Shown here piece after piece: positions 1 through 64,000 of a DNA stretch of 64,000 bases. The notes beneath the pieces are model-generated. The model saw nothing but the letters and a program-made list of their open reading frames with translations, made no database searches and had not been told where the DNA came from. Position numbers and translations under genes: made by a program. Every line of letters begins with the position of its first letter. The stretch's first letter is position 1. The DNA is from Phaseolus vulgaris (taxonomy: Eukaryota; Streptophyta; Magnoliopsida; Fabales; Fabaceae): the NCBI RefSeq assembly GCF_000499845.2, contig NC_023759.2:19324272-19388271 (forward strand). The letters are read 5' to 3'.

Positions 1-1685
1 TTCTCTTACCCTTAAATTCATTTACGTTCTGTTTTTAGCTTTATTGGTATAAACAACCGATTGTTTTTCTGCTGCTTTACTGTTTTATTGATCTTGTTCT
101 TGGCTAACCTAATTTTTGTTCAGGATTCAAACAAAGAATTTTGTTAAAAATAAAAAATATTTCAAAAACCTCTCTTAAACAATTCACCCCCTCTCGTTTA
201 AGGCCATATATTCTAACAATAAAAACAAAGAAAAGTAAGTGAATTCACATCTTGAAATTCAAGATGCTAAAACAAAGGGATTCTATTTGTGTGGCAAATT
301 GTTTTCATAACTATGGAATTTTATCCTTCTTGCTTTAACAAGTTCTAAAACATAAAGTTCATAGTTAAAGTTTAAGTAAGTTTCTTTGAGTCTTAAAACA
401 TGCTTTTGTTGTTTGTCTTATTTAAAGTTTTGTCTTCATATTGATTCATATTTGGTTTAGCTTTCTTTCTTTAATCTTTTCTTGCTTAACTTTAAATTTT
501 CTCAAGTTTTGTGGAGTCCTTTTTGAGTGATCGATAAATTTTTTGTCCTATTTCACTTGAAGCTCTTCTCGCAAGTGTGGGCTCTTGAAATTTGGAACCT
601 TTCTTTTGAGTGAACTTAACCCTCTTTCATCTTTTTCTCAAAAAAAAGTTGAGTGATACACGTAAGTGAGTGATTTAATTGTTTTTTTAAACTAATTATT
701 TAATTATTTATTTTTTTGTATACAATTATGGCTTACTTGTCATTAGGGGAATCTTCCAAGCCACATTCTTCTCAAAGGGAAAAAATATTTTGGAGCTTGA
801 GGAAACTAATAGGAACTTGGTTTAAAGAGAAAAATTATGGAGAGGCTTCAAGTTGTAGAAGAATCACAAGAGAGGCAAATCCGGAAAAGAATATGAGAGC
901 CTAAAAGTACCACAAGGTATCAAAGACATTATGAAAGCCAAGAGGAAGATGAGGAAGAATGGAGAGACCTAATTATGAAGTTAGGCGTCACCATCATCAA
1001 CAACCCAAGAAGACAATTCCTTTTGTAATATTTGCCACTGAAAAATATAAAGATGAAGTTTTATGTGATGTTGTGTCAATGGAAGCCACACATGCTTTTG
1101 GGGCCTTGGCAATATAATAGAAAGATTTTACATGATGGCCAATACCAAAAAAATTTCTTTCAACTTCCAAGGACACAAGATTAACTAAAAAACCTCTATT
1201 TCCAAAAGAAGTTAATGAGGATCAAATAAAAATAAAAACAAAAATAGAAGATGAAAAAGGTGAGGAAAATAACAAAATCAAAACGAGTCTCATCATCTCA
1301 CCACATGCGGTCAAAACAGTAACGTTGGCTCGTCCAAAAATAAAAACTGCTTATCCTAGGTTCCTTCCTTATCTTTTCCATCCATTAATAGTTCTAAATA
1401 ATTGAAATATTTATTACAAAATTTGGGGATGATTTTCAAAATCCTTCTAAAGATTTACACCTTATAAGAGCCATTACACATCAAATTCACTTTCTCCCTA
1501 AACATTCTTTACAAATACAACATGTATATAAAACTAATAAACAAGAACTTCAAAAGCTCGATGCACGTAAGTTTGATTCACTTCACACCTTTTGAAATCT
1601 TCATATCTTTTATGTGAACAAACTAATTTATGTTATCTACAGGAGTTCTAAATTCGAGGACAAATTCTTTCCAACCTGGAGGGCC
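1..1685 (+). mobile_element. Internally deleted Ty3/gypsy element, family A (left copy)
   Basis: This is the internal part of a gypsy-type LTR element running off the left window edge. A gag-like start lies near 728 (62 codons open). About 900-1015 gives a short gag-like stretch, then a retropepsin-region fragment, and then directly the 3' end with a purine-rich tract at about 1675-1685. No reverse transcriptase, RNase H or integrase lies between. A copy with the same layout is at the right end of the window on the minus strand (63314-64000). The first 700 bases are AT-rich and I recognise nothing more specific there. Family assignment rests on the protease-region motif and the shared 3' end. 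Confidence 0.6.
1018..1400 (+). pseudogene. Gypsy family A protease-region fragment
   Basis: The plus-strand frame near 1021-1110 reads FVIFATEKYKDEVLCDVV followed by a MEAT motif, which is the region around the aspartic protease of plant gypsy elements. The expected LLGRPW motif is frameshifted here. A downstream lysine-rich stretch (KEVNEDQIK) also fits the family. The minus-strand copy at 63669-63974 keeps the motif intact as open frame. This copy is broken and is not expected to make protein. Confidence 0.6.
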
Positions 1686-2580
1686 TGATATGACCCAACA
1701 TTGCAAGAAGTTAACCACAAACCCAAATTACTATTCAAGACTAGGTTAAACATCAACTATTTTTTTCCTTTTAGTCTTTCTAAGACAAGTTTAGTTTGTA
1801 ATCAATTGGACTCACATTGGCCCATTCAGAAGAAGAAAAAACTCGCTTAGGTTTTTAGAAACCTTAGTTTCTAGAAGACTGCCCATGAGCCACCCATGTG
1901 TTCACCTTTGACCTAGATTCTAGAAGACTCCCCCATGTGCTCACATTTGACCTAGTTTTTAGAAGTATGTAGTCATTTATGTCCCTATCCTTCCTCTCTT
2001 CCTCTCCACGACACTCATATTTGTAAATAGGATATTGTTGATTCATTGCCAGAGATGGCTTAGAATCAATAGTTCATCATCTAAAGGATTTTTCCCTTCT
2101 AATACTCTATCTGAGAGTTATCAATATTTATCAAATTTGTTCCTATGTCTCCCTTATTGTAAATCACATGAAGTAAAGAAACTAAGCTTGAATGAGTCTA
2201 AAGTGTTCCTATATTTTATTTTAGTCTTATCTTGATAGCTGCAAGTGGTGACCCCATCCTCACTCATCTTGGAGCTTCCTCCCCCAAGTGGTGTGATCCC
2301 TCTTCATTTCTTTCCACTCCTTACCGTTTTCTCTTCAATTATGTCATTACTCTTCTTTTCTTTTGCTCATTATCTCTTTAATTGTTCCGCCATTTTTTCT
2401 TCCTTTTCAATTCGATTTCTTCATTCCTTTGTCTTGCTTTATTTTCCGCAATCATCATCATTATCTTAGTAATTGTGTTTTTATTTTACTCTTTTGAAGA
2501 GAATCTTCACAATTATTTAACCACTTGGTAAGTTTGTCTCCGGTGATAATCTTCACTGAGTCTCACCTATTATTGTTAAT
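1686..2580 (+). repeat. Family A gypsy 3' LTR (approximate)
   Basis: The LTR starts with TGATATGACC just after the purine-rich tract. It contains a roughly 45-bp internal duplication (TCTAGAAGACT..TTTGACCTAG, 1871-1960). A block at 2235-2310 (CTCATCTTGGAGCTTCC, CCCAAGTGGTGTGA) and one at 2515-2550 (TTTAACCACTTGGTAAG) are recognisably the same as minus-strand sequence at 56650-56930, which supports a shared LTR family. The exact right end is uncertain. Confidence 0.5.
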
Positions 2581-3389
2581 CACAATCTTAATCCAAGTAA
2601 AAAATCATAAAAACATATACAAAGCTAAAATCAACTCACATCACACAATCCATCGATTGTAACATTAATTTCCTTCATCTATTCAGCATCAAATAATAAC
2701 ATCATTGGGTTAGAAGAAGTTGTTGGCAACAAAGGTTTGAGTTTGAGACCTAGCTTTTCAAGATGAGCTTTTAGTTCAAGCAGGAAGTAAAGCACTAGTA
2801 GTTTCTAAGACAACCTTTAGAGTAAGTTCTCACCGACAAGAACAAATGTTTGCCTTTCCAATTCAAGGTAGAACACGAATGAGCATGTGGGCAAGACAAC
2901 TTTAAAAGCATGCTGACTCTGAATGGAAGTACATCTTGATGACTTAGCTCAGCGTGGCTCGAGAAGGAGGATATGACAAATCCACGTAGAGAGTTCTTGG
3001 TAGCATGTGGGTCACGCATTTCTACCTAGGATTCAGTTTATATGTTTCTAACTTGATGCATAGAATGTTCATATGTAATGTTATTTTATTATTATTATTT
3101 TTTTGTACTTACCCAACTTTGGGTTTAAGGTAATTGTCTTGCCTTTTTTTATAACCACATGTACACGCAAGCATGAATAAAAGATAAAACAATCAATATA
3201 TTTTCTCCATCTTATCAATTCAAGTATTGTTTGTGTCGTCACAAGGGATATGTTGATGGTGTATGTATTTATGTAGATATTTAGTACACAATATCATTGA
3301 CTTGAATGGATCCACATGATAACATTTAAACTATGATTTTTAATCATGATGTTGAGGTTTGATACAACTGAACCAAAAAAAAAACATGT
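2581..3389. other. No recognisable feature
   Basis: AT-rich sequence without a convincing reading frame or repeat. Short open frames on both strands (for example minus 2795-3019) have no family resemblance that I can see. Confidence 0.4.
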
Positions 3390-4080
3390 GTTATTAGGTT
3401 GTAAAAGAGGTGACAAATATAAGAGTTACAAAAAGAATTTATAATTCACTATTACTGAAATAAGGAAATATGATTGTCCATTTAAATTGCGTGAAAAACT
3501 AGTACATAACGAAGGATGGTGGATTGTGTTTGTAATATGTAGACATCATAATCATGAATTGATTGATATATTAATATGTGATCCATATGACATCAAATAA
3601 AAACCTAATGATGTTGGTTGACATAAAAGCTACAAATATTTTACTAAATTTGAAAGAGAATAATTTAGACAATACCATTACTGTAAAGCAAGTATATAAT
3701 GTGAAAGATGCACAATCATAAAGATGATCAAGAACTAAAATCCAATAATTAATAATGCCTATTAGAGATGATAAAAAGAACCAAGTCCACACGGTTGCCT
3801 TTGGCTTTTTTAATGTTGACAAGTAAATAAGAAAACAACTTTATTGGACTTCTTGAAATACTTAGACTATTAGTGATAGATCTTGCTTCACTACAAGCAC
3901 TTAGCACTATTTTCCCATAAACTTCCAACCTTCAACATTGGTTTCACGTTGAAAGGAATGTAAAAACTTTATAAAGAGACGTGGTAGGTGGTAAAGGATG
4001 CATGAGAATATGTGATGCATTGTCCAAGTTGTGATACATTAGAAGGGTGTGTTTAATTTTTTGAAATCGTTTATTCATCA
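3390..4080 (+). pseudogene. MULE/FAR1-type transposase remnant (N-terminal and middle part)
   Basis: The plus-strand translation, with several stops and frameshifts, follows the FAR1-related/MULE transposase pattern common in legumes. It shows KYKSYKKN, then CPFKLREKLV, then GWWIVFVICRHHNHEL (a zinc-binding C/H pattern), then TITVKQVYNVKDAQS, then SRTKIQ. Further on, near 3900-4010, a stretch resembles the catalytic-domain region. Known members are DDE transposases of Mutator-like elements or their domesticated relatives. This one is dead. A C-terminal SWIM-type remnant of the same class lies at 35140-35510. Confidence 0.65.
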
Positions 4081-4235
4081 TAATTATTATTATTTGTTGA
4101 TAATGTGAACACCATATGGATCATTCCATACTGGAAAAAGTTTATTAGTGCATGAACAAACAAGTGTTGCATTTAAGAAGTACAAGTAATAGATATGTTT
4201 CAATTCCTATAAATGCTACTCTTTTATTTCAATTC

Positions 4236-4292
4236 ACACGCGCGCGCACACACATATATATGTACGCGCGTGTTATATATATATATATATTA
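4236..4292. repeat. Compound microsatellite (CA/CG/TA)
   Basis: Alternating purine-pyrimidine tract: CA and CG dinucleotides, then TA repeats. It lies 3' of the TRCF-like gene. Confidence 0.85.
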
Positions 4293-5339
4293 GTCTCTAA
4301 TAACGTTATATACATTTAGTAACATCAACCTCGCTGATTTGGAAATTTTTAATGGCATGGCACGTGATAATGATAGAAACATATGCATTTAGCATTGCTA
4401 CACATTAATACATGGCATATGCCTATAGTCAGCAACCTTAAAATGCCTTCTCAAATGATTTTCATATTTTTTTACAATTAAAGGAGGATAAGTTTTGTTC
4501 TCCTTTGATTTTAGATAAAACTAAAAATAGAAATAATTATAGATGTCAACTACGGAATTAATATTAAATGATGGAACTGATTGCAAAAACATGTGGTTAC
4601 AAGAATTTCTTTCTATAAAGAATACAAGTTTCTAGCAATAACTATAAACAACAGCATACTTCTTAGTGATCTGCAACAAAAATGCTCCACTCACCAGACT
4701 GATTTCTAGTTTCTTTAGAATGTATTAACTAGCCTGAGACTGAATCTTGGCAATGAATTTCTCCATATCAGGTAACTTCGATAAGAATTTATAGATGGGA
4801 AAAAGGAAGAAAGTATGGTTGTAGAATGCTTTACTACTCAGTGACGTATACAAAAGGTAAATTCTGGATATTTTGATTAAAGGTTTACTGGATAAGATGT
4901 CTAGGTTATCACCATAGATGGCTTCTGAAAGGAATGTTGTTTTATGAGTGCAAGTATTAAAGGTGCCCAGATGACTAGGTTACTAACTGCTTCCTTGTAA
5001 CATATGCCCCTGTCCTGCATAAGGCTTGCAAATTTAGGAGTACAATTTAGATAACTCCAATTCTAAGGTGCCTGTGAGTTGTAACTAACCTCATTGATGT
5101 GGCTGTGATTATACATCTTGAAAGGAAGCACATGTTCACTGGTATCAGCTGATAGTCCCAACTTGTTCAGATGTCCTGTACTGCCATGTCAGTCATGCAA
5201 AACAGTCCTGTTTTGCATTTGCCGTGGTAGGTTTCTGGCCCTTCAACACACTAAATCCATCAAATTTTACATATTTGTGATGTAAACAGTAAGTTGGGTT
5301 TCCAACTTCCATATTGCCAGAATTGACCAGGTATTGGAC
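4293..5339 (-). other. 3' flank and probable 3' UTR of the TRCF-like gene
   Basis: No open frame of note. The part next to the stop codon (roughly 4700-5339) is less AT-rich than the flank, as expected of a transcribed 3' UTR, but no poly(A) site can be fixed from sequence alone. The part below 4700 shows nothing I recognise. Confidence 0.35.
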
Positions 5340-8300
5340 CTAGTACTTAATGAAGGAGGGTAGTGAAGCATGAAGTTCAGCCAGGCATTGAAAGATCCAA
5401 TTAAGAAGTTGTTCTTTTGGTAGCTCTAAAAGAAGTTCAGCCTGCATGAAGAAAATCATTAGGAAAAAGGAACATAAACTTATTACATATGATTCTGGGT
5501 ATGGGGCCTAGGTTATCGGTACAGATAGGAAGTATGCATAATGCAAAAAAAAAAAACTACATTATTAGATACAAATGGCCAGAAAAAAAGAGAAAATACT
5601 GGACACATAACTCTTGATATAAATGGTAAAAAAATGTTGTTGGCTCTTTAAACGAGTATATAGCTAATCTTGTAGCTAAAGGCTTTCATTGACAACCTAG
5701 CTATGATTTTCATTAAATCTTCTCCCCTATCATCAAACCGGAATTCATATTACATTGTCTTTGGCAAATAGTAATCGTTAGCCTCTTGTTTATACTAAAT
5801 GTTAATAATGCTTTTTTAAATGGTGTTTTAGATGAAACATTTTACATGCAACAACCTCCAGATTTTGCATCTTCTGGTCCTTCTTTGGCGTGCAAACAAG
5901 ACAATGCTATCTATGGTTAGAAGCAAGCCCTAAACCCTGTTTATCAATGGCTTGCCAAACAACAAGGAACACTGTTTATCAATGTCAAACTAACACTATT
6001 TATTTGCTAGTTTAAGTTGATGATATAATTATAACAGATAGTTCTTCTACTTTTGTTCAAAGGATTATCAATCAACTTAATTTTGCCTTCCCTCTTTAGG
6101 CAGTTTGGTCACCTTGATTACTTTTTGGAATAAAAGTTAGAACTCTTCAGGGCGGTTCCTTATTCTATAACCCAAAGCAAATATCTTCATGATCTTTTAC
6201 ATGGATCTAATATGTTTGAAGCTAAGTTTATTTCTTCCCTTATGGTCTCTAATTGCAAACTATCAAAAGAGGTTCTGATTTTCCTTTTTGATGAACTTCC
6301 TATAGATCTATTGTAGGTTCTCTTCAGCGTCACTTGAAAATGATTAATCTAAATGAGAGAAGATTTTATTTCAATTGATTAATTTGAAACCATAAATCAT
6401 AATTCTCTATATAGAGAATTCTAAACCTAAAATATTGATTATAAATAGATATCTAAAATCTTCTAACGACTTGTTATAGCTTCTAACAAGACACTTAATA
6501 TCCTACTAACAACACTTCCTCTCAAGTGGATATCTATCATTCCCAACTTGCAGATGAAATCATGATATTGTTCAATGGGAAGGCCTATTGGAAACAATAT
6601 GCTAAATGAAGCCCAAATGGGACATAAGTAGTGATAAGGTCGTTGTCCAATTCCTCTTTAAGAAATTGTTGATCTATCTTTATGTGCTTGGTCTTATCAT
6701 GCTGAACTAGATTGTGAACAATGCTAATAGCTGATTTATTATGACAATAACAAATCATAGACCAATGTTGCCAAGATCGCAAGTTTACTCGCATTCTCGC
6801 ACGAGTCAGCTAGTTTGGAGGGCCAGTCGAGGTGAATCGGCTAACGGATCGGAATTGGAGTAGATCGAGTGAGGTGTCACATGGCTCAGTGGATCGACTG
6901 AGGTTGCCAATCCTAGATCGTGACTCGTGCGCAGCCATTTTTGGCCAAAAAAATGGAGTTTGGTTGCTCCAGTTAAAACCCAAGCGGGGAGAAGATTCGA
7001 TGATCTTGTGCAACGACTTAAATGGTCTTGTGCAGTGGCGGCAGCAGCAACGCACGCTCTGATGAGGCTGTGACGGTGGTAGAAAATGAAGAAATTAAAT
7101 GGGAAGTTGTGTCGTGTGTGGTGCATGAAAATGAAGGAGTTGTTGCCCAAAAATAAACCATAATTTCAGAAAATCTAATTCAAACATGTGGGCCTTGGCC
7201 CATTTTTAATACCCAACCCATTGCAACCCTAATTCAAATTAAGTCATTGGAGAAGTGTTCTGCAATCGCTAGAGGAAGTGAGCAATAATATTAATTTAAA
7301 ACCCTAATTAAACAAGGTTTATTTGGTTCTTACTTGGCCTATTTAAAATATTATAAGTGCCCAATAATTCTAATCCACATCAGACTTCTAATCTTTTCTT
7401 TAAGTTATCTATAAGTATATATTGTAAAATTCTTAGTAACTCTTACGAGTCGAGTTACAATACTCGAGTTACGATCTTTTATCTCTTTCCTGATTCTCTT
7501 ACGATTTACGAGTTTGACAACATTATCATAGACTCTTCATATATCACTTTAAGATCATTTAGAATAATTCTCATCCATAAAAATTGACACACCACATGAG
7601 CCATAGCTCAAAAATTCAGCTCTGCTCTATACCTTACAATAACATTTTGTTTCTTACTTCTCCTAGTCATCAAATTTCCACCCAAGAACATGCAATATCC
7701 TGGGGTGGAGCTCCTATCTGTGACAGACTCTGCATAATCTACATAAGTATACACCTCCTTTTCAATTTTTCATTCCTCTTTAACAATAATCCCCTTCCTG
7801 GACTTGTCTTCAAATATCAAAGGATTATGTTCACAACTTGTAAATGTCTCTCCCTTGGATCATGCATGAAATGACTAACTACACTCACAACATAGGCTAT
7901 GTCAGATCTAGTGTGGGCTAAGTAAATGAGTTTCCCCACAAGTCTTTGATAATGACCTTTATTCATAGAATTGCCCTTCATCAATCCCAATTCTATGGTT
8001 TTGTTCTATAGGAACTTGAGTGGTCTCGCAATCAATCTTACTTGTTTCTTTGAGAAGATCAAGAACATACTTTCTTTGGGAGATAAAGATGTATTTCTTA
8101 GAGTAAGCTACTTCTATCCCAAGGAAGTACTTTAATTTTCCTAGATCCTTCATCTCAAACTGAGCAACAAGCTTTTCTTTCAAGATTTGTTTTCCATGTT
8201 CATCATCTCTTGCAACAATCATATCATCAACATAGACCAAGAGTAATATAAGTTTACCTTCTGGTGAATGCTTAATGAACAGGGTATGTACACCTTTACT

Positions 8301-11300
8301 CTATCGATACCCCATCGAGATCATAACCTGAGTGAGTTTACCAAACCAAGCACAAGGTGACTGCTTAAGTCTATATAAGGCTTTCTTCAACCAACACACT
8401 TTATTCCCTTCTTTAATAGACTGAAAACCTAAAGGAATTTCCATGTAAACTTCTTCCTCTAAAAGTCCATGCAAGAAAGCATTTTTCACATCAGATTGTT
8501 GCAATTCCGAACCAAAATAAGTTGTCAATGATATTCATCTTTGTTATTGGAGCAAATATCTCCTCATAATCAACAACATAAGTCTTGAGTATATCTTTTA
8601 GCAACTAACCTTCCTTTGTAACAGTCTAATGTGCCACCAAATTTATACTTTACATTATAAACTCATCTTCATCCTACTACCTTTTTATTGAGTGTGTGCC
8701 ACCAAATTTATACTTTACATTATAAACTCATCTTCATCCTACTACCTTTTTATTGAGTGGTCTGTCATCAATTTCCTTTGGCTGGTTCTTTTCTAAGGCA
8801 TCCGTCTATTCATTTATGAGTTGAACCCAATTTTCATCCTTTAATACTTCTTGAAATGATGTAGGGACTCTATTTGCATCAATGGCTGAGAGAAAAATCT
8901 GGTGTTGCATATATAGATGTTTAGTGGTCACAAATTGAGAAATAGGGTACTTGGTACAAGACAGAGTTCCTCTTCTCAAAGAAATGGACAGGTCATCAAG
9001 GTCAGGCTCACAATTATTATTCAAGGAATTTTTCAAAAGTTTAAAGGGTGCCAAAAGAAGGAAAAGTTACCCTAGCTTAGATGATTGGAGTTGTTTTTGG
9101 ATCAGTTTAGGTTGCTTTTGTATCCTTTGATATTGTATATAGGAGAAACTCTCTAGATGACTAGTTCCTAGAATTGACCTTAATTTGGGAACAAAGTTGC
9201 CCTTGTTAGGAAGAGCTTCAAAGACATCTGCAGATGTCTCGAGAGAAGTATTAGGAGTACCGAGAGTGGTATCAGCATGATACGGTTCCTATATGATTGG
9301 GACAAAAGATGACTCGAGATTCAGAAGACTTAGCTTCAAAAGTGCTCTCCCCCTAGAGCTGAGGAAGCATGTAAAAGGATGTAATTCCAACTTTCTTTCT
9401 TTTCACTCTCTATATAAAGAGAATCTTTGTTCCTTTGTACTTTTTTATCAATACAAAATTTTCTTTTTTTGTTTCTGTTCTCTCTCTCTTAAATATAATA
9501 TAACAAACCGTTATCAGATACTGCCTTAAATAAGTCTATAAACAGGAAGTAATTGATAGCTTTAACATTAGCTATTCAACATTAGCGACCCAACTTATTA
9601 AGACAAAAAAGTTCAAGATAATTGTTATTAGAGTAGAGGATTATTAAACATAATCAACAAAATTGGTTGGTGAAGCTCTTGGTATACGAATTTGACATTG
9701 TATATAAAATGGGAGCTTCAAATAAGGTGGCAGATGTGTTATCGAGAAAAGAGGAAGATAAAGAGTTGCAGCTTGTATCTAGACCCTATTGGCAGGATGT
9801 TTCAGAAATAGATGCAGAAGCTGATCCTATTTTATCAAAAATTAATGAGCTTAAACAGTATCATAACTTGCATAGTAAATATACCCTAGAACATACTTAT
9901 TCCACTCATTCTATAGTTGATGTTTTCGCAACAACTTGGTACCAGACCCCATTTGTAAACAGCCTCAAACATTTCATCTATTTATTTAAACTTGGTATCA
10001 AAATGGGATTGCTGAAAGGAAAAACCGTCATCTTCTTGAGGTTACTAGAGCTTTACTTTTCTAAACGTCTGTTCCTAGATCTTACTGGGGGAAGCAATCC
10101 TGACTACCACTTATTTGATTAATAGATTACTTTCTCGGGTTCTAAAGGGTGCTACTCCTATTCAGCTTATGACCACATTTTATCCTTCTATTCCCATGTT
10201 GACTAGCTTTCAGAATCATGTCTTAGGTTGTCCTGTTTTTGTCCATGTTCATAGTCCTTATTGGGGTAAGTTAGATACTCGCGCCATCAAATGTGTCTTC
10301 ATCTGTTATGCCCCCAACAAAAAGGGGTACAAATGTTATCACCCTCAAAGTCGTAAAGTCTATGTTTCCAAGGATGTCACACCTTTCATGAAACAGAGTC
10401 TTTCTTTCCTAGTTCTCAACTTCAGGGGGAGAGTATTCAAGAATCTGAGGTTCTTGAGTTGCCACCTTTTCCTTTGTTGTAGGATTCCATTCTTAGGGAG
10501 GATGACAAAGATCCTACACCCACATCATTACCAGAGAAAAATAATGAGGACAAATATTTTGGAAATAATATCAGCAAACGCAACAGGAACCCGTCCTGGT
10601 CGAACAACTTCAATTGTTCGAACCGGAGGTAAGAACTCGTACCCTTGAGACTCTTGAGGACACCTTAAATAATTCTTTTGAACCTAACCTAATGATTTAT
10701 CTATTTCCTAGAGAAAAGAAAAAATATTTTCTACCAAATATCAATTTGTGTCTACATAAAAGTTTTTATGCAACACCGGAGTTTTCTTTCAACTATTGAT
10801 TCTATCAGAATCCCTACATCAGTACAAGAAGCCTTAAAATATGAGAATTGGGTTCGAGCCATGAATGAAGAAATGAGTGCATTAGAAAGTAATGAGACTT
10901 GGGAAATTGTAGAGAGACCAAAAGATAAGAAGGCAGTGGGTTGTAGGTGGATATACACAGTTAAGTATAAGTCTGATAGCACACTGGATCGGTATAAAGC
11001 AAGGTTGGTTGCAAAAGGGTATGCTCAAACCTATGGGATTGATTATGAGGAGACTTTTGCTCCAGTGACAAAAATGAATACAGTTAGGATTATTCTCTCC
11101 CTGGCAGCACACTTTGGTTAGGAGATGCATCAATTTGATGTTAAAAATGCCTTCTTGCATTGAAGCTTGGAGGAAGAAGTATACACGAAGATTCCACCTA
11201 GTTATGATGCTATTGATGAAGAAAATAAGGTGTGCAGACTTAAGAAGGCCCAATATGGTCTTAAACAATCACCTTGTGCTTCGTTTGGAAGGTTTACTCA

Positions 11301-14300
11301 AGCTATGGTATCTTTGGGGTACTGACAAAGACAAGGTGACCATACTCTATTTATAAAACATTCACAAAATTGTAAACTCACTATACTTTTGGTCTACGTA
11401 GATGATATGATTATTATAGGTGATGATGAGATTGAAAAACAAACTTTGAGCGAGACTGGTTGCTTAATTTCAGATGAAGGATCTTTGGAAGCTGAAGTAC
11501 TTCCTTGGGATAGAGGTTGCTTACTATAGACAGGACATCTTTATTTCTCAAAGGAAATACATCTTTGATATCCTCAAAGAGACTGGTAAGTTGGATTGCA
11601 AGACCACCGAAGTGCCAATAGAGCAAAATCATAGGATTGAGAATGATGAGGAAAATCCAAAGGTGGAGAAGACACAATATCAAAGACTGTGGGAAAACTC
11701 ATTTATCTATCACACACTAGGCCAAACATAGCTTATGCAGTTAGTGTGGTTAGTCAATTCATGCATGATTCAAGAGAAAGACACTTGCAAGCAGTAAATA
11801 GAATTATTCAGTACTTAAAAGCCTCTCCAGGGAAAGGATTGCTATTCAAAAAAGGGGAAAACTTATCCATGAAAGTATATATTGATGCTGACTATGCAAG
11901 GTCAATTGTTGATAGGAGATCCACCACAGGCTATTGTACGTTCCTGGGTGGAAATCTGGTGACATGGAGGAGCAAGAAACAAAATGTAGTTGCAAGATCA
12001 AGTGCAGAAGCAAAATTTAAAGCCATGGCTCAAGGGGTTTGTGAACTATTATGGATGAAGATCATACTCGATAACCTCAAAATAAAATATGAATCTCCTA
12101 TGGGTTTGGTGTGAAATAATAAGTTTGTCATCCGTATTGCACACAATCCAATTCAACATGACCGAACAAAGCACGTAGAGATAGACCGAGATTTCATTAA
12201 GGAGAAGTTGGATAATGGTCTTATAGCCACCGAGTACATTCCTTCAAGACTCCAATTGGCAGATATGTTTACTAAGGGACTTCCCACAAAACACTTCAAA
12301 GATCTTACTTGCAAGTTAGGAATGATAGATATACATTCACCAACTTGAGGGGGAGTGTTGAATAATTAGGAGATAATTATTCCGTAATTAAGTGCAATGT
12401 TCATTCTCTATTTATTAGGACAGATTTGATATCTTTTAGTCATTTGATTTGATTTGTATAGCTTTAATTACCTATTATTTCTTTCCTTAATTACGTTGTA
12501 AACAATCTATAAATTGAGACTGTAATCACATTTGTAAATACATCAGGATTACATTTCATCTATTTCTTTCAACTTGTCTTCAATTTCTTATTCTATTTTT
12601 TATTCTTATTTCTTGTTTTTATATTCTCACCTACTTCTGAACTATATTCAGTCATCATGTTCTTAATTTTTCCTTATGTTGTTTTGTGTTCCTTTTCTTG
12701 TTCTTATCTCATATACGTTATTGTGTTGATGGAATCCTTGATTCAAGCCTCTCATGGATTCAATTCATGACTTAAGACAAGGATGAGATTCTAATTGTTA
12801 TCTAGTCTTCTCACTATTATGTTGTTTAAGCTTCCAATGCTTATATGTACTCTATCAAACTGTTAACTCAAGAAGGCCCCCATACATCACTGAATTTATG
12901 AAAATGGGTATGATGTTTTATATATCTGGATAGAATAATAAGATTTAGTGGCTAACTGACCCACGATTGAACAAATTGGATTTTTTATTGAAAAAAAGGG
13001 GAACAACTTTTCCATGTAAGCAAAATTAGGGTGTCCTAGGCGATAGAGCCTTAATATTACATCATCTTTGGAAGAAATGACATGGGCAGTCTTGATGCTA
13101 AAACAATATAAGCAAAGAGCCTGTTTGGATACAAGCTAAAAGCACTTTTAAGAGTTTCTTAATTCAAAATATAGAGCTTTGTCTAGTATAGGAGCTCTCA
13201 AAAAGCTCTTCTAGCTTTGTATCCAAAGAGACTGAAAATGAAGCATAAACGAACTTCCTGTCCAAATGCATTAATTTCAGACCAAAAGAAAATTATGCTT
13301 CGTGATTCTATACAAATTGAATGGAATTTTATGCATAAAAATATCTATCAATAAAATGACCAAATTAATTATATACTATTACATATTTCATGTGTAAAAT
13401 AAGGCAAAAAAATGAACAAAATACAAAGGCAGATCTCAAGAGATGTCAAAATTCATCAATATAAAGAATTCAGAGATAAAGAAATTCTTTGGAATACCTT
13501 AATTTGGTCCCCCTCAAGAACCAACGACTTTCTATGTAAATCTGATGCCATGGACTCTGTCATCAGCTTGAATACCTTTTTACTCATGTTTGTTTTCATG
13601 AAGATCATCTTCCCTAAAGAGTAGATTCTGCTTATCCCTAAATCAGCCGCCATTCTCCTCATGTAAAGCTTCTTTAGTAAAATCTCCATGGAGCGAGGCT
13701 CTTTGCCATATTGGCGGCGCAAATTCTCTGTAAATTGCATCAGACTCCAGATGTCTTTCTCGGCAACTCTCTCAGCATCACTTAAAATTTTCATAGGGTT
13801 CTCCAGATAATTAATGTAGTCAGAAGGGAGATGAGGATTTATGTTCATGTCAACCTAAATAATAATAAAGTAGAAAATGCATCAACCACAAAATCTCTAC
13901 TATATGCATTTATACAGATGCCAGATACACATTATACCTACATAAGTACAAAGACACTAGAAATGAAGAGAACACCAGGAAGAATATTATCAGGACCATT
14001 TCGGTGTAGGCTTTGAACGGTTTGTATTCACAATTCAATGTTAATTTGGCTATTTTCTATTCACATGTATAGTTGAATAAAGTGTATACCTAGAGTGAGA
14101 TACTATTTATTTGATGGAATATTCTATTGAGTGCCCAAAGGCACGCTGTTGAAGTAGTAAATATTTAAATGTGCCTATTAAATGTTTTAAATTACTAAAA
14201 GTATACATAAAATGACTTTGGCAAATGATTTTGGCGTTTTTAATAAAATAAATACTTTATTTTCCAATAAAACATTTTTACCTCATTCCATAGACAACCC

Positions 14301-17300
14301 CTTATTTGATTGTGAGAAAAGCATTAAAACAACTTTTTATGTTCTACTTTTTTTCTTGAAAAACTAATCTAACTACAATATAGCCTTTCTTTCAATCATG
14401 TTTTAACTAAAAAATAATTAAAAAAAAAATCAAAATGGTCCCTTAATTAATAGAACTACAAATTAATCCAAAAGTTTGCTTGAACAATTAAAAGAATAAA
14501 AAAACTTCCAAAGCAAATAAGAAAGAGTTCTACAAAAGAGAAAAATTCATTCTGCTAAGGACTGATTATATAAATGATATACTATCATTCAAAATCTTGT
14601 CTGTAAGTTCAACTTACAGAGGAAAGATTCCAAATAACAAAATTAGTCTTTAAGTTCAACAAACAGATCCAAACAACAAAATGAGTTCATTATATCATCT
14701 AACCCCAATGGCACCAATAATTATTTAGTAATTACTTTCGTGTGTTTGACATTATTATATTATTATAAAAGTTATGATAGATGACCAAAAAGAGATAAAT
14801 GCAAACTATAAAATCATATTTTCTCGGTTTTCAAGGAAAATCTTTAATTGCAACAGCATTTTACATTTTCCTGTTTCACCTCAAGCAAGAGAAAAACATC
14901 GTCAGAATTGACTTGTGGAACTGTATATATCAGCATTCAGATAAACACGTATAAAGCATTTAATTATTCTAATAAATCCTTTGTGGTACATCAAACATAC
15001 CTGTACCGAGTGATAAGGAACTGAAACAACACAGTGATCTTCAACCTAGAAATGAAAGAAGAATAGGATAAGCCCAAAACTAACAGGCAGACGACCAAAA
15101 ATTCTTCTATTTTAACTAGTCTAAGACCAATGCCACACGCCAAAATACACATCACAAATCAAAGTTTACCTTGGACAAGCTCTCGAAGAGCATCTCAAAA
15201 AACAGATCAACACCAACATTTCCAACATCTCCTGATTGTTGTTCACCAAAAATTGCACCAAAACCTCTTATACCCATGTCTTTCTCAGCTAGTTGGAAGC
15301 CTTGACCAAGTTCACGACATTCTTCAATAGCAGCAAGCCTCTCCTATGGGAGAACACCAAGGAGAATGTTGGATTTAAGCAATTGTTTAGTACCTAACTT
15401 TCTATATTTGAAATGAAAGAATCAATTTAGTGATAGGAATATTAATGAAGTATGGAATATACCAAGTTTGATGAACCCGATATTCTTTTGTGATATATGT
15501 TCTACAAATAAAAGGTACAGATTGATGAGAAACATACCAATGCTTGATCAGAAAGCAGGCCTTTGTCAGGATAAAATAAGTATGCATGTGCTTCCTTATC
15601 TGCTCGCCCAACCCTTCCACGCAACTAGAAATATTGAACAAATAAAAACTAATTAACAGCATGGTCTGATTTCCTGTGCTGTAAAAAAAGTTTGAAAAAG
15701 TTTAAAAAAATGCATACAGGTTCTACTTGCTTTTACATCTGCATAACTTTGTAAATATACTGACAAGTACCAAAGACTTGGGAATTCACTCTTAAAAGTA
15801 AGTTATGAAGGAGAGAGAACCAAACACTTAAATACTCCATCAAACATCTAAGCACTTGGGGAACCCAAACCTTGTACGTTATTAAGGAGAGAGAACCAAA
15901 CACTTAAATACTCCATCAAACATCCCATACATCTCAATGTGGGACTTGGATACCCCATAATACCCAAGTTCTTATCATAGCACCTCCCCTAAGAGAATAA
16001 GTACCCAAGCACTTGGAGAACCAGCCTCAAAAGCTAGCTATTAAGGAGGGAGAACCAAACACTTAAATACTCAAAAGAGCATCCCATACTACTAATGTGG
16101 GACTTGGGCACCCCATAATGTCCAAGTTCCTATCATATTCATTTATTACTACGAGTTACATCATCATATTTGTCATGCATTAACTATCACAAAAGCCTGA
16201 TCTATAATTTGAAAGCTTGAGAATAATTTTATATATTTAATATGTTCCCTCATGCCACAGTCCTTTGAACTTTATGTGACTCTACTGTACAAGATATATT
16301 CAGCCTTTTGTCACTTGTTCTTCCAGTCTTAAAGATGGGAAATTCAGATGTTTTAAGAAAGGTGGTCAGAAAGTAGAATTACCCAATTTAGGTGGACCAG
16401 ATCCAGTGCATAGCTGGCCAAGGCTGACAGTTTTTTTTAATTTCAAAAGACAAAAACTAAACCAAAGTTTAAGTTATCCATGGCCTTCATTTGTATTGAT
16501 GGGACTTTCATAAAAGATTAGATATTTGAAGAACTGATTACCGGAGATGACATAGGAGATTTTCTAAGAAGAATTATTGAAGAAGTTTTCTAGTAGTTAA
16601 CTGAATCCATATGAACATTATCAAACTGAATCTGTGGAGTTCGTGCAGGAATTAATTGAGATTCAAGAAATATGGGCTTTGGATAATTTTACGAATCATT
16701 TGAATTAGGTGATCAGAAGAGAAATGAGAACGGATCTGCAACGGTGCATAGAAGCATCATTTAGCCATAAAGATTAAGAATGAATTATATGGTGATAGTA
16801 TGATGTTGGGTCCAAACAATTGAAATCCATATTTGGTGCAGTATGCCACAAGTAGAGCAGAAGGGAGGCAACTTCATACAAGAGAACACCAGGCCTGACC
16901 AGTCAGCTGTTTCTGGGCATAACCATTGAATTAAGTATTAATTGAGTCAAATAACAGCACTCTATTCTTCTCTAAGTGCGAAATAGGGTGGAAATACAGC
17001 GGGAGCAAGTGCAGGTTCTGTTGCTATTAATTCACAAGATTTGTCATTTTGAAACATTGCCACTATGCATACATTGTCAGGAAAATGTCAGGAGGGAAGA
17101 ATGTTGTTTTCTATGCATCCAACCATTTGGGCCACTTCATAGGTGTTTTATAAAGGAAGTTAAGGGTGCTTATTTATGGGAAAGATGATCATGGAGGAGA
17201 AGGTGAACTCAGCGTTTCATAGATGAAATAAAATAAAAATATTGATCTGCAAGGAACAACATCCTTATTTCAGCCTTGAGGACAAGGCTACTTCCGTACA

Positions 17301-20300
17301 GGAATCTGATTTGGGTATTTATAATTCTGTATTATAAATTTATTAGGAAGTTATTGTTATATTAATTTCGAATTACACAGTTATAGCTTATAATGTGACT
17401 AATGTACAGGCTTCTAGAGGGTAATTATGGCGTAAAATTGTCATTGCTGGAATTGTTCAAGAGCTACTATGTGGAATTTCGTATTTCCTCCATCATATAC
17501 TTATGTCAGAATTACCTATAAAATATATCATTACTGAATCATAAAATAAGTTAGAATATCTTGGATGGCCTCTTGAAGTGGTTTCCAAACCATTTTCCTT
17601 GAATTTCATTATTCATTTCCTTATTTGATTCAGAGTTAGTCCATTTTTCCTTTTGCATCACATCAATAAGCATAAGAAACTATTATCCATAGTCTCCTTT
17701 TTCCCTCTTTTCCTCCTTTAACAAAATCCATGTAATTCTGACATTTCACTTTCAATTTCTTTCATCGTTATCAAAAACAGGCTTGTTTGAAACAATATTA
17801 AGTTGATTGTAAAAGAGGAAAAAATTACTCCAGCACATGATCTGAAATTTGAAAAAAAAATATGTATGATGATCTGTATTAATGAAAGCTCATGAAGTAT
17901 ACCTGGTGATAGTAAAATACATATTACAGAACAAATTTAATAACAATAACCAGTTCTAAACAATGTTTGGAGTCAGCAACAAAAAATATGAGAACTTCTA
18001 AATAAAAAATAATAGTGAAATTAGGAAAAAACAAAACCTGGTATAACTGTGCAAGGCCAAATTGCTGAACATCCTGAATGATAATGGTATTTGCATTTTG
18101 AATATCAAGCCCACTTTCTACTATATTTGTGCAGATAAGGATTTTTATTTCTCCGAGGGCGAACTTCTCCATTGTATCCTCTAATTGCTTTGAGAACAGC
18201 TACTCCAGAAAAACAGTCAAATGCATACCATTAAAGTCAAATTGTCAATGTCAACTCTTTACATATATGATGCACGAATAACTTTTTACATAACACAATT
18301 TAACTTTTGAGTTGATCAATCCAAACAGAGATTTTCATCATATTAAGAATAAATTTGTGTACTAAGTATTTATATGATGCACGAGTTCCATCAAAAGATC
18401 CAGGGCACATTTATCACGGTAGAGGCAGTGTGTGTGGCACTCCATTGTATTGAAGTAGTACTATCACCTTGCATTGAATAAAAGGAAGAAGTGAAATTGC
18501 ATAAGTGAAGCAGATCTACTTTTGGAAAGCAACTAAGGTTGCACTTCATGAAATGTTCTTGACAAAACAGCCAACCAGCATCCACTATAGATGGCACACA
18601 TCAAGCACTTAAAACGCTTATATTTGTTAATAAAAGGACAACCAACAAGTACAAAATGTGTAAATAAACATCCCAGAATATAGTATGTCCCACATATGGA
18701 TGGGAATGGATGGAGCAATTGCATCAATTTCCAAAATTAGATCAGATTATATTTGCAAGTTGCAACATCCTAAAGGTAGAAATTTGTCAGAATAAGTATA
18801 CATATTTGTTAATGTTGAAGATCCCACATTGACTAGAAATATGATAAAATTAAAACAAATAATTGGACGCAAACCTCACCTTTTAAGCTAATTTCATAAC
18901 ATTGAGTAAGTCCTAAATCAACTTTCTAAGATGGTATCAAAATCTATTTTAATAAGGTTTAATGGCCTATTTGTGGAACCACTATCTAACCATCATTGGA
19001 TCACCTACAAATATCTAGTTTCACGCTTGAGATGTCTAATTTTTGGTGTAAGGAAGTGTGTTGCATATCTCATATCAACTAAAGATTAGTGTTATCGATA
19101 TCGGATAACGAATCATATCCGAGACCCCATAAATCCTTTATAAAGTTATAACGGAAATTATAACGGGTTAGGGCGGAAGGTGTTGTGGCAAAGATAAAAA
19201 AATGTGTTGTGGATTGCAATAAGTATAATGTTTTAATTGGGAAAAAAATAGGCCAAAAAAACCTAATTTTAAGTAGGTTTTGAACTCTTAATTAGGTTTA
19301 AGAGTTCATGCAAGCGCAGCACATTCAAATTTTATTTGAATAATTAGAGTTTTAGGGTCTTATTAGTTAAAAAGTATAATGTTTTAATTGGGCCAAAAAT
19401 AGGCCTAAAAACCTAATTTTAAGTAGGTTTTGAACTCTAAATTAGGTTTAAGAGTTCATGCAGCTGCAGCACATTCAAATTTTATATGAATAATTAGAGT
19501 TTTAGGATTTTATTAGTTAAAAGTTGGAATGTGCCAAAGGCCCAAACTTATTAGGGTTTTGTTTAGCTCTTCTATCTTCATGCGCCGCACGGTCCCTTCT
19601 TCATTTTCCGCCACTGCCCTAGCTCACCTTGCGCCACTGCCACCGTCTTTTTCTCCGCCTTTTTCGATATTTTCATTTTACGTTAGCATCCCGAGATGCC
19701 AAAAGTGGTCGCCATGGGAAAACCACATTGCCACCGCCTTCCGCCATGGCACCAATAATAACCAAAAAGTGATAACACTGCTAAAGATATGGTCAAATTA
19801 TGATATATAAGTGGGTGCAATCATTACCTTGAAAACCGGTTTTGTAAAATTGAGTTAAGCCTAAATTCACTTCCTAAGATGTGATTTGATTGGGAAATAT
19901 CTTTCCAAATATTTCCCTTTATTAAATATTCATTTTTTCCCTATTATTCTATCACTTCTTTCTTATCAATAAGAATACTCATGTATGTACCCAACACAAA
20001 GAATTCATTACATTCCTTCTTAGTTTATCCCTTGTCAACATGGTACTGGAGCATTACCATCCCCTGTGACCTGTTTTCTTCCTTTCAACAGGATATTGAG
20101 AGCCTAAGAAAAAAGGAACCCAAATTTATGCTTTCCCTGTCGACCCATAGCTCATAGGAGTAACTTTTTTAGAAACCGTATAAGTTTTCCAGTTTATGTT
20201 ATTTGACTCTGTAGTTATTGTTCATGCCACATACATTGTTCATCACCACCATCACAATTCACCACTGGAGTTACTGTTCATTGCTGACAACTTTCCATTG

Positions 20301-23300
20301 AGCTTTCTTTTCTAGGTAGTGTTATTGTTTACCACCAACATTTTTCGATGAGTAATATTCACCACTTATGTTTTTTCGACAAGTACTATTTATTGTCGAC
20401 ATTTTTTAAGAGTATTGTTTAACACCGATATTTCTTTAATAAGTATTGTTCAATGTTTTTAGGCAACATCAACGTTTTTAGAGCGAGTCCTTTTTTTCCT
20501 ACAAGCTTTTTAAGCTAGTTACCATCACTGTTGCTGCCTTGCTATGTGATTTCTCTTTGACAATTGCAAAACCCTCTCAGCATTTTTTGCTTCCTAGTAG
20601 TCACCACACTCTCTAAACAATTTACCTTTCCGACAACTATCGTGTCCTTTGAGCATTTTTGCTTCTTCAAAGCCATCATGATTTCTAAGCATTGTTGCTG
20701 TCCAACAGTTGTTGTGTCCTCTGAGCATTTTTGCTTTCCAGCAACTGTCATTTCCTTTGAGAATTTTTTCTTCCAGCAATTGCCATGACCTGTAATAATT
20801 CTTTTTCCAGCAACTGCTACTTTCTTTAAACATTTTTTTTTTTTGGCAGTCAATGTGTCATCTACCCATATCTGCCCTCTGACCATTTTTAACAAGTTTA
20901 TCTTATAGATATGCTCCATCTTGAGGGGAAGGTTTAGAGATATGACTTGATCACATTAATAGGGAGATAGGATGTGATTTTATAGAGAAATATCCCCATC
21001 AAATCATATCATATATCTAACACTCCCACTCATAGGTTGGAGCATATGTATCATATGAGACAAGCTTGTTACAAATTTTATAAATACAACACCTGTTGAG
21101 AGACTTAGTAAACATGTCAGTCAGAATGTTGCAGAAGCTAACAAAATACATAATGATATTCCTAGGACTTTCTTACTGTCAAAGTGACCATGAATCTTCA
21201 ATGTTTCGTCCTTTCAAATCATATATCTAACATTTAATATCAAATAGATTGAAAAGGCTCCTGCCTGCAGAACTCTAAAGGATTGTTTCAATAATTTAAG
21301 GACAGTAGCAATATCTCTCGAATTATCTCATAAATGTAAATGCTTAGTGAATACGAGAATATATAGTATAGATGTAGATTGTATTGTAGGTCGTACCAAT
21401 GCCTGGAGTGGAAAGAAGTGGAAAGAAATAGATGAAATATATTTTTGAGATATCTTACAAATTTGATTACAGTCTTTATTTATAGACTGTTTTACAACCT
21501 AATTAAGGAAAGAAATAATAGGTAATGAAAGCTATAAATAATGGGTGTTTAAAGCTTTACAAATCAAATCAAATCAAATCAAATCACTAACAAATCTGTT
21601 CTAATAAATATAAAATGGAATCTGCACTTAATTATAGCATAATTCTCCTGATTATGCAACACTCCCCCTCAAGTTGGTGAATGTATATCTATCATTCCCA
21701 ACTTGCAAGTAAGATCCTCGAATTGTTTTGTGGGAAGTCCATTAGTAAACATATCTGCCAATTGGAGTCTTGAAGGGATGTACTCAGTGACTATAAGACC
21801 ATCATCCAACTTCTCTTTAATAAAGTGTCGATCTATCTTGAACCGGATTGTGTGCAATACTGATAGCGGACTTATTATCACACGCCAAGCCCATAGGAGC
21901 ATCATATTTTATTTTTAGGTCATCAAGTATGATCTTCATCCATAAGAGTTCACACACCCCTTGAGTCATGGCTCTAAATTCTGCCTCTGCACTTGATCTT
22001 GCAACTACATTTTGCTTCTTGCTCCTCCATGTCACTAGATTTCCACCCAAGAACATGCAGTAGCCTGTGGTGGATCTCCTATCAACAATCGATCTTGCAT
22101 AGTCAGCATCAGTATATACTTTAATGGATAAGTTTTCCCCCTTCTTGAATAGCAATCATTTTCCTGGAGAGGCTTTTAAGTACTGAATAATTTTATCTAC
22201 AGCCTGCAAGTGTCTTTCTCTTGGATCATGCATAAATTGGCTAATCACACTAACTGCATAAACTATGTCTGGCCTAGCGTGTGATAGATAAATGAGTTTT
22301 CCCACAAGTCTTTGATATTGTGTCTTCTCCACTTTTGGGTTTTCCTCATCATTCCCAATCCTATGATTTTGCTCTCTTGGCACTCCAGTGGGCTTACAAC
22401 CCAACTTACCAGTCTCTTTGAGAAGATCAAGGATGTATTTCCTTTGAGAAATAAAGATGTCATGTCTCGAGTAAGCAACCTCTATCCCAAGGAAGTACTT
22501 CAGCTTCCCAAGATCCTTCATTTCAAATTGAGCAGCTAGTCTCTCCCTCAAATTTTGTTTTTCAATCTCATCATCACCTGTAATAATCATATCATCTACA
22601 TAGACCAAAAGTAGAGTGAGTTTACCATTCTGAGAATGTTTTATAAACAGAGTATGGTCACCTTGGCTTTGTCGGTACCCCAAAGATACCATAGCTTGAG
22701 TAAACCTTCCAAACCAAGCACGAGGTGATTGTTTAAGACCATATAGGGTCTTCTTAAGTTTGCACGCCTTATTCCCTTCATTAACAACACCATAACCAGG
22801 TGGAATCTCCATGTATACTTCTTCCTCTAAGCTTCCATGCAAGAAGGCATTTTTAACATCAAATTGATGCATTTCCCAACCAAAGTGTGCTGCCAGGGAG
22901 AGAATAATCCTGACTGTATTCATTTTTGCCACTGGAGCAAAAGTCTCTTCATAATCGATCCCATAGGTTTGAGTGTACCCTTTTGCAACCAACCTTGTTT
23001 TATACCGATCTAGTGTGCCATCAAACTTATACTTAACTGTGTATATCCACCTACAACCCACTACTTTCTTATCTTTTGGTCTCTCTACAATCTCCCAAGT
23101 CTCATTCCTCTCTAATGTGCTCATTTCTTCATTCATGGTTCGAATCCAGTTCTCATCTTTTAAGGCTTCTTGTACCGATGTAGGGATTCTGATAGAATCA
23201 ATAGCTGAAAGAAAACTCTGGTGCTGCATAGAAAGTTTTTCTGTAGACACAAATTGGGATATAAGATATTTGGCACAAGATCTTTTTTCTTTTCTTAAGG

Positions 23301-26300
23301 CAATAGGTAAATCATCTAGGTTAGTTTCATTTAAGGTGTCCTCAAAAGTCTCATAGGTATGAGTTCTTACCTCCAGTTCGGACAATTGAAGTTGTTGTTC
23401 GATCAGGACGGGTTCTTGTTGCCTTCGTTGATATTGTTTCCCAAAGTATTTGTCCTCATTATTCTTCTCTGGTAATGATGCTGGCATAGGGTCTATGTCA
23501 TTCTCTGTAAGAACGAAATCCTGCAACAAAGGAAAAGGTGGCAACTCAAGGTCCTCAGCTTCTTGAATACTCTCCCCCTGAAGCTGAGAACTGGGAAAGA
23601 AAGACCCTGTTTCATGGAAGGTGACATCTTTGGAAATATAAACTTTACGACTTTGAGGATGATAACATTTGTACCCCTTTTTGTTGGGGGCATAACCAAT
23701 GAAGACACATTTGATGGCGCGAGAATCTAACTTACCCCGATAAGGACTATGAACATGGACAAAAGCAGGACAACCAAAGACACGATTCTGAAGACTATTC
23801 AACATGGCAATAGAAGGATAGAATGTGGTCATAACCTGAATAGGAGGAACACCCTCTAGAACCCGAGAGGGTAATCTATTAATCAAATAAGTGGCAGTCA
23901 GGATTGTTTCCCCCAGTAAGATCTAGGAACAGATGTTTGGAAAAGTAAAGCTCGAGTAACCTCAAGGAGATGACGATTTTTCCTTTCAGCAACCCCATTT
24001 TGTTGAAGAGTGTCCACACAGGTTAATTCATGAACAACTTCATTTTCCTCAAGGAACTTGGAAAGGTTTTGGTTCACATATTCTCTTCCATTATCAGAAC
24101 GCAATCTCTTAATTGGACTTTCAAATTGTGTTTGAATCATTCTGTAAAACTTTACAAACAAGTGAAAAACTTCAAACTTATCTTTCATGAGGAATATCCA
24201 AGTAACCCGAGTACAATCATCAATAAATGAAACAAACCATTTTGCACCCGAGATATTAGGAATAGGTGAAGGTCCCCATACATCTGAATGAATAAGATCA
24301 AAAGGTTTAAAACTTTTATTACCATTGGGAGGAAAAGTTGTCCGATGGTGTTTAGCAAACTAACAAACATCACAATGAAATGACTCAGTAGACACTTTTG
24401 TAAATAAAACAGGAAATAAGGACTTTAGGGTACTAAATGGAGGATGACCAAGACGTTTGTGTTGAAGCCATATCTGAGAGGATGACCAAGATTCACGACC
24501 TTGCTGAAGATTAGAAGTGTGTGCCTGTAGTCTAGCACACTTTTTACTTTCTTCATGTTGTAAATAATATAACCCGCCCTGCTCTTTAGCAATTCAAATA
24601 GTCTTCCCCGTGGCAAGATCCCGAAAAACACAATGGGAAGGAAAAAATACCACTGCACAATTTAAATCTTGGGTAATCTTTTGAATAGACAAGAGGTTAT
24701 TGGATAGTTTGGAAACATGAAGCACATTTTTTAAAGGAAATGAAGGTTGAAGGTGAATGTTACCACGACCATTAATGGGGGTAGTGGAACCATTAGCAAC
24801 AGTAATATATGGGTTACCGGATAAAGCAGTGTAGGATGAAAAAGAAGAGGAAAGAGGTGTCATGTGATCAGTAGCACCAGAGTCTATAATCCAGATATTT
24901 TCAGTACTAAAAGCATTAAATGATAAAAAACTAGAACTCTTACCACTCATAGTAAAGGAACAATAGCTAGATGGCTTACTAAGGGAGTCCATGAGAGCTC
25001 AACACAACTGAGTCTTTCAGATTGGCAAAATTTGATCATGTTCACAAAAAAAATCCGCTGGAAAATTTTTCCGGTGGCAGTTTCCGGCGGCCGGCGGCAG
25101 CTTCCGGCGAGTAGTGGCAGTTCCGGCGAGCGGTGCAGTTTCCGGTGAGCGACGGCGGTGGTGGTCGGTGGTGGTGGTCGGCGACGGTCAATGGTGGTGG
25201 CAGTAACGGTCAATGATGGAAGGTGGTGGCAGTAACGGTCAATGATGCAAGGTGGTGGTGGTGGTCAATGGAGAAAAGATAAGGAAAATAGAAAGTTGCA
25301 GCAATGAAGGCTGTCCAAAAAAAAATTGCAGCAGTGAAGGCTGCCAAGGAAAATGATTACAGCAATGAAGGCTGCTAAAAAAAAATTGCAGAAGCAGAGT
25401 CTCCCAGATCAGGAGCTCTGATACCAAGTGGAAAGAAGTGGAAAGAAATAGATGAAATATATTTCTGAGATATCTTCCAAATGTGATTACAGTTTCTATT
25501 TAATAGACTGTTTTACAACCTAATTAAGGAAAGAAATAATAGGTAATGAAAGCTAGAAATAATGGGTGTTTAAAACTGTAGAAATCAAATAAAATCAAAT
25601 CACTAACAAATATGTTCTAATAAATATAAAATGGAATCTGCACTTAATTATAGCATAATTCTCCTGATTATGCAACACCACCTGGAAACAGCAGGGAAGA
25701 CAAAGATCTCTTCATAGAACTCCTTCCTTTAAATTAATATAAATTAGGACAAAATCTCTAACTTTTCAACTAATCTAGTATCTCTTTTCAATGTGAGTAT
25801 ATTGTTGAGGCATTGCCGGAAAAATGCTTTAAAAAGCTAAAAGCAATACTATTTTCAGAAAAAAATAAAAATCTAAAAAACTATTATTTTGGAATGGAAA
25901 GAGTATCAAAATACAAAATAACTGCCATTTTTTATAATTGCCTATTCACCAACACACTGAGCTACAGAGTAAACGTATTCATCCAAAACTAACAATCTTC
26001 ACGCCTTAGCAAACTAACATTCTTCATGCAATAGACCCTTAAACAGGGTGTAAGTGTTAACTACCTTCCCATGGGCAATGGCTATTTCCACATTCGGGAA
26101 TGACTCTACAAGAAATGTCATTACTTCATCCAGTCCTGTAACACAACAATTATTAAGAAACCAGATTCAGTGCTGTAATAGACATCAGACATATTAGCAT
26201 ATATACATTAACAGCAACACCATGATAATCTCTTTTTAGGACTGTGATGGCCATGTAATACTACAATACTTTTTCTGACAGGGGCAACACCAAATGTGCA

Positions 26301-29300
26301 CTAAACGTATTTGCAATAATGAGACCTTAGTTCAACTTGTTTCTATCATCTATGTATTACTGATATATTAGCAGGCTTCTCAGGAACTGAAATAGCAAGT
26401 TTTCTGGATGCACATTCCTCTGACAAAATGACCAGCATAGTTCATTCTACAGTTGTTTCTTATAAATTCTAATGTCTAAAATGATTTCAAGAGTATGTAA
26501 GCAAGTGTAGAATTAGAGTGTGTTTGATTAACAGAAGCTGGCATAAGTAACTACAGCTGGCAGAGACTAATCTATTGCTTACAACAGAAACTTACTTAAA
26601 CACTTAAGCTAATATACAATCACATAAACTCTATTAGGGTGTTTTTTGGCTTATCTTGTGTTGATTTATCTTCATTAATACAATGAGCTCGCCACCTTGT
26701 TTTCACTTTATTTTTTCTTTACAATAATTCTCACAAATGGTGAAAATAAGATTTTGTTATGTTCACTACCTGCTTTTGCAAATTCCCCAAAAAAACAGAA
26801 ATAAATAATAAACTAATCAAGGTAGCTAGATATTATAAAGCTACACTTCAGCAATTTTCCAATAAATTGTCTAGTGCTACACAAGTATTCTGATCATCAG
26901 CAATTTATGGTATCACAGGACACTCTTTGTCAGAATGCCTACAAATATGTTGAAGATAATGTCAGAATCTCTAGGAATATGCTCAAGATAATATTCCCCT
27001 GCAAAGAATTAATTAAATTTCATCACTATGAAGGATAGGATATTTCCTTGTACATATTTAATTATATTTCATAATTAATAGGCTGGTTGAACATTTTGTT
27101 TTTATTGTACAGGATCGCTGATGGTGAATTATAGGGATAGATTGTTTCTATCATAATTTAGGAGTTTACTTAATTAGATTCTTTGTATTCTATTCAAGAG
27201 CAATTGCTCTTCTATAGAAATAATCAGAACAATCAGAGCTACAAAATCCTTGGGAACCTGTGTAATCATCAGTGCATACTGCATTGGTGCAAATTCCTCT
27301 CTTTCTTATGTTGTATTCCTTCTAGTCTAGGCCTGCATTGCCAAACTTTAAACCTCCAAATGTCCAATACACAAAAAAGCCTTAACCAATCAAACAATTT
27401 GGGTAGGTTGAACTGCAGAATATTCAACTGACGTTATGATTCAACGGGAAAAATTACATAAAATGATCTCATTTTGTCCAAACCTTTCTAAAAGGGAAGG
27501 GCAAAGAAAATCATCTCATTGACAACACTCAGAAATTTTCAGATCCCAAATTTGCAACATGGGACAAGACAGATGTGGTGGTAATGTCATGGTTGTGGAA
27601 TGTCATGACACCCGAAGTGAGTGATGCTTACATGTTTATGAAGACAGCTATGGAGGCATGGGATAGCTCTAAAGCAAACTACTCCAAGGTTGGTGATGCT
27701 GCCCAAATCTGATAGTGATTACAATGGATGTAATTTCAGTGAATGTGTTCGACTATAGAAAAGACTGGCACTCGGAGGTGAATCAACGTGTTGGTTACCC
27801 AATCAACCTTGGGATTTACTTGAAAGACAAAAGCGTAGAATTTTCTATTTTGGTAGATAGAGTTGTGGGGGGCTCAGCATCATAGATGGACAATTGGAAC
27901 TAATGATTCATAGGAGGTTACTTGAGGATGATTCCAAAGGTGTTGTCGAGGCACTGAATGAAACAGTTTGCATTCATAATAAGTGCACATGGTTAATTGT
28001 GCTAGGAAAAATACTATTTAAGAATTGAACCTCTAGGAGAGGGTGCTAGATGGCGTCGATCATTTGATCAGGAGATATACTCACCCTTACTTTTAGCCTG
28101 CGACCAATTTCCAGTATTCAACCTTGAGGACAAGTTTGGCAGGGGTGAGTAATGATAGAAATGGGAATAATGAGAGGGTGTAGAAATTTTATTATAGAAG
28201 GAAATTTAAAAATTAGTTAGTTGTTAGCTGTTAACAGAATTGCTGGAAGGGGGCTTTCTTTTAGGAAATCTATATATTCTTTTCTTAAGGGTTGATGAAA
28301 AAGGAGGATTGTTGTTTTCTAACAGAGAATGTCCTGTGTGAAAGGAAGTATTTTCATTTGTAAACGTTGGTTTGGAAGTTTTCTGAGAAATAATACAGTT
28401 TTGAAGGACTGCCCCCACTATTTCTTTTCTGCGTTTTACCTTCTTTGTGAAGGTTCCTAACTGCACCTCTCCTTTAAAATGTTTTAATATTTCTTTCCCT
28501 TAAATATTAATCAGTTAGTCATTTCTTTAGGTGTAAAGTGACAAAAAGTGATCCTAAAACTCTGGGAGGCAGGTAAACTATTAAAGAAAGGAAAGTAACA
28601 GTGGGATTGCAGCTGGCCAGATGACAATCTATATTTATTAAGGTTACTTTACCGCACTCTACCTTCCAAGTTCCAACTCATGAATGTTCCACTTCCTTTC
28701 CATAAAAATCTTTATTTGTCACAAGCTCACAGCAAATTGAGATCAGGGATTACAACGACAGGGCTTGCCTATAGTGCAGCATACTTAACCTATTTCGGTT
28801 CCCTGGTGAGTCACACAACATACAACAGGGAAAAACCATGTATATTTTCAGAGTAAGCTTTTCTGGAAGGTTTTAGAAAAACCAGCAGCCGATCTATCCT
28901 TAAGATTAGGGTACCTTTACTTTACGTTTAAGAACAAAAAAAAGGTCCTTATTATTCAAAGCTGTTACAGATAGTTTTTTTAAGCATGTTTAGACGAAAG
29001 CATGTGCAATGTAATAAACAGAACAGACGTTGTTGTATGGCCCTAAAAAGGGTTTGAAAATATGTTTGTAGGTTAAAGAAGTATGCTATGAATCATTTTA
29101 TGAAATAGTATCGTCAATCATTTTTTCCTTTTCTCCTCTAACAGTTTTTCTTTTCTTTTCCTCTTATATCATTTTGGTGCATTAATCAGTTTTATCTGTT
29201 CAAAACATTCTTCTTTTTTCATCACAAATGAAAACCCTATCCACAGAACACTCAAAAATAATCAGCCATTAGAGTAAAATGAACAACAGCTTTTCCTGTC

Positions 29301-32300
29301 AAACTAAAAGTCATTGCATAAGGTAATGATAGGTCTTATTTTCAGACTTGGACAATACATAAGCTTACACACAGATGTCTGTATAGAAATTAGTAGCTGA
29401 GAATCACCTTTAATACGTGGCAGAACATAAAAAAGTTGACCACCACGATCAAGCTCATACTTGATGGCTGACGTTACTTTGTCCTCACTGAATGAAGAAA
29501 GGTGAGTCTTTATAGGAACTCTTTCTGGAGGTGGTGTTGATATTAAACTGAAACAGAGATTAATAGAAATCATGTCTAGCATTATACTTAAGCTCAGAGG
29601 TTTGATTAGTCCTGATTTCAATAGGAAGAGCCAAACATGCAACAAATGAAGTTCCCATCTAAGTGCCTAACAAAGTACAATGCTCAAAACTAGAACCAGA
29701 AGATTAAGGGGGTAAAAAATGTTAAGACCAATTTTACTGTTACGCACATTTAGGAACTGTTTCCCGTTCTGCCCTCGTCTTGCCATGGTGAAAGAATAAG
29801 GAGCAGAACAGAGAAGCAAAAGGAATGGCCAGAGCTCCTAAAAGCTCTGATACCATATTAAAAATAAAGAAAATAAATATAAGATTAATATCCCTTGTGT
29901 AAAATATAGACATAGGGTTGTTTATTTATAGATGGAAATAATAACAAAATAACAGAAACTATGGGCTAAGCCCATTACATTCAACCATGTTTAAGTTAAT
30001 TTTTCATTTTTTCTACTGAATTGATGAACCAACTCGCTGATAACTAAGATAGTTGCATTGCATATTTATTCCTTTCACTCTATATTTTTCTTATTTAACA
30101 TTACAGATATCCTGTTATACACAATTTTAGGAGGAAAAGCAGTTGGGGACAGAGGGAATAACTTAGCCTTCAAATATAAGAGATATTAGAGTGATACATT
30201 ATCCCTTTTCTATACATATATTGTGACTTAGCCTCCTTTTTTTTCTAGTTTTTAGAATAAAATACATCCTCAGCGTGGGCAGCATAGGCAGCTTAAAAGA
30301 GTTATCAAAAAAACAACTCTCAAAAGTTTAAGTTATCAAGGAAGCATTAGTCATCAGATGAAGGCTTGTGAATGGTTTTATACTTAGTGGCTAATTCACA
30401 AGCAACTCTACCTTGGGCTAAAATTTAACTTCTCATTTAGAACAATGTGGGCAGGTTGAATCAAACTCATAATCATTTGGTGGTCATAGAGGCTTTAATA
30501 CTGTGTCAGAACTAACTCTTCCAAAAGCCTAACCAATCAGGTTAGGCTAATGAATGGTTTAATTTAATATCTAATGAACCAAATCTCAACTTAAACAAAC
30601 TTCTAGTAAAGAAACTTAAACATATGCTAATGTACCGTAATTTGGAAAATCAATTATATCATAATTCACTGTAGTACCCTCACTACATCTCGTGGACCCA
30701 CTCACAGACACAGACATCGATAAAACATGCACCACTCTACATCCTTTTTCAGCAACCAGATATTTTAGAATTTTTTTCCAACAATGTGCAAGACAGGTTC
30801 AGCACAAGATTCTGTTCAATACCAAGTTAATCAAACACAATGAATCTTCCTTCATAATTTGAAGAAAGACTAGTTACCGTACCTGGCATCACGAAACCCT
30901 GTTAATGCTAAATAAAGAGTTCGTGGTATAGGGGTTGCGGATAAAGTAAGTACATCCACAGAAGTTTTAAAAGAAGCAATCTTCTCCTTCTGTTTGACAC
31001 CAAACCTCTGCAAGCAATAAATTGTAGCCCAGTAAGGAAGGAGGGGGGAGTGCCATTCTAATTAAAAAAAATAAAATATGAATTCCAGATAATTGGTAAA
31101 CCTGCTCCTCATCAACCACAAGCAGACCAAGATTGTTATATGTAACACGATCTCCTAGGAGTGAATGAGTTCCAACTATAATATCCAGGCTACCATTCTT
31201 AATCATGTCCAAATTCTCTTCTTTCTCAGCTTTGGTCTGCAAGTTGAGGCAGGTGACATAATCTAAAACTGATAGAACTTGTAAGTTATTCATAAATATC
31301 CACCTAGAAGACCATGTTACTATAAATATCCACCTAGCTCATATTTGTTTGACCTATAATTTTCCAAATTTCAAGTTCCTACAACGTCCATGTGCTTCCA
31401 TTTTATAAGAAAAGTTTGTAGGATGAAAAAGGAGGAGCAACACATCCAGTTTCTTTTGAATAATATAATACTATGTAGTATTGAATTTATTATGCTGGCA
31501 AATAAGGGCAATAATACATAACCATAGAATCATTGTCACTTTCACCACTGCAAATCATAGAGAAGTTTCGGATTGATCAACAGATTAAGCATACGATAGC
31601 CTTCATAAACAGCATGATAAAATGCATTTGCCAATTCAGGAGAAAGAAACCTAGATGGATCATCGCATAAAAATAATGTAGGTGAGGGACAAAATAGATA
31701 CATCAAGCAAAATAAAGTGACATACTTCATATATCTATGAATAATAAGAGGATAACTGCAATAACTCTCTAATATAGACATTAGTTCATAATTAAAAAAA
31801 AAAGGATAGAAATGTACACCAAAACACCAACAACAATTAGAGGTGTAAATGATTTATGATTGCTGACTAACTAATTTAAGTATATATTTAGTCCATGCAC
31901 AAGAAATTAAACTAATCATTCTAATAGTAAAATAGTATCACAGTCATAGGGACAAAATAGTTTGCATATGCAATAAGGTACAAATAGATAAAGCCAGACA
32001 CTACCAAGGTGATGTTCTGGATAGGGTATTTCACACAAGGTAGATACTAAAAGGCTGTCACGTTTATCCAATAAATAGCAATTGTGTCTTTAGCGCCAGG
32101 AAATGTTACAATACTCATAAACTTGCATTTATTAAGCTCAGGGCATGGTTATAATCTATGGGATAGTTCAAATATTCTGATGCTGATTCAAGTGGATTAT
32201 CATATCATTAGAGAGCATTTCTTAACAATATACTATTATTTGACTATCAAAGAAGTTTAATTGGATTGGATTAGTGAAAATTCTATTTTGTACTGTGCAA

Positions 32301-33994
32301 GACTAACGACTAGATGAATTTAACTGAGTAGTAAAATTACTCAATCGTACCTGGAACCTGCTTAATAGCCCAACCTTGATATCAGGGTATACAGAAAATC
32401 GCTCTGAAATAACATCAAAATGTTGTTTTGCTAGAACTATTGTTGGTGCCAGAACCATCGCTTGTTTTTTAGCTGAGACAACACAGAAGATAGCACGTAT
32501 TGCAACCTCAGTTTTACCAAAACCAACATCTCCACAAATTAATCTGTCCATTGGTGTTTCTTGCTCCGTCAAATCCCTCTCAACATCAATAAATGCCTAC
32601 AAGAATGTGCACTCAGAAGAGATAAAATTGCAACGAAAAACCACAATCAATTAATCCTCTTCCTCCAAAGGACATAGAATTTATTACAATGTCACCTGTT
32701 TCTGATCTGGTGTGGGTTCATAAGGGAACTGAGCTTCAAATTCGGACAAGGCAGGAGTCTTCAGATATGCAGGCCTTCTTTGCTTTAGCCTTTGTAGATA
32801 GAGTTCCATCAGGTCCACAACCATCTTCTGTATTGCGACCTTACCCTTAACCTTTCTTCTCTCCCATGCGGCAGTATCACTCAACTTGCTCAATGTCCTA
32901 GGCTTCTTGGTTTCATTTGGCCTAGAAATGCAAGCACACCACACTTCACACAACAGCATTTACAAAGCCAACTAAGTCCATGTTTGAATAAACTTATGAT
33001 AAAGCATTTGCAATAGAAGAAAATGAGAAAGTAAAATGAATAAGTTAAATCAACTTAGGAACTACAATTTTTTATCCAAACTCTCTCGTTTAATTTCTCC
33101 AAAAGATCATTTTAACTAGGAAAGAAGAAAAGTTCAAATGAATTAAGTTTCTCCTACAAGTTAGAATCACCTTATGCACCTCAACCTTTACACAAACTAT
33201 CTCGCTTAGTTTCTCCAAAACTTTATTTTAACTTATACATAAGCTAATTTTAACTGATTTTACCTTCTTATTTTCTTCTCTGATAAGTGCTTAATGAAAA
33301 GTTTATCCAATCACGGCCTAAGTCAAGTTCAGCATCATCACCTCCACATTTGACTCAACAAACAACAAAGAAGAATGCAGGATAAAAAAACTCACAGACT
33401 ATATCTATAGAGCATTTTGGAAGCCTGGTTGACAGGTAGTTTTGCCATGCCATCAGCATACTCGATGAAAACATACTCAGTGGCTTCTGAAGAATTCTTA
33501 CCAGAATCAAACCGCATCCCAACAAACCTCCCAATTCCCACTTTCTTGTGCACAACATAGTCCCCAGAACGGAGCGTGTAAGGGTCGACCCTGTAGCTGA
33601 AGACCCCGTCTTTCTTCTCCCTATCTCCCTTCAACTTCTGCAACCCCTTCTGCTGCTGCTCCTTCACCATCCGCATGTACTTCCCCGCTTCCTCTGAGTT
33701 CATCACTGTTCTGAAAACCTCTTTCTTGCTGTACTCGCGGCGAATCCTCTCGTTGAGGACGGAGATGGGGTCGTTGCGGGGTTCCGTTTTTGAGGGTGTG
33801 GAAGGCGTGTAGGTGCTACGTGGGGTGTATACTGCACTGATGGTGAAAGGTGACAGCTTTTGCTTGTTTCCGTGTTTGGGGTGTGTAGGGTGTGTGAGGA
33901 TGAAGAGACTCCATGCTCTTGGGAAAGAGTTGAGCTTGGAGATGAGGGGTGTGCGAAGTTGTGGCCTTGGGAGGAGAGATGAAGAAGAAGCCAT
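5340..33994 (-). CDS. TRCF: Mfd/TRCF-like DNA helicase, plastid-type (13 exons)
   Basis: Exons, 5' to 3' on the minus strand: 33994-33396, 32921-32696, 32596-32351, 31236-31102, 31007-30883, 29547-29408, 26135-26065, 18199-18038, 15624-15538, 15343-15170, 15045-15001, 13854-13498, 5441-5340. All introns have GT..AG ends and phases match, giving 822 codons plus TAG. The N-terminus ([11 protein letters not shown], rich in S/P/R) looks like a plastid transit peptide. Residues about 135-200 are the CarD/TRCF RNA-polymerase-interacting domain. The SF2 motor follows: Walker A GDVGFGKT (297-304), DEEQ (399-402), SATPIPR (from 425), [10 protein letters not shown] (from 569). The TRCF C-terminal domain is about 671-789. 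Bacterial Mfd is longer because of an N-terminal UvrB-like part that is absent here. By family it is an ATP-driven DNA translocase; a role in plastid transcription-coupled repair is inference. The last exon lies 8 kb from exon 12. Confidence 0.93.
5640..6330 (+). pseudogene. Copia reverse transcriptase remnant (intron 12)
   Basis: The translation, with many stops and shifts, follows a Ty1/copia RT. A NNAFLNG-like segment is at about 5795. A degenerate YVDDIII motif is near 6010-6030, followed by [18 protein letters not shown] and KQISS remnants follow. [10 protein letters not shown] ends it at about 6325. There the sequence changes abruptly to the LTR of the minus-strand copia remnant, so the younger element probably landed in this older one. 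Confidence 0.7.
6764..7524. mobile_element. MULE-like non-autonomous DNA transposon with target duplication
   Basis: The 761-bp insertion has terminal inverted repeats AATGTTGCCAA at the left and TTGACAACATT at the right, with weaker similarity further in (TCGCAAGTTTACTCG against the complement of CGATTTACGAG). It is bounded by ATCATAGACC (6754-6763) and ATCATAGACT (7525-7534), a 9-10 bp target duplication of MULE size. The copia RNase H frame is readable on both sides of it. The interior is GC-richer than the surroundings and has overlapping open frames on both strands (for example minus 6806-7150, 114 codons) of no known family. Confidence 0.75.
8631..8760. repeat. 65-bp tandem duplication inside the copia remnant
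   Basis: 8631-8695 and 8696-8760 are the same 65-bp unit, differing only at the final base. Because 65 is not a multiple of three it shifts the RT frame. The near-identity suggests the duplication is recent compared with the decayed element around it. Confidence 0.92.
9376..9545 (+). repeat. LTR-like fragment (uncertain)
   Basis: A TATATAAAG box at about 9410 is followed by a pyrimidine-rich CTCTCTCTC run and an AAATATAATATAAC tail. This resembles the U3-R-U5 part of a plant LTR on the plus strand, but no second copy in the window confirms it. Confidence 0.3.
9560..9885 (+). pseudogene. Gypsy RNase H / integrase-linker fragment
   Basis: The open frame from 9667 begins with [24 protein letters not shown], the end of a Ty3/gypsy RNase H domain with the conserved ADVLSR motif. 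It continues into a typical RNase H to integrase spacer. The same 151-codon frame runs on into sequence of a copia element, so the open frame is a chimera of two retroelement classes and not a gene. Confidence 0.7.
10115..12350 (+). pseudogene. Copia integrase C-terminus, RT and RNase H, broken
   Basis: Open pieces include 10115-10648 (integrase C-terminal core, [15 protein letters not shown]), 10768-11121 (RT start, [15 protein letters not shown]), 11474-11731 ([12 protein letters not shown]) and 11689-12114 (RNase [19 protein letters not shown]). The YVDDM active-site motif is present near 11396-11410. The pieces are in different frames with intervening stops, so no functional polyprotein is expected. 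Confidence 0.85.
12356..12571 (+). repeat. Copia 3' LTR (truncated element)
   Basis: Begins TGTTG directly after the purine tract and ends in ATTTCTTTCA. It is the plus-strand counterpart of the LTRs at 21407-21661 and 25427-25677, with indels. It contains a CTATAAATTGAG box at about 12510. Confidence 0.8.
12572..13116. other. Intron 12 sequence without recognised features
   Basis: AT-rich sequence between the truncated copia element and the MITE. I see no open frame or repeat worth calling. Confidence 0.4.
13117..13234. mobile_element. Small MITE-like element (intron 12)
   Basis: A 118-bp segment has inverted ends: CCTGTTTGGATACAAGCTA at the left against the complement of TAGCTTTGTATCCAAAGAG at the right. 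The internal AGAGCTTT and AAAGCTCT motifs are complementary too. No clean target duplication could be fixed, so the superfamily is open. Confidence 0.5.
13855..15000. other. TRCF intron 11, no recognised element
   Basis: 1.1 kb of AT-rich intron sequence between exon 12 and exon 11. Nothing coding or repetitive was recognised. Confidence 0.5.
15776..16145. repeat. Short tandem repeat array in intron 8
   Basis: A core AAGGAGAGAGAACCAAACAC occurs at 15808 and 15884 and, with one change, at 16043. A second block (AATGTGGGACTTGG, then ACCCCATAAT) occurs near 15937 and 16093, so the array has a unit of roughly 160 bp plus a partial copy. The minus strand reads like the short LTR/TRIM-derived repeats scattered in legume genomes, but termini are not clear. 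Confidence 0.7.
16600..17300 (+). pseudogene. Gypsy gag remnant with zinc knuckle (intron 8)
   Basis: The open stretch 16976-17188 ends with a retroviral-type CCHC-like segment, [14 protein letters not shown], after a basic region. About 100 bp downstream is CCTTGAGGACAAGG (17275), which in plant gypsy elements sits just before the 3' LTR. The region between is too short to hold pol, so this is an internally deleted remnant. The sequence to about 17560 may be its LTR. Confidence 0.45.
19087..19780. mobile_element. hAT-like non-autonomous element with 8-bp target duplication
   Basis: The 694-bp insertion lies in the TRIM 3' LTR. Its ends are TAGTGTTATC at the left and GATAACACTG at the right, a 9 of 10 terminal inverted repeat starting with the Y-A-G pattern of hAT elements. 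The 8-bp CTAAAGAT is present on both sides (19079-19086 and 19781-19788). Inside is a 151-bp tandem duplication. Near the right end is a GC-rich stretch (19580-19750) with a 93-codon open frame of no known family. Confidence 0.78.
19221..19522. repeat. 151-bp tandem duplication within the hAT-like element
   Basis: AAGTATAATGTTTTAATTGG starts both units (19221 and 19372). Both continue through a CCTAATTTTAAGTAGG block and the GCAGCACATTCAAATTTTAT block to TATTAGTTAAAA. The two units differ at only a few positions. Confidence 0.88.
19886..21020 (+). mobile_element. Small non-autonomous LTR element (LARD/TRIM-like) with minisatellite interior
   Basis: A 5' LTR-like block (19886-20038, TGATTTGATTGGGAAATAT) ends in a pyrimidine-rich tail and is followed by TGGTACTGGAGCAT, a decayed primer site of the TGGTATCAGAGC type (about 20042). 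The interior is about 900 bp with degenerate tandem repeats and no retroelement protein. CTTGAGGGGAAGG (about 20921) acts as a purine tract, followed by a 3' LTR-like block (ATGTGATTTTATAGAGAAATAT, 20970-20992). Boundaries are approximate. Confidence 0.5.
20540..20860. repeat. Degenerate ~40-bp minisatellite
   Basis: Seven or eight degenerate units resemble TTTCCAGCAACTGTC plus CCTTTGAGCATTTTTGC. On the minus strand they give a 125-codon open frame (20919-20542) with 13-residue repeats of the type VAGKxKCSxDTTTVG. The plus strand is also open over 74 codons. The repetition explains both frames, so I do not call a gene. Confidence 0.75.
21000..21240 (-). pseudogene. Copia 3'-terminal remnant (RNase H tail and purine tract)
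   Basis: The minus-strand reading gives [11 protein letters not shown] near 21105, the typical C-terminal end of a copia polyprotein. YAPTYEWEC and a purine tract GAGTGGGAGTG follow (about 21017-21027). It ends against the LTR-like block of the neighbouring small element. Confidence 0.6.
21407..21661 (-). repeat. Copia 3' LTR
   Basis: Minus-strand 3' LTR. It starts TGTTGCATAATC directly after the purine tract (21662-21675 in complement) and ends in TTCTTTCCACT. It carries an AAATC repeat tract that is two units longer than in the other LTR. Confidence 0.92.
21669..24992 (-). pseudogene. Copia pol polyprotein, broken (PR-IN-RT-RNase H)
   Basis: From the 5' end: protease with DSGATDHM (24992-24594); a frameshifted GAG-pre-integrase (24658-24425); an integrase core piece ([21 protein letters not shown]; 24188-23898); and a 576-codon open frame (23886-22156). 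That frame covers the integrase C-terminus and RT, including [20 protein letters not shown] and [15 protein letters not shown]. RNase H follows ([18 protein letters not shown], from 22155). Breaks: a stop between 24188 and 24361, a shift at a G-run near 23921, an in-frame TGA at the 22156/22155 border, and a small deletion near 21838 in RNase H. The large RT frame itself is still open. Confidence 0.9.
25213..25410 (-). repeat. Low-complexity repeats in the gag-less leader
   Basis: Between the primer site and protease lie three degenerate units around GCAGCAATGAAGGCTG (25300-25375), then a GGTGGTGG/CGGCGG-rich stretch (25080-25260). An 88-codon frame over the latter (PPPPTTT...) is compositional. 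No gag or CCHC motif is visible. Confidence 0.6.
25415..25426 (-). other. Copia primer-binding site (initiator Met tRNA type)
   Basis: The complement reads TGGTATCAGAGC, an exact match to the common plant primer site, directly adjoining the LTR end at 25427. Confidence 0.92.
25427..25680 (-). repeat. Copia 5' LTR
   Basis: Pairs with 21407-21661. Its outer end (TGTTGCATAATC in complement) is followed by CCA and then the CCTGG target duplication. The exact outer boundary is uncertain by about 3 bp. Confidence 0.9.
26136..26947. other. TRCF intron 6, 3' part, unremarkable
   Basis: AT-rich intron sequence beside exon 7 with no recognised coding sequence or clear repeat. Confidence 0.45.
27490..27716 (+). 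pseudogene. Copia gag (UBN2/retrotran_gag type) fragment
   Basis: The plus-strand frame reads [20 protein letters not shown], then PEVSDAYMF, then TAMEAWDS and [10 protein letters not shown]. This is the conserved core of RE-type copia gag (MSWLWNSM..I and TYSKxxDAAQ patterns). It runs without a stop from about 27500 into the junction at 27716. Confidence 0.75.
27717..28110 (+). pseudogene. Alpha-mannosidase (GH38) gene fragment
   Basis: The plus-strand translation starts [16 protein letters not shown], then [25 protein letters not shown]. After a one-base shift come [27 protein letters not shown], then [18 protein letters not shown] and [11 protein letters not shown]. This order matches the C-terminal half of plant lysosomal-type alpha-mannosidases, which trim mannose from N-glycans. 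Only about 125 of roughly 1000 residues are present, with frameshifts and a stop near 28025, so it is not functional. It reads without an intron. It sits between a copia gag fragment and an LTR-like sequence, so capture by a retroelement is the likely origin. Confidence 0.82.
28152..28420 (+). repeat. LTR-like fragment after the mannosidase piece
   Basis: It begins TGATAGAAATGGG about 20 bp after CCTTGAGGACAAG. It contains TCTATATATTC (28269) as a TATA-like box and a pyrimidine-rich end. No second copy was found in the window, so the ends are estimates. Confidence 0.4.
28421..29407. other. TRCF intron 6, 5' part, unremarkable
   Basis: AT-rich intron DNA with no recognised element or open frame. 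Confidence 0.45.
29844..29987 (-). repeat. Short LTR with primer site (intron 5)
   Basis: The complement of 29844-29855 is TGGTATCAGAGC, an exact primer-binding site. The adjoining 29856-29987 starts TGGTTGAATG in complement and contains CTATAAATAAAC, consistent with a short 5' LTR on the minus strand. No partner LTR or coding sequence is visible, so it is a fragment or half of a TRIM. Confidence 0.55.
29988..30882. other. TRCF intron 5 remainder, no recognised feature
   Basis: AT-rich intron DNA without recognised elements. Confidence 0.45.
31237..32350. other. TRCF intron 3, no recognised feature
   Basis: 1.1-kb intron; the minus frame at 31542-31781 has no family resemblance and no splice context. 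Confidence 0.5.
32977..33317. mobile_element. MITE in TRCF intron 1
   Basis: A 341-bp element with inverted ends: TTTGAATAAACTTATGATAAAG at the left against the complement of a right end reading TTAATGAAAAGTTTATCCAA. CTAAGTC is repeated at both borders (32970-32976 and 33318-33324), a 7-8 bp target duplication that favours a hAT-type MITE. Confidence 0.6.
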
Positions 33995-34093
33995 GTGGAT
34001 GTGTGTTCAGAATGACATTGGGGAAGAAGAGTTTGAAAAGAAGATGAAGGTTTTGGTGGGGTTTTGTTGTATGGAAGAAAGATGGTTTATCTT

Positions 34094-34095
<2 letters not shown>

Positions 34096-34154
<59 letters not shown>
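34096..34154. repeat. (TA)n microsatellite upstream of the TRCF start codon
   Basis: About 29 uninterrupted TA dinucleotides, starting about 100 bp upstream of the ATG at 33994, hence in the 5' UTR or core promoter. Highly polymorphic tracts of this kind are common markers. Confidence 0.95.
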
Positions 34155-34157
<3 letters not shown>

Positions 34158-35139
34158 AAGAATGTTAGTGTTGTGATATCATGTAACCACCATCGTTTCA
34201 AAGAGAGAAGCCTGTGGAGGGAGTAATGCCAACAAATTGCTGCTCACAATTTGGTGTTCAGATATTTTCTCTATACTAACTCTGAATTAAAAAATTCATA
34301 AACCATTTTCAGAATTTCTAATTTAAAAATGTAATTACAAATTCTAACATTTGTAATCTTAAATATTTTTTTCAGGACCATTTGTTAATTATAATAATAA
34401 TTATACCGATTAGATGCGACGATCCTATAATTTCTAGTATCGATCCCAGAATTGGAATAAATACATCAAGATAAATTATATTATTTTTATGATTATACTG
34501 TTAAGTGCGACTCATCTACCGAATAGTCATGTTGTCGGACAATTTTATACAGGTGTATTTTTTACCGAAAGTTAAAACCCAAAAGCCAAAAAAAAAAAGG
34601 AAATGTGATCTAAGAAGAAAAATTAATTGTCATATATCTTCTTAGCCCCTTACTACTACAATAATAATACTAACTGAAAAAATAATAATGAATTTGTTGC
34701 AATAATAATGTTGAATGTATTGGAACACCTGAAATCTCTTACTTTAAGTCTATCATGAAGTGCTTTTCAATGCTATTCATCAATATTTAACTTCAAATTA
34801 TTCTATTTTATTGGAAAGATGAATGTTTATGTTATAGAAAATTAATTCATTACTGCATGATTTTAGAATGAATATCTATTCTAATAATGTTATTTATTTT
34901 CAATATGAAATTGAAATTACTATTTTATTTGGATATCAATATTAATTAAATTAGATATTATTGAAATTATTTTTATGTCAATCAATACTAGATACCGATT
35001 CATATATTCATTCTTAATCTATAAAAATTACTAATATTTACAAATTTACTCAACTTTATATCCTTGTTATTCATGTCTGCTCTTATTTTTTAGTAATTAA
35101 GAGAATAAATTAAACGTTGTAAAACTTTGGAACAGACAC
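34155..35139. other. Intergenic AT-rich sequence
   Basis: Upstream flank of the TRCF-like gene. No further gene or repeat recognised. Confidence 0.45.
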
Positions 35140-35510
35140 CAAAAATGTGTTGTAGTGGAGCGGTGAAAGATAATTACTTTATAACATAATGCAATCAAAG
35201 CTTCATTTCAAAAGAGCCTTATGTGGTGGACATCGATTTAAGGTTAGATCATACAAAAAAATTGGTAGGTTTTGTGTCTAAATATGTTTTAAACTTTATT
35301 GCCAAAGAGCTTGTTAAAGTTAAATATGTGGGCTTTGATAAAAATAGATGTGGTTGATGTATTCTTACATGTATTCATGGTCTTTCGTGTGTGTGTCAAT
35401 TGACTTCATTTGGTGTGGGTAGCATACCACTTAAATCAGTGCATGTAATATGGACTCGATTAAGCTTTAAAGATATTGCAATTGAACATTGTTCATCTAA
35501 GTTGTCAATT
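35140..35510 (+). pseudogene. MULE/FAR1-type transposase C-terminal remnant (SWIM zinc finger)
   Basis: With frameshifts, the plus strand reads CG.CVLTCIHGLSCVCQL, then SIPLKSVHVIWTRLSF. This is the SWIM zinc-finger end and following helix of MULE/FAR1-related transposases. It stops where a CACTA terminus begins (35513). It is the complementary part of the kind of protein seen at 3390-4080, but the two are 31 kb apart and not demonstrably one copy. Confidence 0.6.
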
Positions 35511-35512
35511 GA

Positions 35513-35677
35513 CACTACAAGAAAAATTGGTAAAACATAGTTACATACGAAAAAAAATTCGTATGTAAAACTGTTGTAGGTAACTGTTACGTACGGATTC
35601 AAAATCCATATGTATTTAGATACAAATATATTCATATGTAATTACTAATGTATTACATACTGAAAAATTTGTATGTA
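35513..35677. repeat. CACTA terminus with subterminal palindromes
   Basis: After the 13-bp terminus come three palindromic units. The first is TTACATACGAA paired with TTCGTATGTAA (35541-35568). The second is TACGTACGGATT with AATCCATATGTA (about 35589-35613). The third is TTACATAC with GTATGTAA (35652-35677). In En/Spm-type elements such subterminal repeats bind the TNPA protein. Confidence 0.82.
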
Positions 35678-36102
35678 ACTGTAATTTTTATTTTTTTTTT
35701 AACACCTAAAGGTATTGAAAACCTTTTCTTCCATACCTGAATATATTCAAAAGCATTCAGAGACATATATTCATTAACATTCAGACCAGGACATATATTC
35801 AAAAGCATGATAGAATACTATTTTCAAATGTTCAAAATATTCAAATGTAATTCATTCAAACTAAAGAAAACATCTAATAAAAAGAAATTAAAGTCATTAC
35901 AAAGTTTTTAACAAACTAATAATTATTATAATCTTTAGTAGGTGAATTGTGTTGTTGATCATCATTGATGTCATTGCACTTGATCATTATCTTGAATATG
36001 ATTTTGTTGAGTACTTGGTTGTTGAGTATTTAGTTGCTGAAAAATATGTTGTGCAACCGCTACTACTTCAGGCGATAGATATTGAATCATAAGATCATGA
36101 AA

Positions 36103-36372
36103 TTATTGAAATTGGGAATTCATGTGTCGAATCTGCTCCTCATTTGTTGATAGTTGTTGTCTAAGTTCAACAATTTCTTCTGAATCAACTTTCTTATTAA
36201 AAGATGTTTGTGTTTGTTGTAAGTAATGATCAACACAGTGGTCCTGACGATCGACACGTCCAACCTCGTACATTCGTCCCTTATACCTCCCACCTGCAGC
36301 TTCTAGCCAACAATTATTTCTTAATCTTTCCTCCTCAGTAAAATCTAATGGAGTAGATATCGAGGTACGCAC
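36103..36372 (-). pseudogene. CACTA second protein (plant En/Spm TNPA-like) fragment
   Basis: The 89-codon frame reads GRYKGRMYEVGRVDRQ, followed by a QTQTSFNKK stretch and a coiled-coil-like end (EEIVELRQQLSTNEEQIRHM). This layout is typical of the C-terminal part of plant En/Spm TNPA-like proteins. Neighbouring sequence on the same strand (36480-37340) probably holds other exons but is too degraded to join with confidence. Confidence 0.6.
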
Positions 36373-37365
36373 AGATGGTGACTCAAGTAATGCTCGAGAG
36401 AATCTACTTTCAAAATCTTTCTGTTGAAATCATAAATATTTGTTATAAAATAGTAATTAATGTACATGTACAAAAAAGTTGAAAAAAACTAACATGTGTC
36501 TGCCTCGATCTATCATCAACAAAATCCACAGTGTTCTTACGTATATGTGTTTGTTGAGACACTTCATCAACATGGAACGAGTGACCAAGCTCTTTTATCT
36601 ATAAAAAAACACATTTTATAAATTAAGGAGGTAATAATAATTAATCAAAGATTAATATAAAATTTTATAGGGAAGTCATACCAAACAAATCGCGTGTTCA
36701 TGCACGCTGATGGATCCTCCGATATGCAAACATCCACCTTTTTTGGATAAACGATTCATTTTAGTTCACATTTTGATTGATACACAGACATGTTCCATTT
36801 TTCTAGGAGGTTGTTCCAAACACTAGTTCCAATCCATTCAGGTCGTTTTCTTGGCGAACCATTTTAAACATCTGTGAAAGGGTATGAGAAGCCTTTGAAT
36901 GAAAAAAATTTCTTAACTTTTTCCTCATCCTCAACCCTCCATTTGACTTTCCTTTGTAAAACAACAAGAATAATCAATCCAAATTGTAAAATTTAAGCAT
37001 TTTTAAAAGGAATAAAAAACATGTACCTTAAAACTTTGAAAAAATAGATCACGATTAGCCTTTGGAATTGCCCCACATGTTAGTCATGGCTCACCAAATT
37101 GTTGCTTAATGGTGGCAGTGATGACCTTTAATGCAATTTTTTTATGGATAAAACCTAAATACCAAACCAAAGTTAGTCAAAATTATAAGAAAATAATAGT
37201 AAATTATATAAATTGAAATTTATTATATTCTTATCCTCTTCCATGCTGAATCAAAGGGCAATCACCAACTGAGAGGACCTTCTCCTCTAAGTTATTGGTT
37301 GTAGAAGATGAATGTGTCCCTGCGACATTTGTATGTGGGGATGGTGCAATATTTGGGTTTGGGGT

Positions 37366-37779
37366 TCATGCATTAGAACCAACATGTGGAGAAAGGGACG
37401 AGGTGGATTGATCGGGTATTGATGGCGTGACGGATGAAGATGGTGTGGATGCAATAGCATTTGCTACTGATGGGGTGGATCCAACAACAACACGTGGAGA
37501 TGGTGTCAATGCAGTAGCATTTGCTACTGGCAGGGTGGATGCATTAACATTGGCTAGTAATGAGGTGGATCCAATAGCAACATGTGGAGATGGTGTGGAT
37601 GCAATAGCATTTTCTACTGATGGAGTAGATTCATGAATTGAAGATGGAGTAGGTATAATGAGTTGAGTGGATAATGGATTTAGGTTGTTTATTCGTGATA
37701 ACAATTTTATCACATAATGTTTCTTTCCATATCTTTTATTGGCACTCGGTGATGATTGATCACAATCTCTTGATGACAT
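37366..37779 (-). pseudogene. Ser/Thr/Pro-rich repeat ORF within the CACTA element
   Basis: A 137-codon minus-strand frame is made of degenerate repeats rich in S, T, P, A and V, such as ASTPSPHVAIGST and ASTPSSSV. The DNA has three units starting GGAGATGGTGT at about 37436, 37496 and 37586, with 60- and 90-bp spacing. Position suggests it is the N-terminal part of the TNPA-like protein. The plus strand is also open over 69 codons because of the repeats. Confidence 0.55.
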
Positions 37780-37889
37780 CTATATATATGCCATGTCTGA
37801 TGACATTTGGGCTTCGTTTAGATTGCAACACACCAGCCACGTGATGTTGGATATGGTACATAATATACTTGTCGAATATTATGTGCAAT

Positions 37890-40590
37890 GATAAAACGAT
37901 CAATTGGCACATATATTTTATCCATTTGAATATCCACAATACCATATTTGGAATCCACTCATGTACCTCTTGTTGATGGATCAAACTAATCACAGTAAAA
38001 TAATACAACTTTTTTATCTAAGGTTGAAGAATTGTACTTCGCCTCATACATGTGTTGAATCACACCATAGAAATCATCCTTACCACCTTCTATAAGGCCC
38101 TTTACATGAACCCCACTATTTATTGTTTTTTTTTCCTCGCTCCATGCATGAGTGTGGAATTTGTAACCCATTCACAAAGAATGTGTGCCTTTCTTTTATC
38201 CACCTTAAAGGACCAAGTGATAAATCTATTAAGTGTTGGTTCATCACACTTAAAGGCTCTTTATGAACCTATAAATGTATCAATGTCATTAAATTTTGAT
38301 GAAATGGTTAAAAAAATCAACAAAAAGTAAATTATAGAATTTGAAGATACATACTTGTCCCCTAAACCACAAAGGGAAACCTGCATGTATACAAGCCAAA
38401 GAATTTGATTCAATAATTTCATTAGAATATAAGGAGTTGCCAATAGGTGTCAATGTATTAGGTTAGCGATAACTTAATGAATGAATGACAATGTTTTAAA
38501 ATAAACTCTTGCATGAGACTTACTCAAGGTATGGTTTAACTTCATTACAGTTGATCAAAATATGAACAAGAGTTGAGTTCAATCCTTCATCACTTAACCA
38601 ACGTGTGAACTCCCTCAAGAATGATGTCCAGGTTGGTCAAAGACCGATAACATTGATGGAAGACTTTCACTTTCAATCTCGACTTCATTTATACTATTTT
38701 GTGGTCTTAACATAAAGTTGTTGAAATAGTGTGAACAAAAATGAGTTGTCTCACAATGCAAATAAGATGTGCAAATAGATCCTTCTACCCTAGCCTTATT
38801 CTTCATTGATCGTTTAACATATCCCATGAATCTATAATCAAAGAAATATGTTATGATTGATAATTATACTTCACATTTTATAAAGACTAATAGCTCTTAT
38901 TATTACCTTTCAAATGGGTACATCCACCTTTAATGGACAGGTCCACCGAGTCTTGCTTCATATGCTAGATGGACAGTGAGATGTTCCAAAGAATAAAAAA
39001 ATGCAAGGGGAAATATTCTTTCCAACTTACAAAGAATTATTGGAATGTTTTGTTTCATCCTAGTAAGGTCATCATCTTTTAGTGTCGTATAACACAAATC
39101 TTTGAAAAAACGACTTACCTCGATATTGGGATTTACAACATGAGTTGGTAACGAACTAAATGTTATGGGAAGTAGGAATTCCATGAGTACATTACAATCA
39201 TGACTTTTCATCCCAAGCATCCTTCCCTTGTTGATATCAGCACCTATAGCCATGTTGGAAGAATACTCGTCAGCCATTCTAAGATCTTTTAACCATTGAC
39301 ACACATGTTTTATTTGCTCGGTTGCAAGTGTGTAATTTGCTTTTGGCTTGAACATCTTTCCATGAGGATGTGACTTCAGTTCCAAGTCTCTTCCCCTATA
39401 ATACAAACTTAAGTTCGTTCGTTCGTGCTTTCTCATTGTCCTTTGTCTTCCCAATCACATTCAAGACAGTGTTAAAGATGTTATCAAAGAATTTTTTTTC
39501 AATATAGATAACATCAAGATTATGTCTTAATATATTGTCTTTCCAATATGGAAGATCCCAAAAGATGCTTCTTTTTGTCTAGTTATGCCACTTCCCGTAA
39601 CCATGTATTCTTTGCACACTACTCTCAGTTACTTTAGGATAAGTCTTCACTCTATTCCAAACTTTTGTAGGTTCAACTTCGGTGGTGGGCATCCATGTCA
39701 ACTTTCCCCTTTTTGAACGCATTCTTGTTCATCCTAAATGCATGATCCTTCAGCAAAAATCTACGATGTGAGTCAAACCAATAATTTTTCCCCATGATGT
39801 AATTTAAATGCCTTCGAATGCTCCATGCAATATGGGCATGCCAATTTACCATGAGTTCCCCATCCAGACAACATACATTAATCAGGAAAATCATTAATCG
39901 TCCACATTATATGTTTCCCTCATCATGAAGTTTTGTTTTCTTGAAATATCGTATGTTGGGACACCACTCCACAATTTCTTCAAGTCGTCTATAAGGGCTC
40001 TAAAAATACATTAATATTAGCCTTTGGATTGAATGCCTCTAGTATGAGACAACTCAAAAACATATAAGGTTTTTAGACATGCACATTTTTGGAGGAAGAT
40101 TGTATGGGGTTACAATTATTGGGAACATGAATATGGTGCATTTGATGCTTCCACATATGGGTTAAAACCATTAGAGCATAAGCCCAATTGCACATTGCAT
40201 ATCTCCACAGAAAAATTGGGATATACTCTATCGAAGTGTTTCCAAGCCTCACAATTACATGGATGACGCAAAACTCCATTAGTGCTTCTATCATGATAGT
40301 GCCATGTCATTTCTCCCACAGTCTATGTTAAAGCATACATTCTTTGCAACCGTGGAATTATTGGCAAATAGAACACTGCCTTTACAGGAACTAGTTTTTT
40401 GTTACTTTCTCCCGTGTTATGGTGATAATACCTTGGCTTATGACAAAATTTGCATTCAAGCATTGCTCCATCATTTTTACCGTATTCATTATCATAGAAG
40501 AGCATGCAACCATCCACACAACAATCAATCCTCTCAAACATTCTACTAAGACTAGCCACCACATATGCTAAAAGTTGCATACCTTATATT
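37890..40590 (-). pseudogene. TNP2-type CACTA transposase, broken
   Basis: Segments in order on the minus strand: ERIDCCVDGCMLFYDNE with a zinc-like CKFCHKPRY (40580-40323); DRSTNGVLRHPCNCEAWKHFD and NVQLGLCSNGFNP (40319-40116); HRRFLLKDHAFR (39894-39673); DUF4218, with MKSHDCNVLMEFLLP, LCKLERIFPLAFF and VHLAYEARLGGPV (39454-38930); a KRSMKNKARVEGSI block (38827-38615); and DUF4216, with SGVHVKGLIEGG and KVVLFYCD (38171-37986). The order matches plant transposase family 21/TNP2. Frameshifts, stops and a missing N-terminus make it inactive. Confidence 0.85.
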
Positions 40591-40595
40591 GTATG

Positions 40596-41940
40596 GTCTG
40601 GCGTAGTTAGACGGTCTATGAACCTTAACAAGATTTTAGCGAGTCAATATTCAAAATAGTAATAAAAGTACCTTTAAAACATGCCATCTAGAAAAAAAAT
40701 TAACTCTTTAAAAGAGGATTCTAGATTTCCATCTCTGAAATTGATAGTCCAAAAATGATTTTGAACTATTCTATATTATGTATTTTTGAACATCGTCTAA
40801 TGAAATTTATCATTATGGAATGAAGTTTTTGGAACAATTTAGAATTCATTTTGGAATAGTTTGAACTATATTCCAAGAAGTTCTTTACAAAGTTGATTAT
40901 AATTCATTTTTCTCATAAAGGCTATACACTTTATGAATTCTCTATGATATGTATACACTTGTTTGTTTATGTCTTTTTCACTTTCAAAGTCTTTATATAG
41001 TTTTCTGATTGTGACCATTGAAACTTTAATTCTTCTCTTTGTTCACATAGTCATTGTACAATGTATATAGAAATATTTGTTCTTCATTGATTATTCTGCG
41101 TCTTGGACTTTAATTGTATTTGAATTGTTTCTTCTTTCAATTTCAATGTGAACATTGATTCATTAATACTGTAATCTTTGGGTATCCTTCATTCATGCAT
41201 TTGTTCATCATCTTCTCCACGTTTGATGCTGAATATGACAACTTTTTCTTTCATTATATTATGTGTGTCTTTGAGCATATGAAACAATTTGAATTATTTC
41301 CTTTATGATTTTTGATGTGAATGTTGATCATTCATATTTGTGTGACTTGATATTAAGTTGAACTGTCATCTTGATAATCAACTTCAATGCAGTAGACACC
41401 CAATATGGAAACTTTTGCTTGTTGATATCTACAGATCTTTGCCATCTATAATTGTCATCTATAATTGTCTTTAATGCTTTTTGAACTTATTTCTAATCGC
41501 GTTGTGGATTTGAACGTTGGATGTTATCTTGAATTTGATTTGAATCTTGTTCTCCACTTGATCTTTGTTGCATTTGACGGTAATTATGGAAAGTTCTGGC
41601 TTGCGTCTTTAATGCTCATTCTCTTTGTTATTTGCAACAACTTTGAATGTCTTCAATTCCTTCCCATGAATCTCGCTCTGTAATAACTTTATTATGTTTG
41701 TTAGACGCTCAATAAGAAAACTTGTGCATGTTATCCTCTTTGTCTTGATGGTTCCTAAAATCACATTTAGAAACCTTTGTGATTACCAGTGATATTGATA
41801 TTTTCAATATGTGATCAACGCCATAATTCAGTAATATTTCATATTATAAGAGGTACTTATGATTTTTTATTGATAAAATAACTATAATTCAATCCCTAAT
41901 TTAGGAATTTAAACCTATTTACATATTTTGTGATTATAAG
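40596..41940. other. Intergenic AT-rich sequence
   Basis: No recognisable gene. The part 41000-41700 has loosely repeated phrases (TTTGATGTGAATGTTGAT, CAATGTGAACATTGATTC) without a clear period. Confidence 0.4.
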
Positions 41941-41949
41941 ATGAATGAG

Positions 41950-43060
41950 AACAATTTATTCCCAATTTTTTGTTAATTCCAGGATTCTAGAGAAAAATGG
42001 AGATGAAAGGGTTAAATGAGAATGGACAAGATAAAAAGACAAAGTTGGAACATTGAAATCTCATCCAAAACTCATTTAAACTCGCCCTAAACTTGTTCAA
42101 ACTCACCCAAAACTCGCTCAAACTCGTCCAAGGAAGATCACTCCAAAGGAACTTGTCCAAGACTAACCCAAGGCTCGCCCAAGCGAGTTCACTCCAGTGA
42201 AGTTGAGTTTTTTCTCGTCAAAATCGCTTAAAAAAGTAATAACTTGCTTCAGTGAGATGTCACCTGGCTTAAGTCCAACTAGGTTAAATAGAAGGCATGA
42301 AGTATAACCCAAGACATCATTGGGAGAATAAAGAGAGATAGAAAATCCTAGAGAAGGCAATTGTCAAGGATAAACATCTTAGATCTTCTTTTCTTGCTTT
42401 CCATGCTTGTAATGGCCAACATGAGTGGCTAATTCTTCCCTTTGAGATTGGGAGTAGTCTGTTCAAACTCTTATGTATTGAGGTGATATTTATCTATAAT
42501 ATTCAATTATTGATTGATGATTGGTATTATCATTTTATTCTCAAAGCTTGAATTATTCATGATTTTGATCCTTAGATTTGACTGGAAAGTACTTCAAAAC
42601 ATCTGACCTAAATAATAATGCTTAACATATTTGAACGCTAGGAATAGACTTAAAATGTTAATTGCTTTATAACATTTGTTCGTAATGATAAGGAGTTTTT
42701 ATAAATATGTGAGAAATCACTATTTAGGAGACTCTCTTAATAATTTTGTATGCAAGGAATCGATATGAATGATTTTTATATGTGCATAAGTATCAATCAA
42801 GATTGAATATTATATGCTTTTTGAAAAAATACAAACGAGTAAGAAGGATGAACCTCAATCCCAATTTTCGCATTTGACTCATACAAATCTTTTACTTTAC
42901 TTTATTTATTTTCTTGCAAATTCACAATACAACCAACTTTCCAACAAAATTTTACACATTGTTTTATATTTAGTGAATATTATACTTGAGATTTTAGAAT
43001 TGTTCCTTATGGGTTCGATATCCGTCCTTAGGGAAAATTTATTACTTCTAACATGATACA
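41950..43060 (+). repeat. Gypsy LTR remnant
   Basis: The plus strand has the order of motifs known from legume gypsy LTRs. A CTCGTCCAAG-type repeat stretch (42060-42180) is first, then CATGCTTGTAATGGCCAAC..GAGTGGCTAATTC (42402-42435). The end reads GGGTTCGATATCCGTCCTTAGGG (43012-43034) and GATACAC. No internal region or second LTR is visible, so it is a solo or truncated LTR. Confidence 0.5.
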
Positions 43061-43866
43061 CTTTTCGTAAACACAATCATCAATATGTTAAAGCAAATAT
43101 ATCACTAAACAATAATCTCTTAAGATCTTAGAATATGATATGAATTATCAATACTTTCCATTCTCAAATATTAATTCACATATAATATGAATATATTCAA
43201 GTGTATACATAATAACTCTTTTTAAATATAATCACAATTTCTCTTGAATATATTTCATGAAATTTCGAAAACGATTTTAATATTTAAGACGTGTTTTTCT
43301 AAATGCTTTTAAAATACATATTTGAATTACAATTAAGCACAAATGTATTTGAAATCAATGCATAAAATATCTTTCATTAATCATTCAAAACATATTAATT
43401 TTGCTCAATGAATGTTTTCAAATATTGAACAATTTGGTCACATGATATATTCATTGAAGTTCATTTGAAAACATTTTTAAATCTCAATTAAAATACCGTG
43501 TTTTCATCAAGGATGATTTGTATAATTTAGCTTAATTAAAACGAGTTCAGAAAACATTTGATAAACATATTTAAGCACATATAAAGTAAAAGGAATAAGT
43601 TTGGAAACTTCCCTTACACTTTATCAACACGTGATCATTGTCTGGTACTTTCATTTGAAAATCGTTTGGTCCATGTAACGTTCATGTTTCATATGTTCTT
43701 CTCAGAGTATCGTCTAATGTGTGTCTTGAGAGCATTGTCAGCCAATTGTTATGTTACATGTTCTTGCTTGAGAGTATAGTCCATTGAGTTCCCTTTTATA
43801 GACATTGTCTACTAACTTTATAAGTCATTTGATATATAACCTATGAGGTTCATACACTTCTCTTAA
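43061..43866. other. Intergenic AT-rich sequence
   Basis: No recognised coding or repeat feature. Confidence 0.4.
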
Positions 43867-43867
43867 A

Positions 43868-44300
43868 TGGGCGTATCCGTGTCAGACACACGTATCGGTG
43901 TCGACACTCATACGACACTCGTAGGACACTTATCGGTGAAGCGTTCAATTCAAAAGATATTTGTTGGATTTTTTAAAATTCTAACACGGTTCTAACCCAA
44001 TTTTAAAAGGTATAAATACAATAATTTTCTAAAAACTCAAATTTATTGTATAAATTTTTATTATGATTATAAAAATAAGGAATTAGTTCTTTTGAACCAG
44101 TCATGAAAAATATCTTCCTGCTCCCAAAAGAATCTGAAACATACTTTTGCACATAAATATTTATTTTCAATTTATATAATTCAAAATTATATAATATATA
44201 GATCTGTGTCTCCGTGTCCTACATTTTAGAGATTATACGTATCTCCGTGTCCGTATCTGTGTCGTGTCAATATCCATATCTGTATCTATGCTATATAGTA
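43868..44300. repeat. GTGTC-rich repeat pair
   Basis: Two clusters of short motifs flank about 240 bp of AT-rich DNA. 43868-43935 has CGTATCCGTGTC, CGTATCGGTGTCGACAC and CGACACTCGTAGGACAC. 44205-44295 has TCTCCGTGTCC, CGTATCTCCGTGTCCG and TGTGTCGTGTC. Both orientations of GTGTC occur. The arrangement resembles the ends of a small dispersed element, but no target duplication is clear. Confidence 0.5.
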
Positions 44301-45946
44301 TATAACTCTTGTATGATAAGATCATCGTCTAATGCTTTAGTGATATACAATCTATAGAATTTGTTGTGTTTAATGCATTTTTAAAGTTTTATTGAATCAT
44401 AGCGTTGTTTTATATTGTTTTGGTTTTCACCATTATTATAATTTTTTTTATCATGAAAACATACTTGAAAATTTTTAGTATGAGATCGTATAAGACTGAC
44501 TTATCTTAATAAAGTTATGCTTAAATTTAAATACTTTAAGAAAATATCTCAATCATTAGAAAAAAAAAAGTAAGATAACTCCAATAAATGTGTTTAATCT
44601 CAAACTCTAACTAAGCAAAAATGTTTTAAAAAAAGAATGAAATTGATTTATTGTAATTTCACTTTTTTAAATGACAGAAATATAAAGATTTTTTAACTAG
44701 TGATTTTAATTGATTGAAACCACTTTAATAGATTAAAACACATTTTAATCTTTAGATTAAAGCACTTTACATTTTAATAAAACTATGTTTTTAAATCACT
44801 TTTAAATGATTTTAATAATTAAAATAGAACATGCAAAAATGAGATGAGACTTATGTGATCTTAATCACTTAAAAACTCGTTTAAGTCAATTAAAACATTG
44901 CCAAAATTACAACTTTGAATTTTAAGTGTTTTTATTGATTAATTAATCATTTTATTTAATTAAAATGTTCTTCCTTACATTTTCAGTAATTAGGAGAACA
45001 TTTTAACCTATTAAAATACATTTACCGTATTAAAATACATTTTTATCTATTGAAATATAATTAAAAGTTACAAAGGGCTTCATAACCCATTGAGAGAGTT
45101 TTCAACTTAGCAAATGATTAAATCAAGATAAAAGAGTAAAATCATCACATTCTTGATTAATAATCTCCATCACTTGATCTTTCATTCTTCAATTTACTTT
45201 AACTTAACCAAGGTCTTCATTAGAATGGAATCATCAAATACTTAACTCATGTCATAATTTACTACCATCTTCTTCCAAGTGATCACGAAAACCTTGGCCA
45301 AGAAACCAAAGATTAACAGATGTACGTAGACCAAGAGAAGTAGCGTTTATCATAATTTTTGTATGAAGTGATTATGGTGTCCCAGAAAAAGAGGTGGCAA
45401 ATGTTAAAGTCATTCTAAAGATTTCAGAAGGAGAGACAAAGACTAACAATGTTGAACAAGGTTTCAAAAAAAAAAAAAAGAGAACTTGAGAGGAACAAGA
45501 GTCTATTAAGAAGACGAATGGTGGAAAACAAAAACTGAGGTGAGAACAAAGACAAAGAGGTTCGACTGATGGTGATGTGTGACTGTCATGTGCCACGTTG
45601 GAGTGAACTAAGACCCTACATGTGTTGATGATTCATCCTTTGTACTTAGCAGGGTTGAGTGTCGCTCAACAAAACACACTAGATTTGGTTCACTATAGGA
45701 AAATATAATGGTGGATGGCAGGACGAACCCTACGTTAGCAAACGGTTTTTGAGATGAACAAAATAAGATGTTCGTCGGTGGAAAAACGATAATTCATGAG
45801 CTAATAGATATGTCTAACAATACCGTACATTTATAGGGCATAAAGGCTTAATGAAAAGGAAAAGTTTACTTTATTGAAAATCCGTGATCCTATCAGCCTT
45901 ATCTAAAAATCTAGCTACGTAGTTTTAGGTGTTTCTTCCGGCATCC
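44301..45946. other. Intergenic AT-rich sequence
   Basis: The part 44700-45070 is dense in ATTAAAA/TTTTAAT words in both orientations (for example ATTAAAATACATTT twice at 45016-45045). No gene recognised. Confidence 0.4.
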
Positions 45947-45949
45947 TAA

Positions 45950-46626
45950 GGTTGTGTTTGAACTGGAAAAAAGATTTGAGATAGTGAATTTGGAGTGATT
46001 TGAGAAAAAAGTGTAAAGAAAATGAAATTGTTTGAATTAGAGTATATTATAGTGGATTTGTGAGGAAAGTTATTGAAGTTTGTGAGTGATAGGATGGTTG
46101 TAAAAAGATATTTTTTAATGTGTAAAATGTAAGTTTACAAATTTACCCTTTACTTAAAAAATATTTAAATAATAAAATATGAGATATTTTTGTATAAATT
46201 TTAATTAATTAAAATTTTATAAATATATAAAAAAATCACAAAATCAAATCAAATAAAAATAAAAATTAATTTTAATTATTATTAAGTATGTAATTTATAT
46301 TTTTTTTATTATTATTATTATTTTAGTTACTATTATTATTTATAATTTTATTACTTTTTAATATATAGTATTCTTATTTTAAGTTTTAAATATAATATTA
46401 ATATTTCATAATTTTTACATGTGTATAAAATAATAGTTAAGGATAGTTTTGACTTTATTTTGTAATGTTTCATCGCTTTTCTTCTCTTGGCACAGAAGAT
46501 GATTTTTGACCCTTTCCCACAAATCATCGTTTTCCAGTCCGTTCAAATCATTGAAAACAAATGAGAAATTTCTTCGCTTTCCAATCCGAGTGAACAATGT
46601 TCGTTCACTCGGATGCAAACAGAGCC
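45950..46626. mobile_element. Tourist/Harbinger-like non-autonomous element
   Basis: Ends are GGTTGTGTTTG at the left and CAAACAGAGCC at the right (9 of 11 inverted match). TAA lies on both sides (45947-45949 and 46627-46629), the 3-bp target duplication of PIF/Harbinger elements. Near the right end is a perfect 10-bp stem, CCGAGTGAAC with GTTCACTCGG (46586-46612). A related sequence in the opposite orientation lies in a KUP4 intron (49622-50113). Confidence 0.6.
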
Positions 46627-47874
46627 TAAAGTACCAAAACTAGTCCTGTCATTTTTATTTGAAAAGACACAATTATGATGTTTATAGATTTCTGGAATGC
46701 ATTTTTTTGACTTATGGATTGGTGAATCCGAAATGTATTTCTTGACTTATGGATTGGTGAATCTGGAACACATTTTTTTGACTTATGGATTGGTGGATTC
46801 GAAATGCTTATTTGGACTTATGAATTGGTGGATTCAAAATGCATTTTTTTAACTTGTTTGATTTTGGTTTTCAATAATTTATTGAAATTTCATGGTAAGA
46901 TGTTAATTTGTAGAAGTATGGACAATAGCGGAGAATTTGTTGAACTTCACTATTAATCAATTTTAAGACTCGTGGAAAATATAGACATAAACATTTATAT
47001 CCAAGTGCAAAAGCTTGGTCTTCATATATAGTTATGAGGTTGTAATCAAATTCATTAATCATTAAGTTGTCAACAATGACTCATCCACTAAATTGCAAAA
47101 TATTGAAGGGAGTGCAAAAGAAACACCCAAAGTATAATATTAAAATGGATATGTCACTATTGACAACTTATGAAAACCATGTTGCCTATTTGTATGGTGT
47201 GTGTATGTCCGCAAACAATGTCATGGACGATGATGATTATTTATATTTTTAATGTTTTTAGTTGCATTTATGTTTTGTAATTTGATGAAGCTACACATTG
47301 TTTAATTATTATTTTAAAGGATAATGAAATTAGTTCTTACACGTGAGTGAATTTGTTCTTCCGCATTTATAATAGTCACAACGTATGTTTTCATATCAAT
47401 TTATGAATTTGATTACAACCTCATAACTACATATGAAGATCAAGCCTTGATGATTGCATAAGAATGTTTTTGTTTATGTTTTCCAATGACTCCTAAAATT
47501 GATTAATAATGAAGTTCAACAAATCATTCGTCATTGTCCATACTTCTACAAATTTACATGTTACTATGAAATTCCAACAAATTAGTGAAAATCACAATCA
47601 AACATCAAAAATCAAAAAATACATTATACATCCACCAATCCATAAGTCAAAAAATGCATTCCGGATTCACCAATGCATAAATCAAAAAATACATTTTGAA
47701 TTTAACAATCCATAAGTTAAAAAATACATTACGGATCCACCAGTCCATAAGTAAAAAAAAAACATTATAGATTCACAAATTCATAGATTTCGCATAACCC
47801 ACATTCCAAAAACCTATAAATCCCATAACTGTACCTTTTCAAATAAAAATAACAAAACTAATTTTGATATTTTA
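46627..47874. mobile_element. Fold-back element with ~440-bp inverted arms
   Basis: 46627-47060 is repeated in inverted form at 47403-47874, with a spacer of about 340 bp. The outer ends pair over TAAAGTACCAAAACTAG, then ATTTTTATTTGAAAAG, and the inner ends over TTATGAGGTTGTAATCAAAT. Each arm contains tandem repeats of about 38 bp. The spacer has a 61-codon frame (47067-47252) of unknown family. No clear target duplication was found. It abuts the Tourist-like element exactly at the TAA. Confidence 0.82.
46680..46860. repeat. ~38-bp minisatellite in left arm of the fold-back element
   Basis: Four to five units around TTTTTTGACTTATGGATTGG followed by TGAATCCGAAATGCA. The inverted counterpart lies at 47630-47790 (CCACCAATCCATAAGTCAAA). 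The copies have diverged, so the two arrays no longer match perfectly. Confidence 0.85.
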
Positions 47875-48244
47875 AAAATGTAAGGGTGCAGGAAGAAAAA
47901 TATATTTGTGCAGGAAGAAACACCCGTAGTTTTATTGGCAAACATACCCTTCTAACAAAATTTGTGTGTACACCCAACATTCACTTGCGCACACAACGAA
48001 AATCAGAGAAAACAAATGGACGCGGAAGTAAGGGATTCAAATATTCTGATTCCTTAACAAAATTCTAATACCTTATTGCAATCTAATTACATTGGGAGAG
48101 ATGCAAAAGCAAATATAAACACGTAGCCCAAAAGACGCTCTGATACATTTTCCCATGAGTAGGGCCACAATTAATTACCTACAAGGAATACAGAACCTAT
48201 GCAACAACTAGGATCAAGTTGTAAATTTCACCAAGACCTAACTG
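47875..48244. other. Downstream flank of the KUP4-like gene
   Basis: Includes the probable 3' UTR (about 48080-48244). A short plus-strand frame at 47886-48068 has no family resemblance. Confidence 0.4.
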
Positions 48245-51200
48245 CTACACATAATATATCATTCCAACTTCGATAAGACTGATGTGAGGAATGTTAAGAG
48301 CTACAGCTGGACCCCTGCAATTCTTCCGTAGAAATGAGTAGCCAATATCAATCACTAGTTTTTTCAAGAATGAGGATGATTTCCTTGCCTTCACATACGA
48401 GTGCCCCATGATATATGCAACCCCAGCATCCTTGGCTTGAATTAAATCTAAAAGCTCTTCCTTGACATCAGGATTCATGCCAGGATTTTCTGGTAGCTGA
48501 AATCTTACTCGTCGCCTTCTAACTTGTGGGCTTTCATCATCATAAACCGATTGCAAACTTCTTAGGGTTAGAGATCTGCTGCTAGGGATGGATATGTCCA
48601 CGCCAATATCCTCATGCTCTGAAACTATTAAACTTGAAGCATATTCTAAGTTTCTCGAACTTATAACAGCCATCCTCCCATCAAGTGAAGAAGAAGCTTC
48701 AGAACTTGAAAACTGGGGTTCCATTGCTTCCATTTGGATAAATTCTGCTATACTCTGTATAAGATGATTCTCAAAATCTCCATCATCCCTTTGAATGTCC
48801 TTGTAACCGTATCTGACGATGCACCTATACATTCGATATGGTCTGGGGCAAACTCGCCCGATAAGGAAACGTTCTTCAGGTGAAACATACGGAACAGGAA
48901 CTGATTTTACGCAAACAAAAACCAACACCCTGTGAAATGCAGGAAGATTTGTTACAAAATGGGAAAATATAGCAGGTATTCCGGTAGCTAGTTCAGTGTA
49001 GATGAGACCAATCCCTGGGACGCGAACAATGCCAAGGCTCGGGCCCAAGCCCAGTAACCATTTCAATGAAACTTTGTTGTGCAGATCATAGCTGTACTTC
49101 CGACGAGTTCCATAATGCCACACGTACATAATAGCCATGAAGATGAATGATAACACAAGAGGAACCCATCCTCCCTGAGGCACTTTGATGAATGCTGCTG
49201 ATAGATATACTCCCTCTATCATCCAAAAGAATAAAAGAAATGCTATAGCAATGAACACACTTTTCTGCCAGACAAAGATTGCGACTAGTGTCATCAGAAA
49301 TGTAGTTACGAACATAACTGTCATACAAGCAAGTCCTGTAAACCAAATACCCAAAAACAATTAATATATGACAAATAAAACACAAGTTCTGATGAAAGTG
49401 AACAAAATCTGAATTTGAACAAGCATGAAATACATGACCGAAGTAGAACACACGATCCCGTGAATACTAAGGACATGGAATGCTATCTTTCGGTGTACTT
49501 GACATGAGGGTAGTATCTATCCGTTAAGATATTCTATATTGAAAAAGATTTTTTATTTCCTCGAGTGTTTTCACAACCACCACAACTGTGCATATGAAAC
49601 ATCTATTTTGGCTTTTATGCTCGGTTTGTTTTCAGGTATGAGGAGGGAGGGGTGCATCTTCTGTTTGTTTCAGTGGTTTTGAGAGTGAGGGAGTGGATGG
49701 GGGAGAGCATGAGTGTTTTGTCACTCAGAAAAAATTTGTGCTGATTCATGTAGGATTATTGCATTTTACCTAAATACTCTTGTACATGCATTTTATTATA
49801 ATATACCATATACAAAATTAAATATTACATAAATTTATTTCAATTTAATACAAAAATATTTTCTATAATATTTTTAAATTTTTTATTGAAAAATACAAGT
49901 AATTATGGATATTATATATTAGAAAAATTTAATTAATTCAAACCTACAAAAAAAAAATATATCATAATTCAAATATTTATTAATATAAATTTGTAAACCA
50001 TTTTACATCTTTAAAATAATTTCTAAAATTCTCTCCCAACTATCACATCACTCACAAATTTCAATAAACCATCTTCACAAATCTACTTTATCATCCCTCA
50101 ATCCAAACAACCTCACATATCCTCTCTAATCTTCACAAATCCCCTCCTCAATACTATCAATTCAATTTCATAATTGGGGGGAATAATTGCACTTAAGCAC
50201 TGTACAACCAATTGACACCAGAGTGTTTCCAACGATGACAATTTTGATATACGATTAGTATTGAAAAGAAATACAGAGTAACGAGTAAACGGCCTTGTGT
50301 GGGAATAAATTACCATATGCATTTCCAATTATGGTCGTGTCCTGAAATCCAATGGTTATAGCAAGCGTTAAGATCATAAGTATCCAATTGATTTCCGGGA
50401 TATAGATCTGTCCATATATATGTTTTGAGGTGTGCACAACTTTAACTCGGGGAAAGCAACCAAGTGCATGACACTGCTTGATGATTGAGAAAGTTGCAGT
50501 TATAACAGCTTGACTCCCAACAATTGCAGCAAGGGTGGCAATAACAAAAACAGGCCAAAACACAGGTTCTGCAGGACAACCAAATTCATTAATAAATTGT
50601 ATTAATTTAAAAGCACTGTTGTTAATATCAATAAGTCAGCGTGCTAGTTCAACTAACCAGGTATTGAGTCATAAAAACTGTTCTCAATAGAGTTGAGGTT
50701 TTTAGACAAGAAAGCAGCTTGGCCCATGTACTGTACTACCAAACATGGGTATATAACAAAAGCAAATGCAAGCTGCACAAGGAAATAAATACTTAGAAGA
50801 AATTTCTCACTTGTACACCAAAAAATTTCCATGACAAATTACCAGTATAGCAAATGTACACTAAGTAATTATTCTTTCCTGAAAAACAGTATCAATTATA
50901 AAACTAAGATCAATTTGATGTTGAAATTGAAATTGTAGTGAAAAGAGAAATAACACTGGGCAATTGTGTGGTGCTGTCTGTAATAATGTGACGGTACAAA
51001 ACACTAACTAAATATTCCTGACTGTGTATTACAACCAAAACAAGCTCAGTCAAACCATACTAACATATTCTGACACCAAAAACAAAAGTAAATCCTAATA
51101 TTCTGTGACAGATTCTTGAAATTCAGTCAAACTACAAGCTTACCCTTATTGACGAAGCAGTGAAATGACCAAGATCTGCATACATAGCTTCAGTTCCTGG

Positions 51201-53050
51201 AGACGGGGGAACAGAATAAGCTGAGCCGTTAGTGAACTCTAGCATCTAAATTCTAAAAGTCTCAGCGACTAGTAAATTAAAAGCTTAAATAAATTTGTAA
51301 AGTTGGAACAGAAGTATGGAATAACCAGCATAACATCACAATAAATTTATATTGGAGTTAAGATAACTGTTCTGTAGATCAAGAACTACCATACCAGTGA
51401 TACAGAGAAGTATCCCTCCAAGAGAAACCCAACCTTCTTTTCCAGTCTTGCTAAAAAACTTTATGATATAATATGGTGATATAGCACGGACTATTTGTGG
51501 ATTCCAATGGATTGTATTATACAGCCCAACAGAAAATATTGATACAAGCCAGATGATAACAATTGGAGCAAACATAAATGCTACTTTGTGGGTGCCACAA
51601 TGTTGGAGAGCAAACAGTCCAACTAATATGACACAGGCAAGCAGGACAAGTTCACCTGCAAACAACATGAAACTTCTTTTAATATACTATTTATTTATGC
51701 CCTTAACATTAGAAAGGCAATGATAAGAACAGAAAAAAAAAAAGAACAAAATGAGATTTTCCTAACCATCTGTTAATTTTTTTTCTGTAACTTTTAATCC
51801 TGATACCGATGCTAGAACTGCAGAGGAAGAATCAGGGGTTAGCTTGTTCAAATCTTCGGGTAACTAAACAAATAAAACGACTTGTGCACTCACAAACCAA
51901 GGGCAAATTGTACCAAAGCATTATACTAATAAAAATTAATAACACAGGTGCCTTACCCGAAATTGCTGGAGTAAGCACACCATCACCAACGACCATGCAA
52001 GCACCAAACAGTACCACAAGAAGCAGGGCTGTTCTTAACCTTTTATGTTTCTCTAGAAACCTCTTCAATGGAGAAGAGGCTGCAGCCTGTGAAGAGGGGC
52101 CATATTTATAGGATGATAACTCCTCATCAGCTGCTTGTTGATTGGGGAGTAAATTAAACTTGGCATGTCTGCAGAGCAGTGAATAAAGAGCAAATGTTCC
52201 ACCTGATGACAGATGCATCATACTCAGATCACACTCACACGGCTCATAACCTTTCCACAAGAAAAAAAAATGTAAAAACAGAAAATAGAGTCATCAGCAG
52301 AATACCTTCCCCGTTGTCATCAGCACTCAATAAGATGAATACATATTTAAGCAACGGAATCAGGGTAAGGGTCCAAAAAATCAACGAAAAAGTGCCAAAT
52401 ATTGTTTCTTCATCATGGTGATCAAGTAACTTTCCCCTGAAAGCGCTCGTAAACACATAGAGAGGTGAAGTGCTCAGATCCCCGTACACCACACCAAAGC
52501 TTTGATATGCTAATATTAGATTCCGAGAGAGATTCACCCAGGACAACTGCAAAACACCAAATAAATAATTCAAATATTGAACACTTCATAATTCAAGTAA
52601 GCAGAAAACTCGGAAAACGAACCAGTAACCTATATCATCGAAAAACACTGCATGCCAGAATAAAACAAAGAAGAAATCAATTCAATAAAAAGACCTATTA
52701 AACCAAAACTGTTAAAAAGAAAAACAAATGAACTCGAGTTTGACACCAAAATCAACAAACACTTCAAAACTATATCAATTAAACACGTAAACGAATTGCT
52801 AAAGCTACGAAACAGAAGAATATAAACACGCTTATGCAGCAAAGACAGATAGTGATCGAATTGAAATCAATTAAAACTGAAGCAAAACAAGGAGAGTGGA
52901 ATTCCGGTAGCAGTGCGCAAGAACTTCACACTCTATTTAAAATTGGCTAGTTTCTGATAAATCGAAAACACTGCTCCAGCGAGTCACGGAAAAAAGAACC
53001 CTAACCGGAGAAGGATTCCGAGAAGTCGAAGTTCCGGATTCCGGTTCCAT
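48245..53050 (-). CDS. KUP4: KUP/HAK/KT potassium transporter, KUP4/TRH1-like (9 exons)
   Basis: Coding exons on the minus strand: 53050-53006, 52546-52306, 52202-51957, 51817-51767, 51655-51395, 51196-51144, 50772-50658, 50568-50314, 49335-48245. All borders are GT..AG with matching phases, giving 785 codons. The start [15 protein letters not shown] runs into [23 protein letters not shown]. The family signature [15 protein letters not shown] and about 12 hydrophobic membrane segments are present. A long cytosolic tail ends in [13 protein letters not shown]. Known relatives take up K+ at the plasma membrane; Arabidopsis KUP4 (TRH1, POT3) affects root-hair growth and auxin distribution. The tail and [15 protein letters not shown] to [12 protein letters not shown] region match that subgroup best. 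The family is certain; the exact orthologue is a judgement from memory. The frame appears intact. Confidence 0.94.
49622..50113. mobile_element. MITE-like insertion in KUP4 intron 8
   Basis: The left end reads GGTTTGTTTTCAGGTATGAGG and the complement of the right end reads GGTTGTTTGGATTGAGGGATG. The complement interior (AGTAGATTTGTGAAGATGG, AATTTGTGAGTGATGTGATAG) resembles the element at 45950-46626, so both belong to one family. Target duplication unclear. Confidence 0.45.
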
Positions 53051-53400
53051 TCTCTACAGAGAGAGAAGGTGAAGCTATGAGCGAAACGAAAAGAAACCGT
53101 AGACAATATGGTTTTTCACTCTTCACAGGAGTCAGGAGTGAGTTAAGTTAGGTAGCAAAACTTCCATTTCATTTCAGGTTCCGTTTCGATGATTCGTGTA
53201 ATTAATAAATAATGAAGTGAAATGCGTGAGACACTGAACGAACCCAAATGGAACCAATCGTTGAATTAAAAGAATGACAATTTCTCTCAGTCATTTCCAC
53301 GACACGTTTACCTCACGCGACCGGCCCTGCGCGTGCTTCTTACATGGCTGCTTTGTTATGGCACTGACACCCCACCCCATCTAGCTCTGCTACTCGTTTA
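53051..53400 (-). promoter_or_regulatory. Probable 5' UTR and promoter of the KUP4-like gene
   Basis: A TCTCTCTCTGTAGAGA pyrimidine-rich leader lies just upstream of the ATG. The 300 bp above it are less AT-rich than the flank beyond 53400. No TATA box can be assigned with confidence. Confidence 0.35.
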
Positions 53401-55860
53401 AATGGTTCTTATTTTTATTTTTATTTTTTTCATATGTGATCTCATAGGTTGGGCCGTGACATTTTTTAATTATATATTATGATTATTTTTTTTAAGATTT
53501 AAATATGTAAGTAATACAACTTAATTATTATTATTTTTAATATAAATTTATTGTTTAAGATAATGTATTTTTGTCTTTTTCGATAAAATATTAAAGTGTA
53601 ATTCAGTTTTATTTTAATACCTTATTTTACAACATGTCATTAATATTGTTTCGAAGATAATTGTAGTTTGTAATAAATAATTTTACTAACATTCCTTTTA
53701 TTTTAATACGAGAATTAAATGTTATTTATCGCTGACCATTAAATATTAATTTTTTTTTAAATATGTATTTTTTTATCAGCTTTTTAAAATATGTCTTATA
53801 ATAAAAATTGGGAAAGTATGAAATTTAAATTATTTTTTCAATCATTTATAGCGTCAACCTCAATTGGGAAAGGTCGGTTGTCATTTACTCGTTATGATGC
53901 CATAGGCTTGTTTATTTTCCTTGCTTAAATTAAGTAATAACATAAACTTTGATCATCAAGGGCTTTTACATTGAATGCATTCGGGAAGCCACAGCAAGAT
54001 AGTCAAACCCAATGTAAGAGGTTAATTTAATGGCAAATTAAACTTTCATGGACAATAGTCAACCAAATCAACATTGGTTACTTTTCTTCTTCTAAACCTA
54101 TTAACCTACAATACTGCATTGTAAGAGACTTGAATTTTTTTTAATAATCTTTCTTAAGATTTCGACAATGACAAAATTTGTCTTGATATTTGTGTATGAT
54201 TAGTTTTCATGCTTATGTATGAGTTAGAAGCTGCACGCAACGCTATTTTAGAGCAGAGGAAGGATTCACTTTCGGGAAAAAAAAATTGAGAATACGTCAT
54301 GTGTTCTAGTGATATATTCAAGTTGGTCTGCAATAGAGTGAAATAAAAAAAAAACTAGTTTTTATTTTTCAAATTCAATCTCAAAATCCATATATCAAAT
54401 TAAACATATACTTATAATACTAATTCTTCTTGATGAGATTTCTTACGCACATTCTTGTCGGTTCTGATCCTTGGTATTTGATTTTTGATATCTCGTTTTT
54501 TTTTTCCAATCTCTAGGTCGGTGTACAAATATATTTTAACACTTAGTTTGGGTATGGGTTCGGTTTGTAAGTATTAGATTAGATTTTGCATACCTTTTCA
54601 CGTTGGAGTGTTCTCATATTTATAATAATTGGACTTTAAATCGTATAGATGGATAAATTAGGTTTAATGTAGTCCAATTGTCTTTTAAACATGATTTGCG
54701 AATATTTCACCGTGCACCATTTACTATTGATATACATAAGCTTTTTTGTAGTGTCACAAGAAGTGTGCCAAGATGTTGGTATAATGTTGACAACACGACT
54801 ACTCGTCATCCCAGTAATACACTTGTCCCTCATGCTCGAGTGAAACAAAGAGTCTAATTTGTGAAGGTTTTGAAAGCAAAATTCATTTATTTGTTTTGTT
54901 AGTCGTGTGACTGACTGGTGACATTATTAGATGATCGAGTGGCTGAGTGTTTGCCACCTCTGCCCCTAGGTATATCTAGGTCCCCTAAGCCTAAGTAGGT
55001 TTAATCTACAAAGGGTCTAAAACATTAAGGTGGTTGAATGTGTTAGAATGCATAAGGTTGAGTGATCTGAGTTGTTGATAGTGGTGTGATCCAAGGGTTC
55101 AAATTCGTTTTGACAGTTTGTATTTATGTTTGTTGCACCTATAGATAGCATGCATCGTGGGTTCCACATTTAATTCAATCTTTTGAAAAACTTGTTTGAG
55201 AGTTCGAGAATGTGTCAGTCGAAGAGTCTTCTTTTAAAGGTAACCATGTCTTCCTTTCTTGTAGTAGGTTGTTTACGTTCGAGTTTGGGAGTGTCGGCAG
55301 GGAATGTCGGGTTTTATAGATATTAGCTCAATGTCTAGTGACTCCGAGAACACTAGTAGGTCTTCTCGGGTTAGTTGAAGGTCCGTTTGTGGGGTGAGAC
55401 TTGGTCGCCACTTCTCGTGTCCCTGAGTGTGACCGAAGACTTGGGTGGTCATTGGGAGTTCGACTATGAGTGGGTAGGTAGTTGAGTTAGGGAGTTCTTC
55501 TTGAAATATCGACATCCGTCCATCCTTCAATCCTTTATTGAGAGTATAAATATATTAGTTGAAGATGTTCCGGATGGGATAGTTTCCTTGCGTAAGTGCA
55601 AGGACTTGAACATCATTGTCTCGGTCGTGGTGACTCGTTTGAAGATTTCTTCTATTTTTATTATTGTGTTATAACAAGTGATCACATTTGTTTTCCCTTG
55701 GATGGGTTCATAATGAGAGTCTTGTGCACTTTAAATGTTGCCCCACGCAATTGCATCTGAACAGTTGGGTCTCTATGCAGGCCTTTTAGTTGCTTTGCTA
55801 GTCTTTAGGTTTAAGACCTATGCTGATGTCGTTTTTCATTTTTATAGTACGACGCTGGGA
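53401..55860. other. Intergenic sequence, no recognised feature
   Basis: 53400-54900 is very AT-rich. 54900-55860 is closer to average composition with short frames (minus 55273-55530) that I cannot assign to any family. Confidence 0.4.
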
Positions 55861-55869
55861 GACTAGGTA

Positions 55870-56655
55870 GGGATGATGGAAGAGCCCCCAACCACACACA
55901 ACCACATAATAAGGAGGATGAAGACCTAGAGTCTGTTTATGGACTTATTTGTAAATATGGGTCTAATTGGGCTTTTGTTTATTTTTGTAGGCCCAATCAA
56001 GAGGACAACTCTAGGATGAAGAAATGTACAAAGCATATCCAAGAAGACCTCAAACGCATCAAAACATAAACTAGAGCTTTGGTCAGAAGAACACAAGAAG
56101 ACTGAGTTTTGACTGACTAGTCAACATTATGTTTGGGTCAAACTTTAGCTTAAATAAATTGGGCCATGTATTGGGCCTAGTAGCATAAAATAATTGGACC
56201 AAATATTTAGGCTAAGTAGCATAACTTTTTGGGTTTGTATTTGGGCCAATAGTAGAATAAGTCTATTTCAGGTTAAAAGTGACTAGTTAGGGTAACAATT
56301 AAGCTTCTTTGAGCCCAATGTAACCCTAGAATGTCTAGAGTATAATATAGGACGAAACCTACCTTGGCAAGGAGTACATGGACGTCCACATGGCAGCCTA
56401 GGAGTGGAGAGGATTTAGCATGGAAGGTGTGAGCTAAACATGGAAAGCATGAGTCCACATGACACCTTCTCATTGGAGTGTTTTATTTTGAATTTTCAAA
56501 TTTTTGCTCCAAAATGTTTGGCCCTCTCTCCTATAAATTGAGGTGTTTGGCTCATGAAAATAAAGATAAAATATATGAGTGTTATGCTGCCAAATTGCCA
56601 GCCTAAGCACTCTCTTGTCTAAACCCTAAACCCTAAGAAGATTCCCACTAGACAC
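55870..56655 (+). repeat. LTR-like sequence on the plus strand
   Basis: It contains TGGGCC-type phrases repeated (TTGGGCCATGTATTGGGCC, 56158). A promoter-like CCTATAAATTGAGG at 56530 is followed by an R/U5-like stretch ending near TCTAAACCCTAAACCCTAAG (56615-56634). It meets the minus-strand family A LTR at about 56655 around a TTAACCAAGTGGTTAA palindrome. No partner copy was found. Confidence 0.4.
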
Positions 56656-57190
56656 GAACTTAACCAAGTGGTTAAGTAAGTGTGAAGGTGCACTTCATAA
56701 GGAAAAAGAAAAAAACACAAGTATATGGTGTGGATGATGCAATAAGGGCGGAAACTAACATAAACAAAGATGAAGATGACAAGATATGGAACGAACATAA
56801 AAGATATAAGAAGCGTAAAGAGGAAGTAAATAGGAATAAAAGGAAAAGATGAAGAGATAGAGAAAGCTTATGAAGAAAGGATGATGTCACGCCACTTGGA
56901 GCAGAGGGACTTCAAGATGAGTGATGCAAGAGCCACCACTTTAGATATTACCCACTCAAGATAAAACCCAGATAACTAGAGTCGTCGCTTGAGATATTAA
57001 CCACCCAAGATAAAACCCAACGCGAGCTGACAAGTCTCACAAAATCAATCCTACATTGTTTCCTTACTATTCAAATTCAAGTTGAAAATACATGAGGCAA
57101 GACACCCTATTTATAGGAAGGGGTGCCTTGGCGGGCAAGATGGGAGAAGGGTAGAAATGGCAAGGGAGAGGGACTGCCTAGGGTGTTGAC
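56656..57190 (-). repeat. Family A gypsy LTR, outer part (minus strand)
   Basis: Shares CTCATCTTGAAG, CCAAGTGGCGTGA and TTAACCACTTGGTTAAG blocks (in complement) with the LTR at 1686-2580. The segment 57007-57190 is repeated at 62801-62984. It contains a CCTATAAATAG TATA box in complement (about 57108-57118). It is separated from the rest of its LTR by element E1. Confidence 0.6.
57007..57190. repeat. 184-bp direct repeat flanking E1, left copy
   Basis: 57007-57190 (from AAGATAAAACCCAACGCGAG to GGTGTTGAC) matches 62801-62984 in the same orientation, at about 95% by eye and with no length difference. Both are family A LTR sequence, immediately outside E1. Confidence 0.92.
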
Positions 57191-58156
57191 TGTACCGACC
57201 CGTCCTCGGGCATTGACCAAAGTCAACATGTGGTAGGACCCACTAGGGGCTCAAAGAAGAAAGTTAATGTGTTGACCGCTTCGGGTGTCTACAAGCCTTA
57301 GGCGTCGCCAGCTTTGGGCGTCGACCATTGTTGGGCCTCGACTGCCACAGGCGTCGCCCACCTCGAGGGCGTAGCCAATTGTCTTGAGAACGTGCTTTGG
57401 CCTAGATGGTGCCACCCCCCGATACCCACAGGTAGGAGTGACCGTGGAGGGGGCAGCAAGGAAGGAGGCGGCACGGTAGGGGCCTGGAGGCCTCAGGCCT
57501 CGGTATGTCAGGAAGTGAACATAAATGAGAAAGGTGGATTTAAAGCCACACCTTCAGTAACCGTAGGAAGAGCCCCAATCCACGACTTATTCGCGCATGA
57601 GGTGTAGGAATGCGGCAGAACGCACCACCACTGATGCCCTCTGGAGCAGATACGACCTGTAAGAGGCCACACCCTAGAGGGGCGTCTGCATGCAGGGTAC
57701 GTGAGCAACTCAGGGGACTCCCAGGGGAAGTGACTCAGAGACGGGTGCATCAGTTGGCTCCCATGCAGTCACCCCTGGGCGCGCCAGCACTCCAACGGGG
57801 CTACCACACGTGCTGGGACACTCCTAAGTCTGAGATACAACGTCGTGAGGTGCACTCACTAGTGAGCTTAAGTCAGAGAAGCCATGTGGCAGAAGCGCAA
57901 GCAAAGGTATATAAGGCACAAAGAGAAACAACACAGGGTACGTTTTCCAGATACTCTGTCATTTGGCAAACTGCACGCACTTGTGAACTTGAGAGAGAAT
58001 AGGAGAGAATTCAGCTACGCACTTCCAAGAGCATGGTGTTTGCCTTGTTTTGATACGGAGGTGCACGGTGTTTTCTGCCTCATTTACTGACTTGAGCGTC
58101 GGAGTGCAAACGGCCGCGAGCGCGCCATTTGTCTCTGTGTTGCAGGAAATCATCAC
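57191..58156 (+). repeat. E1 LTR in inverted orientation
   Basis: It starts TGTACCGACCCG directly after the 184-bp repeat and has GTATATAAGG at 57907 as a TATA box. It ends at GGAAATCATCAC, where a normal copy (complement of 62625-62800) would continue into GGGAGGAGGAGC and then the primer site. The first 200 bp contain several GGCGTCG/GGGCGTCG words. Confidence 0.7.
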
Positions 58157-58890
58157 ATCCTGCTAGAAACTCGAGCACCTTCGTGCGTCTCTTCGAATGA
58201 TGGAACGCGAACCTTCGAACTTGCTCCTCCTCCCGTGATGACCATCTCCTTAGTCAAGGACAGATGACTCCCCGACTTTCCCTTGGATGCACCGATCTGA
58301 AGGACGTCCACTCTGTTATCTGCTACAAACTTTCGCGGCGCCTTGAGGTTCTCTTGGATGACCGTCCTCTGCCTTCCCCCCTTGCCTGAGCTGGCCAGCT
58401 TGGCGAGCAGGTCAGCACGGGCATTTTGCTCTCTTGGGACGTGCACCAACTCAAACGCCGTGAATGCCCCCTTCAACACTTGGACGTACATCAAATACGC
58501 AGCCATCTGCGGATCCTTAGCTTGATATTCCCCAGTCACCTGCCCCGTGACCAGCAGCGAGTCACTCTTCGCCAAGAGGCTCCGCGCGCCCATTTCTTTG
58601 GCTAAGAGCATTCCTGCAATCAGGGCCTCGTACTCTGCCTAGTTGTTACTTGCCTTGAAGGCGAATCTTAGGGCTTGCTCGATCAACACCCTGTTGGGCC
58701 CCTCCAAGACTATCCCAGCCCCGCTTCCCTGCTGATTCGAGGATCCATCCACTGACAAAACCCACTGGGAATTAGGCCCCACCTCCTGTTGGGCGCCTCC
58801 TGGTGAGAGCTCTGTCACGAAGTCTGCATAGATTTGTCCCTTGATGGACCCCCTGGGCTCGCATACTATATCAAACTCTGATAGCTCCAC
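58153..58890 (-). pseudogene. E1 second (archaeal-type) RNase H
   Basis: The frame 58890-58639 has YADFVTEL and SVDGSSNQQGSGAGIVLEGP, the aspartate-containing start of the additional RNase H of Tat elements. After a stop (TAG near 58640) the frame 58611-58153 continues with AKSDSLLVTGQVTGEYQAKD and FELVHVPREQNARADLLAKLA. The last 30 codons run into LTR-type sequence (direct repeat 58165-58241), so the domain is cut and everything downstream, including integrase, is missing. Confidence 0.8.
58165..58241. repeat. 77-bp direct repeat, copy 1
   Basis: AGAAACTCGAGCACC through CCTCCCGTGATGA is the same as 62631-62707 in the same orientation, with a few differences. It is the LTR end of E1, found here between the second RNase H and the inverted LTR. 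The ~98 bp next to it (58059-58156) are instead inverted relative to 62701-62800. Confidence 0.88.
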
Positions 58891-58893
58891 CGC

Positions 58894-60241
58894 CTAGCGA
58901 ACCATCCTTCCAGCGACATCTGGCTTTTGCAATACCTTCTGGATGGGGAGGAACGTCATTACTACTACCGTAAAACTCTGGAAATAGTGGCGGAGCCTCC
59001 TGGTAGAGAACACCACTGCCAGAGCTGCTTTCTCTAAAGACTGATACCTCGTCTCCGGGCCCTGCAAGGCCTTGCTCACGAAGTATATAGGCTTCTGCAC
59101 CTGATCCTGCTCCTGAACCAGCACAGAGCTGATGGCCCACTCCGTCACTGCGAAATACAACCGGAGGGGCACGCCTGTCCGTGGCTTGCATAATACAGGA
59201 GGCGTCGCCAGGTACTCCTTCAGCTTGAGGAAGGCTGCCTCACACTCTTTTGTCCACACGAAGCGGCTGTTCCTCTTTAGGCACTGGAAATAGGGGTGGC
59301 CCTTATCTCCACCAGCAGACACGAACCTTGACAAGGCCGCCATACGCCCTGTCAACTGCTGCACTTCCTTTACTGAGGCTGGGCTCCTCATGGCGATGAT
59401 TGTTGCACACTTATCGGGGTTCGCCTCTATCCCTCGCTCAGTGAGCATGAATCCCAGGAACTTACCCGCCTCGACCCCAAAGACGCACTTCTCAGGGTTC
59501 AGCTTGAGGCGGTACTTAGCTATGGTGGCAAACAACTCTTCCAGATCAGCTGTGAGTCGCCCCTTCTCCTGCGAGGTCACCACCATGTCGTCCACATAGG
59601 CTTGCACATTCCTACCCAACATGGATGCAAGGACCTTATCCATCAATCTCTAGTAGGTGGCGCCCGCGTTCTTCAGCCCAAACGGCATCACCTTATAGCA
59701 GTAACAACATGTCTCGGTCATGAATGCCGTTTTGCTCTCGTCCCGGGGATGCATCTTGATCTGATTGTACCCCAAAAACGCATCCAAGAAACTCAGCATC
59801 TTGCAACCTGAAGCACTATCTACCAACGCGTCGATGCTGGGTAAAGGATACGAGTCCTTAGGGCACGCCTTATTCAGGTCAGTGAAGTCCACACACATCC
59901 TCCACTTCCCATTTGCCTTCTTCACCAGGACCACATTGGCCAGCCACTCAGGGTACTGGATCTCCCTGATGTGACCGACGCTCAACAACTTCCTCGTCTC
60001 CTCCTGTACGACGAGGCACATCTCCTCGTTAAACTTCCTTCTTCTCTGTCGTAGGGCGAACCTTGGGGTCCATGGTGAGATGATGGCATATAAAATCCGG
60101 GTCGATGCCGGGCATGTCCGAGGCGGACCATGCAAAGGCGTCCAGGTGGCGCGAGATGACGGTCGCCACCTGGTCTTGCTCCTCTTGGCTCAGGCGTCGC
60201 CCCAAACGAAAGGTTCTGCCACCTATCTGCCTCTCGACCAC
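58894..60241 (-). pseudogene. E1 reverse transcriptase and RNase H
   Basis: The frame 60135-59650 carries the RT fingers and palm (LANVVLVKKANGKWRMCVDF, DLNKACPKDSYPLP). The frame 59646-58894 carries YVDDMVV (59607-59587), KCVFGV, GFMLTERGIEANPDK, then the RNase H core (PIYFVSKALQGPETRY, LEKAALAVVF). A stop and frameshifts (around 60100-60030, 59648 and near 58940) interrupt it. Order and motifs are those of Ty3/gypsy pol. Confidence 0.88.
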
Positions 60242-60265
60242 GTTCTCAACCGACTCCTGTCGTCT

Positions 60266-61184
60266 CTACCGAGCGTCATCCGCACGGGCCACGCCACGAC
60301 TGCCGTCTTCCCTCGCCACGTCACTTACCGGCGCCTCCTTCTCGGGCTCCGCCTCAACGGGCGTTCTCTTTCTGTACACGCCCCCTTCGGGCGTCTCCAC
60401 CATGGGTTCCGCCTCGACAAGCGTCCTGCCCACATGTACGTGCTCTTTGGGTGGCGCCTCCGCGGGCTCTACCTCGATGGGCGTCTCCCCATGGCCTGGG
60501 CGTTCCGTCACTATGAACACGCCCCTCTTCGTTTTTAAGCTATTCTCATAGCACTTTCGGGCCTCCTCCTGATCTGACTTGATCACGATCACTCTGCCAC
60601 TGAGATCTGGCAACTTCAGCTTCATATGCCGCGTGGAGGCCACTCCCCTTAGCATATTCAGTGCAGGCCTCCCCAACAAGATGTTGTAGGCTGAATTGGC
60701 GTTTACAACCAGGTACCTGATGCTTTCGGTACGAGATGCGGTGCCATCCGTAAACGTCGTTCTCTGCTCCAGGTACCCCCCGCACCTCAACCTGATCCCC
60801 AGCGAAGCCATATAAGCACACTGTATACGGCCTCAACAGATCAGGGGACAACTGCAGCTTGTTGAACGTGGACCAGAACATCACATCCGTGGAGCTTCCC
60901 TGGTCCACGAGCACTCTGTGCACTTTCCTACCCGCAGTCACAACTGAAATCACTACGGGGTCGTTGTCGTGGGGGACGACGTCGTGGAGGTCAGCCCTCG
61001 TGAAAGTGAGGTCAACGTCCATCAGGTCATCCGCCGTCACCTGCCCAGCCACGGACATCATAGAGCGTGCATACCTCTTACATTTTGATGTCGTGCACCC
61101 CCCACCTGAGAATCCACCAGAGATGGTGTGGATCTCTCCGTGGATGGGCATCTCGTGGGCCTGCTCCTCTACCACTGCTGCCAA
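60266..61184 (-). pseudogene. E1 protease region and linker
   Basis: The frame 61184-60546 contains HRVLVDQGSSTDVMFW, a retropepsin-like site in which the usual D-S/T-G-S reads DQGSS, as in many Tat elements. The frame 60811-60266 overlaps it in another phase and holds LGRPALNMLRGVAST. An acidic linker with repeated VEAEP motifs (60300-60500) follows before RT. The change of frame near 60800 indicates a shift. Confidence 0.8.
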
Positions 61185-61187
61185 GGC

Positions 61188-62385
61188 TTATGCTCCTGGT
61201 TGCCCCGCCAGGTAGTCCATAAGAAAGCGAGACATCACCAACTCGTCCAGCTGATGCCCCAATGCTAGGCAGTTGTTGATGGTGTGCCCAAACGCCTGGT
61301 GGAACTCACACCATGCGTCCTTGTGAGGCCCCAGCACCTTATCAGTCTTTCCTGGTGCTCTCAACCTATCCGCTATGTTTGGGATAGCGATTAGGTCACT
61401 CAGCTCTATGACAAAGTCGTGTCGGCCTATTCTCCCTAACACGCCCTTTGTCCTGAGGCTTCCTCGGCTCATAAGGCCGTTTCCTCCCCTGGTTCTTCTT
61501 GCTCGTTGTGGCCTCGTGCACCCTCAGAGGCGGGGCACGCAACGGTGCTCGCGGGCGTGCTGGTACAACGCTGTCACGCTTCTCATTCACCTCCCCCTTA
61601 GCTGCGATGTGCGCCACTACACGACGCCTAATCTCTGCGAACGTCTTGGGGTGGCTCCTTATGAGCGATTCACTAAAAGGTCCAGGGCTGATCCCCTTCC
61701 TGAACGCATGCACTATCATTGACTCATCAGTGGTGTTCACCCTCACCACCTGTGCCCCAAACCTGTTAACAAACTCCTTCAGTGTCTCCCCCTGGTACTG
61801 CCTCACGTCGAAAAGATCGTAAGAGTTGGGAGGAGGGGCGTGGTTTTCTATATATTGTTCCCTGAACAGCTTGGTCAACTGTGCAAACGAAGTGATGTGG
61901 CCATCAGGAAGACTGATGAACCACTCCATTGCTGTTCCCACCAAGGTACTCATGAACAACTTGCACCTAACGGCATCAGTACCGCCTACTAGCATGATCT
62001 GCGTGTGAAACGCAGTGAGGTGAGCTTCAGGATCCTCCGAGCCCGTGAAAACCACCTTTGGACCCACGAACGTAGCTGGTATGGCTACGTCCATGATCTC
62101 CTGCGAGAAAGGCATGGGAAACTCCCTGGGAGGCGTAAAGCACTCGCGCTCCCCTTCCTCGCGATTCTCAGCCTGACTGCGCAACTCACGACACAATTCC
62201 TCATTCGTTCGGTGCAGTTCTTCATTCATTGACTACGAGGCTACCAAATCCATATGGATTCGCTCCTGCTCAGCTCTAGATGCAGCCACAGATTCTTGGA
62301 GGCTTTGCATCATCTCCATGACCTGCTGCAAGGTCAGGTTCCCCTATCCCTCATTTGCAGTTGAACTCTGTCTGGTATTCCTCAT
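61188..62385 (-). pseudogene. E1 gag
   Basis: The likely start is the ATG at 62385 (MRNTRQSS), followed by two in-frame stops. The main frame 62229-61396 has the retrotransposon gag domain (HLTAFHTQIMLVGG, CKLFMSTLVGTAMEWF, LTKLFREQYIEN, LKEFVNRFGAQVV). The frame 61472-61188 carries CEFHQAFGHTINNC, a zinc-knuckle-like CxxH..HxxxxC segment. Stops and a shift near 61400-61470 inactivate it. Confidence 0.85.
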
Positions 62386-62599
62386 TTTCGCCGTTTCTTG
62401 AAGAATCTTGGACGGTTTCTGCAGATTCTAGAACCTTATTTGGTGAAAACTCAACAAACCTTCAAGATCTTTGGTTAAAATCGAACGAAACCTCAAGATC
62501 TTCGGTGAAACCTGCCAAGATCTTGATAAACCTTCACAATCCTTACTCCCAGCAACTTCGAAACTCAGACCTCTTGCGGTGGGACAATTGTTTTAGATC

Positions 62600-62618
62600 G
62601 GCCCCACGGTGGGCGCCA
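62600..62618 (-). other. E1 primer-binding site
   Basis: The complement reads TGGCGCCCACCGTGGGGCC, of the TGGCGCC class used by many Tat/Athila gypsy elements, a few bases from the LTR end (CAAGAACA at 62622-62629). Confidence 0.75.
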
Positions 62619-62624
62619 AATGTT

Positions 62625-62800
62625 CTTGCCAGAAACTCGAGCACCTTCGTGCGTCTCTTCGAACGGTGGAACGCGAAACTTCGAACTTGCTCCTCCTCCC
62701 GTGATGATTTCCTGCAACACAGAGACAAATGGCGCGCGCTCGCGGCCGTTTGCACTCCGACGCTCAAGTCAGTAAACGAGGCAGAAAACACCGTGCACCT
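62625..62800 (-). repeat. E1 5' LTR, truncated (R-U5 part only)
   Basis: In complement it runs from AGGTGCACGG through CTGTGTTGCAGGAAATCATCAC to GAGTTTCTGGCAAGAACA before the primer site. The promoter half of the LTR is missing. At 62800/62801 it joins family A LTR sequence. Confidence 0.8.
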
Positions 62801-62984
62801 AAGATAAGACCCAACGCGAGCTGACAAGTCTCACAAAATTAATCCTGCATAGTTTCCTTACTATTCAAATTCAAGTTGAAAATACATGAGGCAAGACACT
62901 CTATTTATAGGAAGGGGTGCCTTGGCGGGCAAGATGGGAGAAGGGTAGAAATGGCAAGGGAGAGAGACTGCCTATGGTGTTGAC
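62801..62984. repeat. 184-bp direct repeat flanking E1, right copy
   Basis: Right-hand partner of 57007-57190. After it the family A LTR continues normally (CATGGTCAAAACC) towards 63314. Confidence 0.92.
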
Positions 62985-63314
62985 CATGGTCAAAACCACA
63001 CATTTAGGTATAAATTCTAGAAGGTAGGTTAAAAACCCAAATTCTAGGTGCCTTGTCTTGAAAATGTGGGCTTGGTACAAGCCCATTTCGCTAAATACAC
63101 TCCCTTTTATGCTATGTGAACCTACTTTAGCCTATTTTGCTATTTGGACCCCAAAACTGAGCCCAAATTATTTACAAACATGTTTTTGTCTTTTAAGAAG
63201 ACTAGAAGAAAGAACAATTTAGTGGGGCCTTGACTTGATTGCTGAGATGACTACTCACAATGTGAATTGTCTCTTGAGTCCTTGGTCATCTTCTTGGCTA
63301 CTTGGATTGTATCA
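62801..63314 (-). repeat. Family A gypsy 3' LTR, inner part (minus strand)
   Basis: In complement the LTR starts TGATACAATCC at 63314, just after the purine-rich GGGGCA tract, and runs to the E1 junction. It contains the TATA-like CCTATAAATAG (about 62909-62919). Confidence 0.65.
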
Positions 63315-63668
63315 TGCCCCTCAAGTTGGAGAGAATTCGACCTTAAATTTAGAACTCTGCAAATAACATAGTTAGTTTGTTCACATAAAAAATATTGAGA
63401 GGTGGGGTATGTGAAGTAAACTTATGTTCATGAAGCTTTGGGAGTTGATATGGGTAAGTTCTAGATACAAGACATTTTTGGAAAGAATGTTTGGGGATGA
63501 AATGACTTTTTGAAGATAATCCTCTTAGAAGGTGAGAACCTTTATGAGGTGTTTGAATTGCATCCCAAAACTTCTTTGTCCAAGATGTCAAGTATTTAGA
63601 TTTATTAGGTAATGAAAAAGAGAAGGAAGAAGAACACCTTGAAGGTGCAGTTTGTGTTCTGGCACGGG

Positions 63669-63974
63669 TCAACATGATTGTTTTTGTAGTGTAAGGTGAG
63701 ATATTGTGACCCGGTTTATCTTTTCTTTCTTTATCTTTTTCATTTTTATTTGGTCCTCATGAACTTCTTTGGGAGAGAGGGGTTTTAAGATAATCTTATA
63801 CCCTTGGAAGTTGAAAGACGTTTTATTGGTATGACTATCATGTAAAACTTGTCTATCATATTGCCAAGGCCTTCCCAATAGAATATATGTTGCTTCCATT
63901 GGCACAACATCATATAAAACCCCATCTTTATACTTTCCTATAACAAAAGTTATGAGGACTTGTTTAGTAACCAT
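63669..63974 (-). pseudogene. Gypsy family A protease-region fragment (right copy)
   Basis: The 101-codon frame reads FVIGKYKDGVLYDVVPMEATYILLGRPWQYDRQ (positions about 63935-63845), then YKIILKPLSPKEVHEDQIK. This is the protease C-terminal part and linker of plant gypsy elements. After a stop, about 330 bp of non-coding spacer leads straight to the 3' LTR at 63314. The spacer also resembles that of the left copy. RT, RNase H and integrase are missing. The element continues beyond the window end. Confidence 0.75.
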
Positions 63975-64000
63975 GATTTCACCTTTGGCACTAAGCCATT

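Follow-up and report, generated by a model that had tools for sequence, protein, structure and literature searches.

A fragment of a host alpha-mannosidase gene lies among retroelement remnants in the 64,000-nucleotide stretch of Phaseolus vulgaris DNA analysed here (the window), and the history that we consider probable, with good confidence, is that a gypsy element captured spliced mannosidase sequence and that the window copy was later fused by deletion to a copia remnant. The capture itself is of a kind already known in plants, like those of maize Bs1 and the soybean gene-carrying TRIMs. The mosaic occupies 26960–28462 on the forward strand and reads, from left to right, copia LTR with U3, leader, gag start, mannosidase, gypsy pol tail and gypsy LTR; the copia-like left flank and gypsy-like right flank described in the initial annotation were thus both borne out. 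Relatives were sought in the 537.7 Mb assembly (467 contigs), and all copy counts given below are lower bounds.

Two reading-frame pieces of the window matched jack bean alpha-mannosidase in phmmer searches of PDB sequences (residues 721–768, E = 2.1e-10; residues 765–813, E = 1.3e-8), and Pfam GH38C gave weak matches below its curated cut-off (E = 5.3e-4 and 0.012). Compared with an alpha-mannosidase gene on contig C9 (locus L010), the fragment matched exon by exon at 84–93% DNA identity. Four introns with GT..AG borders (101, 91, 90 and 433 bp) interrupt the C9 gene in the matching span, and its exons, when joined by us, formed an open frame of 164 codons. Because all four of these parent introns are missing from the window copy, 27712–28099 (+), 388 bp of the GH38 C-terminal region delimited by PDB phmmer and genome comparison, can be read with confidence as a partial, spliced copy of a GH38 alpha-mannosidase gene; the C9 gene of the same genome is its likely donor, to judge from the alignment. 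A second copy, on contig C8, lacks both parent introns of its shorter span. The intronless GH38 C-terminal piece reported initially therefore did not vanish on alignment; its proposed limits of 27717–28110 were shifted to those given above, and its reading as one open frame had to be given up, since the alignment to the parent contains three frame-changing indels (one of 2 nt and two of 1 nt).

Searching the genome with 27690–28160 as DNA gave nine matches: the window itself, C8 (contiguous, 87%), four exon-sized matches on C9, one at another locus on C1, and two covering the gypsy tail only. A protein search with the 164-residue parent stretch at E up to 1 gave 30 matches (C8, 1; window, 2, overlapping; C9, 5; C1 at 13.00–13.07 Mb, 10; C2, 5; C3, 5; C4, 1; C5, 1), of which C8, the window and C4 alone were contiguous over several parent exons. 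At C4 the identity is 34% and the match lies inside a 911-residue open frame, perhaps a distant GH38 gene; the close intronless copies among the matches listed are two, window and C8. Window and parent differ at 42/392 sites, C8 and parent at 27/270, and window and C8 at 28/266. Of the 266 sites comparable in all three sequences, 8 have a base shared by window and C8 but not by the parent, 12 differ in the window alone and 12 in C8 alone, and at 4 all three differ. By codon position, the window differences are distributed as 12/132, 18/130 and 12/130, and those of C8 as 11, 10 and 6; the window copy shows no sign of coding constraint. The C8 mannosidase copy has one TGA, and an intact GH38 coding frame was not found in the window, where 388 bp of the C-terminal region is all that is present. 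Both copies are broken and unable to encode mannosidase; no function needs to be supposed.

To the right of the mannosidase, the last codons of Ty3/gypsy pol and the pre-LTR stretch lie at 28100–28152 (+; ..QFP-FNLEDK.., identified from gypsy relatives), the pol tail being in frame with the mannosidase directly before it. They are followed by a gypsy 3' LTR (TGATAGAAA..CCTAAC, 28153 to ~28462, +) defined by genome matches and alignment, with near-full-length matches at 6 other places among the matches listed (78–85% identity). The CCTTGAGGACAAG pre-LTR motif and the LTR-like sequence beyond it, pointed out in the initial annotation, accordingly correspond to this pol end and this LTR. At C8 (locus L009), the order is LTR (4406–4711), gypsy leader and gag start, mannosidase, pol tail and LTR (5178–5492), making an element of 1,087 bp that keeps the gypsy gag and pol ends and of which the LTRs (~306 and 315 bp) account for over half. 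The right junction, where mannosidase passes into the gypsy pol end (TTTTAGCCT joined to GCGACCAATTTCC), is identical in the window and C8. Since the C8 copy lies inside a two-LTR gypsy mini-element sharing this junction, the passenger belongs to the gypsy element, and the recurrence of the joint there means that the capture is real, as had been proposed when the gene fragment was described as carried by an LTR element. Its placement at the pol position is loosely right, since it stands in C8 in place of almost the whole of gag-pol. The mannosidase of the window copy extends 113 bp further to the left than that of C8, so their common ancestor had at least that much; the C8 mannosidase would have been shortened later, at an overlap of ~5 nt (AGAYA).

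The leader of C8 is common to L034, L035 and L041; by eye, L034 and L035 continue past it into gypsy gag-like sequence, and the similarity of L041 to C8 ends only some 30 nt beyond the leader. At L013, a related locus, domains of Ty3 capsid, gag, protease, reverse transcriptase and RNase H were identified together with the zinc-binding and SH3-like domains of integrase; an integrase core match is just under the cut-off, and the locus ends in the same ..QFP-FNLEDK.. motif. The two LTRs of C8 differ at 30/299 sites (K = 0.110). At 1.3e-8 substitutions per site per year, this divergence corresponds to about 4 million years, slower rates giving older ages. LTR distances from the window are 0.143 and 0.169 to C8 (3' and 5' LTR, respectively), 0.131 to L035 and 0.149 to L034, the latter two being without mannosidase in the ~1.5 kb compared; these distances fail to group the window with C8 over copies without mannosidase, which counts against our favoured reading. 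A clean 5 bp target site duplication (TSD) was not recognised at C8, where LTR ends and flanks are mutated; the gypsy copy in the window lacks a 5' LTR. The C8 flanks (L009 4376–4405 and 5491–5524) are alike over ~21 nt, longer than the 5 bp that LTR elements usually duplicate, at a score matched by 33 of up to 5000 random pairs; the favoured reading does not account for this likeness, which speaks against it. Among the gypsy LTR copies, L036 and L038 on C3 (~609 kb apart, on opposite strands) differ at 5/294 sites, with the same tandem repeat (~150 bp) close by; they are perhaps a segmental duplication.

The left part of the mosaic begins with a copia-family 5' LTR including U3 (26960–27233, +, starting TGTCAGAATC), assigned from genome matches and by alignment to L026 and L028 and to the LTR pairs of L029 and L031; the alignment with these pairs shows that the LTR in the window is present from its first bases. 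Its right edge is an estimate from relatives, and, owing to two tandem copies of a 32 bp unit at 26928–26992, 26928 is a possible alternative to 26960 as its start; the copia remnant recognised initially is real, whereas its start at 26948 gives way to one of these. The 5' untranslated leader (27234–27359, +, by alignment) has a damaged primer-binding site, and several copia relatives carry a TGGTATCA.. block at the leader position. An N-terminal gag fragment with a broken frame follows (27360–27710, +), its ATG being set by eye against the soybean gag P0027. The copia gag already noted at this place is upheld by a Retrotran_gag_2 match that is itself below the cut-off (E = 0.014) and is backed by genomic relatives and plant gag proteins. 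Searching the genome with 26900–27720 gave 50 listed matches (40 of 41 first-look candidates scored), of which five long copia matches with 69–73% identity end at query 809–811, corresponding to window ~27710, the joint with mannosidase; a shorter copia match on C10 has 87% identity across its final 149 bp, and on C6 a weak match (66%) extends to query 813.

Where the window has copia gag, C8 carries the gypsy leader and gag start. Among the matches listed in the copia, mannosidase and gypsy-LTR genome searches, copia next to mannosidase was not found at a second locus, and, the window aside, no listed copia match lay within 10 kb of a gypsy-LTR match, the nearest pair being ~36 kb apart on C1 (by eye). 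A search for further copies with the same flanks thus recovered the right, gypsy joint at C8 but, among the matches listed, not the copia left flank. Beyond the gypsy LTR, six copia relatives match only short and weak stretches at 29834–29900, and the lost copia part seems to have left no clear trace to the right of that LTR. The copia part looks unrelated to the gypsy-mannosidase element, and its assignment to the same element as the mannosidase was not sustained.

One sequence from another source carries the same copia-mannosidase joint: P0013, a 103-residue reading frame on a 1,226 bp contig, spans it in one open frame with 97% identity over 72% of the query, its first residues past the joint being in a frame other than that of mannosidase. 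It is the only one of 14 matched proteins seen to span the joint; P0013, P0027, P0030 and P0035 were read, and the remaining 10 of 14 cover 42–58% of the query, at most the gag part as judged by coverage. From its near identity, P0013 is probably the same locus in another accession, and its carrying the joint argues against an assembly error.

These observations lead us to favour the following course of events. Reverse transcription of a Ty3/gypsy element would have left the element's RNA close to the 3' end of pol and continued on a spliced alpha-mannosidase mRNA, by which a mannosidase cDNA fragment was gained ahead of the gypsy pol tail. The defective element would then have gone through at least one further round of copying, presumably in trans, giving rise to the C8 and window copies. 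The window gypsy copy would have lost its entire 5' part and been joined to a copia LTR-gag remnant that lay next to it in the same direction, most likely by a post-insertion deletion at a TCT overlap. The overlap at the copia/mannosidase joint is TCT with one extra base; such microhomology at the joints is also compatible with switching at the RNA level, which counts against this reading.

A template switch between copia and gypsy, the origin suggested in the initial annotation, would mean that copia and gypsy-mannosidase RNAs were copied together, that reverse transcriptase passed from one superfamily to the other, and that one chimeric cDNA integrated as a unit. All three parts lie on one strand, the filler at the TCT overlap is a single base, and the fusion recurs on the P0013 contig, which agrees with such a switch; however, that contig is best read as the same locus, as argued above. 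Copia genomic RNA has no U3 at its 5' end, so a switch onto it would not copy the 5' U3, the exception being a transcript begun upstream of the LTR. The window LTR does contain U3. In addition, the outer LTRs of the mosaic are of different families (left copia, right gypsy), a TSD flanking the mosaic was not recognised, and the joint has no second copy among the assembly matches listed. A joint formed after insertion is favoured because of these features, and the superfamily switch appears unlikely. According to the part of PMC1950507 available, template-switch complexes are expected to show identical outer LTRs and TSDs, 2 of 20 complexes recognised in ~7 Mb of Triticeae sequence were ascribed to template switching, and such complexes form a minor share compared with post-insertional recombination. 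The mosaic was accordingly rejected as a complex of that type, and it would be better explained by a deletion that joined what remained of a copia element to a 5'-truncated gypsy copy than by a copia/gypsy template switch.

A stronger version, in which reverse transcription itself united the copia LTR-gag, the mannosidase and the gypsy tail, and these form, in some accessions, a chimeric gene with one open frame (P0013) under the copia LTR, is in our judgement highly unlikely. Very improbable, too, is a plain processed pseudogene, that is, a LINE-type retrocopy into or beside which LTR elements inserted later. The copy is spliced and truncated, and the likeness of the C8 flanks over ~21 nt would suit it; on the other hand, mannosidase and pol meet at the same base and the same codon in window and C8, the C8 copy lies between two LTRs, and independent insertions are unlikely to repeat one joint. 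Capture of unrelated fragments by a DNA transposon (Helitron or Pack-MULE), elements that do join several same-strand fragments, is scarcely credible. The introns are cleanly gone, whereas Pack-MULEs hold exons and introns (available part of PMC4717578), LTRs bound the C8 copy, and a search of 24000–32000 for inverted and direct repeats gave nothing convincing, the inverted repeats being short and imperfect (16–36 nt, 72–94%).

The favoured fusion of the gypsy copy to copia would have taken place inside an intron of an Mfd/TRCF-like gene. An exon frame of this gene upstream of the intron (29304–29666, −) matched Mfd structures in phmmer (E = 1.1e-7, residues 39–86 of 120); the next exon frame (26014–26166, −) has no PDB match alone, but when we joined it to the first, the product aligned to Mfd over 64/64 residues (E = 3.6e-8). 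Because both flanking frames belong to the Mfd-like gene, ~26170–29300 is taken as intronic, and the mosaic is placed by these frames in an intron, antisense to the gene. The Mfd-like protein is, we assume from kinship, plastid-located. The gene seems to extend over ~20 kb (13456–34006, −), swollen by transposable elements, and the frame at 13456–13854 looks by eye like the C-terminal part, though it has no PDB match. A copia element at 21407–25678 (−), with LTRs at 21407–21662 and 25427–25678 that are 93% identical, appears to lie within a further intron, and has a relative at 9999–12575 (87.6% identical). No second copy of 25901–29700 was found in the whole window, only a small palindrome at 27188–27219, and tRNA and Rfam scans of the window gave nothing. 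Elsewhere, 48245–52585 (−) contains exons resembling a HAK/KUP potassium transporter gene, and 57000–63000, with ~50% G+C against 27–37% elsewhere in the window, contains gypsy-like gag-pol frames (both by eye).

Among known systems, maize Bs1 is likewise an LTR element with host gene fragments (plasma-membrane ATPase and other exons), exons only, as described in the available part of PMC4717578; here the host exons without introns lie inside the LTR-flanked C8 element. Bs1 carries pieces of three host genes according to the part of PMC13317346 at hand, as against one here. In further distinction from Bs1, two copies with the same junction were found (window and C8), consistent with movement after capture, no open chimeric frame runs across C8, and the window copy is also fused to copia. 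Soybean TRIMs such as GmaRetroS15, from a related legume, are short LTR elements (1,172–1,449 bp) with spliced exon fragments, and in the same part of PMC4717578 the gene-carrying ones all have 5 bp TSDs, whereas none was recognised for C8. Compared with TRIMs, C8 has a recognisable gypsy gag start and pol end, and looks like an internal-deletion derivative. The Triticeae LTR complexes, as far as the available text of PMC1950507 goes, are similar in having two elements fused head to tail, and the window complex, which is without the identical outer LTRs and TSDs of the template-switch type, fits their recombinant class. An earlier report of an alpha-mannosidase fragment in an LTR retrotransposon was not found in the literature searched: in the common bean transposable element paper PMC4093653, gene capture gave one match, unrelated, and 'mannosidase' is absent from the main text of PMC3726574. 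In protein P0025 of Arachis hypogaea, part of a PP1 phosphatase is fused to an apparent single alpha-mannosidase exon, and P0026 has a similar end; to judge from their sequences, these look like a further chimera of gene fragments that involves this gene, in another legume.

A joint between families made in reverse transcription would matter more, if true, but the evidence points the opposite way, and the locus serves as a caution that mixed copia/gypsy remnants do not necessarily imply template switching. What it offers is a clean and roughly datable legume case, in which the likely donor, a two-LTR carrier and a decayed copy are found in one genome, so that the capture junctions can be read directly, and it adds a gypsy example beside Bs1 and the soybean TRIM cases.
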